A model generated the notes under the pieces. The model saw nothing but the letters and a program-made list of their open reading frames with translations, did not search any database and was not told the origin of the DNA. A program made the translations under genes and the position numbers. From contig NZ_CP036264.1 in assembly GCF_008035925.1 (NCBI RefSeq), forward strand, positions 2,600,443 through 2,664,442: DNA of 64,000 bases, given 5' to 3'. Shown here one piece after another: positions 1-64,000 of the stretch. This DNA comes from Stieleria maiorica. Lineage in GTDB: Bacteria; Planctomycetota; Planctomycetia; Pirellulales; Pirellulaceae. Position 1 is the first letter of the stretch, and every line of letters starts with the position of its first letter.

Positions 1-891
1 GAGCCACTGCCGCGCGCAATCGGATTATTGAATGCAATCAGCGACACCGACGGGTTGCAGCAGGCCGTCGCCGCCGATCGTCGCCGCCAACTGCTTGAGA
101 TTGCGAGCGAGTACTCCTGCACCGGTGTTCCGTTGGATGTCGTGGTTACCATCGGCAATCGGGCGAATGAAGTCGTCCGACAAGTGATTTCCGGCAAACA
201 CGATCTGTTGGTGAAATCCGCCGAGGGCGCCGGCGTCGTCAATCGGTTGCTCGGCAGCGTTTCACAATCATTGATGCGTATAGCTCCCTGTCCGGTCTGG
301 CTGTTGAAACCGAAACTTCGCGGCACGTTTGACTGCGTTGTAGCTGCGGTTGATGCCACGTCAGACGACGAAGCGACAGCCAACTTGAATCACAACATCC
401 TGGAACTTTCTGATTCCATCGCGAAACGTGAATCAGCGGCTCTGCACGTCGTCAGTGCATGGGACATTTGGATGGAAACGCCGCTGCGGATGAAGATGGG
501 CGACTCGATCATCGACGGCATGGCCGACGAGCTTGAGGCCTCGGTGCGTCGCCGAGTGGATGACTTGATCGGTAAAACGGTAACGGTCGGTGATGTTCGA
601 AAGCATATTAGCCGTGGGGCTGCCGCCGACAAGATTCGCGAGTTGGTCAAGCATCTCGAAACCGACTTGTTGGTCATGGGGACACAGTGCCGCACGGGTG
701 TCGCCGGTTTCTTCATCGGTAATACGGCCGAGTCTGTCTTGTCAGACGTGAAGTGTTCTGTCTTGACGGTCAAGCCCGAGGGGTTTGTCTCGCCGATCGA
801 GCGAGACCTCGAACGGACGGTCATCCGGGAGAACGCTGAGCCAATCTTCAGTATCTTCTCATCGCAACACGACGATGAAGGGCGGTGCTGA
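1..891 (+). CDS. Tandem universal stress protein, 5' end outside window
   Basis: Two-domain UspA-type protein that in this family binds ATP or acts as a stress/dormancy factor in the cytoplasm. The reading frame is open to base 1, and the residues before the first possible start (TTG at 28) still align with the homologous protein at 25396-26394, so the true start lies upstream of the window. Domain 1 ends in a PCPVW segment near base 295. Domain 2 contains the signature GTQCRTG followed by GNTAES and CSVLTVKPEGFVSP, the usual G-2X-G-9X-G(S/T) nucleotide-binding pattern. The paralogue at 25.4 kb shares the same order of motifs, including MGDSIIDGM. Identification as Usp is certain; ligand and role are not known. 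Confidence 0.93.
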   Translation, partial: EPLPRAIGLLNAISDTDGLQQAVAADRRRQLLEIASEYSCTGVPLDVVVTIGNRANEVVRQVISGKHDLLVKSAEGAGVVNRLLGSVSQSLMRIAPCPVWLLKPKLRGTFDCVVAAVDATSDDEATANLNHNILELSDSIAKRESAALHVVSAWDIWMETPLRMKMGDSIIDGMADELEASVRRRVDDLIGKTVTVGDVRKHISRGAAADKIRELVKHLETDLLVMGTQCRTGVAGFFIGNTAESVLSDVKCSVLTVKPEGFVSPIERDLERTVIRENAEPIFSIFSSQHDDEGRC

Positions 892-1193
892 AGGCGATGC
901 AGTTCCGGTTGGTGACTTGCAACGTAGCTGATTGCCTGCTTGTTGGCGAAACCTGCTCGTAAGTTACTTTTGTTCGTCGAGTTTGCCATTTTCGGAAAGA
1001 TGCTCGGAGAGCACAAACTTGGGACCGGGTGACAATCACGGCAACAACTCGCTCGTCACATTGCCTCGTCACATTGCCCGGTCGTTGCCAACATTGCACC
1101 AATGATGACGCACGGCAGAAGGGACCTTGACTGCCAGGTGTACTTGTTCGCTGTCGTTTCGATCATCACTTCCTCTGAATTCGCGTCATGACG
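892..1193. other. Intergenic, no gene seen
   Basis: About 300 bases between two convergent stress protein genes. Both strands were read; no coding remnant or clear terminator was recognised. Confidence 0.5.
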
Positions 1194-1667
1194 TTATAAC
1201 GGTTGGATGGGTGGCATCTCCATTCCAACCCTGGGTTCTTCTAGGGGCTTTTCATTCTCTGGTCGCAAACGGACGGTCACGACGGGACACCTTGCGTGAC
1301 GAATCACATGCTCGGCAACACTTCCCATCAGCAGGCTTGCCAATCCGGTACGGCCATGCGTTCCCATTACAATTTCGTCGCAACCACGTTCCTGTGCAAC
1401 CCAGCAAATGACCTCTCCCGCTGGACCCGAGCGGACAAGCAACTCGACGTCAACGCCTGACAGGCGAGACTGAATAATGTTGAGTTCTTGAGACGTTTCC
1501 TCGCTGGTTTCAGCGTTTCCGCTCCATCCCGGCTGAACGTGCAAGACAAGCACACTCGCGCCGCTGCATTCGGCGAGTCGTTTGGCATACTCCAAGGCAG
1601 CCTGACACGCTGGTGAAAAATCCGTGGCGTAAAGGATTCGGCGAATGGAATTTGAGTTTCTGGACAC
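1194..1667 (-). CDS. Single-domain universal stress protein (UspA)
   Basis: 157-residue single Usp domain. It starts with the typical beta1 strand (RRILYATDFSPA) and ends with the nucleotide-binding signature GTHGRTGLASLLMGSVAE followed by CPVVTVR, so the ATP-binding residues are kept. The family gives tolerance to starvation, redox and respiratory stress. It sits at the left end of a leftward group with the protease gene at 1773-3008 and the Usp at 3090-3557; the 105-base gap to the protease gene holds no clear promoter, so co-transcription is possible. A short proline-rich tail after the domain is not part of the usual fold. Confidence 0.93.
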   Translation of the reverse strand: MSRNSNSIRRILYATDFSPACQAALEYAKRLAECSGASVLVLHVQPGWSGNAETSEETSQELNIIQSRLSGVDVELLVRSGPAGEVICWVAQERGCDEIVMGTHGRTGLASLLMGSVAEHVIRHARCPVVTVRLRPENEKPLEEPRVGMEMPPIQPL

Positions 1668-1772
1668 GATTCAGTTCCTGCGGTGAAAGTAGGTAAGGAT
1701 GAAGTGCGCTGTTTAAGTACGGCGTTGAAGTAAAATTCGATTGAGTGCATTGCCAACCTTGTATGAGGTGCG

Positions 1773-3008
1773 CTAGCGCATCTCGATAGCTCGCTTATTA
1801 CTGGCACGAGCGTTCTGTTCGAACGATCGTGCTGTTCCCTCTCTGCATTCCGGTTGCGGTGACGTTTCGAAGCTCGTCTCGTCACCACCCTCCAGTTCCA
1901 TCTTCAACGCGATGAACTTCATCAGATCGCTGAGCGACAACAGCCCGACCAATCGATCCTCGTCGACAACCATCATTCGCGACACGCCTGCCTGACTCAT
2001 CTTTGCCAATGCCTGGATCGCGTCACTGGACGGAGTAATCGTATTCTTTTGTTCGCAGTCTCGCGATATTTTCGCCACGGTCGTCGTCGCCCACTCGTTT
2101 CGCGGCACCTGTTGCACGTCCCGAGTCGTCACGCAGCCGATCAGTCGTCCATTGTCGGTCACGGGAAACATCTTGTGATGCAGACGGTAGACGTAGTCTT
2201 CGACGAATGTGTCAACGCTCAACGAAGGCTCGACCGTGACGACATTGGGTTGCATGAAGCGAGAGACGGGTTCGCCTTCCAGCGCTCGCCGCACCAACAC
2301 CTGCTGATAAGACCCCTGAGCGGCGTTACGTAGAAACATCCCGATCAAGAATTGCCAAACGGCACCAATAACGTTGCCGGCCAAAAGGTTCATCAAGCCC
2401 ATGATGATTAACACCAGCCCGAACCCAGACCCCAAGGACGACGAAATCTTCGTCGCCCATCGCAAGTTGCCCTTCACGTGCCAAAGGATCGAGCGCAATA
2501 CCCGCCCGCCATCGAGCGGGAAGGCCGGAATCATGTTGAACGCGACCAACACACCGTTCATCATTCCCAGGTACCAGACCACAGCAGAGAAAGATTGGGG
2601 CATCAACCCGCCGCCCACAGCACCAACTGCCAAACATGTGATGGCGATGAAGATGCTGACGATCGGTCCAGCAATGGCGACATAAAACTCTGACTTGGCG
2701 CTGGGCGGTTCTTCGCTCATTTCAGCCACGCCACCAAAAATGAAAAGTGTGATGCCCCGCATGTGCAAATCAAATCGCCGAGCCATGACGGCATGCCCCA
2801 GTTCATGCGCGAGAATGGACGCGAACAGACCCATCGCGCCGACAACACCCATCGACCAATAGGTCAATCCCGTCAGTCCTTCGACTTGCTGTGGAAAGAC
2901 GCCGGTGGCCAACGACCAGGAAATCAAAATCGCAATTGCAAACCAACTCAGGTCCAAGTAGATCGGAAAGCCCAGCAGTTCGAAAATCTTGAAGCGTTTA
3001 GTAATCAT
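1773..3008 (-). CDS. Site-2 protease family (M50) zinc metalloprotease with two CBS domains
   Basis: Intramembrane metalloprotease of the SpoIVFB/S2P class. Residues 68-72 are HELGH (zinc ligands and catalytic Glu), and a second conserved segment, NMIPAFPLDGGR, gives the third zinc ligand (Asp about 166). Six or so hydrophobic segments lie in the first 235 residues. A CBS pair follows (about 245-370, with FPVTDNGRLIGCVTTRDV and MMVVDEDRLVGLLSLSDL), which in this subfamily probably senses adenine nucleotides. The start was placed at the ATG at 3008 because AAGGA lies about eight bases upstream; a longer start at 3044 lacks a ribosome site. Substrate unknown. It lies between two Usp genes on the same strand, 81 bases after the upstream one, so a shared transcript is likely. 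Confidence 0.93.
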   Translation of the reverse strand: MITKRFKIFELLGFPIYLDLSWFAIAILISWSLATGVFPQQVEGLTGLTYWSMGVVGAMGLFASILAHELGHAVMARRFDLHMRGITLFIFGGVAEMSEEPPSAKSEFYVAIAGPIVSIFIAITCLAVGAVGGGLMPQSFSAVVWYLGMMNGVLVAFNMIPAFPLDGGRVLRSILWHVKGNLRWATKISSSLGSGFGLVLIIMGLMNLLAGNVIGAVWQFLIGMFLRNAAQGSYQQVLVRRALEGEPVSRFMQPNVVTVEPSLSVDTFVEDYVYRLHHKMFPVTDNGRLIGCVTTRDVQQVPRNEWATTTVAKISRDCEQKNTITPSSDAIQALAKMSQAGVSRMMVVDEDRLVGLLSLSDLMKFIALKMELEGGDETSFETSPQPECREGTARSFEQNARASNKRAIEMR

Positions 3009-3089
3009 TCTGATTGTCCTTGGTTGGTATGCTGCGTTTGCCAAACGCCAAAGTGATCGGCTTGAGTACTCCCCGAAACGGTCGCGACA

Positions 3090-3557
3090 TCACCTCACAG
3101 TCGAGGCTCGCATCGGCATCACTGCGTCTTGCCACGAACCTGCACCAGATAACGTCGGTGTCTTCACTGTCACCACAGGGCAGTGAGCACCGGCCATCAC
3201 TTTTCTCGCGACACTACCGACGACCAAACTTGCAAGTCCCGTTCGTCCTTGCGTGCCCATCACGATCAGGTCTGCTGAACGCCGCTTGGCGTACGCGATC
3301 ACGGTCTCGGCTGGATCGCCGTGCCGCGTCACTTGCTCCCAATCAACCTCATTGAGATCGAGGTATTGCTCACGCAGACGTGCGAGAAGTCTGTTATTGA
3401 TCGACTGATTGATAGAGAGCGCTGGGACGCCCGGGTCAATGACATGCAGCAAGATCACCTTCGAGTTAACCGCATTGGCCAGGTCAACGGCCAGACTGAT
3501 CGCCAACTCCGTGCTCTCGGAGTAGTCGACAGGACAGAGGATGACGTTCTTTCTCAC
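3090..3557 (-). CDS. Single-domain universal stress protein (UspA)
   Basis: 155-residue Usp domain: beta1 segment NVILCPVDYSESTELA, signature GTQGRTGLASLVVGSVARKV and CPVVTVKTP, with ATP-binding glycines intact. The GTG at 3557 is preferred over a TTG at 3581 because GGAG lies about nine bases upstream of it. It appears to be the first gene of a leftward group with the CBS protease, behind a sigma54-type promoter at 3642-3656. The C-terminal tail of about 20 residues is not conserved in the family. Confidence 0.92.
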   Translation of the reverse strand: MRKNVILCPVDYSESTELAISLAVDLANAVNSKVILLHVIDPGVPALSINQSINNRLLARLREQYLDLNEVDWEQVTRHGDPAETVIAYAKRRSADLIVMGTQGRTGLASLVVGSVARKVMAGAHCPVVTVKTPTLSGAGSWQDAVMPMRASTVR

Positions 3558-3641
3558 GGTTCTAATCTCCAAAAGCAGCAATCAGCCGACGTTCATAGGA
3601 CAGTCGCATGAATCAGTAGGCTTGCGTACAGTCCATGGAAT

Positions 3642-3656
3642 GCTAACCTTGTGCCA
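3642..3656 (-). promoter_or_regulatory. Sigma54-type -24/-12 promoter
   Basis: Read on the minus strand this is TGGCACAAGGTTAGC: the -24 element is exact and the -12 element is TAGC instead of TTGC, with the invariant GG and GC correctly spaced by ten bases. It lies 85 bases before the GTG of the Usp gene at 3557. It is one of several such sites in the first 26 kb. Confidence 0.55.
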
Positions 3657-3789
3657 GTTCAGCACTTACGGCCGAGGCTTGGCGAAAGCCTTTGAAACCT
3701 GTAGCGAATTCGCGGCGTGAGCGAACGATCTGATCACTTACGCAACGCCGAACGTCAGCGCAGGTTGACATTGACAACCGTGGATGACA

Positions 3790-4812
3790 CTAGCGATCTC
3801 TTGCAACTGGATCTGCACTGGTCGCTAGATGTCCTCCGGCAGCGAGTTTCTCCAGTAGAAGGTGAAAGTAAATCAGGCCGCCGAAATGTTTCCAGCGTTT
3901 CAGCACGCGAGCTACCTTTTCATAGTCGAGTTGCTCGGACAAACCCAACCAGCGGCACAGGTTGTTTCGCGCACCAACGTCGTCGCCGGGGAAGACATGT
4001 AGTCTGCCCAAGCCGCGGAGCAGTGCGTATTCAGCCGTCCAACGGCCGACGCCGTGCAATCGACACAGTTCGGCGACGGCTGCTTCGTCTGAAACTTTTT
4101 GCAACTGCCACAGCTTGAACTCGCCCGTGCGCTCCAAGCGGGCCAAGTCCAGCAATGCTGCAGCCTTCTGTCGGCTGAACCCAATCTCGCGAAGTTCCTC
4201 TTCGTGGACCTGAATCAAATCTTTGGGGCGGGGAAATGCGAAATAACCGGTGTCGCTGCTTTGAAACGACCTTCCGAACGTCTCGGAGAACCGATTTAGA
4301 ATTTGAATTCCAGCGGCCAGCGAAAACTGTTGGCAGGCGATCGCGTTGACCAGGCATTCGAAACCGGTCAGAAATCGCGGCGGTTTCATGCCACGGAACC
4401 GCGAGGCGAGCGGTCCCAGCTTTGGTTTTCCGGCCGCGAATTCATAAAAGCCCTGCATGTCCACGCGGATGCCGAGCAACCGCTCCACGGCAGCGCTTGC
4501 GACGCTCCTCAACTCGGGTGACTCATTGTCGCAGTTGACTTGTATTAATAGCCGAGGATGCATGCCGCTGGATCGCTGCGTGACTTCGACCAATGCGACT
4601 TCTTCTTTGAACGGCAACACGCGACGATAGACACTCCCGTCCCAATGATCGATGACATTCTCTGGTCGCCGGCGGATGGTCCAGGCAGCCAAATCGAGCC
4701 GAAAAGGCGGCTTTGGTTTCAGCACGAATTCAATCACGTGTAAATCAACTTCTCTGAATTTTTCTTGAAAAGGTGGACCTGCATCGCAGGTTAGGTTGTG
4801 AAAGCGACACAA
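3790..4812 (-). CDS. DNA-3-methyladenine glycosylase II-like (HhH-GPD)
   Basis: Base-excision repair glycosylase of the AlkA type, expected to remove alkylated purines. The helix-hairpin-helix and Gly/Pro-rich loop are clear (LHGVGRWTAEYALLRGLG), followed by a segment with the catalytic aspartate (FPGDDVGARN). An N-terminal beta domain of about 130 residues precedes the HhH-GPD domain, as in AlkA. The length of 340 is a little more than usual; the GTG at 4737 would give a protein starting VIEFVLKPKPP and may be the true start, since residues before it look unlike the family. It stands alone, leftward, between the stress genes and the catalase. Confidence 0.85.
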   Translation of the reverse strand: MCRFHNLTCDAGPPFQEKFREVDLHVIEFVLKPKPPFRLDLAAWTIRRRPENVIDHWDGSVYRRVLPFKEEVALVEVTQRSSGMHPRLLIQVNCDNESPELRSVASAAVERLLGIRVDMQGFYEFAAGKPKLGPLASRFRGMKPPRFLTGFECLVNAIACQQFSLAAGIQILNRFSETFGRSFQSSDTGYFAFPRPKDLIQVHEEELREIGFSRQKAAALLDLARLERTGEFKLWQLQKVSDEAAVAELCRLHGVGRWTAEYALLRGLGRLHVFPGDDVGARNNLCRWLGLSEQLDYEKVARVLKRWKHFGGLIYFHLLLEKLAAGGHLATSADPVARDR

Positions 4813-5147
4813 GCCACGTGGGAGTCGAGATTGTCACCACGCGAAATGCCGAGCAAAGCGTGGGCCGACATCCGGTAGAAAACAAACAGGACAGTGTTCG
4901 CTAAAAGCCGCGGACGTTCTGTCGATCGCCAGTCACAGTGAAGGCGACCAGGCAAAGCGTTTGGTAGCGGCCCAACCCGGAGGAGTTCACGGAAGCATTC
5001 CGGATTGCTGCTGAAGTACGCCTCGGCGTGGAATGCGTCGCGACTGGCGCACGAATTGCGGTTGGAGCAACTCATGGTAACCGCTGAACATGATAGATTG
5101 GTTGCGCCAGGCCGATCGCCGAACTGCAAAGACAAAGGATTCTCAGT
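4813..5147. other. Divergent intergenic region before catalase
   Basis: Region between the divergent glycosylase and catalase genes. No further gene was recognised. AAAGGA lies nine bases before the catalase ATG. No sigma54-type site was found here. Confidence 0.45.
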
Positions 5148-6602
5148 ATGAACAAGAATGACTCGAAGCCGACAACCACCGATGCGGGTTGCCCCGTCTC
5201 CAGTGACGAGCACTCGTTGAGCGTAGGACCTGATGGGCCCATTTTACTGCACGACCATTACCTCATCGAGCAGATGGCCAATTTCAATCGCGAACGCATT
5301 CCCGAGCGACAGCCGCACGCGAAAGGTTCCGGAGCGTTCGGGCACTTCGAAGTAACCCACGATGTCAGTGCGTTCACCAAGGCGGCAGTGTTTCAGCCGG
5401 GGACGACGACCGACACATTGATCCGATTCTCCACCGTGGCGGGCGAGCGTGGCAGTCCTGATACCTGGCGCGACCCCCGCGGCTTCTCGCTGAAATTCTA
5501 CACCACCGAAGGCAACTACGACATGGTGGGGAACAACACGCCCGTGTTCTTCCTTCGTGATCCCTTGAAGTTCCAGCATTTTATACGATCGCAAAAACGT
5601 CGTGCGGACAACGGCCTCCGCGATCATGACATGCAGTGGGACTTCTGGTCTCTGTCGCCCGAATCAGCCCATCAGGTGGCTTGGTTGATGGGTGATCGCG
5701 GGATTCCAAAGACCTGGCGGCACATGAACGGCTACTCCAGCCACACCTATATGTGGGTCAATGCCGCCGGCGAACGATTTTGGGTGAAGTACCACTTCAA
5801 GACGGATCAAGGCATCGACTTTCTCACCCAGGAAGAGGCCGACCGATTGGCCGGGGCTGACGGTGACTACCACCGTCGCGACCTGTTCGACGCGATTAAG
5901 CGAGGTGACCATCCCAGTTGGTCGTTGAAGATGCAGATCATGCCCTTCGAGGAAGCGAAGACCTATCGGTTGAATCCGTTCGACCTGACCAAAATCTGGC
6001 CGCATGCAGATTACCCTCTGCACGACGTCGGCAAATTAACTCTGAATCGCAACCCGACCGACTTCCACACCGAAATCGAACAGGCGGCGTTTGAACCCAA
6101 CAACCTCGTGCCGGGAATTGGAATCAGTCCCGACAAGATGTTGCTCGGTCGCATGTTCGCCTACGCGGACGCACATCGGCATCGACTGGGAGTGAACTAC
6201 AAGCAGATTCCAGTCAACGCTCCGCAGTGTCCTGTGTTCAGCTACAGTAAGGATGGGCAAGGTCGAACGCAAAACGTTTCTGACCCGGTATATGCACCAA
6301 ACTCCAAGGGCGGACCGGCGGCCGATGGTGAGCGTTTTCCCGAAGACGCAACATGGGCGGCCGACGGCGAGTTTACTCGTTCCGCCTATACCCTACGTAA
6401 GGATGATGACGACTTTGGTCAGGCCGGCACGTTGGTTCGCGACGTCATGGATGATGAGCAACGCGAGCGTTTGGTGTCAAATGTCGTCGGACACCTGAAG
6501 GGAGGCGTGTCCGAGCCCGTGCTACAGCGGGCGCTGGAGTACTGGAGCAACATCGACAAAAACATCGGGGACCGTATTCGCAAGGGCGTCAGCGGTGGCT
6601 AG
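5148..6602 (+). CDS. katA: Monofunctional haem catalase
   Basis: 484-residue small-subunit catalase that converts hydrogen peroxide to water and oxygen in the cytoplasm. The distal histidine lies in [17 protein letters not shown], the active-site asparagine in [12 protein letters not shown], and the proximal haem-binding tyrosine in [14 protein letters not shown]. The C-terminal wrapping and helical domain is complete and there is no flavodoxin-like extension, so it belongs to the short clade 3 type. A good ribosome site precedes the ATG. The gene is unpaired but fits the stress theme of its neighbours. The symbol is by family resemblance. Confidence 0.96.
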
Positions 6603-6668
6603 CGTTCGTTTCCGATGCCCGGAGGCCATCGATTGTTTAACGGCAGCTTTGGGCAACCCATTTAGATT

Positions 6669-6711
6669 CTCTCCCTCTGGGAGAGACGGCGTTTGCGCAG
6701 CAAGCAAACGC
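6669..6711. repeat. Double hairpin after catalase
   Basis: Two perfect stem-loops in tandem: CTCTCCC/GGGAGAG with a three-base loop (6669-6685) and GCGTTTGC/GCAAACGC with a seven-base loop (6689-6711). There is no T-run, so it looks like a REP-type element rather than a simple terminator. Confidence 0.5.
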
Positions 6712-6843
6712 TAGAGAGGGCTGACGCTGCAAAGGTCTTATCGCTTTCCGCTACGATCAAATTCGTCGCCAATACAATCGATGTCCCGAGGCCATTAGCG
6801 GCTTCTACGACCGACAAAACCTACATCGACAGACAATCGGCAG

Positions 6844-6984
6844 ATGCGAGACAAGGTTCGCTTCGATATCCAATTCCTCCTTCCCGGACTCCCGGGCGAG
6901 GATGATGCGTGTGCCGATCGGTTAAGCGAACTGATCATTGCCAACGAGGGAAGCGAAAAGGCTCAACGATTGTCGTCGTCTTAA
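6844..6984 (+). pseudogene. Possible N-terminal remnant of a heavy-metal P-type ATPase
   Basis: A 46-codon frame starting RFDIQFLLPGLPGEDDAC resembles the short N-terminal segment found before the membrane part of some heavy-metal-translocating ATPases. Nothing of the transporter follows; the frame stops at 6982 and the next gene is on the other strand. The rest of the gap 6603-7069 holds no gene that I recognise. The match is from memory and weak. Confidence 0.3.
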
Positions 6985-7069
6985 ACGCGCTCCGCCTGCT
7001 CGCTTTTAAGAAAACTTAGTCGAGACGGATCGGACTCATTGAGTTTTGGTCACTCGAGCAGTATTTCTG

Positions 7070-7516
7070 CTACCCGACTTCGTAGTGTTCGGGCTGATAA
7101 AAGATATTTTCGATCTTCATGCGACACTCGCCGATTGGGACCGGCCAGGACACAATGTCACCAACGCGGCAACCCAAAATGGCGGTCCCGATCGGCGCGA
7201 ATACAGACAGCATCTTCTCTTGCACATCTTCGCAATCAGGGTAAACGAGCGTGTAAATCTCGCGGTCGTTGCTGTCCAGGTCCGTTAGTTCAACAACGGA
7301 GTCCATGGTGACGACGTCACCGGGTACGTCCGCCGGGTCGACGATGCTGGCTCGGTGAAGTTCTTTTAGCAGGTCGTCCAGGTGAGCCTTGCAGCCGGTG
7401 ATTTCCTTAAATTCACGTTGCAGCAACTGCAAGAGCCGCAGACGATCATTGGCTGTGATGATGATGTGATGTTGGTATTCGCCAGTGATGACGACGTGAT
7501 GGCTTGCGATGGACAT
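7070..7516 (-). CDS. Rnk/GreA C-terminal-like protein (copy 1)
   Basis: 148-residue protein with a short helical N-terminus and a C-terminal FKBP-like domain as in Rnk (regulator of nucleoside diphosphate kinase) and the C-terminal part of GreA. Diagnostic motifs are DVVTMDSVVELTDL and TLVYPD followed by the turn SVFAPIGTAILGCRVGD. Rnk proteins bind RNA polymerase near the secondary channel but lack the long coiled coil of GreA. It is the last of five leftward genes (9128 to 7070): Rnk, HPF-like, BON, Rnk, Rnk. Three paralogues sit in the window. Confidence 0.88.
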   Translation of the reverse strand: MSIASHHVVITGEYQHHIIITANDRLRLLQLLQREFKEITGCKAHLDDLLKELHRASIVDPADVPGDVVTMDSVVELTDLDSNDREIYTLVYPDCEDVQEKMLSVFAPIGTAILGCRVGDIVSWPVPIGECRMKIENIFYQPEHYEVG

Positions 7517-7592
7517 GATTGATCGAGAAATTGATGGTGAAATGGAATCTGCAGCAACGGCACATTGGTTTAGCTGGCCGGGGCTTTACAGG

Positions 7593-8012
7593 CTACAAGT
7601 CGAACGCTCCCACTCGCTCGGGCTGAAACGATATTTTTTCGACTCGCTTGCGAGTGTCGCGATTCAAGAGGTGCAACGTCAGATTCGCGCCGACGCGAAG
7701 TCCAAAGACTTCTGCGCCAAGCGGTGACAGAATTGAGAGTTTCCCCTCGGCGATGCAAGCCTCATCGGGATACACCAACGTGAAGGTGTCCGCTTCATCG
7801 CGATCCAAGTCGTACAGGTTGAACGTCGAATTCATCGTTACGATGTCGGGCAGTATTTCGCTGGAGTCAACAACGGTCGCATTCTCCAACTTTCGCTTCA
7901 GTTCGTTCAGGTGCGTACGGCCATTCCCGATCACTTCAACGAAATGACTTTCCAGTAGAGACTGCAGTCGGTGAAGATCGGTTCGACTGACGGCGATGTT
8001 GCGAAATGACAT
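7593..8012 (-). CDS. Rnk/GreA C-terminal-like protein (copy 2)
   Basis: 139 residues, with the same fold and motifs as copy 1: DIVTMNSTFNLYDLDRDE, FTLVYPDEA and LSILSPLGAEVFGLRVGA. The C-terminal FQPERVGAFDL is nearly the same as in the broken copy at 18848-19343, which is therefore its closest relative in the window. It lies 30 bases downstream of the BON gene and 76 bases upstream of copy 1, so it is probably part of the same transcript. Confidence 0.87.
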   Translation of the reverse strand: MSFRNIAVSRTDLHRLQSLLESHFVEVIGNGRTHLNELKRKLENATVVDSSEILPDIVTMNSTFNLYDLDRDEADTFTLVYPDEACIAEGKLSILSPLGAEVFGLRVGANLTLHLLNRDTRKRVEKISFQPERVGAFDL

Positions 8013-8042
8013 GATGGTGTACCGCGATGGAAGACTTTAACT

Positions 8043-8273
8043 TTATGGCTGGGATACGGTGATTTTGCTTTCAAAGGAATCGACACCTGGAGTCGTCATG
8101 GCAATCGCCCAACACGAGCACGCATCACCGCGGGAAGTCACTGTCCCGGTGAGTGACACACGTCGTGCGTTTGACTCGCACTGAACATGCCGCACCAAGT
8201 CGTCGCCGAGTATTCGGAGGAGCGACGACGCGACACGTTCGTGAAGCTGGCCTTTACTTGTTGAGCTATTCAT
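8043..8273 (-). CDS. Small BON-domain-like protein
   Basis: 76 residues with the alternating pattern of a BON domain: helix (HERVASSLLRILG), strands around ARRVSLTGTVTSRGD and a final helix-strand ending DSFESKITVSQP. BON domains usually bind membranes or phospholipid. No signal peptide is visible, so it is probably cytoplasmic. The ATG overlaps the stop region of the HPF-like gene by a few bases, which supports translational coupling. A degenerate relative lies at 19633-19812. Confidence 0.6.
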   Translation of the reverse strand: MNSSTSKGQLHERVASSLLRILGDDLVRHVQCESNARRVSLTGTVTSRGDACSCWAIAMTTPGVDSFESKITVSQP

Positions 8274-8640
8274 TTTCCAGTGCTGGCTTGTTGGTATCGA
8301 GGGTCGGATGGCCCTTCGTTCGCCGACGCAAACGCAATGACTGCGGTCGTTGCATTTTTGTCACTACGATGCGTCGCGCACGCCGTGCCGCGTCGCTGAC
8401 CGCGGCCATCAACTTTTCGTGTCGTGCCGTCGTTGTGACCGTGCCAAGGCCGGGCACCAGCATACTGACTCGGCAGAGCTTTTCGACTCCACCACGGGGA
8501 CCGTTCTCGTCGACGACCGTGACGGATACTCTGGCGATTCGTTGGGCAAACCGCGCCAGCGTGCTGGACATCCGCAACTCAATGGCTTCGCGTACTTGCG
8601 GGTTGAGATATTCGATCGTCGAGGTGACGGAAACAATCAT
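8266..8640 (-). CDS. Short ribosome hibernation promoting factor (HPF/RaiA-like)
   Basis: 124-residue S30AE-family protein. Family features are DENGPRGGVEKLCRVSM (the conserved NGPKGG-like turn), the strand LGTVTTTARHEKLM, and the basic helix AAVSDAARRARRIV that contacts 16S rRNA. Such proteins inactivate or dimerise ribosomes in dormant cells. The ATG at 8640 is preferred over an in-frame codon at 8679 because GGAG precedes it. It is the second gene of the Rnk-HPF-BON-Rnk-Rnk group; a broken copy lies at 13872-14208. Confidence 0.82.
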   Translation of the reverse strand: MIVSVTSTIEYLNPQVREAIELRMSSTLARFAQRIARVSVTVVDENGPRGGVEKLCRVSMLVPGLGTVTTTARHEKLMAAVSDAARRARRIVVTKMQRPQSLRLRRRTKGHPTLDTNKPALENE

Positions 8641-8699
8641 GGGATACTCTCCAAAGGGGCAGGGGACGACAGTCGACATGCAAACACGAAATCCAACGC

Positions 8700-9128
8700 T
8701 TACGCAGTAATGCTATCGCGTTCGGGTTGGAACAAAAGATCTTCGACACGCCAGCGACCCATCCCGCTCGGCACCTGCCTTCGCACCAGGTCGCCAACGC
8801 GGCAGCCTAGGATGGCAGTTCCGAGTGGAGCCAGCACCGACAGTTTCCCTTCGACGACGTTTGCCTCATCGGGGTAAACCAAAGTGAATGTTTCAGTTTC
8901 CTTTGCCTTCATATCGCGCAATCGCACCGTCGAATCCATCGTAATGACGTCGGCAGGGACATCGCCCGGATCGACGATTTGAGCGGCATTAAGTTCGCCG
9001 CGCAGGTCATCCAAGTACGGCTTATTGCGAAACGCGTCCGCGACTCTGCTTAGAAATAGTTCTTCGAGGCGATCGTGGTCCGCCTTGGTAATGATGATTC
9101 GTTTAAGTGGCATGACGGGCATTTCCAT
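8700..9128 (-). CDS. Rnk/GreA C-terminal-like protein (copy 3)
   Basis: 142 residues: helical N-terminus (RIIITKADHDRLEELFLS), then DVPADVITMDSTVRLRDM, FTLVYPDEAN and LSVLAPLGTAILGCRVGD of the FKBP-like domain. First gene of the five-gene leftward group. Three adjacent, diverged copies suggest specialisation for RNA polymerase or nucleotide stress, but the actual partners cannot be read from sequence. Confidence 0.88.
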   Translation of the reverse strand: MEMPVMPLKRIIITKADHDRLEELFLSRVADAFRNKPYLDDLRGELNAAQIVDPGDVPADVITMDSTVRLRDMKAKETETFTLVYPDEANVVEGKLSVLAPLGTAILGCRVGDLVRRQVPSGMGRWRVEDLLFQPERDSITA

Positions 9129-9303
9129 AAAGTGTGGCGTAGGAACAGAGAATCAACGGGAAACCAGGTGTCGGATCAAAATGGCAGGGGCATGAGTGTT
9201 GGTGTGCAGGCTTTAGCCGCCCGATTTCGCTACGTCGCATCGAAACGGAGTCGCCTAATGGCTAAACGGCAACGGTTGCTGAATCCCTTTGATGGAAATC
9301 CCT

Positions 9304-9465
9304 TCACGCCATTTCCTTCAGTAAGATCGCGACGAGAAACAACAGTATCAACACTGTTTGACCGAGAAGCATTTCGAGGGGCGTGTAAAGGACGCGAGGA
9401 TCATCAAGGCCACGTTCGAGCTCAACTCGTTCAGCGACTTGGTGTTCCGGATTTCGCATCAACAT
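9304..9465 (-). CDS. 53-residue single-pass membrane protein
   Basis: A short frame with charged N-terminus (MLMRNPEHQVAERVELERG) and one transmembrane segment (QTVLILLFLVAILLKEM) at the C-terminus. AGGAG precedes the ATG at a good distance, and a near-perfect sigma54 promoter lies 60-75 bases upstream (9525-9539). These signals, more than homology, make it a likely gene. It recalls the 43-residue membrane protein at 25079-25210, which has the same kind of promoter. Function unknown. The rest of 9129-9780 holds only promoters. Confidence 0.55.
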   Translation of the reverse strand: MLMRNPEHQVAERVELERGLDDPRVLYTPLEMLLGQTVLILLFLVAILLKEMA

Positions 9466-9524
9466 GACAAGATCTCCTTGGAGTGACGGAATGGTGAGTC
9501 ACGCGACGTCGAGCAACCTCAAAT

Positions 9525-9539
9525 GCAACGAACATGCCA
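9525..9539 (-). promoter_or_regulatory. Sigma54-type -24/-12 promoter
   Basis: On the minus strand TGGCATGTTCGTTGC: one mismatch to TGGCAC-N5-TTGC. It lies 60 bases upstream of the small membrane protein at 9465. Confidence 0.55.
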
Positions 9540-9717
9540 ATGGGTCGTGCCGGCCGCGGCGTAGGCTTTTTACCGACGGACAGGTTCATGTCTTGCCAGA
9601 AAGCGTCAAACCGCGTTTCCAATGACAACCTGGGTTGACGCATCGTCGCAGGGCGGTGGCGGACTCGTTTCAATGGAGGAACCGCTTCAGCGTACGGTGC
9701 GCATGCTTGAAGTGTTT

Positions 9718-9734
9718 TTGGCACTGCCTTTGCA
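9718..9734 (+). promoter_or_regulatory. Consensus sigma54 promoter
   Basis: TTGGCACTGCCTTTGCA is an exact match to the sigma54 consensus (TTGGCAC-N5-TTGCA). The expected transcription start, about 12 bases downstream, leaves a leader of roughly 35 bases before the ATG at 9781. Confidence 0.8.
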
Positions 9735-9780
9735 TGATCTACCATAATCTGCCCATTACTCATCCAATGGATTGCTTCAC

Positions 9781-10830
9781 ATGTCTCTCGATCTGACAAC
9801 GAACTTTGGCGGCCTAAGACTTCACTCTCCGCTAATCGTCGGAGCCTGCCCGCTGACGGGCAACACGAAAACTCGGATCGCGTTGGAGCGTGCCGGTGCG
9901 GGGGCGATCGTTCTGCCGTCGCTGTTCGAAGAACACGTGATCGCGTGGCGAATTCGCGATGGCGGTCCCGTGACCGAGCGAGAACAACGACTGCTCGATC
10001 GCATGACGGGAATGACGCGAAGGGCATTGGTTCCCGATGTCGAAACCTACCTCGCCATGCTAAACCGCGCGAGCGTGCAGTCCAACATTCCCGTCATCGC
10101 CAGTCTGCACGGTGGCACGGACGGCGATTGGCTGGACTTCGCTGGCGAGCTACAAGTCACGGGAGCCAATGCAATCGAACTGAACGTGCATCATCGGCCT
10201 GACAACGACTACGATGAACCTCGAGAGCTGGAAAATCAAGTCGTCAACTTGGTGAAGGAGATTCGGGCATCCATTCGGGTTCCGCTGTTCTTGAAATTAC
10301 ACCGCGAGTACACCGCTGTCAGCCATTTGGCGCGACGATTGGTCTCAGGTGTTCAAGGGCTGGTGCTCTATGCACGCGATCCGGAGATCGACATCGCATT
10401 GGACAATTTTAAACTTCAATGTAAATGGGGGCTATCGCCTCCCGGTGTGCTTTCACCGACTTTGAGAGCGTTGATGAGCGTCTATGGCCACTGTCCGACC
10501 ATGCCGCTGGCTGGAAACGGTGGAATCGGTCGACCAGAAGACGTGATCAAGACGCTGCTCGCCGGTGCGGATGCAGCGATGGTTGTCTCCGCCGTGTACC
10601 GCGAAGGCCCTGACATCATTCGTACGATGCTGGACGGACTGACACGGTTTATGGAGAGTCATCGCATCCGTTCTCTCAATGAACTGAATTCGAAGCGTCC
10701 GATGGAGTTCAGCAGCGAAGAAGAACGACGAAACACGATCGAAGGGCTATCGCTGAAGCCTGGCTTCAACGGCATCGGCGAGGGCGAACACGTCATTCGT
10801 TCAGACAAGTGGGGCCATCCGGTCGTATGA
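9781..10830 (+). CDS. Dihydroorotate dehydrogenase-like flavoprotein
   Basis: 349-residue TIM-barrel protein of the DHOD/FMN family. Recognisable parts are the N-terminal LTTNFGGLRLHSPLIVGA, the substrate-side strand NAIELNVHH, the LFLKLHREY strand and the FMN phosphate-binding NGGIGRPEDVIKTLLAGADAAMV. The usual Asn-Ser/Cys-Pro-Asn motif of true dihydroorotate dehydrogenases is absent after NAIELNV, so pyrimidine synthesis is doubtful; an oxidoreductase role under oxygen limitation is more likely. ATG 9781 is chosen over a TTG at 9772. An exact sigma54 promoter precedes it, which ties it to the stress cluster. Confidence 0.85.
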   Translation: MSLDLTTNFGGLRLHSPLIVGACPLTGNTKTRIALERAGAGAIVLPSLFEEHVIAWRIRDGGPVTEREQRLLDRMTGMTRRALVPDVETYLAMLNRASVQSNIPVIASLHGGTDGDWLDFAGELQVTGANAIELNVHHRPDNDYDEPRELENQVVNLVKEIRASIRVPLFLKLHREYTAVSHLARRLVSGVQGLVLYARDPEIDIALDNFKLQCKWGLSPPGVLSPTLRALMSVYGHCPTMPLAGNGGIGRPEDVIKTLLAGADAAMVVSAVYREGPDIIRTMLDGLTRFMESHRIRSLNELNSKRPMEFSSEEERRNTIEGLSLKPGFNGIGEGEHVIRSDKWGHPVV

Positions 10831-11463
10831 ATGGCGATACGGCCTCGCGTGCTGGGCTGCTTTTTTTACATCGTTCCAGCCGATCAACCGAGTGGTGTGG
10901 CCATCACCCGCCAAGACACAATTGACACGACAGGAATGCGAGTCGATGAGATTGTCCAAAGGTGCTACGAACAGTCCCCTTGGGATGCTCTCAGTCGCGA
11001 AGGGGTTTGCGACCGAATCGTCGACCTCGTGGTTGAATTGGTGCGAGCGCACAAACCCGGGATGCCTGGATTAAACCAAACCATTGACGTTTGCCAGAAG
11101 TCAGGATCGCAACTCGCGCTCGCGTCACCCTCACCGATGACGTTGATTCAGGCGACGATCAATGCGCTGGACCTGCACAATGTTTTCCCGGTGATCGTGT
11201 CAGGTGCGAAATTGCGGTACTCGAAGCCTCATCCCGAAGTATACCTGAACGCCGCTGACGCACTCGAAGTGCAGCCTCAGCGGTGCGTCGCGCTGGAGGA
11301 CTCGTTCATTGGCCTTCTGGCCGCCAAAGCAGCGCAGATGAAAACGATCGTGATTCCTGAAGCTTCCGCAGCGAATCAATCGCACTTTGCCATCGCTGAT
11401 CGACAACTTGCCACGCTGGGTGAATTGACCGCCGATCTGCTGAACGCTCTCGAAGATCGCTAG
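10831..11463 (+). pseudogene. HAD phosphatase (YniC/HxpB-like) lacking its catalytic N-terminus
   Basis: From about residue 25 onward the protein aligns well with the HxpB/beta-phosphoglucomutase group: TTGMRVDEIVQRCYEQ, motif II LALASPSPM, motif III lysine in LRYSKPHPEVYLNA and motif IV CVALEDSFIG. The first 35-40 residues of the family, which hold the nucleophile DxDG, are missing and replaced by an unrelated stretch. It therefore should be inactive as a phosphatase. It follows the flavoprotein gene directly (tga then atg) and was probably its operon partner. Confidence 0.7.
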
Positions 11464-11568
11464 CATGCATTACAATGGAGCGGGTCACGCAACGGCAAAG
11501 GCCACGAAACAGCGAGTTCGGCAAACATTGCCACTGCTGCAACTAGAGCCGTCGACATTGAAAACGCA

Positions 11569-13106
11569 ATGAAATCGTTCACGACACTGTACTTGCATTT
11601 TATGCGGAACCGGGCCAGCCGCCGCAATTTGCGAATTCTTACCCAGTTCGCACTTTTGATGTCAGGGATGATTGCCATCTATAGCGTGAGCTTTCATCAC
11701 CTAATGGCCTGGGAGGGGCGACGCTACGGTTGGATCACAGGCGTCTATTGGACGTTAACGGTGATGTCCACGCTGGGATTCGGCGACATCACGTTTCACA
11801 CTGATCTGGGGCGACTGTTCTCAATGGTCGTCTTGATGATCGGGACGTTGTTCATGCTGATCCTGCTTCCCTTCACCTTCAGTCAATTCTTCTACGCACC
11901 GTGGATACAAGCTCAGGTAGCGGCGCGGACACCTCGCGAACTGCCCGTCAATGCCGAGGATCACGTGATTGTAACACATTACGGCCCGGTCGAGGCTGCT
12001 TTGATCAAGAGGCTGACGCAGTTCAAATATCCATAAGTGATTCTCGTATCGGATGCCGCAGAAGCGTTGCGACTTCACGATCTGGACTTGAAAGTCGTTG
12101 TTGGTGAATTGGACGATCCTAAGACGTGCCACCTGCTTCGCACTGAAACGGCCGCACTTGTGGCCACCATCGACACTGATGTCATCAAAACCAATGTCGC
12201 TTTCACGGCACGCGAAGTCTCCGAAACAGTGCTAGTCGTCGTGACCGCCACTGATGTCGCCTCGGTCGACATTTTGGAGCTAGCCGGATGCACACAAGTG
12301 CTTCAGCTCGCAGAAATGATGGGCCGGTCGCTGGCCCGACGCATAATCGGGCGCGATGCAAAAACGCACGTCATCGGGCAATTTGATGAATTGTTGATCG
12401 CCGAGGCCAGCGCGGCTAGAACGCCATTGGTCGGCAGAACGCCTCGTGACATTCGTCTCCGCGATCACGTCAATCTTAGCGTGTCGGGGGTCTGCGAGCG
12501 GGGGTGGTACCAAAACGCGGGCCCCGACACCTTGATCAGCAGGGCATGGATTTTCGCATTGTGGAAAAGAGGGAGAAGCAAAAACACGATGACAGACTCA
12601 TCGTAGGCGACGCGACCGACCTCGAAGTTCTCAAGCGAGCCGGAATCATGGAAACGTCTGCGGTGGTGATTACGACGCACGATGATGCGTTCAACATTTA
12701 TTTGACGCTGTATTGCCGGCGGTTGCGTGCGGACGTTCAGATCATCAGTCGTGCGACACTCGAACGCAATACCCATACACTCCACCGTGCCGGTGCCGAT
12801 TTTGTAATCTCTGAGGCGTCTATGGGGGAGAACGGGATTTTCAATCTGCTCCGACGCAGCGATGTGCTGTTGATAGCCGAAGGGTTAGACCTTTTCAAGG
12901 TGCGCGTGCCTTCGTCACTTGCAGGAAAGACACTTGTCGAAGGGGCTGTGCGGCAACGCACCGGTTGCAGCGTGATCGTATTTTAAGGCGATGAGAGATT
13001 GCTCGTTAATCCAGAACCGGATTCAAAGCCCCCGGCGAATGCGGAAATGATTGTGATCGGTACAGAGGAATCGCAACAGCGTTTCTTGGATTCGCACCTA
13101 GATTGA
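11569..13106 (+). pseudogene. Broken TrkA-N (RCK) potassium channel
   Basis: Two-helix K+ channel with selectivity filter TLGFGD (about 11770), followed by two RCK/TrkA-N regions (for example KVVVGELDDP, and later DRLIVGDATDLEVLKRAGI). The frame is interrupted by a TAA at 12034-12036 in the first Rossmann fold, by a frame change with apparent loss of sequence near 12490-12560, and by a TAA at 12984-12986 after which the same frame continues (GDERLLVNPEPDSKPPANAEM) to a TGA at 13104. The homologous residues on both sides of each break show this is a decayed gene, not separate small genes. Original function: regulated K+ flux across the inner membrane. Confidence 0.85.
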
Positions 13107-13871
13107 CAATGGTATCTCAGATGCGATTGGAAAGCAGAAAGGAGATGGAGGGAAATAGAATTGTAGAGGTTTCCGGAATTTCCATTTCTAACATCCTTAA
13201 ACCGTCATACCCGAAGGCAGCCGGTGGTAGTGTCAATGGCCGTCGCCACCCAGGAAACGTCCGGTTACGCTTTTGGAATTCAATCATCACCAGTCTGCTG
13301 ACCGTTGGTTGTTGCAACTCACGAAGTGATTTTTGTGATCGATAGGAGGAAAACTCTCTTCGCGGCAGAAGTCCACGCACGACAAGACGTTTCGTAGTTT
13401 GTCCGCACGCCCCTAAACCAAGCACTCAACATGCTTGCCAATTTCTATGCGATGCTGCTTCTGGTGGTAGCGGTCAGGCTTGCTATGGGATCTGGGGCGG
13501 GGGCAGCCGATAGTGTCTAGTGCCCATGCGAATAATGTCAACGTCGGTTGGCGGTTGTGTTCGATTGTTAACGCGACGCGGGCAGCCGATGGCGACTTCC
13601 AACGGAAGTACCGCTTATGCTCCGCAACGGGTTCTAGCTCGTTCGAAAGATCTGGCGTAATCGGCACAGGGGTTGCATGAGCTGAGTTGAGAGCGGCGGA
13701 ACGCCGAATGCTTCTCACCTGAGAACAGCCTTCCGTGCCGATCCAGCCGGAATTCGCTTCGCGAGGCCGGTTCGGCATAATCTAAACGGCTCGGTTTGCC
13801 GTACGCCCAGATTGCTGTCGCTTTCCGTCCCAATGCAACCGTAAGGCGAGTGGCACTGCGAGCCGAAACTT
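13107..13871. other. Gene-free stretch between two pseudogenes
   Basis: 765 bases with no gene I can support. A 30-codon frame starting at 13431 (MLANFYAMLLLVVAVRLAMG) looks like a lone hydrophobic segment and stops at once; it may be a remnant. Confidence 0.4.
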
Positions 13872-14208
13872 ATGTCGCACCTACTGTTTCATGTTGTTCA
13901 ATGCCGTGGCACGCTAAACATGCCCGGATCTACGTCCATTTTCAGTCAATGCAAGGCATGAAAACATTATGGCAGCTGTTTCCGAAGCAGCCCGACGCGC
14001 ACGCCGCATTGCGACAGCGAATCTTAAGCGAGGACGGTCCATTCGTGTACGACTGCGACACCAAACACCGGCCGCGGAGATGACGTTGGACCTCCTGGAA
14101 CGCATGATATGTCGCTATTGCGGATGCCAGCCACATTGCACGGCAACTCGGGAAGCGTGCGTGTTACGCAAGCGGGTTGTGGTCGAATCGCGGAGCAGCT
14201 TGGCATAA
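13872..14208 (+). pseudogene. Frameshifted HPF-like gene remnant
   Basis: The frame from 13872 (HVVQCRGTLNMPGSTSIF) aligns to the middle of the HPF-like protein at 8266-8640, then a frame change near 13940 is needed to continue into ARHENIMAAVSEAARRARRI, which is almost identical to the basic C-terminal helix of that protein. The N-terminal third is missing. A tail rich in Cys and Arg follows to the stop at 14206. Confidence 0.75.
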
Positions 14209-14281
14209 CGCGTTGCGGTACCGATTCATGGAAATGACGGTATGACGTTCGCAAAGTTTTTCTCAAGAAATGGACTGATAG

Positions 14282-14758
14282 ATGTTGGATCACCTTTGGG
14301 TTGAAGAGTTTACGAAGCACTGCGTTCGGCTGATGATCGCAATATCATTCGGAGGCGCCCTCGGTTTGGAACGCCAGTTGCGTGGGCAGTGGGCGGGGGT
14401 CCGGACTCACATGATGGTATCTTTGGGCGCAGCGATCTTCACAATCGCCGCTGTCACAACCGCTCCGGACGATTCGAATGAAGTCACGCGAGTGATTCAA
14501 GGGATCGCGGCCGGTATTGGCTTTCTGGGGGCGGGGACGATCCTCAAGCTCGGTCCTGAAGTGCAAGTGAAGGGGCTGACCACTGCAAGCTCAATATGGT
14601 TGGCGGCGGCGCTCGGAACTGTTGCCGGAATGGGCGAATACGCACTGGCAGTGGCCTCCGGCTTAATTTCGCTGCTGGTGCTCGGAATGCTCCGTCCTCT
14701 TACAAAAACCTTCGGCCGCAATGGCGAGTCACCAAACCAATCCGCTTCCCGAAGCTGA
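14282..14758 (+). CDS. MgtC/SapB family membrane protein
   Basis: 158 residues with four to five hydrophobic segments and the family core: SFGGALGLERQLRGQWAG, RTHMMVSLGAAIF, GIAAGIGFLGAGTILK and GLTTASSIWLAAALGTVAGMG. MgtC-type proteins act in the inner membrane and help cells survive acid or low magnesium, probably by interacting with ATP synthase or other transporters. It lacks the C-terminal ACT-like domain of the longer MgtC proteins. It stands between a broken HPF gene and the two-component remnant. Confidence 0.9.
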   Translation: MLDHLWVEEFTKHCVRLMIAISFGGALGLERQLRGQWAGVRTHMMVSLGAAIFTIAAVTTAPDDSNEVTRVIQGIAAGIGFLGAGTILKLGPEVQVKGLTTASSIWLAAALGTVAGMGEYALAVASGLISLLVLGMLRPLTKTFGRNGESPNQSASRS

Positions 14759-14989
14759 CCTCGCTCCACAGGGCATCTCGGTGGGACTGAAAGACGCGTC
14801 GATCAAGCCAGGATTGATACACGTATGAGCCGGAACTTGATTCGAACTGATCCACATTGCGGTGCTGGCATCCAAGGCTGGTCAAACGTTGAAATGGAAT
14901 CTTGAGACGTAGGATGCAAGCCTCATGATCGACGCTGTTGACCTGGGGCAGTTTTGACCGGGGGCAGGGAATCGCGCCCAAGCACGAGA

Positions 14990-15169
14990 ATCATGTTTTC
15001 GATCTTTTTTTGCACTCAGGCCGAAAAGGCCGGACAGGGCACGGGACTTGGGCTATCGGTTGCACGCAGCTTGCCCGAATCGATCGCAGGTTCGGTACGA
15101 GCTGAAAGCAAGACCAACCGCGGAGCGTCTTTTGCGTTTCCCCTGCCCGGGCGTTTGCAAGATTCCTAG
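14990..15169 (+). pseudogene. C-terminal remnant of a sensor histidine kinase
   Basis: Only the last part of a HATPase_c domain remains: HVFDLF (from the F-box) in one frame, then after a frame change the G2 box [14 protein letters not shown] and the final strands [17 protein letters not shown]. The wording is close to the C-terminus of the intact kinase at 22355-23572. It ends about 90 bases before the response regulator gene, exactly where a kinase partner would be expected. Confidence 0.75.
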
Positions 15170-15260
15170 TGGTCGCCGCGGTCGGTGCTTCAGGGCAAGG
15201 GCAATCAGAACAGTTTTTTGGCAATTCCCGCGACACCACGCTTTCGCTACAATACGGTTC

Positions 15261-16646
15261 ATGAGCGAAACGCCAAAACGCATACTGATTGCCGACGACG
15301 AACCGTTGTATCGTGACACAACTGCTGAACTGTTGCGTGACGAAGGTTACGAATGCATTTGCGTCGAGGATGCCAATGACGCGATCGAAGTTCTGCAAGG
15401 CCACCCGTTTGATCTGATCTTATCGGATCTAAACATGCCGGGCAATTTGAAGCTTGAGTTATTGAAAGAGGGGCGAACGAAGTATTCACACATTCCGATG
15501 ATTGTGGTGACCGGCGTTCCCTCGGTGCCCAGCGCGATCGAAAGCGTGCGACTGGGGATTGCGGACTATCTGCTGAAACCGATTAAGTTCGAGGAACTGT
15601 TGGCAGCGGTCCATCGGGCGATCCGACAACCGACGACCCTACCTCGCGCAACCACCTCAGCTTCGAACGTCACGGACACACGCACGGAGTACCCAGAAGT
15701 TATCGGTCGTAGTCAACCGATGATCGAACTTCTCGACATCGTGGACCGAGTCGCGACAAGTAACGCAAACATTCTGATCACAGGTGAGAGCGGCACCGGC
15801 AAGGAAGTGATCGCCAAAGCCATCCATGACCACAGCCAACGTGCCGATCACCCAATTCAAATCATTGACTGCACTGCTGTACCCGAGTCGCTTTTTGAGT
15901 CGGTATTGTTCGGCCACGTCAAAGGATCATTCACCGGCGCGGTCAAGGACCAAAAAGGACTGTTGAGGAACTGTGACGGCGGAACCGCGTTCTTTGATGA
16001 ACTCGGGGAATTGCCGCAGACGTCACAGGCCAAATTGTTGCGTGTGATTCAGGAACAGACTTTTACGCCGGTCGGTGAGAGCCGCCCCGTTCAAGTTGAT
16101 GCCCGATTCATTTGCGCCACGAACCGCGATTTGCAAAAGGAAGTCGCCGCAGCCCGTTTTCGACAAGATTTGTTCTACCGCCTTGCCGTTATTCATATTG
16201 AGCTGGCGCCCTTGCGAGAACGAGGCGACGATGTGGTATTGCTGGCCAAACATTTTTTGAATCAACTAAATTCCGGTCGCGCAGAAGTGACAGATTTGTC
16301 AACTCAAACGCTGGAGTGTTTTCGTCGCTATGATTGGCCTGGTAACATTCGAGAGCTTCGCAATGTTATGGAGAGAGCGATCACTTTGGCCCGCGGGCCG
16401 AAAATCGAAGTGGACGATTTGCCGCGACAACTTCGTGACGGACCGTGCCAGTCGGGGCCGGGGGCAGGGTTATCCGAGATTTCCCGCGACGAAGCGCTCG
16501 ACCATGCGGATCGCGAATATCTGGCGATCCTCCTAAAAAAACACGACGGCGTGATTGCCAGTGCGGCTCGGCAAGCGGGGCTGTCACGACAAGGACTGAG
16601 CAAGTTGCTCAAACGCCACGGGATTGACGCGGATGAGTACCGCTGA
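15261..16646 (+). CDS. Sigma54-dependent response regulator (NtrC family)
   Basis: 461 residues in three domains. A receiver (residues 1-120) has the acidic pocket LIADDE, the phospho-acceptor in [12 protein letters not shown], and the switch lysine in DYLLKPI. The central AAA+ activator domain has Walker A GESGTGKE, the sigma54-contact loop GSFTGA (GAFTGA with one change), Walker [14 protein letters not shown], and the [10 protein letters not shown] sensor. A Fis-type helix-turn-helix closes the protein ([21 protein letters not shown]). The ATG at 15261 starts directly before the receiver. It should activate -24/-12 promoters when phosphorylated; several lie in the surrounding 26 kb. Its own kinase gene next door is a remnant, so the kinase at 22355 is the best partner. 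Confidence 0.95.
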
Positions 16647-16747
16647 AGCTTGGCAGGGTCCGCGAGCGGGAGCGGCACGTCAGGCTGCGCCCAGCACCAA
16701 AGATTGCGAGTCGATCACCAGCCCGCACTTCTCACAGAGGGTGGCTT

Positions 16748-17638
16748 TTATCGGTCACCGTTGTACTCGCCCATTTTTTCCTGTGGCGGTAACATCTTCT
16801 TCAATTTAAACCTCGCCCGCTGATGAGAATTCACTAAAGCCGCAAGATCGAATGCTTCCTGGTCGCTCAAGTGGGGATCATCTAAAGGCATGGCAATCTT
16901 CAGATATGATGCCAGCTTGGGGACGAGGCTCAGTCCCGCCCCGTCGTTTTAGGATTGCGGCCCCCAGACCGGCGGCCCTTCGTTGCCGCCAAGCCCGTCG
17001 GCTGCATGGCAGGAAGCGCAGTGTTCCGCGTACAGCGTGCGGTCCCTCCTAATACTTGGAGCATTTTTAGGGGGCTACAGAGTTGGCATGTGGCTGGGGC
17101 CCAACGGCTTGTCACGATTGACTTTGATCGGCTGGACTTCTGAAAACGATGTGATGCACGCCGTGATAGCGATCGCCAAATTGCTGCCGACCGGAGGTCT
17201 CGTCCCATTCTCACTCCGCATAAAGCAATTCAGGACTCGGTCTTGCAATGTGGTGACTCGCTTTTCGCGAGGAGACCAGGCGGGGTAGGCTGTCGCGATT
17301 CCGATGAAGCTGGCCACCACCGGATGCCGGCCATTTTCCAAGTGACATGAGGTGCAGTTGAGTTGATTGCCAACATAGTCGCGCGACAGTGCGTTCTCAC
17401 GAGTGCTCTCGACAATGGCTTCGCCCAACACGATGGCCTCGGAGCATGGCTTTGACACTAATGCTTCCTCGGAATCTTGACCGTACGCGATCGTCGCAAT
17501 GGACATCTGCTGGCAGATTGCTTCGCAACAGTACGCTGCCGACGCCCAGTTGCAGTTTACGCGTCGGATGCGGGCCAAACATGCGTCTGGGTAGGCTTGA
17601 TCGGTTGCGGGACTTGCCATTTGGTTCTGCAAAAACAT
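16748..17638 (-). pseudogene. Dihaem cytochrome c (thiosulfate dehydrogenase TsdA-like) with two stops
   Basis: In one continuous frame the sequence reads a first haem site NCTSCHLENGRHPV, then GTRPPVGSNLAIAI, a second haem site YAEHCASCHAADG, and GPPVWGPQS and PHLSDQEAFDLAALVNSH, the order and spacing of a TsdA-like periplasmic dihaem cytochrome. The frame is broken by TAG at 17075-17077 and TAA at 16949-16951, and closes at 16748. The N-terminal signal peptide is not evident. The intact protein would have oxidised thiosulfate or a related sulfur compound. Confidence 0.75.
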
Positions 17639-17925
17639 TCCCCGAAAACGGTTAATTCAGTGCTCCGATTTGCAATTGGCGTATCGTTCAGCGTGGTGAG
17701 AGAATCGGTCGATGAGCGACAACGGACTCGAGGCGAATTCACAAAGGCGTGTGTCGCGCAATGGGATCGGCCCCCCATGAAGAGCGATTGCCCCACCGAA
17801 CCGCCCTCCCTGTGTGACCATTCGTTTCTATGCGTCAACCTCCGTTTACGGATCCAGTCCACCGTAAGCTTCAGATTCCCAGATCTAACTTATTGATCCG
17901 CACCGATGTCGCAGAGAGAGACAAA

Positions 17926-17940
17926 CGGCCCCAAAATTGC
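17926..17940 (+). promoter_or_regulatory. Sigma54-type promoter
   Basis: CGGCCCCAAAATTGC keeps the invariant GG and GC at the right spacing and an exact -12 element; the -24 element has two mismatches. It lies 62 bases before the Usp gene at 18002. Nothing else was seen between 17639 and 18001. Confidence 0.4.
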
Positions 17941-18001
17941 GTGTGTATCTGCTTCAGTCATCAAAACGGGCAGCTAGATAGCCGGACTCAGAAAGCCACT
18001 C

Positions 18002-18862
18002 ATGAAAATTCTTCTACCATTGGATGACTCCACCTACGCAGGGTACGCATTGGAGATGCTCTGCTGCTTGCCAATCCGCGAGCAAGTCGACCTGTCTTTG
18101 TTGACCGTCATTGCCAGCTTACCCAACGCAGACTTAGAGGCGCTTGAACGTCGAGCTGTCGAGACTTTCCTTGAGCAGCGATCCAGGGTGCTGGCACGTC
18201 AGTTCCGAAGTGCGACGGCTCACACCTCTTGCGGATCACCCGGATTCGAAATCACGCAATTTGCAGCGGTAGAAGAGATTGATCTCGTCGTCCTCGGAGC
18301 GATCGGCCGTTCAGCTCTCCTGCGTGTTCTGCTGGGAAGCGTTTCTGAGTACGTTGCGGTCAGGGCTGGTTGTTCCGTTTTGGTCGTGCGTCCGCCGACA
18401 GGGATTTCTGCGTCGCGGTTTCTGAAAGCGGCGATGCCCGGCAATCTATTAATCGCGATCGGCAATACCAATTGCGATAGGCGCATGTCTCAATGGATAC
18501 GCGAAATGAAGATACCGATCGAAACGGAGATTCATTTGTTGCATGTGATAGAGCGACGCACCTACTACGAACGTGATCTACTTCGCAAGGCATCAGCCCA
18601 CCGGAAAGAAGTTCGCTCCCTCGCCAAACGGCACCTCGAAACGATCCAGTCCGAACTGCAATCGGCGGGCTTCGTGGTTTACACGAAGATCTGCGACGCG
18701 CCTCACATCGGCCAAGCACTGGTTGAATATGCGGCCGAGCGCGAATGCGAACTCATTCTCACGGGGGACCATCGAGAGTCGCTGATCGAACGCGCCCTGC
18801 TGGGCTGTACGTCGCGGTATGTCCTTCGACATGCACCGTGCAGCGTCTTAATCGCCCGTTGA
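18002..18862 (+). CDS. Tandem universal stress protein
   Basis: 286 residues, two Usp domains. Domain 1 runs from MKILLPLDDSTYAGYAL to LGAIGRSALLRVLLGSVSEY and CSVLVVRPP. Domain 2 ends in LTGDHRESLIERALLGCTSRYV and CSVLIAR. In both domains the first glycines of the ATP-binding signature are altered (LGAIGRS, LTGDHRE), so nucleotide binding may be weakened. It is a different subtype from the two UspE-like proteins at 1-891 and 25396-26394. Its 3' end overlaps the convergent Rnk-like gene by 15 bases. Confidence 0.9.
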   Translation: MKILLPLDDSTYAGYALEMLCCLPIREQVDLSLLTVIASLPNADLEALERRAVETFLEQRSRVLARQFRSATAHTSCGSPGFEITQFAAVEEIDLVVLGAIGRSALLRVLLGSVSEYVAVRAGCSVLVVRPPTGISASRFLKAAMPGNLLIAIGNTNCDRRMSQWIREMKIPIETEIHLLHVIERRTYYERDLLRKASAHRKEVRSLAKRHLETIQSELQSAGFVVYTKICDAPHIGQALVEYAAERECELILTGDHRESLIERALLGCTSRYVLRHAPCSVLIAR

Positions 18863-19343
18863 TTCGAACCGGCAGGGGCAATCCAAATCCGACATCGTCA
18901 ATGGAGTGAAAATCGCAACTCTCTGCAAGTTGAAGGCTCCCACTCGTTCGGGCTGAAACGTTACTTTTTCAATGCGTTTCGATAATTCCCGTCTGCATAC
19001 CTTCAAGGTCACAATTTCACCGACACGCCTCCCCAACAATTCCGCCCCCAGTAGCGAGAGGATCGAAAGCTTGCCTTCGGCAACGCACGTTTCCTCGGGA
19101 TCGACGAGCGTTAATGTTTCTGTCTTGCTCGGATCCAAATCCCGCAACCTAACAGAGGTGTTTATGGTGATGACGTCTCCGGGCACTTCGAGTCGGGCAA
19201 CGGTCGTCGCGTTGCCTAGCTCACGCCGCAAGTCGCTGACATAGGGCTTGTCGAGAATTGCCGCTGCAGATGAAATGACCAAAACGCTCTCGGGGCGATT
19301 GCGATCTTCCGCTGTGACGATGATTCTGTTTTTTGCGATCCAT
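18848..19343 (-). pseudogene. Rnk-like gene (copy 4) with one-base frameshift
   Basis: The body of the protein is intact: NRIIVTAEDRNR, DVITINTSVRLRDLD, LTLVDPEETC and LSLLGAELLGRRVGE, ending FQPERVGAFNL as in copy 2. The only suitable ATG (19343) is in the wrong frame; it is separated from the coding frame by a run of six A (19329-19334). Five A would join MDRK directly to NRIIV. This is either a true inactivating insertion or a sequencing error in a homopolymer. A sigma54-type promoter precedes the ATG. Extra residues follow the normal end of the family, overlapping the convergent Usp gene. Confidence 0.7.
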
Positions 19344-19388
19344 GATGGTGTATTCGAATTGATGAGGATGGGATAATGGCCAGTCTGC

Positions 19389-19403
19389 GCATTTTCTGTA
19401 CCA
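19389..19403 (-). promoter_or_regulatory. Sigma54-type promoter
   Basis: On the minus strand TGGTACAGAAAATGC: GG and GC correctly spaced, one mismatch in each element. It lies 46 bases upstream of the ATG at 19343. Confidence 0.4.
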
Positions 19404-19632
19404 ATAAAATGATTTGCCAGCCGTTCCGCCGGGATTGCATCGTATCGATCGATTCGCCCGCCCTTTACAAGGGCGCAAACGTCAACGCGTGATAACGCTC
19501 GCTCGATGACGTTGACACTGCCACGTCACCTGGCGGTGCAACGCATTGAATGATGTTGAATTCCAACATGCGTTCATCGATCTCCAATAGCAACGTGATC
19601 TGCCGAAAACGTGGGCGACTACGACTGAACCA

Positions 19633-19812
19633 CTAGGTTGCGTGGATCGCAAGTTGCACCGCGTAGTAGGATCGAGCGCAGCCTTCAAGGACGACGCGAT
19701 TCGGGTGGCCGTCGATCGTGATTCGGCGAATCAATCGATGCGTGCCACGAGTAAAGGCTTCGCTGAAATCGTTCAGCCACTGGTTGTCCAGACTCCAGGA
19801 GTCACTGTGCAC
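19633..19812 (-). pseudogene. Probable BON-domain remnant
   Basis: A frame of 59 codons from a GTG (RRITIDGHPNRVVLEGCARS, then YYAVQLAIHAT) has the strand-turn-strand-helix order of a BON domain but stops (TAG) before the final strand; the same frame continues past the stop without clear similarity. It resembles the small BON protein at 8043-8273 in type only. Confidence 0.35.
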
Positions 19813-20157
19813 TATTAACGTCCTTGGAGGAGCGCATTGATCAATAAAGAATGATTGAAGCTGTCAGTCTAGGTTGTTGACGGCTAGGCGGACTCACGCG
19901 CGACGCCGTAATTAAGACCCTAATGCGTACCGACCATTGCAAACGCCGGTCCATTCCTGCCGTTGCCCGGAATTTGACCAGGGCATGGTTCTGAATCTTC
20001 TCAGTAACGGGCAAAACGGATTTTCGACACGAATGTCGCCTAGTGTTGATCATTGGACCTGGCAGTTGACGCTGCCGCAGCCGAATCGTTGATCTGGAAC
20101 CCAATCTTATCAATGCCACGGCTACTTGTTCCGGCTGGGTGACGAATAGGAAAACGC
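19813..20157. other. Gene-free stretch
   Basis: No gene supported. Near 19985-20030 the plus strand reads MVLNLLSNGQNG, which recalls the N-box of a histidine kinase, but no other kinase motif is present on either side. Confidence 0.35.
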
Positions 20158-20172
20158 TGGCCCGGCATTTGC
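20158..20172 (+). promoter_or_regulatory. Sigma54-type promoter
   Basis: TGGCCCGGCATTTGC: exact -12 element, one mismatch at -24. It stands 78 bases before the GTG at 20251. Confidence 0.5.
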
Positions 20173-20250
20173 TGCTACCATCGAGTGTCAGCGGGAATGG
20201 ATCCTGCAATATTATTTGCATGCCTTTTTTGCCCCAGGAGAGATCATTGT

Positions 20251-21039
20251 GTGCCGCGGCCTATCATTTACGAGAAACGCGAAAAACTTTCGGAACTGGC
20301 CGGACCGCTTCGTGACCGAGGCATTGATGCCGAAATTGACGTGCTGAGCGGAACGACGCCCCTCCAGATCACACGGCTTGTTTCAAGCGGTGCCCACGAC
20401 CTCGTCGTGCGGGGAGCCAAAGGAAGAGGCAGTCGACGTAAGCAAGGTGTTGGAACGACCGCCATACGGCTTTTACGAGAATGTCCCTACCCGGTGCTAT
20501 TGGTCGCGCCAGGCGTGTCGCCATCCTACTCACAGGTGATGGCATGTGTTGATACGTCCAGTGATGAACTCGTTGATGCCGTTCTGAACGATCGAGTTGT
20601 TACTGCGGCGACACGACTGATCCGATGCTACCAATCTCAGCTGTCGATCGTTCACGCGTGGTCGATCTACGGTGAAGAGTTTTTGCTGATGCGAACGAAG
20701 GACATACACTTCCAGGACTTGACGGCGCGTGTGCGAAACCGAAGCGAGGAGAAGTTTTATGAGTTCCTACAGGCACACGGAAGGATCGTAAGTGGTCAAA
20801 GTGCATTCATTCGGAAAGGCCGCCCGGCAATAAGGATCCCCGCATTCGCAACTGAGAAGAAGGTTGACTGGATTGTAATGGGAGCGATTTCACGAAGTTG
20901 GCTGTCGGGAATGCTCCTCGGCAGTACGGCTGAGCGCGTCTTGAGCCAAATTGGCTGTTCCGTGTTGGTCATCAAGCCAGGCAGCCTGGTCTCGCCGGTG
21001 AATGGGAGCCACGTCACCCGACTAAAGTCCGTTGCGTGA
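20251..21039 (+). CDS. Universal stress protein with shortened first domain
   Basis: 262 residues. The first domain has lost its beta1 strand and about 60 residues: it starts VPRPIIYEKREKLSELAG and goes on to VVRGAKGRGSRRKQ and CPYPVLLVAPG. The second domain is complete, with VMGAISRSWLSGMLLGSTAE and CSVLVIKPGSLVSP, in the style of the UspE-like paralogues. The GTG at 20251 has AGGAG upstream, and a sigma54-type promoter lies before it, so the shortened gene may still be expressed. It could equally be an internally deleted pseudogene; the frame remains open upstream to 20185. Confidence 0.65.
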   Translation: MPRPIIYEKREKLSELAGPLRDRGIDAEIDVLSGTTPLQITRLVSSGAHDLVVRGAKGRGSRRKQGVGTTAIRLLRECPYPVLLVAPGVSPSYSQVMACVDTSSDELVDAVLNDRVVTAATRLIRCYQSQLSIVHAWSIYGEEFLLMRTKDIHFQDLTARVRNRSEEKFYEFLQAHGRIVSGQSAFIRKGRPAIRIPAFATEKKVDWIVMGAISRSWLSGMLLGSTAERVLSQIGCSVLVIKPGSLVSPVNGSHVTRLKSVA

Positions 21040-21074
21040 AACGGCGACGGCACGTTGGACAGCAGTGCTTTTAT

Positions 21075-21090
21075 TGGTACATGCTTTGCA
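21075..21090 (+). promoter_or_regulatory. Sigma54-type promoter
   Basis: TGGTACATGCTTTGCA: one mismatch (T for C) to TGGCAC-N5-TTGCA. It lies 75 bases before the ATG of the Usp fragment at 21165. Confidence 0.55.
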
Positions 21091-21164
21091 TTCAGTTTTT
21101 CAGTGATGAATCGCTTCCCCGAAACTATTGCTGGTGCAAGAATAAACATAAATTGGACATTACG

Positions 21165-21296
21165 ATGTCGGCAGCCGTCTCCAAGACCATTAAGCGCATC
21201 CTTATTCCAACCGATTATTCAGTCGTTGTAAAAAATGCCGCACTGATGGCGTCTTCTTTTCCTGCCGAGACTGGAGTCTTGTTGAACGGTGGCTAA
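21165..21296 (+). pseudogene. N-terminal fragment of a universal stress protein
   Basis: Starts like a normal Usp (KTIKRILIPTDYSVVVKNAA) but stops after 43 residues, just past the first helix, and no later Usp motif is found downstream in any frame. It still has a sigma54-type promoter. Confidence 0.65.
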
Positions 21297-21552
21297 ATGG
21301 TCGTTTTGCGAAGTGAGCTGCGCATCATGACAGCGGCATGCTAGCAGCATGCGGGCCACAAGGTTGATAAGTACCGCAGCGTGATTCCAGCGCAAGGTGG
21401 CCGAATCGAAGTGGTTAATTCGGTTCCCTGCTCGTTGATCCAAGCAAATGAAAAGCCCCTACGCATTGAGGTAAACGCGATGACCTATTCAGCCCGTTGA
21501 AATAACGCAATGACGGAGCCTGCCCTGAAATCCTTCTGATCGTTTCAAAATT

Positions 21553-22023
21553 ATGCGAAAGAAAACAATGCTCATGAATACTCCTAAGACCGTGTACGAT
21601 ATTCTGCAGCTACTAGAAGACCTTTATGCCATTCGGCTTGCGAGGTACCGGCAACTGTCCAAGAACGCAAACAACGTAACGGCTCAGATTGTACTGGACT
21701 ATCTCGCCAAACTTGAAGCCCACTCTCTGAGGGCGGTTTGCGATGAAATGCAGCAACTTGATCCGCAGCGTACGACGTACATGCCATCAGGACCGACTCT
21801 GAGTCGCGAGGTAATCGACACTCGAGAGTGTCGCTGTCATAGCAATTCCAGCGTTCAAGACATGGTGGCTTGTGCCCTGGGTTCGGATCGTCTAGTAGAT
21901 GAGTTGCTAAGGCGACTGGAGGGAAGCAGTGCGGCAGGATCCGTTCTAGCCCTGGCAAGACGTTTGCGTGAGTTGACGAAGATCAAAGGGCGGCAAATCT
22001 CGGAGTTCACGCGGCAAGAGTAG
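21553..22023 (+). CDS. Helical protein, possibly ferritin-like
   Basis: 156 residues, almost all predicted helix. The segment LYAIRLARYRQLSKNANNVT and the later YLAKLEAHSLRAVCDEMQQL have the length and charge pattern of a ferritin/rubrerythrin-like bundle, and a second pair of helices follows (GSDRLVDELLRRLEGSSAAG, ALARRLRELTKIKG). A clear set of iron ligands is not obvious, so metal binding is not claimed. It is the only gene of its direction between the Usp fragments and the kinase and may belong to the same stress cluster. Function unknown. Confidence 0.6.
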   Translation: MRKKTMLMNTPKTVYDILQLLEDLYAIRLARYRQLSKNANNVTAQIVLDYLAKLEAHSLRAVCDEMQQLDPQRTTYMPSGPTLSREVIDTRECRCHSNSSVQDMVACALGSDRLVDELLRRLEGSSAAGSVLALARRLRELTKIKGRQISEFTRQE

Positions 22024-22158
22024 AACTGGGGCAGCTAGCCTCTACTGGACGGCGGCTCGACTTCTCGCCACAATTATACTGAGGTTCTTAATTGAACACT
22101 TGGTTGGCGATTTAGCTAAAGCTGCACCCGAGAATTCAGTCATGATTGGAAGGAAGTC

Positions 22159-22323
22159 TTAGGAATCGAAACTGCGTGGAACCTGTGGCCAGATCACGTC
22201 GTACGCCGACGTGTCGTCGGCGTAAACGCACTCGGTGCCTTCGTCGCGCAGCAATTCAGCGGTGGTGTTTCGGTAATGCAATTCGTCCTCTGTAATGAAA
22301 ATACGGTGAGGCTGTTCATTCAC
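22159..22323 (-). pseudogene. Receiver-domain remnant of a response regulator
   Basis: A 54-codon frame from a GTG: HRIFITEDELHYRNTTAEL, then LLRDEGTECVYADDTS. This matches the first 45 residues of the regulator at 15261 ([19 protein letters not shown], then [12 protein letters not shown]) and then stops. It begins 31 bases after the stop of the kinase gene at 22355, the normal place for the partner regulator. The phospho-acceptor and everything after it is gone. Confidence 0.75.
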
Positions 22324-22354
22324 AGGAGGACTCTACCGAAAATCTAGGAAGTGA

Positions 22355-23572
22355 TTATCTGCCCAACCGCCTCGGCAGCGTCACCGTGAAAAGGGTTCCT
22401 TTGCCGACTTCGCTTGCAACTTCGACCGAACCATTCATCGCCTCAATGATGCTTCGGGTTACCGATAGACCAAGCCCCATTCCTTCGCCGACCTTCTCGG
22501 TCTTCGTGCTGAAAAACGGATCGAATATCTGGTCAAGGTTCTCGGCAGCAATCCCGAAACCGTCGTCGGACACTTCGATGCGTACGGATGATTCGTCGGT
22601 CAACGTCGTCACCATCACCTTTTGGCCGGCTTGAGAAGCTTGCATCGCGTTATGAATTAGGTTCAGCAGGACCTGTTTCAATTCGCCCTCACGCAACACA
22701 ACCTCATCCGCGTCAAGCTCACCGGTGACTTTCATATCGCCAGCGATCAACACTGCCTGTACGTTCGTCTTTCGCGAAAGTGGCAGTGCAAGTGAAAACA
22801 CCTCTGCGATCGTTTGTTGAATGGAAAACCGCGTCGCAGTCTGCTGGCTCGGGCGATAGAGCTGGTACATCTGGTGTGTGATGCCACTGATGCGGTCAAT
22901 CTCTTTATCGATTAACTCGAACTTATCGAAGTGTTTGATGTCGTTCGGAAGATTTCGTTTGATCAGCAACAGAGCATTGCGTATCCCGGCCAACGGATTG
23001 TTTATCTCGTGGGCCACGCCCGCCGCCAATTCGCCGAGGGCCGCGAGCTGTTGCATCTTGGCGCGATGCTTTTCTAACTCGGCGACACGAGCGGTGCGTT
23101 CTTGAACAAGCTGTTCCAGATGTTCGTTGTGCAGTCGAAGTTGTTCGCGAAGCCGTCGCTTTTCGGTGATGTCCCGCACGCTGGCTCGAAACCCGAGCGG
23201 TCGCCCCTCGTCATCGTGCATCGGTTGCCACGAAACGGCCATCCAAGGCATGCTACCGTCACGATGCATGACCCGAAATTCGATGTTGTTCTCGGTGCTG
23301 CCGTCGGCCGCATCGCGAAGATGCATCGTCATGCGGTCGCGATCCTCCGGCACTATCAACGGCAGCGGATAGTCCACCATTGCCAAACATTCTTGTGGCG
23401 AATACCCGGTGAAGCGACGGACCGCCTCGTTTACCCACAACACTTCTCCGTTGCTCGAATGCCAACTCTCCCAATCGATCGTGCCCTCGGCGATCGCGCG
23501 AAAATACTCCGCCGCGATCGGCTGGCCGCGAGCAGGAAGTCCATTGGCTTGGTGTGTTTTGCTGGATTTCAT
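22355..23572 (-). CDS. PAS-domain sensor histidine kinase
   Basis: 405 residues. A PAS domain (about 20-135, with VNEAVRRFTGYSPQECLAM and the PAC end SVRDITEKRRLREQL) is followed by a coiled coil, a HisKA dimerisation domain with the phospho-histidine in GELAAGVAHEINNPLAG, and a HATPase_c domain with the N-box LLNLIHNAMQAS, DDGFGI, FDPFFSTK and GMGLGLSVTRSI. No transmembrane segment is visible, so it senses a cytoplasmic signal, possibly redox through PAS. The adjacent regulator gene is a remnant, and the intact NtrC-type regulator at 15261 stands beside a kinase remnant of the same type; the two are likely partners. Confidence 0.94.
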   Translation of the reverse strand: MKSSKTHQANGLPARGQPIAAEYFRAIAEGTIDWESWHSSNGEVLWVNEAVRRFTGYSPQECLAMVDYPLPLIVPEDRDRMTMHLRDAADGSTENNIEFRVMHRDGSMPWMAVSWQPMHDDEGRPLGFRASVRDITEKRRLREQLRLHNEHLEQLVQERTARVAELEKHRAKMQQLAALGELAAGVAHEINNPLAGIRNALLLIKRNLPNDIKHFDKFELIDKEIDRISGITHQMYQLYRPSQQTATRFSIQQTIAEVFSLALPLSRKTNVQAVLIAGDMKVTGELDADEVVLREGELKQVLLNLIHNAMQASQAGQKVMVTTLTDESSVRIEVSDDGFGIAAENLDQIFDPFFSTKTEKVGEGMGLGLSVTRSIIEAMNGSVEVASEVGKGTLFTVTLPRRLGR

Positions 23573-23825
23573 GCCTCCATTTTACTGACATGCGAAGGGT
23601 TGAATACGGCACGTAAACGTAAACTCATGTTTCCTGCAGGGAAATCAGGGCGACGCAATTGCTCCAAAACTACCAAAAACACCGTGCTTTCTGTGGTTCC
23701 GTCAATGGCCCGCCGAATGCATTAGCAGCTCTAACCGAACCAAATCCTCGTAGCAAAGCGACCAACAACTCACAATTGCCTGAAGAGTTGGAAAGATTTG
23801 CCTTCGCCCTTTTTAAGTACCTGCT

Positions 23826-24188
23826 TTGAAGGGCAAACAAATGCTCACCGCCCTAATCGCCTTTCCGCCACCGGAGATCACCAAGCGACCGCAAGCCGAA
23901 CTCACGGTCGGGGCCCCTCAAGATGGACGGAAACGCGCTAACTCTAATCCGGTCAAAAAGACGGTTGATTCAACCTCGAAGACGATTCACCAGAGCAACA
24001 TAGGCGACTACGACGAAGAGCGTGGGATCACGCTCCAAATTTTGGCAATGGTGTTCGTTCTGATCGTGCCGGCTTTGTTGATAGCGCTGTACCTCATCTT
24101 CAACCCTGAAGCGTTCACGGACGACATCACGCCGAAGTATGACTTCTCGAACTGGCAGTTCGGCCAACGCCCCCCGCTCGCGCAATGA
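23826..24188 (+). CDS. Single-pass membrane protein of unknown function
   Basis: 120 residues. A polar N-terminal half is followed by one strong transmembrane helix (ITLQILAMVFVLIVPALLIA) and a short aromatic tail (YDFSNWQFGQRPP). I do not recognise the family. A poor sigma54-like sequence (TGGCCCGCCGAATGC) lies at about 23706. It has no clear operon partner. Confidence 0.45.
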   Translation: MKGKQMLTALIAFPPPEITKRPQAELTVGAPQDGRKRANSNPVKKTVDSTSKTIHQSNIGDYDEERGITLQILAMVFVLIVPALLIALYLIFNPEAFTDDITPKYDFSNWQFGQRPPLAQ

Positions 24189-25078
24189 TGCCGTCACGAA
24201 CAAGGTTTTCGCAGCGCAGCGACCAAAAAGCATCGCCTCGATCGAACAATTGCGTATTCCTGTCGACACGACGTCTGGCGTTGATACACAATCGTGGGTT
24301 CTGATTCATTTGCGAGTTCGTCGCAGCAATGAACGGCCCGAGTGTTTGCTGATACTTGCCGGCCTTCGGGTGACGACTCGGCGAAGAAGTTGCAAGGCAG
24401 GGTACGGGGCCTCATCAGAGTCATCCTGTGAGCTCGCAACCTTGACGGCACGGCGAATCATGAGCAACTGTCCATGGATTTGTTCGCATCGTGCCTGATC
24501 AGGCCTCTCCAGTCCAGTAACTACTGCAGAGCACGTCCTTTATCACGCTTCGGTAGCCGATACGCATGGCGTATGGTCATTAGTAAGCTTCTTCGTTGCA
24601 GCTATTTATGCAAAAAAGTCTCGCTTCCCTAAATGGGTTGCCACACACAACATTGGCAAGGACGCCATCCGCGATGGGCGGATGTAAAGACCTGTCTTTT
24701 ACAACGCTTTTGAATCGAGGCAACCGAACGAAGAGTCTAAGGTGAATACGGAAAACCGCCGACTGGACACCGCTTTTTTCTAATGCTCCTTCTTGCATCC
24801 TGGATTTGGTTCGATCGTCGTGCTCTTGGCAGTGTATTGTTTTGCATGCGGCGTGATATGCATCCGCTTAGATGAGTGATGGCGTTTTCGTGGTATAAAG
24901 ACCTGTAATTGGCACGTTGGCCAATGGATTGAGCAAGCGAAAATATCACGTGTTGCTTTCAGCTCAACATCCTGCCTGGCTTACGTCCAGGCAACGCCCG
25001 TTGCCAGTGGAATACTCGCGTTGACATGGAACATCGCGTGACGAGCTTGCGTGGGCAGTCATTGCTGACAGACTACTT
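24189..25078. other. Gene-free stretch of 890 bases
   Basis: Both strands were read. Only short frames without recognisable similarity or ribosome sites were seen. Given the decay around it, this may hold erased genes. Confidence 0.4.
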
Positions 25079-25210
25079 TTACATTTGCGTCGCGAGATCC
25101 AACCGAGACAGCCAATACGCCAAGGTGATGACTATTGCAGTACCAATAAATGGCAACACAAATATCAAGGATAATTGAAGCCTGCCGATTGCGTGTTCGC
25201 GAGTATTCAT
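25079..25210 (-). CDS. 43-residue membrane protein under a sigma54 promoter
   Basis: Short protein with a polar start (MNTREHAIGRLQ) and one long transmembrane segment (LSLIFVLPFIGTAIVITLAY) followed by a basic/acidic tail. GAGGGGAG precedes the ATG, and an exact sigma54 promoter lies about 50 bases upstream. These two signals make expression likely although the family is not recognised. It is divergent from the tandem Usp gene at 25396 and resembles in layout the 53-residue protein at 9304-9465. Confidence 0.6.
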   Translation of the reverse strand: MNTREHAIGRLQLSLIFVLPFIGTAIVITLAYWLSRLDLATQM

Positions 25211-25260
25211 GAGACTCCCCTCAAGTTGCGTGCTAGGAAATTTATAGATCAGCCTTGGTC

Positions 25261-25275
25261 GCAACTTTCGTGCCA
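25261..25275 (-). promoter_or_regulatory. Consensus sigma54 promoter
   Basis: On the minus strand TGGCACGAAAGTTGC matches TGGCAC-N5-TTGC exactly. It faces the small membrane protein at 25210. Confidence 0.75.
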
Positions 25276-25395
25276 GTTGGAGTTTGGCCCGCCGTTTACA
25301 AGGTATCAGGTAGCAAGTCGCCAAACCGATTCTTCGGAGCGTTCTCGGAGCAACGCAGTGGGAGCGCGACGATTACCTGACTCAGGAGCATCTAA

Positions 25396-26394
25396 GTGAA
25401 ACCATTTGGAAATATTCTCGCCTACATTGAGCCCGCAGACCAGGTGAGTTCGCTTGAACATGCCGTTCGATTGGCGAGCAAGAACGAAGCCAGATTGACG
25501 TTGATGAATGTGGTCAAGCCTTCGATGGCCCTGCTGGGATTAACCAACGCCTTCGACCAAACCGACCGACTACAGCGAGTCATTGCCGAAGATCAGCGTC
25601 GGAGATTATTGGATCTTGCGGGCCAGCATTGCGACCGCAGCCTTCTACTGGATGTTATCGTCATCGTCGGTGATCAAGCTCACGAAACCGTACAGCAGGC
25701 TGTCATAGGCGACCATGACCTATTATTCGCAACCGCCGATGGCTTTGGCAAGCGTTTCGTCCATGAGTTGCCAGGAAGCGTATCATCGTCGTTATTGCGT
25801 TTAAGCCCCTGTCCGGTATGGCTGCAGAATCCTCACAACCACAACGGATTCAACCGAATTGTTGCGGCGATCGATGCGACAGCTGACGATGAGGTGAATC
25901 GAGCACTGAACCTCCGTATCCTCGGGCTTGCGAGCACGATCGCACGGCAGGAATCTGCCTCGCTGCATGTGGTCAGCGTAGTAAACGCTTGGATGGAGCG
26001 GCCGCTACGAATCAAGATGGGCGACTCTGTCATTGACGGAATGACACAACGGTACGAGACATTGGTCAACGAGCGAATGGACGAACTGCTCAGTAAATCG
26101 GATGCGCGACATTTAGAAGTTCAACGGTATGTGATTCGAGGTAATGCGGATGAGAGGATTCGCCAAACCGTCCAAGATGTCAAGGCCGACTTGCTGGTGA
26201 TGGGGACTCAAAGCCGCACCGGCCTGCCAGATTTCATGCTCGGGAGCACAGCTGAATCAGTGTTAGCTGAGGCATCGTGTTCGGTGCTGGCCATAAAGCC
26301 AGAAGGATTCGTCTCCCCTGTCGAACGTGAGATGCGAGATACGACGATTCTCTGGGACCTAGATTCTGAATACAATCTACTGGGGTCGCAATAA
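25396..26394 (+). CDS. Tandem universal stress protein (UspE-like)
   Basis: 332 residues with two Usp domains. Domain 1: FGNILAYIEPADQVSSLEHA through GDHDLLFATADGFGKR, GSVSSSLLRLSPCPVWLQNP. Domain 2: RIVAAIDATADDEVNRAL through VMGTQSRTGLPDFMLGSTAE and CSVLAIKPEGFVSPVER. Only domain 2 keeps the full ATP signature. It is the close paralogue of the protein cut by the left edge of the window and gives the length and start that one should have. It marks the right end of the stress cluster. Confidence 0.94.
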   Translation: MKPFGNILAYIEPADQVSSLEHAVRLASKNEARLTLMNVVKPSMALLGLTNAFDQTDRLQRVIAEDQRRRLLDLAGQHCDRSLLLDVIVIVGDQAHETVQQAVIGDHDLLFATADGFGKRFVHELPGSVSSSLLRLSPCPVWLQNPHNHNGFNRIVAAIDATADDEVNRALNLRILGLASTIARQESASLHVVSVVNAWMERPLRIKMGDSVIDGMTQRYETLVNERMDELLSKSDARHLEVQRYVIRGNADERIRQTVQDVKADLLVMGTQSRTGLPDFMLGSTAESVLAEASCSVLAIKPEGFVSPVEREMRDTTILWDLDSEYNLLGSQ

Positions 26395-26444
26395 ATCTGC
26401 CTCGCGCGAAACTCGATTTGCACGGACAAAGCACGATTAATCTA

Positions 26445-26590
26445 ATAGGTACGGCCCCTTGCATCATAAAGATCGCCATCCGGCTCAAAGACCAAGTCCT
26501 CTGGCGCGTTCAAACTCACGGCGAATTCCTCAATGAGCACGCCAGTGGTTCCATCAAAGCGTACGCGAGCTATTGTCAAATGTCGTGTTT
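26445..26590 (-). pseudogene. Fragment of an NHL-repeat protein
   Basis: The frame reads RVRFDGTTGVLIEEFAV and, further on, PEDLVFEPDGDLYD, one typical NHL blade as found in secreted planctomycete proteins. It has no start or end and lies directly beside the IS256-type remnant, which suggests disruption of a larger gene. Confidence 0.5.
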
Positions 26591-26602
26591 TGGCGTTTGG
26601 AA

Positions 26603-27310
26603 TTAAGCGGCGATTTCTTCCTGCATGATTCCGTCTTTGAAAGACCGACCTTCGATGGCGTGAATGATTGTTTCATGACTGTTCAGTCGCCTCCATTTCT
26701 TGGAAGCTGATTCAGCGAGTTTGACCATCATCGCCAGGCTTGCGCGTCGTGAACCGCTTCTCTTGGTCTTCCGCTGACGAAGGCGAATGGTCGCGAAGGT
26801 GGACTCGATCGGGTTGGTCGTTCGCAGATGACTCCGGTGTTCAGCCGGGAAGTCGTAGAACGTAAGCAACACCGAACGGCCCTTCTTTAAGCAGTCACAA
26901 GCCTGCGAGTACCTGGCTTGATACTTCTCGAAAAATGCGTCAAAAGCTTCCTTGGGGTTCGCCTTCGTTTCTGCCTGCCAGGTCTCGTGCAGGTTGCCCT
27001 TAGCCTTCGGTTGAACGCTCTTCGGCATCTTGTTCAAAACATTGGCGGTCTTGTGAACCCAGCAGCGTTGCTCGCACGCTGCAGGGTAGATCTTGCGAAG
27101 TGCAGCCCTGGATCCTAAAGCTCCATCGCCGACGGCGACTTTCGGATCGATGGTCAGTCCCCGATGCTTCAAATCCAACGACAACTCTGACCAACTCTGT
27201 TCGCCCTCCCGGTACCCATCGAGCACTGCAACCAACTCCTTTTTGCCATCGGCCGTTGCGCCCATGAGCACCAGTAAACACTGCTTTTTATTGGCGTCAC
27301 CGACGCATAC
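26603..27310 (-). pseudogene. IS256-family (Mutator-type) transposase remnant
   Basis: The C-terminal two thirds of a transposase: CLLVLMGATADGKKELVAVL, the DDE-type region VAVGDGALGSRAALRKIYP, HKTANVLNKMPKS and NPIESTFATIRLRQRKTK with the catalytic glutamate. The same frame extends upstream through VCVGDANKKQ to about 27310, where a stop interrupts it; the N-terminal third with the DNA-binding region and first Asp is missing. No terminal inverted repeats were recognised. Confidence 0.85.
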
Positions 27311-27420
27311 GAGTTCCCCTTAAGATTGTTGCGGATTCCAATGTTTGAGCCGCGCATCGGGTCCAGGGCAAATTGTTTGGCTGAAAGTGGCCGCCATGGT
27401 GGTTCAAACTAAAACTGGCG

Positions 27421-27711
27421 ATGGCCCCCCCGTCTGACCGGGCGAACCAAATTCATGAAGTGGCGATTGAGCATGCCTACAACAAGGAAGTTCGGAGCTT
27501 CGTTTTGTCGATGGTTGAGAGCGAGGCCGATCCTGACCAGGAAACCCTTGATCTCAGTGAAGATTATGTCGCACAGCGAAGAGTCGCAGTCGATCGCAAG
27601 GCACTTTTGGGAGCGGCTCGCTGCGCCATGGTTTTGTCTTCTCGGCTTGGTGAGGAGCCCGAAGAGTCTGGTCCAATTACACGTCGCCGTCGAGGAATGT
27701 CTGATCGTTAG
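27421..27711 (+). CDS. Hypothetical protein
   Basis: 96 residues, helical in its first two thirds (EVAIEHAYNKEVRSFVLSMV, then YVAQRRVAVDRKALLGAARC) and basic at the end. The ATG lies within a C-rich stretch with no clear ribosome site. It may be the end of a larger gene cut by the adjacent insertion element. Family not recognised. Confidence 0.3.
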   Translation: MAPPSDRANQIHEVAIEHAYNKEVRSFVLSMVESEADPDQETLDLSEDYVAQRRVAVDRKALLGAARCAMVLSSRLGEEPEESGPITRRRRGMSDR

Positions 27712-27729
27712 CGCGCAGAATCACGCGGA

Positions 27730-28062
27730 ATGCCAGCGGACTTTTTCCGAAAACGCTCTCGCCGGGAGGCATTCACCTCAGTTGATTCAGTCGTCGACCT
27801 ATTGGCTACGGCGACCAGTCCGGCCGCCTCGCCGGGGGCGCGACAACTACTGAAGCAAATGAGCAGCACGAAGTGGCGTGTCATTCGTGGAAGCCACGTA
27901 AGTCCCGATGACCCTACAAAGCATGTGACCGTGGAAGTAGGCGGAACTCGCTATCACCTACGGCTTGATGGTCGGTCCTGTGTCTTTGACATCACTCATG
28001 TTTCTTCCAAAGAAACCCAGCGTATTACTGGCCGAAAACCGTGGGATGGTCCTGTCGCATAG
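27730..28062 (+). CDS. Hypothetical protein
   Basis: 110 residues. The C-terminal half (HVTVEVGGTRYHLRLDGRSC) looks like a small beta domain; the N-terminal half is polar and helical. It overlaps the next frame by about 20 bases. Family not recognised. Confidence 0.35.
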   Translation: MPADFFRKRSRREAFTSVDSVVDLLATATSPAASPGARQLLKQMSSTKWRVIRGSHVSPDDPTKHVTVEVGGTRYHLRLDGRSCVFDITHVSSKETQRITGRKPWDGPVA

Positions 28063-28736
28063 ATTTACAGATGCAGCAGGCCGTCTTCAAAGCGGGCTGC
28101 TCATCCCCGTACCCGGCAGTATTCGATCGACTTCTCTACGCTCGCGCTCAATTCGACATCGGGAAACGACATACTGAAGGCTTTTTTTCTGCAGGACTTG
28201 CTGATATGCGTAGCTTTCAACTCCAAATTGGGCGTGGTCGGCGCCTCACAAATGTCGGTCGCGCATGGTTGGCGTTTACCACATTGGCGACATTAGCCGC
28301 TGCAATGCACGTACCGCCCCTTCTCTCGGAGTTGTGGCTAATCCTTGTCCTTGGTGCCGGGATAGTTGCGTTCGGCGTTGGTTTTTTTGTGGGTGGCTGC
28401 TGGATGTCCGACAGATGTGGGCTAGCAGCGACAGAGGACGACGCACAAGGTCTTCTGAGGAACGAACTAGTCGAACGATGCGATGAAATGATCGAGACCT
28501 TAGAAAGAATATTGCCGCTATTGGAACCCTGCATCGAGATAGAGTGCGAGGAGAATGCCTATTTCGTTCAATGTCGCAACATCGAACAAGAGCACATTCC
28601 CAAGTCGTGCCGCGATTTAACGAGGGCAAACGAACTGGATCCGGCAATGGTGCAGGTTGGCCCTTTCAGCAGCCGATCTGACGCCGAGATGTTGAAGAGC
28701 AAGATCCTCATGATGCTTCCAGAAAAGCCGGGCTAG
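28041..28736 (+). CDS. Membrane protein of unknown function
   Basis: Up to 231 residues. Two adjacent transmembrane helices (AWLAFTTLATLAAAMHVPP and LWLILVLGAGIVAFGVGFFV) are followed by a cytoplasmic helical domain (LVERCDEMIETLERILPLLE) and a final region ending VQVGPFSSRSDAEMLKSKIL, which recalls a SPOR-like repeat. Starts at 28071 or 28206 (MRSFQLQIGRGRRL) are more natural than 28041. No family is assigned. Confidence 0.45.
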   Translation: MGWSCRIDLQMQQAVFKAGCSSPYPAVFDRLLYARAQFDIGKRHTEGFFSAGLADMRSFQLQIGRGRRLTNVGRAWLAFTTLATLAAAMHVPPLLSELWLILVLGAGIVAFGVGFFVGGCWMSDRCGLAATEDDAQGLLRNELVERCDEMIETLERILPLLEPCIEIECEENAYFVQCRNIEQEHIPKSCRDLTRANELDPAMVQVGPFSSRSDAEMLKSKILMMLPEKPG

Positions 28737-28930
28737 TAGAAGAGGGGCCGTGGGTATTGCGAAGCAAACATCTCCACCACAACATCCCGCGTTTGGAACG
28801 CGTTATTCTGTTCTACGTTTCCGGCGAATAGACGAAAAGAGCATGACTGAGGTGCCGGAATCTCAGAGCGGTCGGGATGTGGTAGTGCCGACGAATTGAT
28901 TCGTGTCGCTTAAGTACAGGTTGGTCGAAC

Positions 28931-30049
28931 GTGGCAAAGAAAAAGTCAAAAACGCAACGTAGCGCGAAATCAGAATCGGATCACGAGTATTCGTTCACGC
29001 GAGCACGGGCTGTCGCTAAGAAATTTGACTTATCCAGAACCGAGAAAATTGAGGCCCGGAAAAACTTGACGAGCGATGAGGCGGCGAGAAGCACGTTCGC
29101 TCAAATCAGGGATTTCCACAGAGAAGTCAAATCAACCGGTGGTGTACGTGAGATTCGAGGCGACAACGAGCAAGCTACCACCCAGATCTTGCGGGCTTCA
29201 CAACTTCTTGCTCTTGACAACCAGTTTGTTGTCGCAACGGTTAACGAACTTGTCTCCCAAGAGTTTGAGAGAGGTATCTCGCGTCCGACAAAGTTTTCCG
29301 GCCAGCTGTTTCATGCGATCATGTGCAAGCTTACGTTCCCCGACGGAAAAAGCGGGACGCTTAGTTTGCTGGAGCGTGCGGGGAAACTTGAAATCAAGAG
29401 GGGGCTTAAGCTTGAAAACGAGAAGTGGGATCACGATGGACCGTACCCCCAAGAATTACTCGAAAAAATCGAATGCAAGCCATTGGTGTGGTTGCTGACC
29501 CAATACGTGAATTGTAGCCAAGAGAAACTTGCTACTCTGCTCTCGGGAACCAATATGGACCAGCGTGCTATGGAATCACACTTACTTGGACGGCGAGTAA
29601 GTAAGAATTATATTTACTGGCCCTTCATGGATGTGAGCAATCAGTACGATCTCATGAGCTACTTGGTCTCGGGTGTTGCCGCACTCGTTCGTTTGCTTAA
29701 TTATTCTGGTTTGATCATCGCGTTCGATCGAATTGGCGAGTGGCGGAGTGCGCGATGTGACACCAGAGAATATGAGCAAGGCGTGGGGGCGTTCGTTTGG
29801 GCTGCCATTGCCCCTGAGTCCACGCGAACATGCGATCGTGGCGAAGACGGCCGGATCAATAGCGCGTTATGTCAATGCGGAGACTTGCTTAAGCACACGG
29901 GAACCAGCAAAAGCAAGAATGCGTATCCGTTCACGATTTCGTCCCCCGTTAATCTTGGAGTTCTCTACGTTGCTCCCCAGTCCGCGCCACGACTGGCGAC
30001 AACACTGCAGGGCATTGGGGCCCACGAAGTTATAGAGGTGGGGGATTAG
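28931..30049 (+). CDS. Uncharacterised 372-residue protein, paralogue of 30538-31740
   Basis: Lysine-rich start (MAKKKSKTQRSAKSES), then a mixed domain with QLFHAIMCKLTFPDGKSGTL, KPLVWLLTQYVN, KLATLLSGTNMDQR, MSYLVSGVAALVRLLNYSG followed by LIIAFDRIGEW, and a C-terminal part with three or four cysteines (RTCDRGEDGRINSALCQCGD) leading to LLKHTG and YPFT. The segment SGLIIAFDR sits where related-looking P-loop proteins have a Walker B strand, but no Walker A is present. About half of the motifs are shared with the convergent protein at 30538-31740. A faint likeness to BREX BrxD-type ATPases is noted as a guess only. Confidence 0.7.
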   Translation: MAKKKSKTQRSAKSESDHEYSFTRARAVAKKFDLSRTEKIEARKNLTSDEAARSTFAQIRDFHREVKSTGGVREIRGDNEQATTQILRASQLLALDNQFVVATVNELVSQEFERGISRPTKFSGQLFHAIMCKLTFPDGKSGTLSLLERAGKLEIKRGLKLENEKWDHDGPYPQELLEKIECKPLVWLLTQYVNCSQEKLATLLSGTNMDQRAMESHLLGRRVSKNYIYWPFMDVSNQYDLMSYLVSGVAALVRLLNYSGLIIAFDRIGEWRSARCDTREYEQGVGAFVWAAIAPESTRTCDRGEDGRINSALCQCGDLLKHTGTSKSKNAYPFTISSPVNLGVLYVAPQSAPRLATTLQGIGAHEVIEVGD

Positions 30050-30301
30050 CCCCGAACAAAGGTCCGAGTTCTGCGGCCGCCTCGCCCGCCTCAAAAGATA
30101 GCCCCCGACCGAATGGTCGTCCTGGACGCTTACGTTGATTGCCTGATACCGGCAGCGTGTTGGGATTGCGATAGTTTGGATTCGGTGCCGCGAATGTCCC
30201 GGCTTGGCGGCCGTGCCGACCGGTCGGCATTTAGGTGGCTGGTTCTGTTTTCTTGCAGTATCTCTGGAAATTTGGTGGCGGGCTGACTTACCAACCGAAG
30301 A

Positions 30302-30333
30302 CTCGACAACAAATGGCACCATTTGTTGTCGAG
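30302..30333. repeat. 32-bp palindrome (copy 1)
   Basis: Stems of 15 bases around a two-base centre, with the core ACAAATGGCACCATTTGT. A related perfect palindrome with core ACAAATGGTACCATTTGT is at 58915-58946. Both have a second palindrome of the type TGCCGACCGGTCGGCA within about 85 bases (here at about 30216). There is no T-run. The rest of the gap 30050-30537 holds no gene. Confidence 0.6.
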
Positions 30334-30537
30334 AAACAATGGAACCTAGTTCTGCAGGTTTTCACCCAGCTTCTGTCCGAAGCGTGTTAAGCGTATTCGC
30401 CCGCCATCCGGCGGTTTCACCACTCTGAGATCGGTAGAAGAACCTGCATTGAAATACCGGGGCTCCGCCTTCAAGTGTCTCGAATTCAACAGCAGGCATT
30501 CTTGATTCGCCAGCCAATGCAGACATACCTGACCGAA

Positions 30538-31740
30538 CTAACTCGGCAGTACGATCGAGTTGTGGCGTCCAAACATCTGATAGCCTTGGTCAGAAACCTC
30601 GTTCTTTGGCGTTGTGGAATATAGAACACCAAGATGGCAGCGCTTCGTAGTCGTAAATGGATATGCGGTCGTACTGTTCGGTCCGCCTGTATGCTTGAGG
30701 AGCTCACCGTGGCAACATTTCGTACGGGAGATCTTCCCATCGCGTGTTCCGGCACACTTTCGGATATCGTCGGGGGCGACCGCGGCCCAAATCAAAGCGC
30801 CAAAACACGTTCTCATGTCCCTTTCGAACTCTGTTGTCTTTCTTCGTCTTTTCGTAGGATCGGGTTCTTTGCGTTTAATCTCCTTACGACCATCAGAAAA
30901 GATTCTGTCGTGCTCGAGCGCAAGGACAAGGCCCGAAAATCCGAGAGAACGAAAAAGCCGAGAGATTCCTGAGATGAGATAGCTGATCAGGTCAGCTTGA
31001 TCGTGTTGATTCATGGACGGCCATTTGAAGTCACTCTTGCTTTTTCGCGGAGCGAAGAGCTGTTCCAATTCTCTATTCTTCATATCGGTTCCCGACAAAA
31101 GAATCGCCATCTTTTGACTCACCGGCGGGACCTTCACCTTTCTCTTGTACTGGGTCAACAACCACACCAAAGGGTCGCATCCGATAATCGAACGGAGTTC
31201 CTCGGGGTACGTCGCAGTCCACTCTGCATCTTTCAACTTTCCCTTGCCCGCAACCGTCAACTCTCCAGCGCGATCGATAAGGTGCAACGGTCCGCGTTTA
31301 CCGTCGGGGAAAAGGAGATTGCTCATGATCGCATGAAAGAGCCTCCCTGGATATGTGCCTGGCGCCTTCAGTTTCAAATCCTGGAGGGACTCCGCGAGTT
31401 GGAACGATTCCAATGGAGCTCGATTTAAGCCGCTAACCGTTGAGACGACAAAATCATTCTTCAAGGCAAGCAACTGCGAGGCGATGTGAAACCGACCAGC
31501 ATAGCCTCGATTATCGGAAACGACTTCACGCACGCCTCCTGCAGACCGCACTTCTCTATGAAACCTTTGAAGGTCAGCAAACTGACCGCCTGCTTCGAGG
31601 GCAGCTTGGCCGTTGTTCTTCGAGAGTAGTCTTGTCCAGTCGTCCAGTTTGCGTTTCTTGGCAAAAGACAGGGCCTCGGCAAAAGAATACTCCGCAGCTG
31701 ACCTTGTTGTCGTCCTCTTCGATTTCTTTCTCTTTCCCAT
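30538..31740 (-). CDS. Uncharacterised 400-residue protein, paralogue of 28931-30049
   Basis: Same architecture as its convergent neighbour: lysine-rich start (MGKRKKSKRTTTRSAAEYSF), FHREVRSAGGVREVVSDNRG, RLFHAIMSNLLFPDGKRGPL, DPLVWLLTQYKRK, MAILLSGTDMKNREL, DLISYLISGISRLFRSLGFS, GLVLALEHD, and the cysteine motif CAGTRDGKISRTKCCHGELL before KHTGG and AYPFT. The conserved C-x-DG-I-C-x-G-LLKHTG block in both copies suggests a metal site or active centre. Pairing of two diverged copies facing each other is unusual. Function unknown. Confidence 0.7.
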   Translation of the reverse strand: MGKRKKSKRTTTRSAAEYSFAEALSFAKKRKLDDWTRLLSKNNGQAALEAGGQFADLQRFHREVRSAGGVREVVSDNRGYAGRFHIASQLLALKNDFVVSTVSGLNRAPLESFQLAESLQDLKLKAPGTYPGRLFHAIMSNLLFPDGKRGPLHLIDRAGELTVAGKGKLKDAEWTATYPEELRSIIGCDPLVWLLTQYKRKVKVPPVSQKMAILLSGTDMKNRELEQLFAPRKSKSDFKWPSMNQHDQADLISYLISGISRLFRSLGFSGLVLALEHDRIFSDGRKEIKRKEPDPTKRRRKTTEFERDMRTCFGALIWAAVAPDDIRKCAGTRDGKISRTKCCHGELLKHTGGPNSTTAYPFTTTKRCHLGVLYSTTPKNEVSDQGYQMFGRHNSIVLPS

Positions 31741-32242
31741 CGTTTCGCAGAGAAGGGGAGGCTAGCAGCATCGAGCAATCCGCGCACACTCTAACTGGTT
31801 CATTGCTCGATGATTCCGCTCCATAAAGGTCACGCATTGCCAATATGGGGAGGATTCGCAGGAAAGTCTATCGAACACAGTACCTGAAATGTTGTTGTCA
31901 CGAGCAACTGCTGGCAGGTTTCAGAGTTTTGTACTCGCATTCGTGGGGTGTGCGAGTGCGACGTCTTGAGCACTGCTGAAATCTCCGTGCTGGGACGCGT
32001 GAGCGGCTGGCTGCCGGACTGTTGAAGCAAGCGATCGCTCACGCGTTGTTCGCATTCGCCACGCTCACCCGCATCGTGCTCCGCTAAGCGAGTCCCCCGA
32101 TACCTTCAGGATAATCTTTCGTCAGCACGTCTGGGCGCAGCGATTCGTAGTCCGTCAAAGCGAAGGCAACGCCATTATGTGGCGCGAGACGTGTTGGTGA
32201 CCGCCGTTTCGTTGGCCAGAGTGTTTTCGGTCGTTGACCGCA
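31741..32242. other. Gene-free stretch
   Basis: No gene recognised. A short minus-strand frame near 32090-32180 (ALTDYESLRPDVLTKDYPEG) looks coding in composition but has no start and may be the end of a lost gene. Confidence 0.35.
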
Positions 32243-32638
32243 CTAGCTCGCTTCAAAATACCGAGGTTCAGCCCTCCAGTACTCGTAGAGATCGGCATCT
32301 TGTTCAGGATCGTAGCCGGCAATATCGTCGTCAATGTTCATCGTGATCGTAATGACCTCGGTTTTCAGACCATCTTCGGTCGTCCACTGGCCGCTCACGG
32401 CTCGGATACGCCCCCGACGATTCTCAACTTCGGGATGCCGTTCCAGCCACTTCTGAACGATCCAGGCGACATCCGGTTCGCTTGCCTTCCGGTCAGAAGT
32501 CAGCTTGCCGTGGATCGCCGGAATAATCGTGATGCGGTTCTCACCTTTGGACAAAACTCTACCTGAAGTTGTTGAACCAGTAACTGTAGTCCCCGACAAT
32601 TTGACGGCTTGGTTTGCCGCTGGCAAGTTCCATTTCAC
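32243..32638 (-). CDS. Hypothetical protein, possibly incomplete
   Basis: 131 residues, acidic C-terminus (NIDDDIAGYDPEQDADLYEY). The central part (DVAWIVQKWLERHPEVENRR) looks like a real domain, but the start is unclear and an overlapping frame upstream (MTDEDCGVLCEARSEGQVSI) may belong to the same gene after a frame change. It lies 112 bases from the small CRISPR repeat group. Family not recognised. Confidence 0.4.
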   Translation of the reverse strand: MKWNLPAANQAVKLSGTTVTGSTTSGRVLSKGENRITIIPAIHGKLTSDRKASEPDVAWIVQKWLERHPEVENRRGRIRAVSGQWTTEDGLKTEVITITMNIDDDIAGYDPEQDADLYEYWRAEPRYFEAS

Positions 32639-32750
32639 CCAAGGGCCGGATGCTCACTTGCCCCTCCGATCGAGCTTCACAAAGGACCCCGCAATCCTCG
32701 TCGGTCATGTGGTCAACCGGATGGACGCTGCTGGAGTCCGGCACTGACGG

Positions 32751-32930
32751 ACTTCAATGAGGCCGTGTTCAATTGAACGCGGAAAGGTCAGCCATTAAAG
32801 GGTGCGACTTTCGCTATTCAAGCTTCAATGAGGCCGCGCTCAATTGAACGCGGAAAGCCATCATTGCCGTGATGCGGGAAGTGGGGGCGATCGGGCTTCA
32901 ATGAAGCCGCGCTCAATTGAACGCGGAAAG
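32751..32930 (-). CRISPR. Detached trailer end of the CRISPR array (3 repeats)
   Basis: Three 36-base repeats at 32751-32786, 32822-32857 and 32895-32930 with spacers of 35 and 37 bases. They are the same repeat as in the main array but with changes: all three have GAACGCGG instead of GAGCGCGG, the first also has GTGTTC, the third GAAGCCG. Repeat decay is typical of the old, leader-distal end. The array is cut by mobile DNA right after a further spacer-length stretch (about 32931-32965). Confidence 0.9.
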
Positions 32931-32996
32931 CGGCGTCGCCTTTCAGGCCGGCCCTCTGTATAACAAACCCGTGAAAGCTTGTTTTGACAACAAAGA

Positions 32997-34538
32997 TTAA
33001 GCGCTCAATTCGAGGAGTTCGGTGTCGCGAAGTTTCAGAGCCGTCGTCATAAGTTTCTGCCCTTTTTGTGTTATTCGATAGTAGAACGTGCCTGAAACTT
33101 TTCGGATCAATCCGTGTGCGCGAAGCAACCGTAGCAACCGAGTGATACGCCCAGCCGCCCGCTTCCGCTCTTTGTCATTACGATTGACATGTGGAAAGAG
33201 CCTTGACCGTAGGTCTTTATTGCGGAACCCTTGCAAGAGGAACGTCCCTTCCTGCAGAACCGAGAACATGCGAACTTCGTCCGGTTCGATCGGGCGTAGC
33301 CCCCGATATGGTCGTCCCTGACGGAAAATCCGGCGACTTACTGGATCAAGTATCTTGTGCGCGGGAGATGATTCTCCTACGACAGCGAGTGCCTCAAGAT
33401 AGCGCTCATTCGCGGCGTGACATATTTCCACACGCCGTGCAACGTCGGCGACGCTCTTTCGCATCGGAAACCATGCAACAACAACTTCGCCGCCACGGGT
33501 CGCTTTTCTTCGAACGTTGAAGCGTCTCGGATTGTTAATCGTGGTTTCGATTCTCAGTACGCTGCCCGCCTTGTCGTACATTTTGATCGAGTTCTCATCG
33601 ACCCAGTGTTTTATCCTTACTCCTTCCACACGATGCTTCACATCGCTTGTCACTTCCCCGTTGAAATCACGATGAAAGCGACGGCCCATAAATCGCATCA
33701 CATCGCGACAGCCGAAGTGCTGAACTGCATGATTGACAAGAGCAGGGTAGATCGCATTAAGTGAAGCCTCATTCGCAAACATCACATCAGTCGCGTATTC
33801 ACTTTCGCGCATGGTCCAGTAATACGCGGGGAACTTCAGCTGACTTTTCAGTTTGAGCCAGGGATTGAACCGACGGGCCAACGCATTCAGGAACTGTACC
33901 CAGTTTCGCTTGTGAAGATCGTCAATCATCTGCTGGGCCTTGGCAAGGTCATCAATATGGGTAAAGCAATTGCCCTGTTTGTTGTAGCCGATGCCAGCCT
34001 TATCCAGTCGACCTGCAAGGTATTCACGCCCGTTCAAACAAACCTGGATAGTCATGGGAAGCCAAGTCTGAAGTCGGACGTGCATCAGGCCAAATTCCCG
34101 GTCGACGAAGTAGAAATAGAGGAACAAGCATTTCCTTCGGGCATGCGCCAATTCAAGACGTTTTCCTTTCGGATCTTTATGAAGCTCGTAGGTTTGGCAC
34201 GATTCCACACATGACAAAACGCAAACTAATCCTTGCTGAATGGAGTCTTGCTCCATGATGCTTCGCGCGCAGTCTTCTTTGGAAATGGATGAAGACGTTA
34301 AGTATCGGAACGGCCGGCCATGCGCTTCAGCGTATTCAGCGGCGTGTTCCTTGATTCTGTCTGAGATGCGTTGGACGAAACCGCCGAAATGTTTGTAGAG
34401 GACGCCATGTACGTTCAAATACTTATCCATCCCGTCCAAGTAACTCAACGCACGTATGGTCCCACGAAAAAGGATCCGGTCGAATCCCGACAAAACACCG
34501 ATGATGCGTTGATCGTGTCGTTCGATGAATCGTTCCAT
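32997..34538 (-). CDS. Uncharacterised mobile-element-like protein inside the CRISPR array
   Basis: 513 residues starting MERFIERHDQRIIGVLSGFD; the ATG at 34538 has GGGAGGGTG just upstream, better than an in-frame codon at 34661. Conserved-looking blocks include FRGTIRALSYLDGM, CVLSCVESCQTYEL, VCLNGREYLAGRLD, FNGEVTSDVKHRVEG, MYDKAGSVLRIETTINNPRR and LLRAHGLIRKVSGTFYYRIT (winged-helix-like end). From memory this type of protein occurs in multiple near-identical copies in bacterial genomes without an assigned IS family; its position between two halves of a CRISPR array supports mobility. The catalytic residues are not known. Confidence 0.65.
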   Translation of the reverse strand: MERFIERHDQRIIGVLSGFDRILFRGTIRALSYLDGMDKYLNVHGVLYKHFGGFVQRISDRIKEHAAEYAEAHGRPFRYLTSSSISKEDCARSIMEQDSIQQGLVCVLSCVESCQTYELHKDPKGKRLELAHARRKCLFLYFYFVDREFGLMHVRLQTWLPMTIQVCLNGREYLAGRLDKAGIGYNKQGNCFTHIDDLAKAQQMIDDLHKRNWVQFLNALARRFNPWLKLKSQLKFPAYYWTMRESEYATDVMFANEASLNAIYPALVNHAVQHFGCRDVMRFMGRRFHRDFNGEVTSDVKHRVEGVRIKHWVDENSIKMYDKAGSVLRIETTINNPRRFNVRRKATRGGEVVVAWFPMRKSVADVARRVEICHAANERYLEALAVVGESSPAHKILDPVSRRIFRQGRPYRGLRPIEPDEVRMFSVLQEGTFLLQGFRNKDLRSRLFPHVNRNDKERKRAAGRITRLLRLLRAHGLIRKVSGTFYYRITQKGQKLMTTALKLRDTELLELSA

Positions 34539-34622
34539 GTCACCCTCCCAGCGTAAAACGCCAACCATGTAAATAGCAAGGATTGCGGAAGGTGCCGCAG
34601 ATTGCAACCATTTGGCCGCTCC

Positions 34623-34654
34623 TTGAACACCCGAGCAATGCCTGGGAAAATCCC
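34623..34654. repeat. 32-bp direct repeat, left copy
   Basis: Begins TTGAACACCCGAGCAATGCC and ends AAAATCCC; the copy at 36306-36337 has the same length and orientation with about four changes. The pair brackets the IS3-family element. Confidence 0.6.
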
Positions 34655-34772
34655 CCGGCATTCTGAACGGTCATGGAGGCCGGATCGTTTGGTTGCGGCC
34701 GAAGGCTGCGACGTGCCAACATGCGTGAGACAACTTTGAGTTTTTCAGAGTTGAGGGCACGGAGCATTTTGC

Positions 34773-35171
34773 ATGACCGAGAACGCTGACAAAAAAGTTG
34801 AGAAAAATCCTGAGGTGACTGAGAAAGCGAGCCGTCGTCGCTTTACTGCCGAGTACAAACGCCGCATCGCGCTCGAGGCCGAACGGTGTACCGAGCCTGG
34901 TGAAATCGGAGCCCTGCTGCGACGCGAAGGGCTTTACTCGTCAGTGGTAGGACGCTGGCGTCGTCAACTTCGGGAAGAACCATTGTCATCATCGAAAAAA
35001 TCCAATCGAGCAGCATCACCCAAAAAGGCGTCAGCGGCAAAGGAACTCGCTGATCTGAGGCGTGAGAATGAACGCTTGAAAGAGAAACTCCGTCAGGCGG
35101 AGTTGATCATTGACGTCCAAAAAAAAGTCTCGGAGATGATGCAGACGCGATCACCCGAGAAGACAGACTGA
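34773..35171 (+). CDS. IS3-family transposase OrfA
   Basis: 132 residues. A helix-turn-helix of the transposase-8 type (RRRFTAEYKRRIALEAERCT, then SSVVGRWRRQLRE) binds the element ends; a leucine-zipper-like helix follows (ELADLRRENERLKEKLRQAE). It ends at TGA 35169 but translation can slip back one base at the A8 run (35119-35126) to make the OrfAB transposase. Confidence 0.88.
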   Translation: MTENADKKVEKNPEVTEKASRRRFTAEYKRRIALEAERCTEPGEIGALLRREGLYSSVVGRWRRQLREEPLSSSKKSNRAASPKKASAAKELADLRRENERLKEKLRQAELIIDVQKKVSEMMQTRSPEKTD

Positions 35172-36196
35172 AAGCAGCCGAAGGGCTTAGCAAACGCGTC
35201 GGCGTCGCCGCCGCGTGTCGGGCACTGAACGTTTCCAGAGCGACGTTTTACCGTCGTCGTGATCCCGATCGGCCATCGAGCCCGAGGCCTGCACCTGCTC
35301 GAACGCTATCAGCGGATGAACGAAAGGCGGTGCTTGATCAACTCGTCAGTGAACGTTTCGCTGATCAGTCACCGCGGCAGGTCTATTCGAAGTTGCTTGA
35401 TGAAGGCGATTACCTGTGCAGCGTGCGAACGATGTATCGGATCCTCGCCGAGAACCAGAGTTCTCGCGAGCGGCGGAATCAACTGAAACACCCCAACTAT
35501 CAAAAGCCGGAACTGTTGGCGAGCGGACCCAATGAGGTTTGGTCTTGGGACATCACCAAGCTGAAGGGTCCCGAAACATGGACCTATTATTACCTTTACG
35601 TCATCCTGGACATCTACAGTCGCTGCGTCGTCGGCTGGATGCTGGCGCATCGTGAAGCCGCCGATCTGGCCACCCAGCTCATTGAAACAACAATTGAAAA
35701 ACAAGGCGTCCAATCCGACCAATTGATCCTTCACAGCGACCGTGGGCCTTCGATGACATCCCATTCCGTGGCCGAATTACTCACTTCGCTGGGCGTCACA
35801 AAGTCACACAGCCGCCCCCACGTTTCCAACGACAACCCGTTCTCGGAAAGCCAATTTAAAACGATGAAGTATCGTCCTGAATTCCCAAAGCGATTTGGGT
35901 GCTATGAAGATGCACTTGGGTTCTGCCGAGACTTTTTCAGCTGGTACAACGACGAACATTACCACAGCGGCATCGGCCTACTCACACCATCATCGTTACA
36001 CTACGGACAAGCCGAAGAAATCCTTGCACAGCGACAGGAAACGCTTCGAGAGGCGTGGCAAAAGAATCCTGAGCGATTCGTGGGCGGCGTCCCAACTCCT
36101 GCGAGTCTTCCCAAGGCCGTCTGGATCAACGCTCCAAAACGGGAAAGAGAAAGAAAAATCGGAACCCCTGAAGCGAATTGCCCCGGAGCTCCATAA
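35126..36196 (+). CDS. IS3-family transposase OrfB (via frameshift)
   Basis: 356 codons from the slippage point. N-terminal HTH_21-type helices (KRVGVAAACRALNVSRATFY) precede an rve integrase core with the DDE triad: first Asp in VWSWDITKLKGP, second in ILHSDRGPSMTS, Glu in NPFSESQFKTMKYR. The C-terminal end (ERERKIGTPEANCPGAP) is normal, so the enzyme looks active. No separate ribosome site is seen, which fits production as an OrfAB fusion. Confidence 0.87.
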   Translation, partial: SLGDDADAITREDRLKAAEGLSKRVGVAAACRALNVSRATFYRRRDPDRPSSPRPAPARTLSADERKAVLDQLVSERFADQSPRQVYSKLLDEGDYLCSVRTMYRILAENQSSRERRNQLKHPNYQKPELLASGPNEVWSWDITKLKGPETWTYYYLYVILDIYSRCVVGWMLAHREAADLATQLIETTIEKQGVQSDQLILHSDRGPSMTSHSVAELLTSLGVTKSHSRPHVSNDNPFSESQFKTMKYRPEFPKRFGCYEDALGFCRDFFSWYNDEHYHSGIGLLTPSSLHYGQAEEILAQRQETLREAWQKNPERFVGGVPTPASLPKAVWINAPKRERERKIGTPEANCPGAP

Positions 36197-36305
36197 GAGA
36201 CGTCATTGACGCACCCTCGATCCGGCTATCCCTTGGACGGTTGCGTCCCCGCAGAGCCATCTTCCGTTTCACCGGACGAGTCGACGATACCACAAGAAAC
36301 ATCAT

Positions 36306-36337
36306 TGAACACCCGAGCCATGCCTAAAAAAATCCCG
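36306..36337. repeat. 32-bp direct repeat, right copy
   Basis: TTGAACACCCGAGCCATGCC to AAAATCCC; partner of 34623-34654. It lies 107 bases before the first repeat of the main array and may be the end of a second, mostly deleted copy of the element that carries the 513-residue protein. Confidence 0.55.
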
Positions 36338-36444
36338 GGGGTTCGGGGGCTGGCCCCCGAGTACGCTGGGCTGCCCTGCTAACAAGTATCCAAAAGTTGT
36401 CTCAATGTCGTTGACACATTCCGCGGCCCGCCAGATGTACTTGA

Positions 36445-38724
36445 GCTTCAATGAGGCCGCGCTCAATTGAGCGCGGAAAGCAAAACCCCGTTTGAACGGC
36501 TGACCGACGAACTGACGCTTCAATGAGGCCGCGCTCAATTGAGCGCGGAAAGGAGGACGGCGGTGAAGACACCGGCTCGCAGCCATCGGCTTCAATGAGG
36601 CCGCGCTCAATTGAGCGCGGAAAGTTTTCTGGTCGCCCAATGGCGCCGAAGGTCTGTTTGCTTCAATGAGGCCGCGCTCAATTGAGCGAGGAAAGATGCG
36701 CGAGCGTGCCGAAGTGTTGGCGGACGAATTGGCTTCAATGAGGCCGCGCTCAATTGAGCGCGGAAAGTGGCGGAGTTTCTGGCGAATCCGCAGAAACGCG
36801 GAAGCTTCAATGAGGCCGCGCTCAATTGAGCGCGGAAAGGCCTTCGTCGACGACCGTTGCGCCATCCACCAACGCGCTTCAATGAGGCCGCGCTCAATTG
36901 AGCGCGGAAAGTGGTGATAGTGGGAAAGCGTAGAACCGAGAGGGCGCGCTTCAATGAGGCCGCGCTCAATTGAGCGCGGAAAGCGTGGCTATGTGAAATC
37001 GACGATCGCGGAGAATTCTTGCTTCAATGAGGCCGCGCTCAATTGAGCGCGGAAAGCACCGACGGAGCATGACTTTTCGTCGAGCATGGCGACGCTTCAA
37101 TGAGGCCGCGCTCAATTGAGCGCGGAAAGCCGGGGAACTGCCGCTGGGCGACGCCGGTGCAGCAGGGCTTCAATGAGGCCGCGCTCAATTGAGCGCGGAA
37201 AGCAGCGAGTGACGTCGTGTCGCCTACGAGATATGATGAGGCTTCAATGAGGCCGCGCTCAATTGAGCGCGGAAAGTTGTCCGCGGCTTCGGATCCCAGA
37301 CCTTTACGTCGGGCTTCAATGAGGCCGCGCTCAATTGAGCGCGGAAAGATTGGGTAAGGGGAAGGTGTGGAGATCGAGAACAGGCTTCAATGAGGCCGCG
37401 CTCAATTGAGCGCGGAAAGCGAACGTGAACCGTGCCCAACCTGTGATAGAGTTCTCGCTTCAATGAGGCCGCGCTCAATTGAGCGCGGAAAGATCGGGGT
37501 CGCTGTCCGACTTGTCTACCCGTAGTTGGCTTCAATGAGGCCGCGCTCAATTGAGCGCGGAAAGGCCCAAGAAAGCCGCCCGCAAGAAAGCCACCAAGAG
37601 CTTCAATGAGGCCGCGCTCAATTGAGCGCGGAAAGTGGCCAGATCGCGGCCCTGGAGGCGGCACTGACGAGCTTCAATGAGGCCGCGCTCAATTGAGCGC
37701 GGAAAGCTCTCGCAAGATTTCCTGCCGCATTTCGTTGATTTCGCTTCAATGAGGCCGCGCTCAATTGAGCGCGGAAAGTCATTATCGCGTTTGCCATTGC
37801 ATCACCTCCCGAATGCTTCAATGAGGCCGCGCTCAATTGAGCGCGGAAAGTACCAATTCGACCACCTGCGATTATTCGCAATCCTCAGCTTCAATGAGGC
37901 CGCGCTCAATTGAGCGCGGAAAGACCGCTGTGGGCTGTTTCCGCTACAACGGGACTCGGCTTCAATGAGGCCGCGCTCAATTGAGCGCGGAAAGTTGCAG
38001 TTCCACACCGGGCAGCTGCTTGGTGCGGGCGCTTCAATGAGGCCGCGCTCAATTGAGCGCGGAAAGCGGGTAGGTAACCGCCTGCCCTGTTTCCGTTCAC
38101 CTTGCTTCAATGAGGCCGCGCTCAATTGAGCGCGGAAAGATCACCTTGTACGGCCAAGGGTTGGCGGCGTTGTGCAGGCTTCAATGAGGCCGCGCTCAAT
38201 TGAGCGCGGAAAGTGACACAGGCCGCCCTATCCCGTGCGTCCGGCGTCAGGCTTCAATGAGGCCGCGCTCAATTGAGCGCGGAAAGACGTGCTTGCCAAC
38301 CTTTGACTCTGCTGCATTCATGCGCTTCAATGAGGCCGCGCTCAATTGAGCGCGGAAAGTGGATCGGCGAACAATGCCGCGCCGCCCTCCCGCCGAGCTT
38401 CAATGAGGCCGCGCTCAATTGAGCGCGGAAAGTGACGGCGACCAGTACCCCGAGTGGCCAATGGGAAAGCTTCAATGAGGCCGCGCTCAATTGAGCGCGG
38501 AAAGAATTCGACCGCGAAGCTTTCAGCACCTTGGGCCTGCACGCTTCAATGAGGCCGCGCTCAATTGAGCGCGGAAAGTCAGCGGCTGGCGTGACGCGAT
38601 CGTCGAAGTGATCTTCGCTTCAATGAGGCCGCGCTCAATTGAGCGCGGAAAGCCAAAGGTGGGGACTCGCAGGAACTCATGTAGTTTTGCTTCAATGAGG
38701 CCGCGCTCAATTGAGCGCGGAAAG
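36445..38724 (-). CRISPR. Main CRISPR array, 32 repeats of 36 bp, subtype I-G
   Basis: I count 32 repeats and 31 spacers of about 35-38 bases; first repeat 36445-36480, last 38689-38724. The repeat contains a perfect 20-base palindrome, CCGCGCTCAATTGAGCGCGG, flanked by GCTTCAATGAGG and AAAG. Read on the minus strand it ends in ATTGAAGC, like the 3' handle of many type I repeats, so transcription is probably leftward from the cas-side leader. All repeats are identical except the fourth (36660), which has GAGCGAGG. The uniform repeats near the cas genes and the decayed ones at 32.7 kb agree with this polarity. Confidence 0.97.
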
Positions 38725-38933
38725 GCCCGGGCCGGCGGCCTCGGCATTTTAACGGATTTTGATGGCGCGTTTCGAGCGGTTGGTGCCATGATGGGGTTCG
38801 ATCGTGGGAAAATGACATCGTGGGGGCCGTTTGAAACCGTGATTTGCCGGACTGCGAGAGGTTGCCGGTGATTCGTCACCGCCGAACCGCTCGCACCCGC
38901 GTCTTGCCACGATTCCGAGCCTGAGGGATCCAA
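38725..38933 (-). promoter_or_regulatory. Probable CRISPR leader
   Basis: 209 bases between the cas-proximal repeat and the stop of cas4-cas1, without any gene. By polarity of the array this is where the leader and its promoter should be. A promoter could not be named with confidence. Confidence 0.5.
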
Positions 38934-40847
38934 CTATCGCGTCACGAAGACTGGATAGTCGTCGATCTCGCCGCTGAGCAGGCGGGCGAGCAACCGAGTT
39001 TGAATCTCCAGTAGCCGACGGTAGCTTACCCGATATCCAAACAATGGGTGAGTCACCGTGGCATCCATTCGCTTCTCGTAGGCCATCAAGAAATGCTTTC
39101 GGCCGGTACCGGTCAGCACAACCGATTGGCCCGCCACAAGGAAATGCTCTGGCGTGACCATCCGATTGTTGATCGCCGATAACACCGCCGACTCCGCAAT
39201 CAGCGGGCGGAACGGTTCCATCAAGTCGAGCGCCAGTGCCGGCTTGCCCGGTTTGATTTGGTGGTAGAAACCCAAATAGGGATCCAGCCCCACTTTCGTT
39301 GCCGCCACCAAGCAGTCTTTGGTCAAAAGTGCGTATGCGAACGACAATAGCGCGTTGACCGGGTCGCGAGGCGGACGGCGATTGCGGCCGCGAAAGTCGA
39401 AGGCCGGGCGTTTCTCCGAAAGCGCCGCCCCGGGGGACGTCTCCACATCACAGTCGACCTTCAACATCCCGGAGAAATCGCCGAAGTACAATCGTGCCGC
39501 GTTGCCTTCGATCCCCAGCAGTGACGCCAGCGAATCCGATCGCGTCGCGTGATCGGCAGATCGTTTCAATTCGCGCAACGTAATCGACGAAGGCTGGCGA
39601 TGATTCCGCATCAGCAATGTGCGGTGGTTGCGGATCTTGCCACGCACCAGCTCCCTAGCCAGTCGTAAGCAGAATTGGGTATCGTCGGCGCGTCGAAATT
39701 GTTCGCGGCGTACCAGAATGTTCTTAACGCCCAGACCGCCGGCGACGCCGTAGAAGTATCCTTTTTGCGTAAAGTAAGCGACCGGGATTTCCATCCGCAG
39801 CATCGTCTGCATCGCTTGCGTGGAAAGTTGGACGTTGCCCAACAAGTTGACTTGGTTGACTTCGTTCAAACGGATCTCCTGCAGCAGCTTGCCGTCGGCT
39901 TTAGCCTGCAAGATGTCGCCTTTCTTGCCGACCCACAGTCCTTGGGTGCTCAAATAGATCGGCCGCCGCTCGTCGCGGGCGGTGACGATCGCACGGACTT
40001 CGCGATCAGGCTCTAGTTCGCTGAGCCGGCGGTTTTCGACCAGCCGAGCCGTTTCGTCGGGCAAGCAGATTTTCGCCAGCGAACATTTTGGGCATTTTGG
40101 ACTGTCGACCAGCGGCGGCGGGATCGTCGCAGAGTCATAGACCGCTCGCGCTCCATTGATGGCCTGTTCGGCCTGCCGAATTAAGGCGTCATCCAGAGGG
40201 ACGTCGACGCGCTGTCGCGTTTCATCGAAGTACAGCATGCCGCTGTCGCATTGATACCCGTTGTCGCGAAGCACCATCGCTTGCAAGGCGATTTGCACAC
40301 GTTCCGGCGGCCAAGCTCCAGCGGTACCGTCTGCTTCACGTCGAGGTCGGCCGCGTTTGTAGTCGATCGGGGTGACATGTTGCCCGTTCGCTTCGGCCAA
40401 ATCAAGCTTCGCGATCACGCCGAGGGAATCACTGCTGAGTGTAATGCTGCGAGCGTGAACGGACGATCGAGTTTTCTCTTCGTTATCCTCTCGGGGGTCG
40501 GCCGCGTCGACATCATCATCAGCGGTATCGGCATCGGCAAACAACGTTGCCGCTTGCACGTGCTTCATTTTTCCGCGACGTTTTGGCGGTTCTGGTGGCA
40601 TATCGATTTCCGCCGGTTCCAGGTCGGCTTCGGGGAAGACCTCCGGTGCATCAAGCCGTCCGTTACCGCTGTCGACACGTCGATGTACGATGCGGCCTTG
40701 CACTGTTTCGTAGCTGTCGGCAAACTGGCCTTCGACGTGCATCAGGTAAAAGAGCCGTGGACAGTAGACGTATTCGTTGATCATCCGGGCCGGCAGGTAG
40801 TCGACCGAAGGCTGCTCAGTGTCGTTCGAGTCAAGAGGCTGGATCAT
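38934..40847 (-). CDS. cas4-cas1: Cas4-Cas1 fusion, spacer acquisition
   Basis: 637 residues. The N-terminal 290 or so are Cas4: MINEYVYCPRLFYLMHVEG with the first iron-sulfur Cys, an acidic insert (about 105-125), the nuclease motif VTPIDYKRGRP and QIALQAMVLRDNG, and the C-terminal cluster SPKCPKCSLAKICLP. Cas1 follows from about 297 (PIYLSTQGLWVGKKGDIL), with the metal ligands in GIEGNAARLYF (Glu about 447), GFYHQIKPGKPALALDLME (His, then Asp). Cas4 sets PAM and spacer length while Cas1 with Cas2 integrates spacers. Fusion of the two is characteristic of subtype I-G and a few others. Last gene of the leftward cas operon. Confidence 0.95.
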   Translation of the reverse strand: MIQPLDSNDTEQPSVDYLPARMINEYVYCPRLFYLMHVEGQFADSYETVQGRIVHRRVDSGNGRLDAPEVFPEADLEPAEIDMPPEPPKRRGKMKHVQAATLFADADTADDDVDAADPREDNEEKTRSSVHARSITLSSDSLGVIAKLDLAEANGQHVTPIDYKRGRPRREADGTAGAWPPERVQIALQAMVLRDNGYQCDSGMLYFDETRQRVDVPLDDALIRQAEQAINGARAVYDSATIPPPLVDSPKCPKCSLAKICLPDETARLVENRRLSELEPDREVRAIVTARDERRPIYLSTQGLWVGKKGDILQAKADGKLLQEIRLNEVNQVNLLGNVQLSTQAMQTMLRMEIPVAYFTQKGYFYGVAGGLGVKNILVRREQFRRADDTQFCLRLARELVRGKIRNHRTLLMRNHRQPSSITLRELKRSADHATRSDSLASLLGIEGNAARLYFGDFSGMLKVDCDVETSPGAALSEKRPAFDFRGRNRRPPRDPVNALLSFAYALLTKDCLVAATKVGLDPYLGFYHQIKPGKPALALDLMEPFRPLIAESAVLSAINNRMVTPEHFLVAGQSVVLTGTGRKHFLMAYEKRMDATVTHPLFGYRVSYRRLLEIQTRLLARLLSGEIDDYPVFVTR

Positions 40848-40889
40848 GGTTTGTTGAGTTGCTAGTTGCGAGCGGCCAGTTGTAGTGAC

Positions 40890-41180
40890 TTACACAACAA
40901 TGCATGGGGCGGCCATGTCGCTGTAGGGTTTGCCGATGGCTTGGACCAAATCATCGGATCGATTTTCGACGCTGCCCAGGTCGACGACCAAGACTTGGTC
41001 TTCGCCGTGATGGATGATCTCGGCGAGTTCGGCTTTGCAGTGGATCAAATCCGTCGGCGTCAGATGGCACTCAAAGACGCTGTACTGAAGATGGTCGCCC
41101 CAGTTCTTCAAGCATTTGAAGGTCTGGCGAAGCCGCTTGGGCTCACAGACGTCATAGGTGATCAGGTAGATACGTCGCAC
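40890..41180 (-). CDS. cas2: Cas2
   Basis: 96 residues from the GTG at 41180: VRRIYLITYDVCEPKRLRQT with the conserved first-strand Asp, then WGDHLQYSVFECHLTP and QVLVVDLGSVE. The typical Cas2 ferredoxin fold length is 90-100, so the longer frame to 41336 is not used. Cas2 bridges two Cas1 dimers during integration. It lies 42 bases before cas4-cas1. Confidence 0.92.
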   Translation of the reverse strand: MRRIYLITYDVCEPKRLRQTFKCLKNWGDHLQYSVFECHLTPTDLIHCKAELAEIIHHGEDQVLVVDLGSVENRSDDLVQAIGKPYSDMAAPCIVV

Positions 41181-41534
41181 GGCGAATGAACTCGGCGGGC
41201 CGTCGCGAAGGGCCAAGAGTCCCTGGCCGACCTGCACCAGGGTAGTTGGAGAAAATCGGCACGCCAGCATCGCGACAGCGCGGTAAGCCAAATATTTTCC
41301 ACAGCGCCGACAGGTATACACTCGCATTAAACGCACGCCACCTATCGACCCTCCATGCCTTCGTTTAAGTCGACAGGTCTGGCCCCGTGCCCAGCGCCCG
41401 GCTCGCGGTCACCCGCGACGACCGCGAACGGGCGTGGGATCGAAAGGATTCAACAACCGAATTGAGAAAGAACGGGGGCCGGCTCGCGGCGTTGGCTCAG
41501 TCCGACGACGGATATATCGTTTTAATGAGATGTT
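41181..41534. other. Gap within cas operon
   Basis: 354 bases between cas3 and cas2 with no gene recognised; a long gap for a cas operon, so cas2 and cas4-cas1 may have their own promoter. Confidence 0.4.
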
Positions 41535-44500
41535 CTATCGCAAGGCAACGGAAGGAGCAAAATTGAAGAACTTGTCGTTGACCTTCCGTTCGGCTTGGTA
41601 AATCGCTTCGATGCCGCAGCGATCGACAAACGATGCCGTGGCGTCGTGGTGGGACGTTGAGTTCAATGCGGTTGAAATACGACGAAGGTCGATTTGCAAC
41701 AGACTGCCCACGACACCCAAGGTGATCGGATAACGCCACATTGGCCAGTACCAGTGTGTCCCCTTGCGACGGATTCGATGAAACCCGGTCGTCATCAATT
41801 CGTGTCGCACGACCGCCGTCGGGAAACACACCAAGGCTTCAAAAGCTAACGCGTTGGCACCGCGTACCGTTTGAATCGGGTCACTCGATGGATTGAGCCA
41901 CCGCATAGCGTACGGGCGATCTTCAGCAGCGTCGAATCGCAACGACAATCCGCGTCCAAGATCTGTATAGGACCACGTTTCGAACAAAGCTTCGCGCAAG
42001 TGACTTGATTCGGTTTGCTCGCGAATCGCCCTGGCGATCTCAAACATCCGCTGGTGCCCCGAACCTCGGGTCAAATAAAGATGCGAGTAGTCGATTTCGC
42101 GTACTTTGCTGCTTCGTCGCTGAGACGCCTCGCTGCCGATCGCGGATACCCAATCACATTCAAAGGAGTCGACGTCCGGTGAGGCAATGAAGTGTCGGCG
42201 GGTAGCTTCGGCAACCAGTCGCATCCAAGCCGGATTCGGATTGACTTTGCCAGACCCTTTGGGCCATTCCGATTGACCCTTTTGATAGCCACTATCGAGC
42301 CAGCGTCGCGGTCCGGTGAAGGTTTCGTCGAGAACTTGCTCCAAAGCATCGATGATCCAATCTTCGGTGGCTTGTTGGGCTGGCAGCCATAAGCTTGGTC
42401 GATAGGCCGCATCGCGGACCGACCAACTCATCCGAGGCTGATCGATTCCCGATTTTCGGCAAGCTTGATTGACCAAAACCAACGCACCCAACGCGGCCAA
42501 ATAGGCCAGGGTGTTGCCGCCGTCGAGTCCCTCGAGCGGGATTTCATGCAACGCCGTGGGATCGTTGGATGATTGGATCGCGTTGGTGGGACGCGATGAC
42601 CCTGGGGCCGTCGAAGTATTGGCATTCATCGCTTCTTCCCGGCTGACTTGTTGATCTGCCAAGCGTGCAATCGTTTCCAGCCAAGCGGATCCCCAATACC
42701 CGAATGATTCCTGTGTCTGCCAAAAGCGATCCGCGATACGAAGATCGCCTGCAAAATCTTCGATGGAAGAGTCAACCGTTGGAACCAATTCCAAACCTTC
42801 GATCGCGTCCTTTGTGACTGCCGGCGGCAGCGGATCGTCGACGGGCGGATACCAGGGACGCGCGTGCCCGTGATGGGCGGCGACCAAGTACAAAGCCAGC
42901 GGATCGGATTCAATCCCGAGCCCTTCAGCGACCAAAACACTCGTTCGTTCGTGGCGGAATCCACGAGGTAAGTTCGCTTGTTCTCGTATCCGCCGACGTA
43001 CGGCTGCCGACTCGTCGATTCGACCGGATTTAGCCAGCGGCTTTCCGCGCAACCATCCGATTCGGCCGGGCAGACCGCTGAGCATCGTTTGGAAGCGCGC
43101 ATCGCCCTTTCCCAGATCATGTAGCCATCCAAAACGGCCCATGGTCGCCTGAAGTTTTTCGGGCAGCCCAACTGCGTTGGCTATAGAGGACGCTCGCTCG
43201 CTGACAGCTGTGGAGTGATCGACTAGCGAAACGGCTCGGTTGCATTCGGGGGTTTCCACCCATTCAATCTCTCGGTGTTCTCCATCGCCGGCCCCGATCG
43301 AATGAGCCTGCGCGGATGTCAATCGTTCTTGTCCCTGAATCAGAAAGCCCGTGTTGCCGTCGCGAATTCGTAACCGATACGTTCCCGGTCCGTCGAGCAT
43401 CACTGGATCGTTTTCGCCGAAAGAGATTTTCCGGAGTAATTGTTGAAAGCTCGCATCGCAGAGGTCGATTCGCTTCGCAATCAGCGCACCAAGCCAATCT
43501 GCGGGTACGCTTCGTTCGTCACCGCGATCGATCTTGGAAAGCCAATCCGGCAAGCTTTTTTCAAACGCTCGCAAAGCGGGCATTAAACGAAGCTGAAACT
43601 TCCAACGTGCCAGCAGTGAGGATTCGTCGGCAACATCGACGCCGATCAGACATTCCACTTGTTGCAGTGATAATTCGTCAGGATCTAATGTGTCGATCGA
43701 TGTTTCGGTAGGCAAAAAACCTAGGTCATTCCATCCTCCGACAGTAGTCGGCAGCACCAGCGTGTCACCGGGTCGCAGGTCACGAGGGTTACGACACGCG
43801 ACCGATTCGTCAGGTCCTCGGTAGATCACACCGACCAAATCTCTCGATGATTCCACTTCGTCATCGTGTTCCATCAGCGAAGCGGTATCTGCCAGATTCT
43901 CATCGACGCCCGACTGCCCGCGCATCCATCTTGTCACTGCCTTGATCGGCATCGTCATGCACTCCGGTGAAGTCGGCGGACACTGGGTGACCGCGGCAAC
44001 TAGATCGCGATCGTCGAGCGTGACAGCTTTGAAGCGTTCCTCGTCTTTTTCACCTTTTGCCGCCGGGCTGGATTCGAGCCGAAACAGATCACTTCGCCAG
44101 CAGACGTTCACGTCGGCCGGCCGGTCAATCATGCCATGTAGAAACAGGCTGACGTCGGGATCGGGATGAACGCCGGGATCAACCGTCGTCTGCACCAACA
44201 TCTTCACATGGGCCGGTAGCAAGATCGCTTGTTCAGCAGTGCCGGCCAGCAACCGCGAGGTCTGCTCGGCATGCCCGTCGGCGGCGTTGCGGTCGATCCA
44301 ATCGGCGAAGTGTCGATCCATCGCTCGGCTACCGAAATCAATTTCGTCGTCGCTGGCAATGGTTTGCAACCAATCGAATGTTCGCGAGAGGCTATCGCCG
44401 TAGACCGGGTCGTTGGCCTGCGACTTCGATCCGGCAATGTCATCCAATTTTGATGAATCAATTTGTTGGTCGGCACGCACCACCACTTCGCCGCGTGAAT

Positions 44501-45845
44501 TGGCCTGTTGGGCCGATCGGTTCAAGCGGCCGAACCGTTGACGAAGCGCATCTAAGCTGGCCGCTTCGCTGATCATCCGTTGGAAGTCCAGATCTGCGCC
44601 GACCTCCAAACATTGCGTGGCGATCACAACGATCGGCTTTTCCCCCGACGCTCCCTCGAGGCAAGGTTCCAAACGTAGACGCAAACGTTCGGCAATTCGG
44701 TCTCGGTCGTGCGGTCGCATCCGCCCGATCATCAGTTCAACGTCGGCGTCGACTGACTGCTTTCCCGATCGAAGTTGTTGGAATAGGTCAATCGCCGTCT
44801 TAACGCGATTGACGACCACTGCCACCGAATTCGCTTGATCGGTCAGATGGTTGCGAACCCGCTTGTCGAGATCCTTCACCAGCCCATCGCTCCAGCGTTT
44901 TCCCTTCGCCTTTTCCGCGACGGAGACGCTGATCGGTTTGGCAACTTCATATCGCTTCACGGCCGGCGAGGTCGGATTTGCTTGGCGTTCGGCCTCCAAG
45001 TCGAATTCGATACGCTCCAGCTTGCGGGAAGGCGGGATCGTTGGTGGTTCGTCCAAAACGTTGGCACTCATGCTCGGTTGCGGCGCCATCGTGGCCGACA
45101 ATTCGACGACTTTCAGCGGTCGGGTGATCGGGGCGGGGCAACGCAATTGTTCGCGGCGCTGGTACTCGGCAACTGAGCGGGCGCATTCGGCAAACGCGCG
45201 ACTGATGTGGGCTTCATCGATCACGATCAGGCTGTCGCTACCGATCAAACCGGCTTGCAACGATCGCGCCGCCGGGCTGATCCCGTAGCCGCGAAACAAC
45301 AATCGTGATCCGACTTGATCGACCGTGGCGCTGACGATCGTCGGTTGAGTTGCCGAACCGGCCCACGCGTTGGTGCGATAAAATCCGCCCCGCAACATAT
45401 GGGTTGCAACGATGCTCTCACCGGGTTGGCCGATTCGGCCGTCCCGCATCGACAGCGATTGCAAGCGAACTGCTACGTTTCGCACGACTGGCTCGGAATG
45501 ATCCGGGTTGATTTCGGAGGCCAACTGGCCGGCCAATCGTGCCGCAGCGTCGACGACAATCCGACGATCGACAACGAAAAAGATGCGCGTTGCGGTCGTC
45601 CGCTGGAGGTGTTCGCGATCAGATTGCAATGCCAGCGAAAACAAGGCGATGTCCAGCACGGACGTTTTGCCGCTGCCTGTGGGAAACGCCAATTGATCGG
45701 GCCATCCCGTTTGATCGATCGTCTCGACGAGCTGACGTTGCCAGCGGTATGGCGAATAGCCGTGAATCGCCTGAAAGAAGTCGGTAAAGTCGTCAGGTGT
45801 CAGTGGATCAAAATTCATCGTGTTCAAACTTGCACTCTCAAACAT
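41535..45845 (-). CDS. cas3: Cas3 helicase-nuclease with HD domain and C-terminal extension
   Basis: 1436 residues. Helicase first: Q-motif region HGYSPYRWQRQLV, Walker A FPTGSGKTS (about 57-62), DEAH in LIVIDEAHISRAF (about 210), SAT motif VELSATMAPQP, and TQCLEVGADLDFQ. The HD nuclease follows (FGWLHDLGKGDARFQ, about 908), the domain order of subtype I-G. From about 1100 an extra region of some 330 residues starts IPLEGLDGGNTLAYLAALGA and includes LYLTRGSGHQRMFEIARAIR and PYAMRWLNPSSDPIQTVRGA, known as the Cas3 extension of this subtype. No separate Csx17/Cas8-like gene is present, so this extension may act as the large subunit. ATG 45818 is a possible alternative start. Confidence 0.93.
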   Translation of the reverse strand: MFESASLNTMNFDPLTPDDFTDFFQAIHGYSPYRWQRQLVETIDQTGWPDQLAFPTGSGKTSVLDIALFSLALQSDREHLQRTTATRIFFVVDRRIVVDAAARLAGQLASEINPDHSEPVVRNVAVRLQSLSMRDGRIGQPGESIVATHMLRGGFYRTNAWAGSATQPTIVSATVDQVGSRLLFRGYGISPAARSLQAGLIGSDSLIVIDEAHISRAFAECARSVAEYQRREQLRCPAPITRPLKVVELSATMAPQPSMSANVLDEPPTIPPSRKLERIEFDLEAERQANPTSPAVKRYEVAKPISVSVAEKAKGKRWSDGLVKDLDKRVRNHLTDQANSVAVVVNRVKTAIDLFQQLRSGKQSVDADVELMIGRMRPHDRDRIAERLRLRLEPCLEGASGEKPIVVIATQCLEVGADLDFQRMISEAASLDALRQRFGRLNRSAQQANSRGEVVVRADQQIDSSKLDDIAGSKSQANDPVYGDSLSRTFDWLQTIASDDEIDFGSRAMDRHFADWIDRNAADGHAEQTSRLLAGTAEQAILLPAHVKMLVQTTVDPGVHPDPDVSLFLHGMIDRPADVNVCWRSDLFRLESSPAAKGEKDEERFKAVTLDDRDLVAAVTQCPPTSPECMTMPIKAVTRWMRGQSGVDENLADTASLMEHDDEVESSRDLVGVIYRGPDESVACRNPRDLRPGDTLVLPTTVGGWNDLGFLPTETSIDTLDPDELSLQQVECLIGVDVADESSLLARWKFQLRLMPALRAFEKSLPDWLSKIDRGDERSVPADWLGALIAKRIDLCDASFQQLLRKISFGENDPVMLDGPGTYRLRIRDGNTGFLIQGQERLTSAQAHSIGAGDGEHREIEWVETPECNRAVSLVDHSTAVSERASSIANAVGLPEKLQATMGRFGWLHDLGKGDARFQTMLSGLPGRIGWLRGKPLAKSGRIDESAAVRRRIREQANLPRGFRHERTSVLVAEGLGIESDPLALYLVAAHHGHARPWYPPVDDPLPPAVTKDAIEGLELVPTVDSSIEDFAGDLRIADRFWQTQESFGYWGSAWLETIARLADQQVSREEAMNANTSTAPGSSRPTNAIQSSNDPTALHEIPLEGLDGGNTLAYLAALGALVLVNQACRKSGIDQPRMSWSVRDAAYRPSLWLPAQQATEDWIIDALEQVLDETFTGPRRWLDSGYQKGQSEWPKGSGKVNPNPAWMRLVAEATRRHFIASPDVDSFECDWVSAIGSEASQRRSSKVREIDYSHLYLTRGSGHQRMFEIARAIREQTESSHLREALFETWSYTDLGRGLSLRFDAAEDRPYAMRWLNPSSDPIQTVRGANALAFEALVCFPTAVVRHELMTTGFHRIRRKGTHWYWPMWRYPITLGVVGSLLQIDLRRISTALNSTSHHDATASFVDRCGIEAIYQAERKVNDKFFNFAPSVALR

Positions 45846-45865
45846 TCCTGATTCAAACTTCGTAA

Positions 45866-45908
45866 GCCCCTCACCCCCGGCCCCGCTCCCCGAAGCGGGG
45901 CGAGGGGA
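45866..45908. repeat. Stem-loop between csb2 and cas3
   Basis: Inner stem CCCCGCT/AGCGGGG (45881-45900) and outer stem CCCCTC/GAGGGG form a long GC-rich hairpin in the 80-base gap. No T-run, so it looks like a dispersed REP-like element. Confidence 0.5.
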
Positions 45909-45925
45909 GCCAGATTATCTATTCG

Positions 45926-47608
45926 TCAGTTTCGCACTTGAATCGGCTTACAAAACCCGTAGCCTCGAAACCGTCCGGCACCCAAAATTACTGGGCCGCG
46001 TATCGGATTCTTAAATTCCAACAGGGCGTGAAGTTGCATCCGGTGTCGCTTGCCGTCGACGTCCGAGAATAGCGGAAATGAACCGGTTCGCTGACCCGCG
46101 CTGCGATACGCACTCGGAACGCCTGCCAAGAAACCGTGCCGGCCCAGGTCAACAGCGATCGGTTGCTGATCGATGCCAATGTTTGCGCAGGCGCGGGCGA
46201 TGATCGACGTGACTTCCGCACGCCATTTCGCTCTTTCGCGTCGAGAATCGGCTTGGGGATGACGATCTAGAACAATCGGCGTCACGGTCGCCCAGTACCG
46301 TGATGGTCGAGTCCAGGTCTCCGGGATGATCGCGCGAGGAGGCCGAATGCGGTCTTCAAACTGCAATTCCAATTCGCTGTTTTGGTTCGACTCGTCGTGG
46401 TTGCCGTACAGCCGAATGCCCTTAGGTGTTCCATCGTCTTCGACCAAAAAGCTTGCCAGTTCCAAGCCACGACGGTCATCCTCGATCGTTCGCGGGATCA
46501 CCATCCCCAATCCCAATAAGTGACCATCGACACGGGTTCTGCGAACATCGAGCCGCCGTCGCGTTTGATCATTGCTCGGCATACGATCGATCGAATCTCC
46601 AACGTGCGGAAGCGGCAAAAACGCTATGTGCGGATCGGAGGTCGGGCCCCCATCTTCAGCGTGACCCGAGATCCACGACGGGACTTCGCCACGTCCGTTG
46701 CCCAAATGACTGATCAACGCTTGCCGGAGTGTTCGCGTCAGATGAAGCGTTTGCAACAGATGGTGCGTGTTTCCTTCGATCTGCGCCAGCGAGATCATCG
46801 CCGGATCAAACACCGTTTCTACAATGGTGGTCGACGACGGTTCGACTTGCTCCCGGTAACCCTGCGTGGTGCGGATCACCGGACGCCGGGAAGTCGGCAG
46901 ACCATCGGGAAACTCTTCCGCAAGCTGTTGCTGTCGCTCTTTGGCAAGCTTTCGCTGTTTGGTCGTTTTCGCCTTTTCCAGATCCATCGATAGTTCTGCG
47001 TAACGCTCGATCGCCTTACCGTTAAAGTCTGATTGCAAGCGGCCGATGGTCCCCGGCCGGGTGATCCGAAACCGATGCTCTCCTCGAGCGTCCGGGACGT
47101 AAACCGAACGTTTGGCCTGCTCGGCTGATATCAATTGACTTGATTTGTGCTGGTCATCGAGCCACATCTGGACGAGCGACGAAGAGTGTCCCAAACGGAC
47201 AACACGGCCGAGCAATTTCGACAGCGAAGCGGCCTCGGCGTCACTCAACGTTTCCTCGGGCCAGATGAATCGCACCGGGGCGTCGCCGATATGGGCTGAT
47301 GGGAAGAACCGAGGTTGTTTGGAACGATTCCACGGATCGTTGACTTTGTCGTTGATCGGAACAAATACCGTCTTGACTTCTCGCGGACAGACCGCTGGTG
47401 CGTCAATCGTCGGCGGTGGCATCGCCTCCAATCGCGTCAGCATTTTAAATTCGTCTTGCTCGGCATGTCCTTCGTGCGCCGCGGCGGTGAGCGCCATCAT
47501 CAGTCGTGCAGGCTGCGGCGGATAAGCAAAAATTTCGCGATCCGCATCTGACGCCGCTACAACGCGACCGGTCAGGTAGCGACAAGCGATCGTGAGCATC
47601 TCAGTCAC
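45926..47608 (-). CDS. csb2: Csb2 (Cas5-Cas6 fusion of subtype I-G)
   Basis: 560 residues. Start MTEMLTIACRYLTGRVVAAS and EIFAYPPQPARLMMALTAAA are typical of Csb2. The long C-terminal half, with FLPLPHVGDSIDR, GHLLGLGMVIPR and the end GPVILGAGRFRGYGFCKPI (glycine-rich loop of Cas6/RAMP proteins), should process crRNA and hold the 5' handle. The ATG overlaps the stop of csb1 by eight bases, showing coupled translation. Confidence 0.92.
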   Translation of the reverse strand: MTEMLTIACRYLTGRVVAASDADREIFAYPPQPARLMMALTAAAHEGHAEQDEFKMLTRLEAMPPPTIDAPAVCPREVKTVFVPINDKVNDPWNRSKQPRFFPSAHIGDAPVRFIWPEETLSDAEAASLSKLLGRVVRLGHSSSLVQMWLDDQHKSSQLISAEQAKRSVYVPDARGEHRFRITRPGTIGRLQSDFNGKAIERYAELSMDLEKAKTTKQRKLAKERQQQLAEEFPDGLPTSRRPVIRTTQGYREQVEPSSTTIVETVFDPAMISLAQIEGNTHHLLQTLHLTRTLRQALISHLGNGRGEVPSWISGHAEDGGPTSDPHIAFLPLPHVGDSIDRMPSNDQTRRRLDVRRTRVDGHLLGLGMVIPRTIEDDRRGLELASFLVEDDGTPKGIRLYGNHDESNQNSELELQFEDRIRPPRAIIPETWTRPSRYWATVTPIVLDRHPQADSRRERAKWRAEVTSIIARACANIGIDQQPIAVDLGRHGFLAGVPSAYRSAGQRTGSFPLFSDVDGKRHRMQLHALLEFKNPIRGPVILGAGRFRGYGFCKPIQVRN

Positions 47609-48806
47609 CCTCCGTCGGTGATTCCGCTGCAGCCTTTTCCTGACTTGCGACCAGCAACTTCATCAACGAATCTTTGGGACGCAGCGTTACCGGTTCGGTA
47701 TGGTAGGGAAGGCCGACGCCGCGAAGTTGCTCGACCGCTTCGTTATAAAGCGCGATGCCTTGATCTCCGGTCAACGTAAACCGCTCGGGTGTTTCGCCGG
47801 GTCGATCGAGCAGTTCCAATTCAAACGGAACTTCCGGCCACAGCAGGCATCGACTGCGGAGATCAAAACCAGCTTCGCAAGCCAACGCGGATGCCATCAA
47901 GCCGATCGAAGCTAACAGCGTTCTTCCAGCATTGTCGGCCTCAGGCGACCACTGGCCGTCTATTGGAAACCGCAAACGCCGCAACGCCGGCAAAGACAGC
48001 GTCAATGAATGTTCGCAGTAGTCACAAGTGATCCCGCCAGCATCAATGGTCGGCGGGATGTTGCCGTGGTTAATCTCCGATGCCTGCACGGTTCCCTTAC
48101 TTTCTTTCGCCGCGACTTCGTATTCGGAATCATTGCCTTTCTTGATCGGGATACCGCTGCGAATTTGCAGCGGATCGATCCGGCTGCTCGTCCGCACCCC
48201 AACGGCCGCGCCGATGGCTACGATTTCGCTGACGATGGCGCGTTGAAATTTTGCGCCCAAACCGCCTTTTGGCCCAGTGCTATCCCACAACCCGAACAGC
48301 AAGGAAGTCGGTGAGATTTCCAAAAGTGGCGTTGCGTTGGCCAAGCTTGCAACGTCGAGCCGGCTGCCCCAAGAACTTTTGCGGAAGGGGACCGCCTTCC
48401 CATCTTCGTCAATCAAGCTGTCACGCAAAATCGCATCAGCCAGTCGGTGCGGAACGTCCAACGTCGACAACGATCCGATCGGGTCGGTCAATTTGTCGTC
48501 GTCAAAGTCGACGCGAACAAGTGGAAGGGACAGCTTGCCCGAGTCCACTTGGAGCTTTAACGCTTCCTCAAGCCGATTAGCACTCGACTGCACCGAATCA
48601 ACCAACACGCAAGTAACTTCCTCCGGTTTGCCATCGGTACCGGTTCTCCGACGTTGTTCGATCGCATACTCGCCGCCCAGATGCGTCGGTGGAAAGATCT
48701 TTCCGCCGGGACCGTCGGCTGGATGCAACCGCGTCCGAGAACGAAAGGCACATGCAGTGTTAGAAACGGCGTCGTGAAGTGTCTTGAGGTTGAGTGATGA
48801 GGGCAT
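47601..48806 (-). CDS. csb1: Csb1 (Cas7 backbone of subtype I-G)
   Basis: 401 residues. Diagnostic N-terminus: RTRLHPADGPGGKIFPPTHL and VLVDSVQSSANRLEEALKL; later PLLEISPTSLLFGLWDSTGP and KGGLGAKFQRAIVSEIVAIG. Csb1 multimerises along the crRNA in the effector complex. First gene of the leftward cas operon; a repressor or Csa3-type regulator is not present nearby. Confidence 0.94.
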   Translation of the reverse strand: MPSSLNLKTLHDAVSNTACAFRSRTRLHPADGPGGKIFPPTHLGGEYAIEQRRRTGTDGKPEEVTCVLVDSVQSSANRLEEALKLQVDSGKLSLPLVRVDFDDDKLTDPIGSLSTLDVPHRLADAILRDSLIDEDGKAVPFRKSSWGSRLDVASLANATPLLEISPTSLLFGLWDSTGPKGGLGAKFQRAIVSEIVAIGAAVGVRTSSRIDPLQIRSGIPIKKGNDSEYEVAAKESKGTVQASEINHGNIPPTIDAGGITCDYCEHSLTLSLPALRRLRFPIDGQWSPEADNAGRTLLASIGLMASALACEAGFDLRSRCLLWPEVPFELELLDRPGETPERFTLTGDQGIALYNEAVEQLRGVGLPYHTEPVTLRPKDSLMKLLVASQEKAAAESPTEGD

Positions 48807-49203
48807 TTAAAAGAATCCTGTTGAGCGGTGATCGCGAAGGTGTTGAACAAATAAGTCTTTTTAGACGTCGTTGCACGGACACATGGATAAGACAGCCGGT
48901 TCTGGAGAATCATCGATGGAATCGGTAGGGTTGGAGCAATGTTCGTCGCCCCCCCCAATTTAAAGATCGCATCGATGATTATTGATCGCCGATCAATCGT
49001 TTGCCCCCGTCCGTCATTGAGATTCAGTTTGCAAAGTGTACCGAAACGCGTGACACGTCTGGTCACGCGAATAAAATAATCTCTTCATATTCGCATTGCT
49101 CGGTAGACCGTGATCAAGGGGGTCTAGCAAAGTAGACAGAATCTAGCGAATACTGCTAAACGACGGGAACTCGCTAGAATTAGATCACGTCACTGACCTT
49201 TGT
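48807..49203. other. Upstream region of the cas operon
   Basis: About 400 bases with no gene recognised. The cas promoter must lie here; no convincing -35/-10 pair was chosen. Confidence 0.4.
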
Positions 49204-49504
49204 ATGGAGATCAAAAAGCTGACGATTGGACCGAGTTCGCAAGCCGTCAAGCTTGCAAGAGATCAAGGAACGAACCAGTTGATCGGCAAACTCGGGCGTT
49301 TCCCTTTATCGGTGTTGCGGGAGGGGGGGCTGCGAGAACTGCAATTGCGGTCGACGGAATCCTGACAAACTGGTCGCGGTCGTCCAAGAGGTGATTGATT
49401 CGATCAACTCTGGCGTGGGTAGTGAACCGGATGCTGTCTACTTCGCCTTCGGGCTGTTGGTCCCCGAAGCGACGATTGACGAACGACCGCTGCCTGAATC
49501 TTAG
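49204..49504 (+). pseudogene. Small hypothetical gene with frameshift
   Basis: The frame MEIKKLTIGPSSQAVKLARD continues to about 49365, where a one-base shift is needed to continue into DKLVAVVQEVIDSINSGVGS and AVYFAFGLLVPEATIDERPL. The two halves look like one globular protein of about 100 residues. Family not recognised. Confidence 0.4.
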
Positions 49505-49579
49505 TGACGTTGCCCGCGGACGGTGTGGATCGAATTGTCGTTGATTGGCCTGCGGTCGGCACCGGAACGAATCGAAAAC

Positions 49580-49813
49580 TCAACTGGAAGGGATGCAGGC
49601 AATGTGGGTGGCTCCAAGTTCGTCAAAATACGTATCGCGGCCGACGTAATGTGGTCCAGATATCTGAAAGTGGGCACAACCATCGGCGCAGCAAATCGGC
49701 AACTGCCCAGACTCCCATATCAGTGACTGGCGGGCGGTGAGAATCTCCTCAATAGCATCATCCGGGCTAGCCGGAATCTCGACTTGAATACCTGTTCTGG
49801 CGGGCGGGTACAC
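49580..49813 (-). CDS. Small hypothetical protein
   Basis: 77 residues from a GTG, with VEIPASPDDAIEEILTARQS and QLPICCADGCAHFQISGPHY. Composition looks coding, and three cysteines lie close together, but there is no clear ribosome site. It lies downstream of the hairpin that follows the long operon and may be transcribed separately. Confidence 0.35.
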   Translation of the reverse strand: MYPPARTGIQVEIPASPDDAIEEILTARQSLIWESGQLPICCADGCAHFQISGPHYVGRDTYFDELGATHIACIPSS

Positions 49814-49903
49814 GCCAATGCAACTAAGCCGCCCTATTGGCCGGGCTAGGGGCTAAAAAAAAGACCGGCATGATTCGCAGAATGCAGGCTCCGACTGAAA
49901 CAC

Positions 49904-49925
49904 CCCGCCGAACTGATCCGGCGGG
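49904..49925 (-). terminator. Stem-loop at the end of the ubiquitin-like operon
   Basis: CCCGCCG/CGGCGGG with an eight-base loop, 30 bases after the last stop of the leftward operon (49955). T-rich sequence follows on the plus strand (ATGTTTTATT) and GTGTTTC on the minus strand, so it could work in either direction. Confidence 0.5.
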
Positions 49926-49954
49926 ATGTTTTATTGTACCGTCGTGACTCGGGA

Positions 49955-50380
49955 CTAGCGGTCCGATAAGTTTGCTTGATCTGAACGCGGTGACGCCCTG
50001 GGAACACGCTTAGACTCGGTCGTGAGCATTTCGACGAGCACCGGATCGGCTCTTGCTTCGTCAACCCGATCGCGTTTGCTTTTTGTGAGCAGCAACAGGA
50101 TCAACGCAAGCGGCAGGCAGCATGCGAGCAGGATGCCCGTCGCCTCGATGGACTTGGCGACGATCGGGTCGCTGCGTTCGCGTTCGGACCAGAGTCGGCG
50201 GTCCGACTCCAGATCGTCTCGGCCCTGACTGAGAATCTCTTGTTGATCAAGCATCCTTGTCTGGGCGTCGAAGACCTGTTCAACCTGACGGTCGGTCAGA
50301 ACCGGTGGTTCGCGTTTGCATCCGCTCAGCAGCAGGGGCAGGAGAGTGATTGTCGAGATCATGGCGAGATTTGTTTTCAT
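49955..50380 (-). CDS. Lipoprotein/membrane protein, last gene of the operon
   Basis: 141 residues. A lipoprotein signal (MKTNLAMISTITLLPLLLSG followed by Cys 21) precedes a helical stretch (VFDAQTRMLDQQEILSQGRD) and a second transmembrane segment (GILLACCLPLALILLLL), so both the lipid anchor and a helix may hold it at the membrane. GAGGAGGG lies before the ATG. It overlaps the preceding frame by about 100 bases in another frame; both have ribosome sites. Function unknown. Confidence 0.55.
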   Translation of the reverse strand: MKTNLAMISTITLLPLLLSGCKREPPVLTDRQVEQVFDAQTRMLDQQEILSQGRDDLESDRRLWSERERSDPIVAKSIEATGILLACCLPLALILLLLTKSKRDRVDEARADPVLVEMLTTESKRVPRASPRSDQANLSDR

Positions 50381-50531
50381 CGCCCTCCTCGTGGTTTCGG
50401 GGTTGATTGGGGAGTAGATGATTCAGGATTTCACGCAATCCTCGAATCTGTGTTTTCGACTGGAGCAAAAGCAAGGCCGTGACGGTCAATGCCATTGCCA
50501 GCGTGAAAACGACTACGTGGATAGGGTCCAT
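50280..50531 (-). CDS. Small membrane protein
   Basis: 83 residues, one transmembrane helix at the N-terminus (VVVFTLAMALTVTALLLLQ) and a polar, histidine- and asparagine-rich tail. GGAAATC precedes the ATG. The second half overlaps the start of the next gene in another frame, so the natural end may not be conserved. Confidence 0.45.
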   Translation of the reverse strand: MDPIHVVVFTLAMALTVTALLLLQSKTQIRGLREILNHLLPNQPRNHEEGDENKSRHDLDNHSPAPAAERMQTRTTGSDRPSG

Positions 50532-50576
50532 GTTTGATTTCCGTTCCGCAAAGAAGTGGAGCGCGGTAAAAAGCCG

Positions 50577-50987
50577 CTATGCGGCGTCCCGAGATTCTTT
50601 CAGCTCGCCGATCAGGCTTGAGGCTTGGCGAATCGAGAGTGCCGAAACGTCGGCGACCCCGAAACGGTCTTGAAGCAGGTGATCGAGATCCACACCCTTA
50701 CGGCGTGCAATCGCCCGGATGGCGGCGACTTGCTTTGCCGTTGCCAAGCGGGGGCTGCCGTCACGAGAGTTGGAACGTTCATGACGGTCCGGTCGGCCCG
50801 AGCTATGTGCTGCTGTCTCAGAGGGCGAAATCACACGCCCGGAAACGGCGTCGACGCAGTGACGGGTAACTCGGTGAAGCCGTGACTCCGCATCGGCGTC
50901 GAATTGGTCCAGCTGGAATTCAGCCGCACAGGTCGTGGTGGTTCCGTCTCGGCAGGGCGGGCCGGCAACACTGATTGAAAGTTTCAT
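50577..50987 (-). CDS. Hypothetical protein with C-terminal helical domain
   Basis: 136 residues. The first half is polar with several Cys and His; the last 55 residues form a compact helical domain (ATAKQVAAIRAIARRKGVDL, DRFGVADVSALSIRQASSLI) of a type I have seen at the end of various phage and plasmid proteins, perhaps a small binding module. It follows the E1-like gene by about 46 bases and appears to belong to the same transcript. Function unknown. Confidence 0.6.
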   Translation of the reverse strand: MKLSISVAGPPCRDGTTTTCAAEFQLDQFDADAESRLHRVTRHCVDAVSGRVISPSETAAHSSGRPDRHERSNSRDGSPRLATAKQVAAIRAIARRKGVDLDHLLQDRFGVADVSALSIRQASSLIGELKESRDAA

Positions 50988-51033
50988 GGGGCTCCATGGT
51001 TTGAGTGAATGAACCAGCGATGAGGATTGGTCG

Positions 51034-51690
51034 CTAGGTGGGCATCATTTCCGATGCGAGAAGGTTGACGCTCAGGTCGCGTTCGACGGGTATGCCCCGT
51101 AGCCAGCGCGTGAGCTGGTGGACCATCAGTGATGCCGCAAGACTGGCGGCGTAGACGGTGCTGGCCGTGGTGCAGCTTCCTGTGTGGGCCTCCGCCGCCG
51201 CGAACAGCGTCGTTTCGTAGTGCTCGTCGTGTTTCGGATCATCCGAGGCGAGCACCCTGACGACTTCACCACGCATCCGCCCGTCGATCCACAAGTCGCA
51301 GCGAGATTTCGCGCAACGCCAGATGGCGGTCCGTGATGAAATCGAATCGACGCACGAAACGACAATCTCGCCGTGTCTCTGGCGTGGCCGGAATCGGTCC
51401 TTCACGATGGCCACATCGATCATCGGATCCACCAAGCGAAGATCGCAAACCGTCGCCTCCACCTTCGCTTGGCCGATTTGGTCGTGCCGGTAACCTTGTG
51501 TGGTAACGTTGGTCGGCTCAACGTGATCAAAATCGATCAGCTGCAACCGTGGTACGCCGATCGAGGCGAGCTGCAATGCGACTTGGCGTCCGATGGCGCC
51601 GACGCCGATGACGGTAACCCTGTGGTCTGCAAGACGTTCCCGAGCGACCAGCCCGGATTGTCGCGCAAAGCGATCTGCCGGCCCGGTCAT
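51034..51690 (-). CDS. E1-like ThiF-family adenylyltransferase
   Basis: 218 residues. Should activate the C-terminus of the ubiquitin-like protein by adenylation. The arginine in [10 protein letters not shown], the nucleotide loop [18 protein letters not shown], the strand [20 protein letters not shown] and the Asp in [11 protein letters not shown] are all in place. The likely catalytic cysteine lies in [14 protein letters not shown]. There is no extra domain, so it is a minimal E1. The ATG overlaps the JAMM gene stop (ATGA), so the two are translationally coupled. It is longer than a MoaD-type partner enzyme core only by a short C-terminal tail. Confidence 0.9.
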
Positions 51691-52391
51691 GAGGCTACCC
51701 ACTCGCTGGCATTCCACGGACTGTCGTCGCAAGACGCTCCCATGTCCGGCGAATCCGGGCGAAAGTCACGTACGTCGCTGTCCGGAAAAGTGCCGTGCCG
51801 CATCGCAAACGGATCCAACACGGTCACGCGGCGTGCATATTCGGTCGACCACAGATCATGATCTGCCGCGGCAAAGGGGGCCGAGTAGTCGATCGTCCGC
51901 CGCAATTGCGTTTCACCCCCGGGGCCGGTGTTGAACTTCAGACGCCCGTACGTGGCTCCGTGCTTGGCCAAAATGAACATCACGGCCCAGTCCGCTGAGC
52001 CGAAGCAGCGCACAAACGTCTCTTCGTCGGTACCACTGGGAGACGGACAGCTTCCCGGATGGGTGTGGATCCAGATCCGGGCAAATTGCTCCGGGGAGCG
52101 TCCCTCGTCGACCTGGTCATCGAAAAAGTCGGCCACCGACGCGTCGTCGAACTCGACCGAAACCGGTGTGCAGACCTGATCGATCATCACCACGTCTTCG
52201 ATGAGCAGCAAGTCGTGTGCGTTGCTGATTCCGAATCCGCCGACCTCGGTACCGCCGAAGTCACGTAGGAACTTCAGTTTCGCCCAGGCGTAGGGGCTGA
52301 ACCGCAGGGTTTGGCGCCAGCCCGGCTCCTGCCGGCGTCTCGGTCGGCTCCTGCGACCGCTCTTCGTTCGTTTCCTTGTCAAGGCAATCAT
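51687..52391 (-). CDS. JAMM (Mov34/JAB1/MPN) metallopeptidase
   Basis: 234 residues with a complete zinc site: Glu49 in GGTEVGGFG and the motif [14 protein letters not shown] giving His109, His111, Ser119 and Asp122 at exact JAMM spacing. Enzymes of this group cut ubiquitin-like proteins from targets or trim their C-terminus. The basic first 25 residues overlap the 3' end of the E2 gene by 131 bases in a different frame; a later start would damage the fold, so the overlap seems real. Next to it lie the E1 and E2 genes. Confidence 0.93.
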
Positions 52392-53379
52392 CGCATTGGT
52401 TCTCCGTTAAACAGTGTTTGCAAAAAGACTCGCCGCATCGGTCGCGCATTTCCATGCAACCCTTGCAGTAGTAAGATCTGCAGCCTTTGCAGATCGATGT
52501 ACAGTCGTGACAGAACGACTCGTCGCACGCTTCACAGCCGCAACTACAGTCGCTGCACGTTCGGCGACCGCAGCTGTCGCACCGGCATGTGTCGTCTTCG
52601 TCGACGTTCGCACCACAGTCACCGCATTCCACACCGAACCAGTCGTTGATGCTGATGTAGGCACTGTCGGGGTTGTAGGTCTGCAGGACCTGGCGAACGA
52701 TCAGGAAGAAGTCGTACAGACGGCCGTCGGCGAGAGCGTGTTTGATCGGTTGATGACCATCGCCTTCGCAGAGCGCTTCCGACTGTACGTGTGGGTGTGT
52801 GGTTGAGTCACAGCTCACCGCAGGCTGCGGATCTGTCGCGATTACGCGGTAGGGAGCGGACTGACCGAGGTAGCGAATTTCCAACTCGATCTTGAACGGT
52901 CCCAACAGCACGCCTTCCAGCTCGATTGGTTCGGTGATCACGCCGACGGTGCCGTTCTTCACATTCAGCTCGGCGGATTCGAAGTCGGCCTCCAGTGCTG
53001 TCAAATCGCCGATGAGTTCCGGCAATCCACACCGGACGCCGGGCTCGACGGTGTCGGCCGTCGAATCCAGTGTTCGATCAATCGACTCGCGGAGGGACCT
53101 CAACGTCCTGGCGATTTCGCGATGCAGACGGTTTGCCGCGAGCAGCCAGCCGCGAGAGACGGCGACCGGTTCGAGTCGCTGCAATCGAAGTAGCCTCTGC
53201 AGGGAATCCGTTGAGACTGTCGTCAGCCGACGTCGTGGCGAGGTTTCGCAAACCGCTGCCAGAATCTTCTGTGCGATCTGGTACCGCGTCCGGGCACGCT
53301 TGCAATCGAGTCGGCGACCACGCCTGGATGCAGTTCGCCCCGCATTGGTGGCGTGCCCTGGGTTTGACTCCCGAATCAC
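52261..53379 (-). CDS. E2-like (UBC) protein fused to a cysteine-rich treble-clef domain
   Basis: 372 residues from the GTG at 53379, which overlaps the stop of the ubiquitin-like gene (GTGA) and has GAGGGAG upstream. Residues 1-125 are helical. The UBC-like core is about 135-250: [18 protein letters not shown], then [15 protein letters not shown], in which His195-Pro-His resembles the HPN motif and Cys204 is the best catalytic cysteine, and a following helix [16 protein letters not shown]. Residues 252-332 contain 21 cysteines in CxxC pairs (for example [23 protein letters not shown]), a RING/treble-clef-like zinc array that could act as an E3 module. Known bacterial ubiquitin-like systems contain such parts; the exact subtype could not be confirmed. 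Confidence 0.82.
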
Positions 53380-53597
53380 GATGCTCCCTCGATCTTGGTC
53401 GGCGTGATCGAGATTCGGTCGCCTTCCTGCAGGATTTGATCGCGGGGCACCGGCAGACGATTCACTCGAATCAGATAATTCGACTCCCGGGCGGCCCCGA
53501 TGCGTTGGTTGAACAGGTCTTGGACAGAGGTGTTGTCTTGCACGTCGATGTAGTCGGCGAAACCGGCACCGTCGTTGTTGATCAGTAGGACTTTCAT
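53376..53597 (-). CDS. Ubiquitin-like beta-grasp protein
   Basis: 73 residues, ThiS/MoaD/ubiquitin-type fold by pattern: strand [10 protein letters not shown], strand [18 protein letters not shown] (turn and helix), [20 protein letters not shown] and [10 protein letters not shown]. The 'VN..PV..D..L..GD.I.I.P' pattern is typical of ThiS-like proteins. It ends in EGAS rather than Gly-Gly, so trimming by the JAMM enzyme or use of another residue would be needed for conjugation. CAGGAAAA precedes the ATG. It directly precedes the E2, JAMM and E1 genes, all coupled by overlaps. Confidence 0.8.
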
Positions 53598-53696
53598 GGA
53601 TCGGTTTTCCTGTGGTTGGGATTGGAATTTGCCGTGACGGCCGACCGGTCGCGCGTCGTGCGAACCCGGCGGCGGCCACGGCGAAAGAAACGATGA

Positions 53697-53770
53697 CCGG
53701 CGGCACGCTGGGCGCACCGCCGGTCATTGCGGGTGGTGGTGATTCCTGGTTGCGATCGATGGCAACCAGG
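53697..53770 (-). other. Two hairpins before the ubiquitin-like gene
   Basis: CCTGGTTGC/GCAACCAGG (53745-53770) and a GC-rich hairpin around 53697-53723 (CCGGCGG/CCGCCGG type). They lie in the 180-base gap upstream of the ubiquitin-like gene on its transcript. No T-run. Confidence 0.45.
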
Positions 53771-53780
53771 GTGACAGCAC

Positions 53781-53987
53781 CTAAAACTCGAAAGACAAGT
53801 CCGCATTGATGTCATCCTGTGCGGCATGAAATGCGTCCCAGTCGATGACGTGGGGGCCGAGATCCTCGGCTTCCGGGTCGCTGATCGAGATGTCGGGATC
53901 GGCGATCAGAAAGCCGAGACGCTTAATGGTGGCGACGGTTTCACCCGTCGCACGAGAAACACTGCGATAGAGGTCTGCTTGAAGCAT
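53781..53987 (-). CDS. Small hypothetical acidic protein
   Basis: 68 residues: MLQADLYRSVSRATGETVAT then IKRLGFLIADPD and an acidic tail (EAEDLGPHVIDWDAFHAAQD). GGAG lies ten bases before the ATG. The N-terminal part resembles a short DNA-binding-like helix pair, but no family is recognised. It is preceded on its transcript by a strong terminator-like hairpin. Confidence 0.55.
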   Translation of the reverse strand: MLQADLYRSVSRATGETVATIKRLGFLIADPDISISDPEAEDLGPHVIDWDAFHAAQDDINADLSFEF

Positions 53988-54019
53988 CGGAAGGGTTCTC
54001 CAAAAGGTGGGGTTAGAAA

Positions 54020-54070
54020 CGAAAAAAGCCCTCGCCGGTCAGCGGACGGCGCTGACCCGAAAGGGCTTCA
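54020..54070 (-). terminator. Strong intrinsic terminator or attenuator inside the operon
   Basis: On the minus strand a long stem (AAGCCCT/AGGGCTT outside, GGTCAGC/GCTGACC inside) is followed by TTTTTT. It stands between the 91-residue and 68-residue genes, upstream of the ubiquitin-like, E2, JAMM and E1 genes, and should reduce or regulate read-through into them. Confidence 0.75.
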
Positions 54071-54089
54071 AAAACAGGACTCAAACGAT

Positions 54090-54365
54090 TCAATCAGTGT
54101 GGAGGGCTTCCTCCGGGGCGGGCAGGAGCCAGTGCTGGTGCAGCCAAGCGACTTCCGCTCGCAAGGCCTCGCTACGGTTGCCGAACGGTCCAAGACTGGG
54201 GCCGTCGACAGGTGACAGATCAGCCATCCATTGGCCGTTCTCATCGGGCTCCACGTGGGAGCCCCGCTGGATCGATAGTTTGCCAATAACGGATAGGTCC
54301 ACGTCCTCGCCGTAAACGCAGCGACAGTTGCCGCTCGGGGTGACGATCAGCTCCATGCCGTTCAC
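54090..54365 (-). CDS. Small hypothetical protein
   Basis: 91 residues from a GTG that overlaps the stop of the preceding gene (GTGA), or 88 from the ATG at 54356 (MELIVTPSGNCRCVYGEDVD). Conserved-looking middle: IGKLSIQRGSHVEPDENGQW followed by MADLSPVDGPSLGPF. Probably a small beta-rich domain. Family not recognised, but the coupled start makes it a real gene of this operon. Confidence 0.65.
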   Translation of the reverse strand: MNGMELIVTPSGNCRCVYGEDVDLSVIGKLSIQRGSHVEPDENGQWMADLSPVDGPSLGPFGNRSEALRAEVAWLHQHWLLPAPEEALHTD

Positions 54366-55303
54366 TTCGTACGCCGCAGAATGTTGCGACGGGGGCGATC
54401 GACCATGAGACCATCCAGGGACGACTGCACCGCTGCCAACTGTCCGGTGATCCGCTGGCGCAACGACTCGCTGTCGCGAAGGCTCTGCGGTGCGACACCG
54501 TCAATGACTCGGCGAGCCCGGTCGACGACCTGGTCCAGCTCTTCGTTGGACCGGATGTTGAGTCGCTGGAACCGGTCAAAGAACTCGGCAAAGTTCTCGA
54601 TCGCGGAGTCACGGAACACCTTGGGCTTGCCGTCATCGTTGCCAGTCAGCCGTTCGGAGAGGTGCTCGACCATCTTGTTGAGTTCGTCGATGAACGCCGC
54701 TTCGGCCAATTGCACCGCTTCGTCGAACCGGCTTTTGACGCGATTGCATTCCTGCTGGTACAGCTCAGGATTGAGCCGACGCAGGTAGTCGGGCGGTTCC
54801 ACGCTGGGGAATTCCCAGCCGATCTCGAACAAGCCCCGTAGAGTGTCCGGGTAATCGCTTTCGCAGTACAGATCGCCGAGACGATCCCGGGCCTCGTACT
54901 TCAGCTCGTCAAAACGGCCGTCCAGGGCCGCGACGGCTTCGGCCAGCTCGTCCCGGAAGCTCTGCATCCGGCCATCGATCTGATCGACCGATGCTTGGGG
55001 AACCAGCCGGAGCCCCGGTTCCGGGAACGGCAACGTCGCGCCCTTGAAGTACGCGGTCGCTTGCGTGCGAACCGAGGTGACGGCGCGAAAGCTCGCGTCG
55101 CCGGTGTCGATCAGCTTTTTTCCAGCGCTGATGTACTTGCCTTCGGCATGGAACGTGTCCGCCGCCAAGGCCTTCTGCTCGGACGACAGCGATTTACGCG
55201 TCCCGAACCAAGTGAACGACAACCGCATCGCGGCCATCGTCGTGCGAAGTTTGCCACCGTGGTCTCTTGTTGCCGCGGGGGCGTCTTCGAGTGTTTGTTG
55301 CAT
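54362..55303 (-). CDS. Conserved hypothetical helical protein (313 residues)
   Basis: Starts MQQTLEDAPAATRDHGGKLR with AAGGAAA at the right distance; the frame open to 55507 has no other good start. Mostly helical: FGTRKSLSSEQKALAADTFH, then LEAEAV-like helices (RDELAEAVAALDGRFDELKY) and RRLNPELYQQECNRVKSRFD. The region about 230-300 (FFDRFQRLNIRSNEELDQVV) continues this pattern, so a long alpha-helical or coiled-coil protein is likely. A second copy starts at 63337. It follows the AAA ATPase gene after a 92-base gap with a stem-loop. Confidence 0.7.
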   Translation of the reverse strand: MQQTLEDAPAATRDHGGKLRTTMAAMRLSFTWFGTRKSLSSEQKALAADTFHAEGKYISAGKKLIDTGDASFRAVTSVRTQATAYFKGATLPFPEPGLRLVPQASVDQIDGRMQSFRDELAEAVAALDGRFDELKYEARDRLGDLYCESDYPDTLRGLFEIGWEFPSVEPPDYLRRLNPELYQQECNRVKSRFDEAVQLAEAAFIDELNKMVEHLSERLTGNDDGKPKVFRDSAIENFAEFFDRFQRLNIRSNEELDQVVDRARRVIDGVAPQSLRDSESLRQRITGQLAAVQSSLDGLMVDRPRRNILRRTK

Positions 55304-55335
55304 GAGATGATTTCCTTCGGTGGTGGGTAGATACG

Positions 55336-55367
55336 AAAACAGCCCACCGCGGTGACGGGGGGCTGTT
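55336..55367 (-). terminator. Stem-loop between AAA and 313-residue genes
   Basis: AACAGCCC/GGGCTGTT (55338-55345 with 55360-55367) followed on the minus strand by TTCG. Weak T-run, so possibly an attenuator. It is conserved in the inverted copy at 63274-63302. Confidence 0.55.
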
Positions 55368-55395
55368 GGGCAAAAACAAGGAGTTGCAATCCGGG

Positions 55396-56886
55396 TCAGT
55401 TTTCCGACGGTTCGCTGCGGGAGACGCCGTGCCGGGACGCACGGCGTTTGGGGCGATGCTGGTAGATGCCGGACTGATCGGCGTCCAGACAGCGCCCCGA
55501 CGCCCACTTACGGAGCCTTTCGATCGATTCCGCCGACGTGACCGCCACGGGAACGACGTTGCTTGCTGCCTGAACCACGGGGACATCGAGCAATGCCGCC
55601 AGCCGGCAGCACGCCCTGATTTCTGCGCCGGTCCAGTTGTCGTCGGCAGGCTTCCGCTGATCGGGTGGCAGAGCGAACAGCTCCAGATACAGCGACCAGA
55701 TCGTGTCTTTCTGCTCGCGGCCCGGCAGGTCGACAAAGAAGACACCGTCAAAGCGTTCGCTGCGGCTGAATTCCGGCGGCAGCTTTGACGCGTCGTTGCT
55801 GGTGCAAACCACAAACACGTCGGATTCGTGATCGTTGAGCCAACTCAAGAACGTGCCGAACATCCGCGATGAGACGCCGCTGTCGTTGCTGCCTGATCCA
55901 CCGACGCCCGAGAACGCCTTTTCCGCTTCGTCAAGCATGAGCACGCATGGTGCCATCGCATCAACGATCTGCAAGGCTTGCCGCGTTCGTTCCTCGGATT
56001 GGCCGACGAGCGAGCCCATCAGGCTGCCCACGTCCAGCTGCAACACGGGCCGACCGACTTCTTTTCCCAGTGCTTTGCAGAACTCGCTCTTGCCGCAGCC
56101 AGGCGGCGACAACAGCAACACGCCGCGGGGACGAACCAGTTTGTTTAGCTGACTCGATCGCAACAGGGACCGCCGCGTGAAGGCTTTCAGCGATGCCAGA
56201 CCGCCGAGGGCACTGAAATCCGCGTTGCCGCGATACAGCTGCAGAGTCCCCGCCTTGGTCAGCATCTGAGACTTCTGCTGCCACAGCGTTTCGGCCGTCA
56301 GCCGATTGTCTCGCACCAGCGACAGCGCAAACGCGTTCTCGGCTTCAAACCGGGTCAGTCCGGTCGCCGCATCGAGGACACGTTCGAATTGTGCCTCCTC
56401 GGGCTGTTCACCCGGCTCGGTGGCGATTGCCGCGGCGATCTCACGCAGCTGCTGACGGCTCGGCAGTTCGTGGTCGATCACCACGAACAGCTTTTCGAGC
56501 TCCACCGGAAGCTGCACAATCGGCGCCAGGACGACCAGAATCGTCCGGGTCTGCTTGCCGGTGATGACCTGGTGAGCGATGGCCTGGATGATCTCCGCGG
56601 ACTGCAGAAACCGGTGAAAGTTCTCCAGGACAACGACCGTCGTCTGGTCGTCTTCGGACAGCAGGCTGGCGACGCCGACGGCAGCCAGCGGATCACTGAC
56701 GTCCTGCTCGACGGTTTGACCGCCGCAGCGCAGGCCGGCGGCGATATTCCAACTGGCCATCCTCCAGCCCTCTCGCTGGCAGAGCTGGCTGATTTCATCG
56801 ATCGCATCGACATGTTCGTGTGATGTGATCCAGATTCCGGAGAAGCACGCGCGCACGAACTCCTCCATTCGCTTGGCGAGCGACAT
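55396..56886 (-). CDS. Ycf46-like AAA ATPase, copy A
   Basis: 496 residues. The first 230 form a degenerate P-loop-like domain (VRACFSGIWITSHEHVDAID, TVVVLENFHRFLQSAEII), as in Ycf46 of chloroplasts and cyanobacteria. The C-terminal AAA module has Walker A SPPGCGKSEF (about 260), GSLVGQSEERTRQALQI, Walker B CVLMLDEAEKAFSG (about 315), and sensor/arginine-finger region CTSNDASKLPPEFSRSERFD. The ATG at 56886 has GGAG upstream. Expected to remodel protein complexes; in this operon possibly the substrate handler for the ubiquitin-like system. Copy B at 61755-63245 differs by about ten residues. Confidence 0.88.
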   Translation of the reverse strand: MSLAKRMEEFVRACFSGIWITSHEHVDAIDEISQLCQREGWRMASWNIAAGLRCGGQTVEQDVSDPLAAVGVASLLSEDDQTTVVVLENFHRFLQSAEIIQAIAHQVITGKQTRTILVVLAPIVQLPVELEKLFVVIDHELPSRQQLREIAAAIATEPGEQPEEAQFERVLDAATGLTRFEAENAFALSLVRDNRLTAETLWQQKSQMLTKAGTLQLYRGNADFSALGGLASLKAFTRRSLLRSSQLNKLVRPRGVLLLSPPGCGKSEFCKALGKEVGRPVLQLDVGSLMGSLVGQSEERTRQALQIVDAMAPCVLMLDEAEKAFSGVGGSGSNDSGVSSRMFGTFLSWLNDHESDVFVVCTSNDASKLPPEFSRSERFDGVFFVDLPGREQKDTIWSLYLELFALPPDQRKPADDNWTGAEIRACCRLAALLDVPVVQAASNVVPVAVTSAESIERLRKWASGRCLDADQSGIYQHRPKRRASRHGVSRSEPSEN

Positions 56887-56958
56887 GGTGTACTCCAAGG
56901 GGGTAGTTTGTTGACGATGGCGGCAGAGCGCCGTCGGGAAGAAGGCAATAGCCCGTGA

Positions 56959-57147
56959 TCACTCGCTGGCCCGCTGCTGCTGCTCGGTGGCAGCCTGATG
57001 AAACTCGGGTTTCAGTTGTTCGCTGGTCTGCTGGCCCAGAGCCTGCAACAGGGAGCGGCTCGCCTGCCGGCAGTCGCTTCCGGTGAAGCCGCTGGTTTCC
57101 ACGCGGGTGTTCCCATCGGGGGCGACGATGATTTCGATGGTTTTCAT
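56959..57147 (-). CDS. DUF2997 protein, copy A
   Basis: 62 residues: MKTIEIIVAPDGNTRVETSG, then FTGSDCRQASRSLLQALGQQ, a pattern I recognise as DUF2997. It overlaps the DUF1257 stop by four bases (ATGA). Role unknown; DUF2997 and DUF1257 often occur together with Ycf46-like ATPases. Copy B is at 61494-61682. Confidence 0.82.
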   Translation of the reverse strand: MKTIEIIVAPDGNTRVETSGFTGSDCRQASRSLLQALGQQTSEQLKPEFHQAATEQQQRASE

Positions 57148-57512
57148 GCGGCACCTCCGACCTGGACGGTGACCTTGATGGAACCATCGGCCAATTGCTG
57201 TTCCCGGACCGAGTGCCCCTGTTTCCGGGCCTCCAACTTGGCCCGCTCGACGGCGTAAGCCTGCATGAACTCGTCGAGCCGTTTGGGGTCTCCCCAACGG
57301 CCCTGGTAGTTGTCGTACTGGACCTTCCCGGTATTGAGCTCGCAGACGACCGGGTAGCGCCAGTCACGCAGCTGGACGCCCAGGCCGGACACAGTTTTGC
57401 TAAACAGCTTGAAGGTACCCTCACTGGGCGGCTGAAGCCCCAAGCGATTGCAGCCCTCCCGGACGGCGGCCGCATCGCGGATTTCGGTCTGAATTTCGAC
57501 GATGTGCGACAT
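57144..57512 (-). CDS. DUF1257 (Ycf35-like) protein, copy A
   Basis: 122 residues starting MSHIVEIQTEIRDAAAVREG, as in Ycf35 proteins, with GLGVQLRDWRYPVVCEL, YDNYQGRWGDPKRLDEFMQA and a final strand ADGSIKVTVQVGG. First gene of the leftward operon. Ycf35 and Ycf46 are conserved in cyanobacteria and red-algal plastids but their biochemistry is unresolved. Copy B at 61129-61497 differs at about six residues. Confidence 0.87.
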   Translation of the reverse strand: MSHIVEIQTEIRDAAAVREGCNRLGLQPPSEGTFKLFSKTVSGLGVQLRDWRYPVVCELNTGKVQYDNYQGRWGDPKRLDEFMQAYAVERAKLEARKQGHSVREQQLADGSIKVTVQVGGAA

Positions 57513-57729
57513 CTTAAGTGCTCCGAAAGCGAAAAAAATCAGGTTTCCGGGGGCAACACGCTCCCGTCACCCGTACGTAGCGCGATTGAAAGCAGAGTTA
57601 AGGCAGCGCACGAACTTCGTGGGAATCGAACGGAGTTTTCTCGACGCTTGCGGACTTTTTGGTGGATTTTGACCGTCTCGGTCTATTGGCGGAGATTGCT
57701 TTATCCCCCTTTTCCATCAAGGAAATCAC

Positions 57730-58770
57730 ATGTCTGTCAAGAAAAAGACACGATCGAAAAAGACCCCGAAACGAAAGGCCGCCAATGGAAAACGAAGCAA
57801 AGCGACACCGAAATCCACGCCGAAGAAAGCGAATTTTACGAAACGCAAGACGCCTGCGAAACCATTGCAGCAATCCTCTGACGAGGCGGATCAAAAGCCG
57901 ACCGAGCACGCTGAATTAGGGCCTCTGCCGACCATCGAGCACGCGATTGAGCGGTACGACCAGGTCACAGGTGTGACAGAGGAGTGTGGGATCATGCCGC
58001 TGAACTCGGAGTCGCAGATCCAACAGCTCTGCGAGTCGATCAAGTCTACGGGGCAAACCGTCCCGATCGATATCACCTCCGACGGCAAATTGCTCAACGG
58101 TCGGCATCGGCTGATCGCATGTTGTGCACTGGGAATTAGGCCTGAGTTTCGTATCGTCGATCCTCAGAGCCCCCTGCAACATGTATTGGCCGACACGAAT
58201 CAGCGGGAATACAACGCGGCAACCCGTGCATGGATCGCCCTGGAAATCGAAAAGTTGTTGCGATCACGTATTGGCGAGCCGAACGGAAAACCGGACGCTC
58301 AGTCAAATGACGACGGCGAAGAGGATGTCGAAGTTCTGGCCGAAATCTACGTTGGTGATGGGAAGTCGATTGAATTAGCCCCCGGTGAGACGGTACGCGA
58401 GGCCGCGATTCGCTTGGCCAGGTCATCACGATCCGCCGTCCGTCGATTGACGACCGTCCTTAACAAGGATCGTGCACTCGCCATACAAGCTGTCCATGGC
58501 GAGATCACTCTGAAGGACGCTGAACGGCAAACTGGAGAAGCCTCTCACGTGCAGTGCAAGCCCAAGATAGCTGAACGAAAGCTGGCAACTGGAGCAATCG
58601 AATACTCCTACGAATCACGATCCGCCATCGTGTTTCCGAAGCGGCGTCACAACGGAGAGCTGCGGAAGCTCATAGTCCTGTCAGAGCCAGCGAAGTCAAG
58701 AACTATGCGGGTGAAGACCGCCAAGTTCGCACGTCTTAAAGTGATAGAGTTTCTCATGTCCTCTGGTTGA
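57730..58770 (+). CDS. ParB/Srx-type nuclease-fold protein
   Basis: 346 residues. A basic, lysine-rich tail of about 60 residues (MSVKKKTRSKKTPKRKAANG) precedes a ParB-like domain: CGIMPLNSESQIQQLCESIK, TVPIDITSDGKLLNGRHRLI. A helix-turn-helix-like region follows (GETVREAAIRLARSSRSAVR, EITLKDAERQTGE). Such proteins bind DNA or act as nucleases/CTPases in plasmids, phages and islands; no ParA is seen nearby. It is divergent from the DUF1257 gene of copy A and lies in the spacer between the inverted copies. Confidence 0.75.
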   Translation: MSVKKKTRSKKTPKRKAANGKRSKATPKSTPKKANFTKRKTPAKPLQQSSDEADQKPTEHAELGPLPTIEHAIERYDQVTGVTEECGIMPLNSESQIQQLCESIKSTGQTVPIDITSDGKLLNGRHRLIACCALGIRPEFRIVDPQSPLQHVLADTNQREYNAATRAWIALEIEKLLRSRIGEPNGKPDAQSNDDGEEDVEVLAEIYVGDGKSIELAPGETVREAAIRLARSSRSAVRRLTTVLNKDRALAIQAVHGEITLKDAERQTGEASHVQCKPKIAERKLATGAIEYSYESRSAIVFPKRRHNGELRKLIVLSEPAKSRTMRVKTAKFARLKVIEFLMSSG

Positions 58771-58914
58771 CAAGTGCCCTCGATAGTCCAGTCGATCAAC
58801 ACGGCAAGCAACCGGTGAAAGTTCACACGCAAGTGCGGCTCGATCCGCTGAGTCCGTTCGGTACTTGTATCGTCCGGAATCCGAAAGAACAGCGCTTGCA
58901 GGTTCCCGCGACGA

Positions 58915-58946
58915 GCCTCAAACAAATGGTACCATTTGTTTGAGGC
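58915..58946. repeat. 32-bp perfect palindrome (copy 2)
   Basis: Perfect 16-base arms with the core ACAAATGGTACCATTTGT, related to 30302-30333. A second palindrome, TGCCGACAGGTCGGCA, lies about 75 bases further at about 59020, opposite to the order at 30 kb. Between 58771 and 59470 no gene is supported; a minus-strand frame at 58647-58925 is not convincing. Confidence 0.6.
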
Positions 58947-59473
58947 CTGAGTTCAGAACATCCGTGCGTCGTGAGCTTGGTGTCACCCAAAGCAATAATG
59001 CTGCCCCGGACCAGCTAGTGCCGACAGGTCGGCAGCAAATCGGCCAGTTGTCGGCTATTTGGCTGAAGTTACGGACACTAGCTGGGCTTCTGGACGCCCA
59101 TCGGACGCTTCCACCTGCTGGCAGATAACATCGAGGACGATATCGACCGGGAAGACGCCTGCGGTTCCCACAAAACCTGAAGTGCCCTTCTCCATCATTG
59201 TCACGTCCAACCTCGCAGAAACGAATTCTGTTCACGCGACAAGTGGGACTAATAACGCGCTGGATCTGTCGGATTTGAACACACTGCCAGACTCTTAAGG
59301 GGACTCTACCGAAAAACCCAGGTTTGGAGCTGAATAAGGGCGGTCACTACCGCGATACTTGTTGGGGCTTGCGAAGACCTTCGCGCCGAATCTATGCTTT
59401 ACTGCACAAAGAATCCGGGTGTTTTTGCATAAAACCCGGGGTGAAACGGAATCTTGTTAGGGTGTTTTCGGGC

Positions 59474-59519
<46 letters not shown>

Positions 59520-59650
59520 GTTAAAAAAGACTACTTTTTCTTATAGCCGAAACTGCCTTTTCAGTTACCGCTTGAGCGTCAAGCGTGCGGCGTTTCCACC
59601 GTGTTCCAAAACCGTACATACGGCTTTGGCTTCCACCGGAGACAAAACGC

Positions 59651-60889
59651 ATGCCCAGACTGACGAAATCTCTACCAAAGTACTGCAAGCACAAAGCGAG
59701 CGGACAAGCCGTCGTTACCATCGATAGTAAGGACCACTATCTCGGCCCCCACGGCAGCAAAACCAGCATCGCGGAATACGATCGCTTGATGGCAGAATAC
59801 CTGTCAAATGGTCGTTCACGCCCACTCCAGGATCATGAGACAGTTAAGGTTGCCCAAGTTATTCTGAAGTACTGGCGGCACGCCGAGCGGTACTACGTCA
59901 AAAACGGTAAGCAAACTCAAGAAGCCCATGCTATCAAGACGGTGCTGCGACCCGTTCGGCGTCTCTACGGCCAGCAGCCCGTAACGAATTTTGGACCGCT
60001 TGCACTCAAGGCGATACGTGACGAGTGGATCCGCGCCGGTCACTCGCGTGGCACGATCAATAAGAATGTGCAGCGAATTGTCCGCGTTTTCCGTTGGGCC
60101 GCGTCCGAGGAGCTCATTCCGGTCGAGATCCCTCAAGCCCTCTCTATGGTACCAGGGCTGAAAAAGGGGCGAACGGAAGCGAGGGAATCTAAACCGGTGC
60201 AGCCCATCGATTTAGGGATCGTCGAGCGAACGATGGAACACCTCTGCGGTGTTGTGCGCGACATGATCCGCCTTCAGCTACTGACGGGAATGCGTCCGGC
60301 TGAAGTTTGCTCTGTCCGCCCAGTGGACATAGACCGCAGGAACGATGTTTGGGAGTATCGTCCTGACGGGCACAAGACTGAGCATCATGGACGCGAACGC
60401 ATCGTCTACGTTGGTCCCGAAGGGCAGGCGTTACTCTCTCGATATCTTCTACGTCCCGATGACGCCTACTGCTTCTCTCCCCGTGACGCGGTCAAACAAC
60501 AAAACGAAGCGAAGCACGCAGCTCGCGTCACACCCCTGAATCAAGGAAGCCGTCCTGGCTACTGCCATGCCGGTTTGGCTGGCAAGAAAGCCAGACGCCC
60601 TCCGAGAGAGAAGTACGATACCAACAGCTATCGCCGTGCCATCCATCGAGCCTGCGACGCGGCGTTCCCACCCGAGGAGCCTCTTGAGGGCGATGCTCTA
60701 AAGATTTGGCAGTCGGAGCATCGCTGGTCTCCAAACCGCCTACGGCACACTCGAGGAACTGAAGTGCGAAAGCAATTCGGACTTGAAGCCGCCCAAGTGA
60801 TTCTCGGTCACGCTGCAGCCAATGTCACCGAGATCTACGCAGAGCGGGACGCGGAGAAAGCGCGAGACGTTGTCCGAAAGACCGGATAG
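59651..60889 (+). CDS. Tyrosine recombinase (phage/island integrase)
   Basis: 412 residues from the ATG at 59651, which has GGAG upstream. N-terminal SAM-like arm and core-binding domain, then the catalytic domain with Arg in LLTGMRPAEVCSVRP, the HxxR motif in NRLRHTRGTEVRKQF, His in ILGHAAANVTEIY and the nucleophile tyrosine in the same segment (TEIYAERDAEKAR). All catalytic residues are present, so it is probably active. Adjacent to a tRNA-Pro fragment, its likely target. Confidence 0.94.
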   Translation: MPRLTKSLPKYCKHKASGQAVVTIDSKDHYLGPHGSKTSIAEYDRLMAEYLSNGRSRPLQDHETVKVAQVILKYWRHAERYYVKNGKQTQEAHAIKTVLRPVRRLYGQQPVTNFGPLALKAIRDEWIRAGHSRGTINKNVQRIVRVFRWAASEELIPVEIPQALSMVPGLKKGRTEARESKPVQPIDLGIVERTMEHLCGVVRDMIRLQLLTGMRPAEVCSVRPVDIDRRNDVWEYRPDGHKTEHHGRERIVYVGPEGQALLSRYLLRPDDAYCFSPRDAVKQQNEAKHAARVTPLNQGSRPGYCHAGLAGKKARRPPREKYDTNSYRRAIHRACDAAFPPEEPLEGDALKIWQSEHRWSPNRLRHTRGTEVRKQFGLEAAQVILGHAAANVTEIYAERDAEKARDVVRKTG

Positions 60890-60946
60890 GGCACGATCGT
60901 TTTTGGTAGTTCATTGCAAAAACAAAATCCAACGTTTGTCACGAGC

Positions 60947-61060
60947 ATGAAAGGTTGCGTGCGGAAGGCGGGGCTCAGTGAATGCATCGACATTCACGCC
61001 GTTCGCTTTCGGGGCCACATCGGTGACCGGCATCCAAGGTTAATTCTGTCCGAAAAAGCG
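60947..61060 (+). pseudogene. Possible fragment of a second integrase
   Basis: A short stretch GCVRKAGLSECIDIHAVRFR contains a HAVR sequence as in the HxxR motif of tyrosine recombinases (usually preceded by a KAG...IH pattern). Nothing else of a recombinase is left. It ends exactly at the start of inverted copy B. Confidence 0.35.
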
Positions 61061-61128
61061 CTACGTACGGGTGATGGGAGCATGTTGCCCCCGGAAACCT
61101 GACTTTTTTCGCTTTCGGAGCACTTACG

Positions 61129-61497
61129 ATGTCGCACATCGTCGAAATTCAGACCGAAATCCGCGATGCGGCCGCCGTCCGGGCCGGCTGCAATCGCTTG
61201 GGGCTTCAGCCGCCCGGTGAGGGCACCTTCAAACTGTTTAGCAAGACAGCGTCCGGCCTGGGCGTCCAGCTGCGTGACTGGCGCTACCCGGTCGTCTGCG
61301 AGCTCGATACCGGGAAGGTCCAGTACGACAACTACCAGGGCCGTTGGGGAGACCCCAAACGGCTCGACGAGTTCATGCAGGCCTACGCCGTCGAGCGGGC
61401 CAAGTTGGAGGCCCGGAAACAGGGGCACTCGGTCAGCGAACAGCGGCTGGCCGATGGTTCGATCAAGGTCACCGTCCAGGTCGGAGGTGCCGCATGA
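61129..61497 (+). CDS. DUF1257 (Ycf35-like) protein, copy B
   Basis: 122 residues, MSHIVEIQTEIRDAAAVRAG to KVTVQVGGAA. It differs from copy A at about six positions (for example Ala for Glu at position 19, Asp for Asn in CELDTG). The upstream 70 bases are also conserved, so the promoter is duplicated too. Confidence 0.87.
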   Translation: MSHIVEIQTEIRDAAAVRAGCNRLGLQPPGEGTFKLFSKTASGLGVQLRDWRYPVVCELDTGKVQYDNYQGRWGDPKRLDEFMQAYAVERAKLEARKQGHSVSEQRLADGSIKVTVQVGGAA

Positions 61498-61682
61498 AGA
61501 CCATCGAAATCATCGTCGCCCCCGATGGGAACACCCGGGTGGAAACCAACGGCTTTACCGGAAGCGACTGCCGGCAGGCGAGTCGGGTCCTGTTGCAGGC
61601 TCTGGGCCAACAGACCATCGAAAAGCTGAAACCGGAGTTTCATCAGGCTGCCAACGAGCAGCAACAGCGGGCCAGCGAGTGA
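61494..61682 (+). CDS. DUF2997 protein, copy B
   Basis: 62 residues, four-base overlap with DUF1257 (ATGA) as in copy A. About five replacements relative to copy A, mostly in the C-terminal helix (SRVLLQALGQQTIEKLKPEF). Confidence 0.82.
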   Translation: MKTIEIIVAPDGNTRVETNGFTGSDCRQASRVLLQALGQQTIEKLKPEFHQAANEQQQRASE

Positions 61683-61754
61683 TCGCGGGCTTTTGCCTTC
61701 TTCCCGGCGGCATTCTGCCGTCATCGTCAACACACCACCCCCTTGGAGTACACC

Positions 61755-63245
61755 ATGTCGCTCGCCAAGCGAATGGAGGAGTACGTGCGCGCGTGCTTCT
61801 CCGGAATCTGGATCACATCACACGAACATGTCGATGCGATCGATGAAATCAGCCAGCTGTGCCAGCGAGAAGGCTGGAGGATGGCCAGCTGGAACATCGC
61901 CGCCGGCCTCCGCTGCGGCGGTCAGGCTGTCGAGCAGGACGTCAGCGACCCGCTGGCAGCCGTCGGCGTCGCCAGCCTCCTGTCCGAAGACGACCAGACG
62001 ACGATCGTCGTCCTGGAAAACTTCCACCGGTTTCTGCAGTCCGCGGAGATCATCCAGGCCATCGCTCACCAGGTCATCACCGGCAAACAAACCCGGACGA
62101 TTCTGGTCGTCCTGGCGCCGATGGTGCAGCTTCCGGTGGAGCTCGAAAAGCTGTTTGTCGTGATCGACCACGAATTGCCGAGCCGCCAGCAACTGCGTGA
62201 GATCGCCGCGGCAATCGCCACCGAGCCGGGTGAACAGCCCGAGGAGGCACAATTCGAACGTGTTCTCGATGCGGCGACCGGACTGACCCGGTTTGAAGCG
62301 GAAAACGCGTTTGCGCTGTCGCTGGTGCGAGACAACCGCCTGACCGCCGAAACCCTCTGGCAGCAGAAGTCTCAAATGCTGACCAAGGCGGGGACGCTGC
62401 AGCTGTATCGCGGCAACGCGGATTTCAGTACGCTCGGTGGCCTGGCGTCGCTGAAAGCGTTCACGCGGCGGTCCCTGTTGCGATCGAATCAGGTCAACAA
62501 GCTGGTTCGTCCCCGCGGCGTGTTGCTGTTGTCGCCGCCGGGCTGCGGCAAGAGCGAGTTCTGCAAAGCACTGGGGAAAGAAGTCGGTCGGCCCGTGTTG
62601 CAACTGGACGTGGGCAGCCTGATGGGCTCGCTCGTCGGCCAATCCGAGGAACGTACGCGGCAAGCACTGCAGATCGTTGATGCGATGGCACCATGCGTGC
62701 TCATGCTTGACGAAGCGGAAAAGGCGTTCTCGGGCGTCGGTGGATCAGGCAGCAACGACAGCGGCGTCTCATCGCGGATGTTCGGCACATTCTTGAGTTG
62801 GCTCAACGATCACAAGTCCGACGTGTTCGTGGTTTGCACCAGCAACGACGCGTCAAAGCTGCCGCCGGAATTCAGCCGTAGCGAACGCTTCGACGGTGTC
62901 TTTTTCGTCGACCTGCCGGGCCGCGAACAGAAAGACACGATCTGGTCGCTGTATCTGGAGCTGTTCGCTCTGGCACCCGATCAGCGAAAGCCTGCCGACG
63001 ACAACTGGACCGGCGCGGAAATCAGGGCGTGCTGCCGACTGGCGGCATTGCTCGATGTCCCCGTGGTCCAGGCCGCAAGCAACGTCGTCCCCGTGGCGGT
63101 CACTTCGGCGAAATCGATCGACAGGCTCCGTAAGTGGGCGTCGGGGCGCTGTCTGGACGCCGATCAGTCCGGCATCTACCAGCATCGCCCCAAACGCCGT
63201 GCGTCCCGGCGCGGCGTCTCCCGCAGCGAACCGTCGGAAAACTGA
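61755..63245 (+). CDS. Ycf46-like AAA ATPase, copy B
   Basis: 496 residues. Walker A SPPGCGKSEF, Walker B CVLMLDEAEKAF and the CTSNDASKLPPEFSRSERFD segment are identical to copy A. About ten substitutions, all outside these motifs (for example Tyr for Phe in MEEYVRACF, Lys for Glu in NDHKSDVF). Whatever role copy A has in the ubiquitin-like operon should be open to this protein. Confidence 0.88.
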   Translation: MSLAKRMEEYVRACFSGIWITSHEHVDAIDEISQLCQREGWRMASWNIAAGLRCGGQAVEQDVSDPLAAVGVASLLSEDDQTTIVVLENFHRFLQSAEIIQAIAHQVITGKQTRTILVVLAPMVQLPVELEKLFVVIDHELPSRQQLREIAAAIATEPGEQPEEAQFERVLDAATGLTRFEAENAFALSLVRDNRLTAETLWQQKSQMLTKAGTLQLYRGNADFSTLGGLASLKAFTRRSLLRSNQVNKLVRPRGVLLLSPPGCGKSEFCKALGKEVGRPVLQLDVGSLMGSLVGQSEERTRQALQIVDAMAPCVLMLDEAEKAFSGVGGSGSNDSGVSSRMFGTFLSWLNDHKSDVFVVCTSNDASKLPPEFSRSERFDGVFFVDLPGREQKDTIWSLYLELFALAPDQRKPADDNWTGAEIRACCRLAALLDVPVVQAASNVVPVAVTSAKSIDRLRKWASGRCLDADQSGIYQHRPKRRASRRGVSRSEPSEN

Positions 63246-63273
63246 CCCGGATTGCAACTCCTTGTTTTTGCCC

Positions 63274-63304
63274 AACAGCCCCCGTCACCGCGGTGGGCTG
63301 TTTT
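63274..63304 (+). terminator. Stem-loop between AAA and 313-residue genes, copy B
   Basis: AACAGCCC/GGGCTGTT followed by TTCG, the counterpart of 55336-55367; one C fewer in the loop-side run. Confidence 0.55.
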
Positions 63305-63336
63305 CGTATCTACCCACCACCGAAGGAAATCATCTC

Positions 63337-64000
63337 ATGCAACAAACACTCGAAGACGCCCCCGCGGCAACAAGCGACCACGGCGGCAAACTTCGCACGA
63401 CGATGGCCGCGATGCGGTTGTCGTTCACTTGGTTCGGGACGCGTAAATCGCTGTCGTCCGAGCAGAAGGCCTTGGCGGCGGACACGTTCCATGCCGAAGG
63501 CAAGTACATCAGCGCTGGAAAAAAGCTGATCGACACCGGCGACGCGAGCTTTCGCGCCGTCACCTCGGTTCGCACCCAAGCGACGGCGTACTTCAAGGGC
63601 GCGACGTTGCCGTTCCCGGAACCGGGGATCCGGCTGGTTCCCCAAGCCTCGGTCGACCAGATCGATAGCCGGATGCAGGGCTTCCGGGACGAGTTGGCGG
63701 AAGCCGTCGCAGCCCTGGACGCTCGTTTTGACGAGCTGAAGTACGAAGCCCGGGATCGTCTCGGCGATCTGTACTGCGAGAGCGATTACCCAGACACTCT
63801 GCGGGGCTTGTTCGAGATCGGCTGGGAATTCCCCAGCGTGGAACCGCCCGACTACCTGCGTCGGCTCAATCCCGAGCTGTACCAGCAGGAATGTGACCGC
63901 GTCAAAAGCCGGTTCGACGAAGCGGTGCAATTGGCCGAGGCGGCGTTCATCGACGAACTCAACAAAATGGTCGAGCACCTCGCCGAAAGGCTGACCGGCA
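63337..64000 (+). CDS. 313-residue hypothetical protein, copy B (3' end outside window)
   Basis: 221 codons are present, starting MQQTLEDAPAATSDHGGKLR. Closely similar to 54362-55303 (differences such as Ile for Leu in GIRLVPQAS and Ser for Gly in DQIDSRMQGF). Whether the ubiquitin-like, E2, JAMM and E1 genes follow beyond the window cannot be seen. Confidence 0.7.
   Translation, partial: MQQTLEDAPAATSDHGGKLRTTMAAMRLSFTWFGTRKSLSSEQKALAADTFHAEGKYISAGKKLIDTGDASFRAVTSVRTQATAYFKGATLPFPEPGIRLVPQASVDQIDSRMQGFRDELAEAVAALDARFDELKYEARDRLGDLYCESDYPDTLRGLFEIGWEFPSVEPPDYLRRLNPELYQQECDRVKSRFDEAVQLAEAAFIDELNKMVEHLAERLTG

Follow-up and report, generated by a model that had tools for sequence, protein, structure and literature searches.

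A putative mobile ubiquitin-like conjugation locus of Stieleria maiorica, linked in part of its relatives to a Cdc48-like AAA ATPase block

Bacterial operons with E1, E2, RING and JAB genes were reportedly predicted by Burroughs et al. in 2011. Kaur et al. 2020 describe MoxR-vWA-FtsH ternary conflict systems with tri-ligase ubiquitin-like (Ubl) conjugation, planctomycetes included (PMC7159879). In an archaeon, a JAMM enzyme cuts pro-ubiquitin prior to E1 activation, as stated in the consulted part of PMC5654768, and a cyanobacterial DUF2997-DUF1257-ferredoxin cluster is described in that of PMC4284462.

The locus described here lies in a window of 64,000 nucleotides, the whole stretch of Stieleria maiorica DNA that was analysed; positions count from its first letter, and features are on the minus strand unless otherwise given. 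A sequence-only reading had proposed a ubiquitin-like operon joined to a Ycf35-DUF2997-Ycf46 module at 49955-57512. All genes that it named were found at the coordinates proposed and on a single strand, and dozens of relatives share their catalytic residues, in alignments of 33-66 sequences. The start-stop overlaps were also present at several junctions: 4 nt at DUF1257/DUF2997, p313/p87 (GTG start), Ubl/E2 and JAMM/E1, and longer at E2/JAMM (131 nt) and p83/lipoprotein (101 nt). The expected family assignments stood in part: DUF2997 (60.0 bits; cut-off 24.1), AAA (93.3; 21.2) and ThiF/E1 (96.3; 28.1) passed Pfam, whereas DUF1257 (18.3; 22.2), ThiS (22.4; 22.5) and Prok-JAB (17.5; 25) fell short. 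The single transcript did not hold up as well, there being terminator-like hairpins inside the cluster. One is placed at the boundary of the AAA and Ub blocks (54026..54069; the gap folds at -34.1 kcal/mol, with a T-run after it), and 20 of 35 relatives have such a hairpin between p87 and p68; another, of 16 pairs, lies upstream of Ubl (53693..53727); over the whole region, terminator-like matches numbered 12, not far above the 8.1 expected by chance (sd 2.7). On balance, we read the locus as a mobile Ubl conjugation pathway in defence-rich regions, with an AAA remodelling machine coupled to it in about half of the loci known.

The modifier and its conjugation enzymes

The Ubl gene (53376..53597) encodes a predicted beta-grasp modifier precursor of 73 amino acids with the C-terminus IEG-AS. 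It matched ThiS with an E-value of 1.9e-4, 0.1 bit under the Pfam cut-off, and its profile retrieved SAMP2 alone among solved structures, as a weak match (E 0.62). Gly71 was found in 66 of 66 sequences, directly followed by Ala72 in all of them and then by a tail of 0-12 residues, and none of the 66 ends at Gly. Since each of the four Gly codons and each of the four Ala codons is used at these positions, the pair is conserved at the protein level, and a Shine-Dalgarno constraint as its source was ruled out. Because every Ubl examined extends beyond Gly71, the JAMM enzyme probably trims the precursor to Gly71.

The E2 (52261..53379; 372 amino acids) has N-terminal helices and a C-terminal tail with nine CxxC pairs. 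It had no Pfam match at E <= 0.1, and its His-Pro motif and catalytic Cys (H195-P196-H197 and C204) were invariant in 35 aligned sequences. Its AF2 model (pLDDT 86.9) showed a weak fold match to E2s, the best Foldseek E-value of 0.14 being not significant alone, and its profile matched PDB sequences weakly, mostly zinc fingers (best E 0.0011). At least 71 proteins matched it at E <= 0.001 among the best 7998 word-sharing candidates scored. The cysteine-rich tail is without a conserved histidine ligand in the 35 sequences, His 291 and His 322, both within CxxC pairs, being present in 7 and 5 of them, respectively; the canonical RING finger E3 shows a cross-brace and a C3HC4-type arrangement in which one ligand is a His, according to the consulted part of PMC11354881.

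Around the E2, counting only loci with sufficient flank, the core is nearly constant, with Ubl adjoining in 65 of 67 loci, JAMM in 58 of 59, and E1 in 53 of 55; at the genome level, E1 (E <= 1e-25) was found in 9/9 genomes with the E2 and in 0/9 of those where the E2 was not found. The JAMM metallopeptidase (51687..52391; 234 amino acids) bears the JAMM/MPN+ signature, spaced as E plus H-x-H-x7-S-x2-D, its residues E49, H111, S119 and D122 occurring in 60/60 sequences and H109 in 59/60; the nearest solved chain by sequence was an Rpn11-like protein (E 0.02). The E1 (51034..51690; 218 amino acids, a single adenylation domain) is of the ThiF/MoeB type and bears the GxGxxG nucleotide site, with G29, G31, G34, R35, D53, K76, D115 and C173 in 56/56 sequences and MoeB as its nearest solved structure (E 7.4e-10); C173 is its putative catalytic Cys. 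We are confident that Ubl cascade chemistry operates here. Two smaller genes flank these enzymes, namely p68 (53781..53987), a small conserved protein with TG, GF and DWD motifs (alignment of 53, no Pfam match), and p136 (50577..50987), with a weakly GemA-like C-terminal domain (Pfam E 0.0065, below the cut-off).

The AAA block, the membrane genes and the copies

The block begins with the Ycf35-like DUF1257 (57144..57512; 122 amino acids), which gave a Pfam E-value of 0.0027, below the cut-off, and is conserved in an alignment of 34, and continues with DUF2997 (56959..57147; 62 amino acids), in which C26 was found in 33/33 sequences. The AAA ATPase (55396..56886; 496 amino acids from ATG) has a Ycf46/Cdc48-like core at about residues 223-435, with AFG2/p97/Cdc48 as the nearest solved relatives and K266, D319 and E320 in 33/33 sequences. 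Cdc48/p97 has two AAA domains and an N domain, whereas Pfam detected one AAA domain only, and the CDC48 NCBIfam model gave 69 bits against 803. The next gene product, p313 (54362..55303), is a helical protein for which the AF2 model (pLDDT 79.4) found a DUF3150 phage protein as its best match in the viral library (E 2.4e-13, TM 0.70/0.74), placing it in the DUF3150 fold; the DUF3150 sequence profile gave E 0.0085, below the cut-off, and a search of the PDB gave no match at E <= 0.001. The block closes with p87 (54090..54365; 91 amino acids from GTG), conserved in an alignment of 38 and without a Pfam match.

At the other end, p83 (50280..50531) is a small protein with a hydrophobic helix, a membrane protein by eye, with homologues in 41 loci (profile 'TMs'). 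The lipoprotein (49955..50380), with a transmembrane-like helix by eye, belongs to a conserved family found in 43 of 75 mapped loci, duplicates counted; a strict script detected the lipobox in 27 of 40. As the sequence-only reading suggested, it may place the system at the membrane.

The Stieleria maiorica genome holds three copies, each with all 13 genes. The second, on the plus strand (60914..64000), is truncated by the window end and continues to about G000:C1 2669233; its DUF1257 lies at 61129-61497 and DUF2997 at 61494-61682, its AAA ends at 63245, and its p313 starts at 63337. The third is elsewhere in the same genome; both had been overlooked in the earlier reading. The own-genome copies are under purifying selection (comparing them with one another, AAA dN/dS 0.04-0.06, Ubl dN at most 0.006). 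Against the relative SM50, the dN/dS of p83 was 1.29, 0.71 and 0.47 for copies A, B and C, and the value of 1.29 in copy A makes it the one gene without clear constraint in that comparison. Relatives also hold several copies per genome, numbers that are lower bounds where they come from the best five candidates per genome; the E1 search showed at least seven in G024. Mobility of the locus is supported by the large serine recombinases near the E2, given below, and by G312, in which the AAA of one copy is 98% identical to a copy of another genome and 63% to another copy of its own. Inspection by eye of the sequences bordering the own-genome copies showed no terminal inverted repeats. Pattern scanning used the closer set A2, as set A1 was too divergent. 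A plasmid-borne system was rejected, with no E2 match among 72,556 plasmid records, and so was a viral origin, with one IMG/VR contig (L033) confirmed of 15 pattern matches, which may itself be a mobile element.

Genomic setting and competing explanations

An anti-phage link, which the sequence-only reading had given as known elsewhere, gained support from the neighbourhood. At E <= 1e-15, the flanks matched 211 PADLOC families, and regions drawn at random from these 12 genomes matched 26, these being counts of families that are not independent and a flank set that includes the window's own Cas proteins. The comparison covered 100 of 149 flank and 100 of 199 control proteins of 200-1500 amino acids from a simple longest-ORF caller, and excluded the operon and recombinase families and the L014 stretch that repeats L013. 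The flank matches listed include an oligonucleotide cyclase and a SAVED nuclease (CBASS), BrxL, SduA, ThsB, JetB, pAgo, and type I and III methyltransferases. The control regions also held a few strong matches, namely BrxHI (1.2e-268), SngC (1.1e-131) and RtcR (2.8e-113). Recombinase-bearing islands collect all kinds of defence genes, so this setting may be a mark of mobility and not of function. We lean, by a modest degree, towards a defence role of the operon.

In the pathway that we propose, the JAMM enzyme would cut the Ubl precursor after Gly71, and the E1, to judge from its conserved residues, would adenylate Gly71 and hold Ubl as a Cys173 thioester. The modifier would then pass to Cys204 of the E2, whose cysteine-rich tail may act in place of an E3 and present the target; the tag may be removed by JAMM as well. 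The AAA, the DUF3150-fold protein, DUF1257, DUF2997 and p87 would form one machine which, like eukaryotic Cdc48, unfolds or takes apart complexes that are tagged or recognised in some other way, while the lipoprotein and the small membrane protein would anchor the system at the membrane. Most likely it would serve to defend against phages or invading DNA of other kinds; it looks like a mobile and probably anti-virus cousin of the eukaryotic ubiquitin system. Only tentatively do we go further and picture a modular defence platform of planctomycetes, mobilised by recombinases, whose single-domain Cdc48-like AAA and phage-type DUF3150 partner would extract or unfold targets tagged by the minimal Ubl pathway. 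This would be the bacterial equivalent of the ubiquitin-Cdc48 segregase axis, and its tagging module could be swapped for a clamp/nuclease module.

A rather unlikely alternative, but the one that survives best, is that the locus serves not host defence but the maintenance or regulation of the recombinase-borne mobile elements themselves. Ubl tagging would then be directed at the recombinase, at a replication protein or at a competing element, and would govern copy number, excision or exclusion. Large serine recombinases do accompany these loci: 25 of the 44 have an E2 at a distance of 10 kb or less, where 0.45 would be expected, and in 16 of the 17 loci with both genes upstream, the recombinase ends 231-555 bp before the p83-like gene, measured profile to profile. 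Genes of clamp-like, PD-(D/E)XK nuclease, Toprim-like and GemA-like type are found repeatedly in the vicinity, which, with the phage proteins matched by the DUF3150 fold and the several copies per genome, also favours such a role. The recombinases, however, do not co-diverge with the E1 (r 0.11; 207 of 999 permutations as high) or the AAA (r 0.18; 71 of 999), and the Stieleria maiorica genome has no large serine recombinase at E <= 1e-15, yet keeps its three copies under selection; the unrelated defence genes abundant in the flanks also argue against it.

The conjugation pathway that we favour includes the AAA block in only a part of its loci. The joining of the Ycf and ubiquitin parts goes beyond chance adjacency, a refuting condition named in the sequence-only reading, which was ruled out by the neighbourhood survey: among the 59 distinct relatives whose upstream sequence was long enough, 30 have the DUF1257-DUF2997-AAA-p313-p87 block, and the distances of AAA and E1 were congruent (Mantel r 0.87, 0 of 999 permutations, n=27), the AAA co-diverging with the E2 and JAMM as well. 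The 'complete operon' of the earlier reading is too strong as a description of one unit, since 24 of 59 E2 loci have neither AAA nor p313, and 50 of 63 AAA copies have no E2 or E1 match at a distance of up to 14 kb in their contig (some contigs being short). The two blocks are separable and each occurs without the other; thus neither needs the other everywhere. It is to be noted that the co-divergence of AAA and E1 signifies long linkage, and linked genes co-diverge whether they interact or not. An improbable explanation is that the AAA/DUF3150 and Ubl blocks are two independent neighbours that share islands without acting on each other; the solitary occurrence of each block and the recurrent hairpin between them fit this, but the AAA block stands upstream of the Ub genes in half of the loci and co-diverges with three of them, although independent partners could also keep such linkage. 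In the coupled loci, the AAA may work with the modifier as an unfoldase; its direct action on Ubl conjugates is conceivable, if somewhat doubtful. A ThiS/MoaD-kind sulphur-carrier or cofactor pathway in place of protein tagging is very improbable, for although Ubl and E1 match the ThiS and ThiF profiles and the cyanobacterial cluster includes a ferredoxin, the loci are defined by a catalytic-cysteine E2 that JAMM almost always follows, the Ubl has a single Gly and a tail where ThiS and MoaD end in GG, and the Pfam matches of the 13 operon proteins include no cofactor gene.

Comparison with known systems

The systems of Kaur et al., in the portions of PMC7159879 consulted, likewise join an AAA+ with JAB, E1, E2 and Ubl, and include a prokaryotic RING-type E3 and a JAB proposed to release Ubl. 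They differ in that the present Ubl is free (no E2 or EAD1 fusion), the E2 itself carries the putative zinc-binding tail, and a DUF3150-fold protein accompanies an AAA of the Cdc48/Ycf46-like kind; MoxR, vWA and a second AAA domain (double FtsH) were all absent from the Pfam matches of the 13 operon proteins, which are not of the ternary type. Type 6d of Iyer et al. 2006, as given in the accessible part of PMC1779556, is sporadic and also has a separate Ubl, JAB, E1, E2 and a helical protein, but its E2s are without the classical histidine, whereas HPH precedes the catalytic Cys here; a word search of that text returned no AAA, ycf or planctomyc. BilABCD resembles the locus in having Ubl, E1, E2 and a JAMM that matures the Ubl in a single bacterial operon (PMC11354881, in part), but BilA carries two Ubl domains in tandem, and in BilD an inactive adenylation domain is joined to an active one, in contrast to one Ubl of 73 amino acids and a single-domain E1 of 218. 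The Caldiarchaeum subterraneum E1/E2/RING/Rpn11 operon shares a JAMM-trimmed pro-ubiquitin and the E1-E2 relay, but is archaeal, with a di-glycine Ubl and a separate RING, and the consulted part of PMC5654768 does not mention an AAA/DUF block. The anti-phage ATPase of IetA/IetS, known by profile match alone, has a similar AAA core (PADLOC IetA E 6.9e-14), but the IetA NCBIfam model gave 49.1 bits against a cut-off of 510, and the Pfam matches of the operon include no protease partner save JAMM. Type II CBASS has a Cap2 E1-E2 fusion and a CD-NTase, whereas E1 and E2 are separate genes here and no CD-NTase was found among the scanned operon proteins. A PRTRC cassette was rejected, as PRTRC_ThiF gave 32.8 bits against a cut-off of 144.75; no other PRTRC model was among the matches listed for the 10 proteins scanned.

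The present gene combination was not found in the literature searched, most subscription papers being beyond its reach. What it offers is a compact, multi-copy bacterial Ubl cascade adjoining a Cdc48-like ATPase, with a precursor-trimming step that is directly testable; if the AAA acts on conjugates, it would couple tagging and unfolding in bacterial immunity and bear on the origin of the eukaryotic ubiquitin-Cdc48 partnership. Ubl-AAA conflict systems in planctomycetes have already been published, and the novelty of this locus lies in its variant combination of these parts.

Operon layout, protein families and the modifier

The window (contig C1, 2600443-2664442) lies within a single-contig genome of 9.89 Mb, and the start and end that the sequence-only reading had assigned to the minus-strand operon, window positions 49955-57512, proved to be exact. 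The leftward gene order is DUF1257, DUF2997, AAA, p313, p87, p68, Ubl, E2, JAMM, E1, p136, p83 and lipoprotein, of which the first five are here termed the AAA block, and Ubl through E1 the Ub block. Curated Pfam cut-offs were passed by DUF2997, AAA and ThiF; DUF1257, ThiS and Prok-JAB fell below their own cut-offs, and residue conservation across the family supports these three putative assignments. The p313 protein has a DUF3150 fold (viral library match E 2.4e-13, TM 0.70/0.74), and the closest solved structures to the AAA core, approximately residues 223-435, are AFG2, p97 and Cdc48. The lipoprotein family is present in 43 of 75 mapped loci, with a lipobox in 27/40 lipoproteins by a strict script; its gene is mostly the first in the operon, but the last in the window lineage. 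It is to be noted that the E2 and JAMM coding regions overlap by 131 nt (window 52261-52391), and that the C-terminal E2 tail encoded there is similar in many relatives, a likeness perhaps imposed by the JAMM frame.

In the Ubl modifier, Gly71-Ala72 was found in all 66 sequences, followed by 0-12 further residues; none of the 66 ended at the Gly. An overlapping ribosome-binding site was ruled out as the cause of this Gly-Ala conservation, since the Gly71 codons vary (GGG 23, GGC 19, GGA 13, GGT 11), as do those of Ala72, where each of the four possible codons occurs. On the simplest reading, the Ubl would be a precursor that is cut back to a single C-terminal Gly. Rpn11 likewise trims an archaeal pro-ubiquitin, in that case to a Gly-Gly end (PMC5654768). 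In one relative, Ubl and E2 are fused in a 421-aa protein; the own genome also has, apart from the operon genes, a Multi_ubiq open frame that encodes three ubiquitin-like domains (G000:C1:7966051-7966680).

The sequence-only reading had also proposed one leftward transcript. A terminator-like hairpin, however, lies between the two blocks at window 54026-54069, and T-run hairpins of differing sequence occur at this p87/p68 junction in 20/35 loci (median fold z -3.4 versus shuffled gaps). Since such hairpins recur in the p68/Ubl gap (13/41 loci) and the AAA/p313 gap (5/26) as well, a single continuous transcript across the operon appears doubtful.

Two modules and their association

The AAA block and the Ub block are modules. 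The AAA family (E <= 1e-120) was found in 31/117 genomes of the order, and 13 of its 63 copies had an E2 or E1 match within 14 kb. Among 20 AAA loci chosen away from the E2 matches known at the time, DUF1257 and DUF2997 were present in all 20 and p313 and p87 in 16, with a clamp-like gene in six and a recombinase in eight; one of the 20 (L121) carries Ub genes after all. The own genome itself has an AAA block without Ub genes (L016, G000:C1:4110000-4129990, ~4.11 Mb), followed by clamp-like, p136-like and PD-(D/E)XK-like genes, the last named after its relative in L028 (Pfam PDDEXK_1). This block adjoins a gene that by eye resembles a type I methylase subunit. The Ub block, in turn, is followed by a clamp-like gene at three distinct loci (L074, L087 and L091); 'clamp-like' and 'Toprim-like' are labels given by eye, for which Pfam offered no support. 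In a further architecture (L095, L102-L106 and L109), c251, a protein family of ~250 aa, directly precedes Ubl-E2-JAMM-E1, with p68 downstream of E1 where the contig extends far enough and a recombinase upstream in six of these loci (L095, L102, L104-L106 and L109).

Association was examined at 70 E2 loci (three from the own genome, 17 from public genome and viral contigs and 54 from genomes of the order, less four duplicates with identical E2). Where flanks sufficed, Ubl lay directly upstream of E2 in 65/67 loci, and JAMM and E1 downstream in 58/59 and 53/55, respectively. E1 of the operon type gave 32 matches in nine genomes with E2, and none in nine genomes where E2 had not been found. Sequence of 5.4 kb or more was available upstream at 59 loci, of which 30 had the complete AAA block, five had p313 without AAA, and 24 had neither. 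AAA distances tracked those of E1 (r 0.87, n=27), E2 (0.87, n=31), JAMM (0.86, n=30) and Ubl (0.74, n=31), the observed r being reached by none of 999 permutations in each case. This argues that, in loci having both, the two blocks have been co-inherited over a long time, and the joining of Ycf/AAA and ubiquitin parts proposed from sequence alone is thereby upheld. Recombinase distances did not track those of AAA (r 0.18, 71/999 permutations as high, n=13). Nearest-neighbour agreement was lower (AAA-E1 8/27, AAA-E2 15/31, AAA-JAMM 18/30), perhaps owing to near-identical copies.

Defence neighbourhood, copies and mobility

For the neighbourhood, 100 of 149 flank proteins from 26 E2 loci in 12 genomes were compared with 100 of 199 proteins from 20 regions of 20 kb chosen at random in those genomes; 211 PADLOC families were matched in the flanks versus 26 in the controls (E <= 1e-15). 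The 25 flank families listed included oligonucleotide cyclase, SAVED nuclease, BrxL, SduA, ThsB, JetB, pAgo and type I and type III methyltransferases, whereas the 25 control families listed were mainly helicase and AAA families, with strong matches to RtcR, a BrxHI-type helicase and SngC. We take system names from the PADLOC gene names, e.g., CBASS for the cyclase with the SAVED nuclease. In the window, a CRISPR-Cas locus (36442-48806) with an array of 32 repeats ends ~1.1 kb from the last gene of the operon; its cas genes, a type I-G-like set, encode a Cas3-like protein, a Cas4-Cas1 fusion and members of the GSU0054 and GSU0053 families.

The own genome has three Ub operons, ~92% identical in DNA: copy A (window 49840-57583), copy B (window 60914 to C1 2669233), which is inverted and adjoins A, and copy C (C1 5927311-5935197), past whose end a Shedu gene lies at 1.7 kb. 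The upstream stretch common to B and C extends ~145 bp further than the one A shares, and dN/dS between copies was below 1 for each gene (0 to 0.50). E2 was found in 37/396 genomes of the order (E <= 0.001), some by weak partial matches only, and in 15/392 of the phylum (E <= 1e-10). Of 44 large serine recombinase matches in 20 genomes, 25 lay within 10 kb of an E2 versus 0.45 expected; the search profile was built from recombinases neighbouring E2 loci, so that the matches are a biased selection. Such a recombinase lay within 10 kb of 22/49 E2s. The two that were scanned each combine a Resolvase and a Recombinase domain, and the own genome has none of this set at E <= 1e-15. A tyrosine recombinase (Pfam Phage_integrase; window 59585-60889) has its stop 25 bp short of the point where the copy B repeat begins, and a divergent gene at window 57730-58770 is ParB-like by eye, with no Pfam match at E <= 0.1. 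One genome (G024) has seven E1 copies and two solitary Ub cassettes (L090 and L101) surrounded by metabolic and transporter genes; ahead of each cassette lies the gene of a short protein that weakly matches HTH and may be a recombinase remnant.

Comparison with published systems

Mobile E1/E2/JAB/Ubl operons, with a proposed addiction or protective role, were described by Iyer et al. in 2006 (PMC1779556), and a cyanobacterial arrangement is described in which DUF2997 adjoins DUF1257 alongside a ferredoxin gene (PMC4284462). Conflict systems that couple AAA+ ATPases to Ubl conjugation, planctomycetes included, have likewise been published as the MoxR-vWA-FtsH systems. The combination of the four Ub genes with DUF1257, DUF2997, a Cdc48-like AAA and a DUF3150 protein was not found in the literature searched; we therefore regard it as a novel form of an already described type, sharing with the MoxR-vWA-FtsH systems the link of Ubl conjugation to an AAA+ ATPase (PMC7159879).
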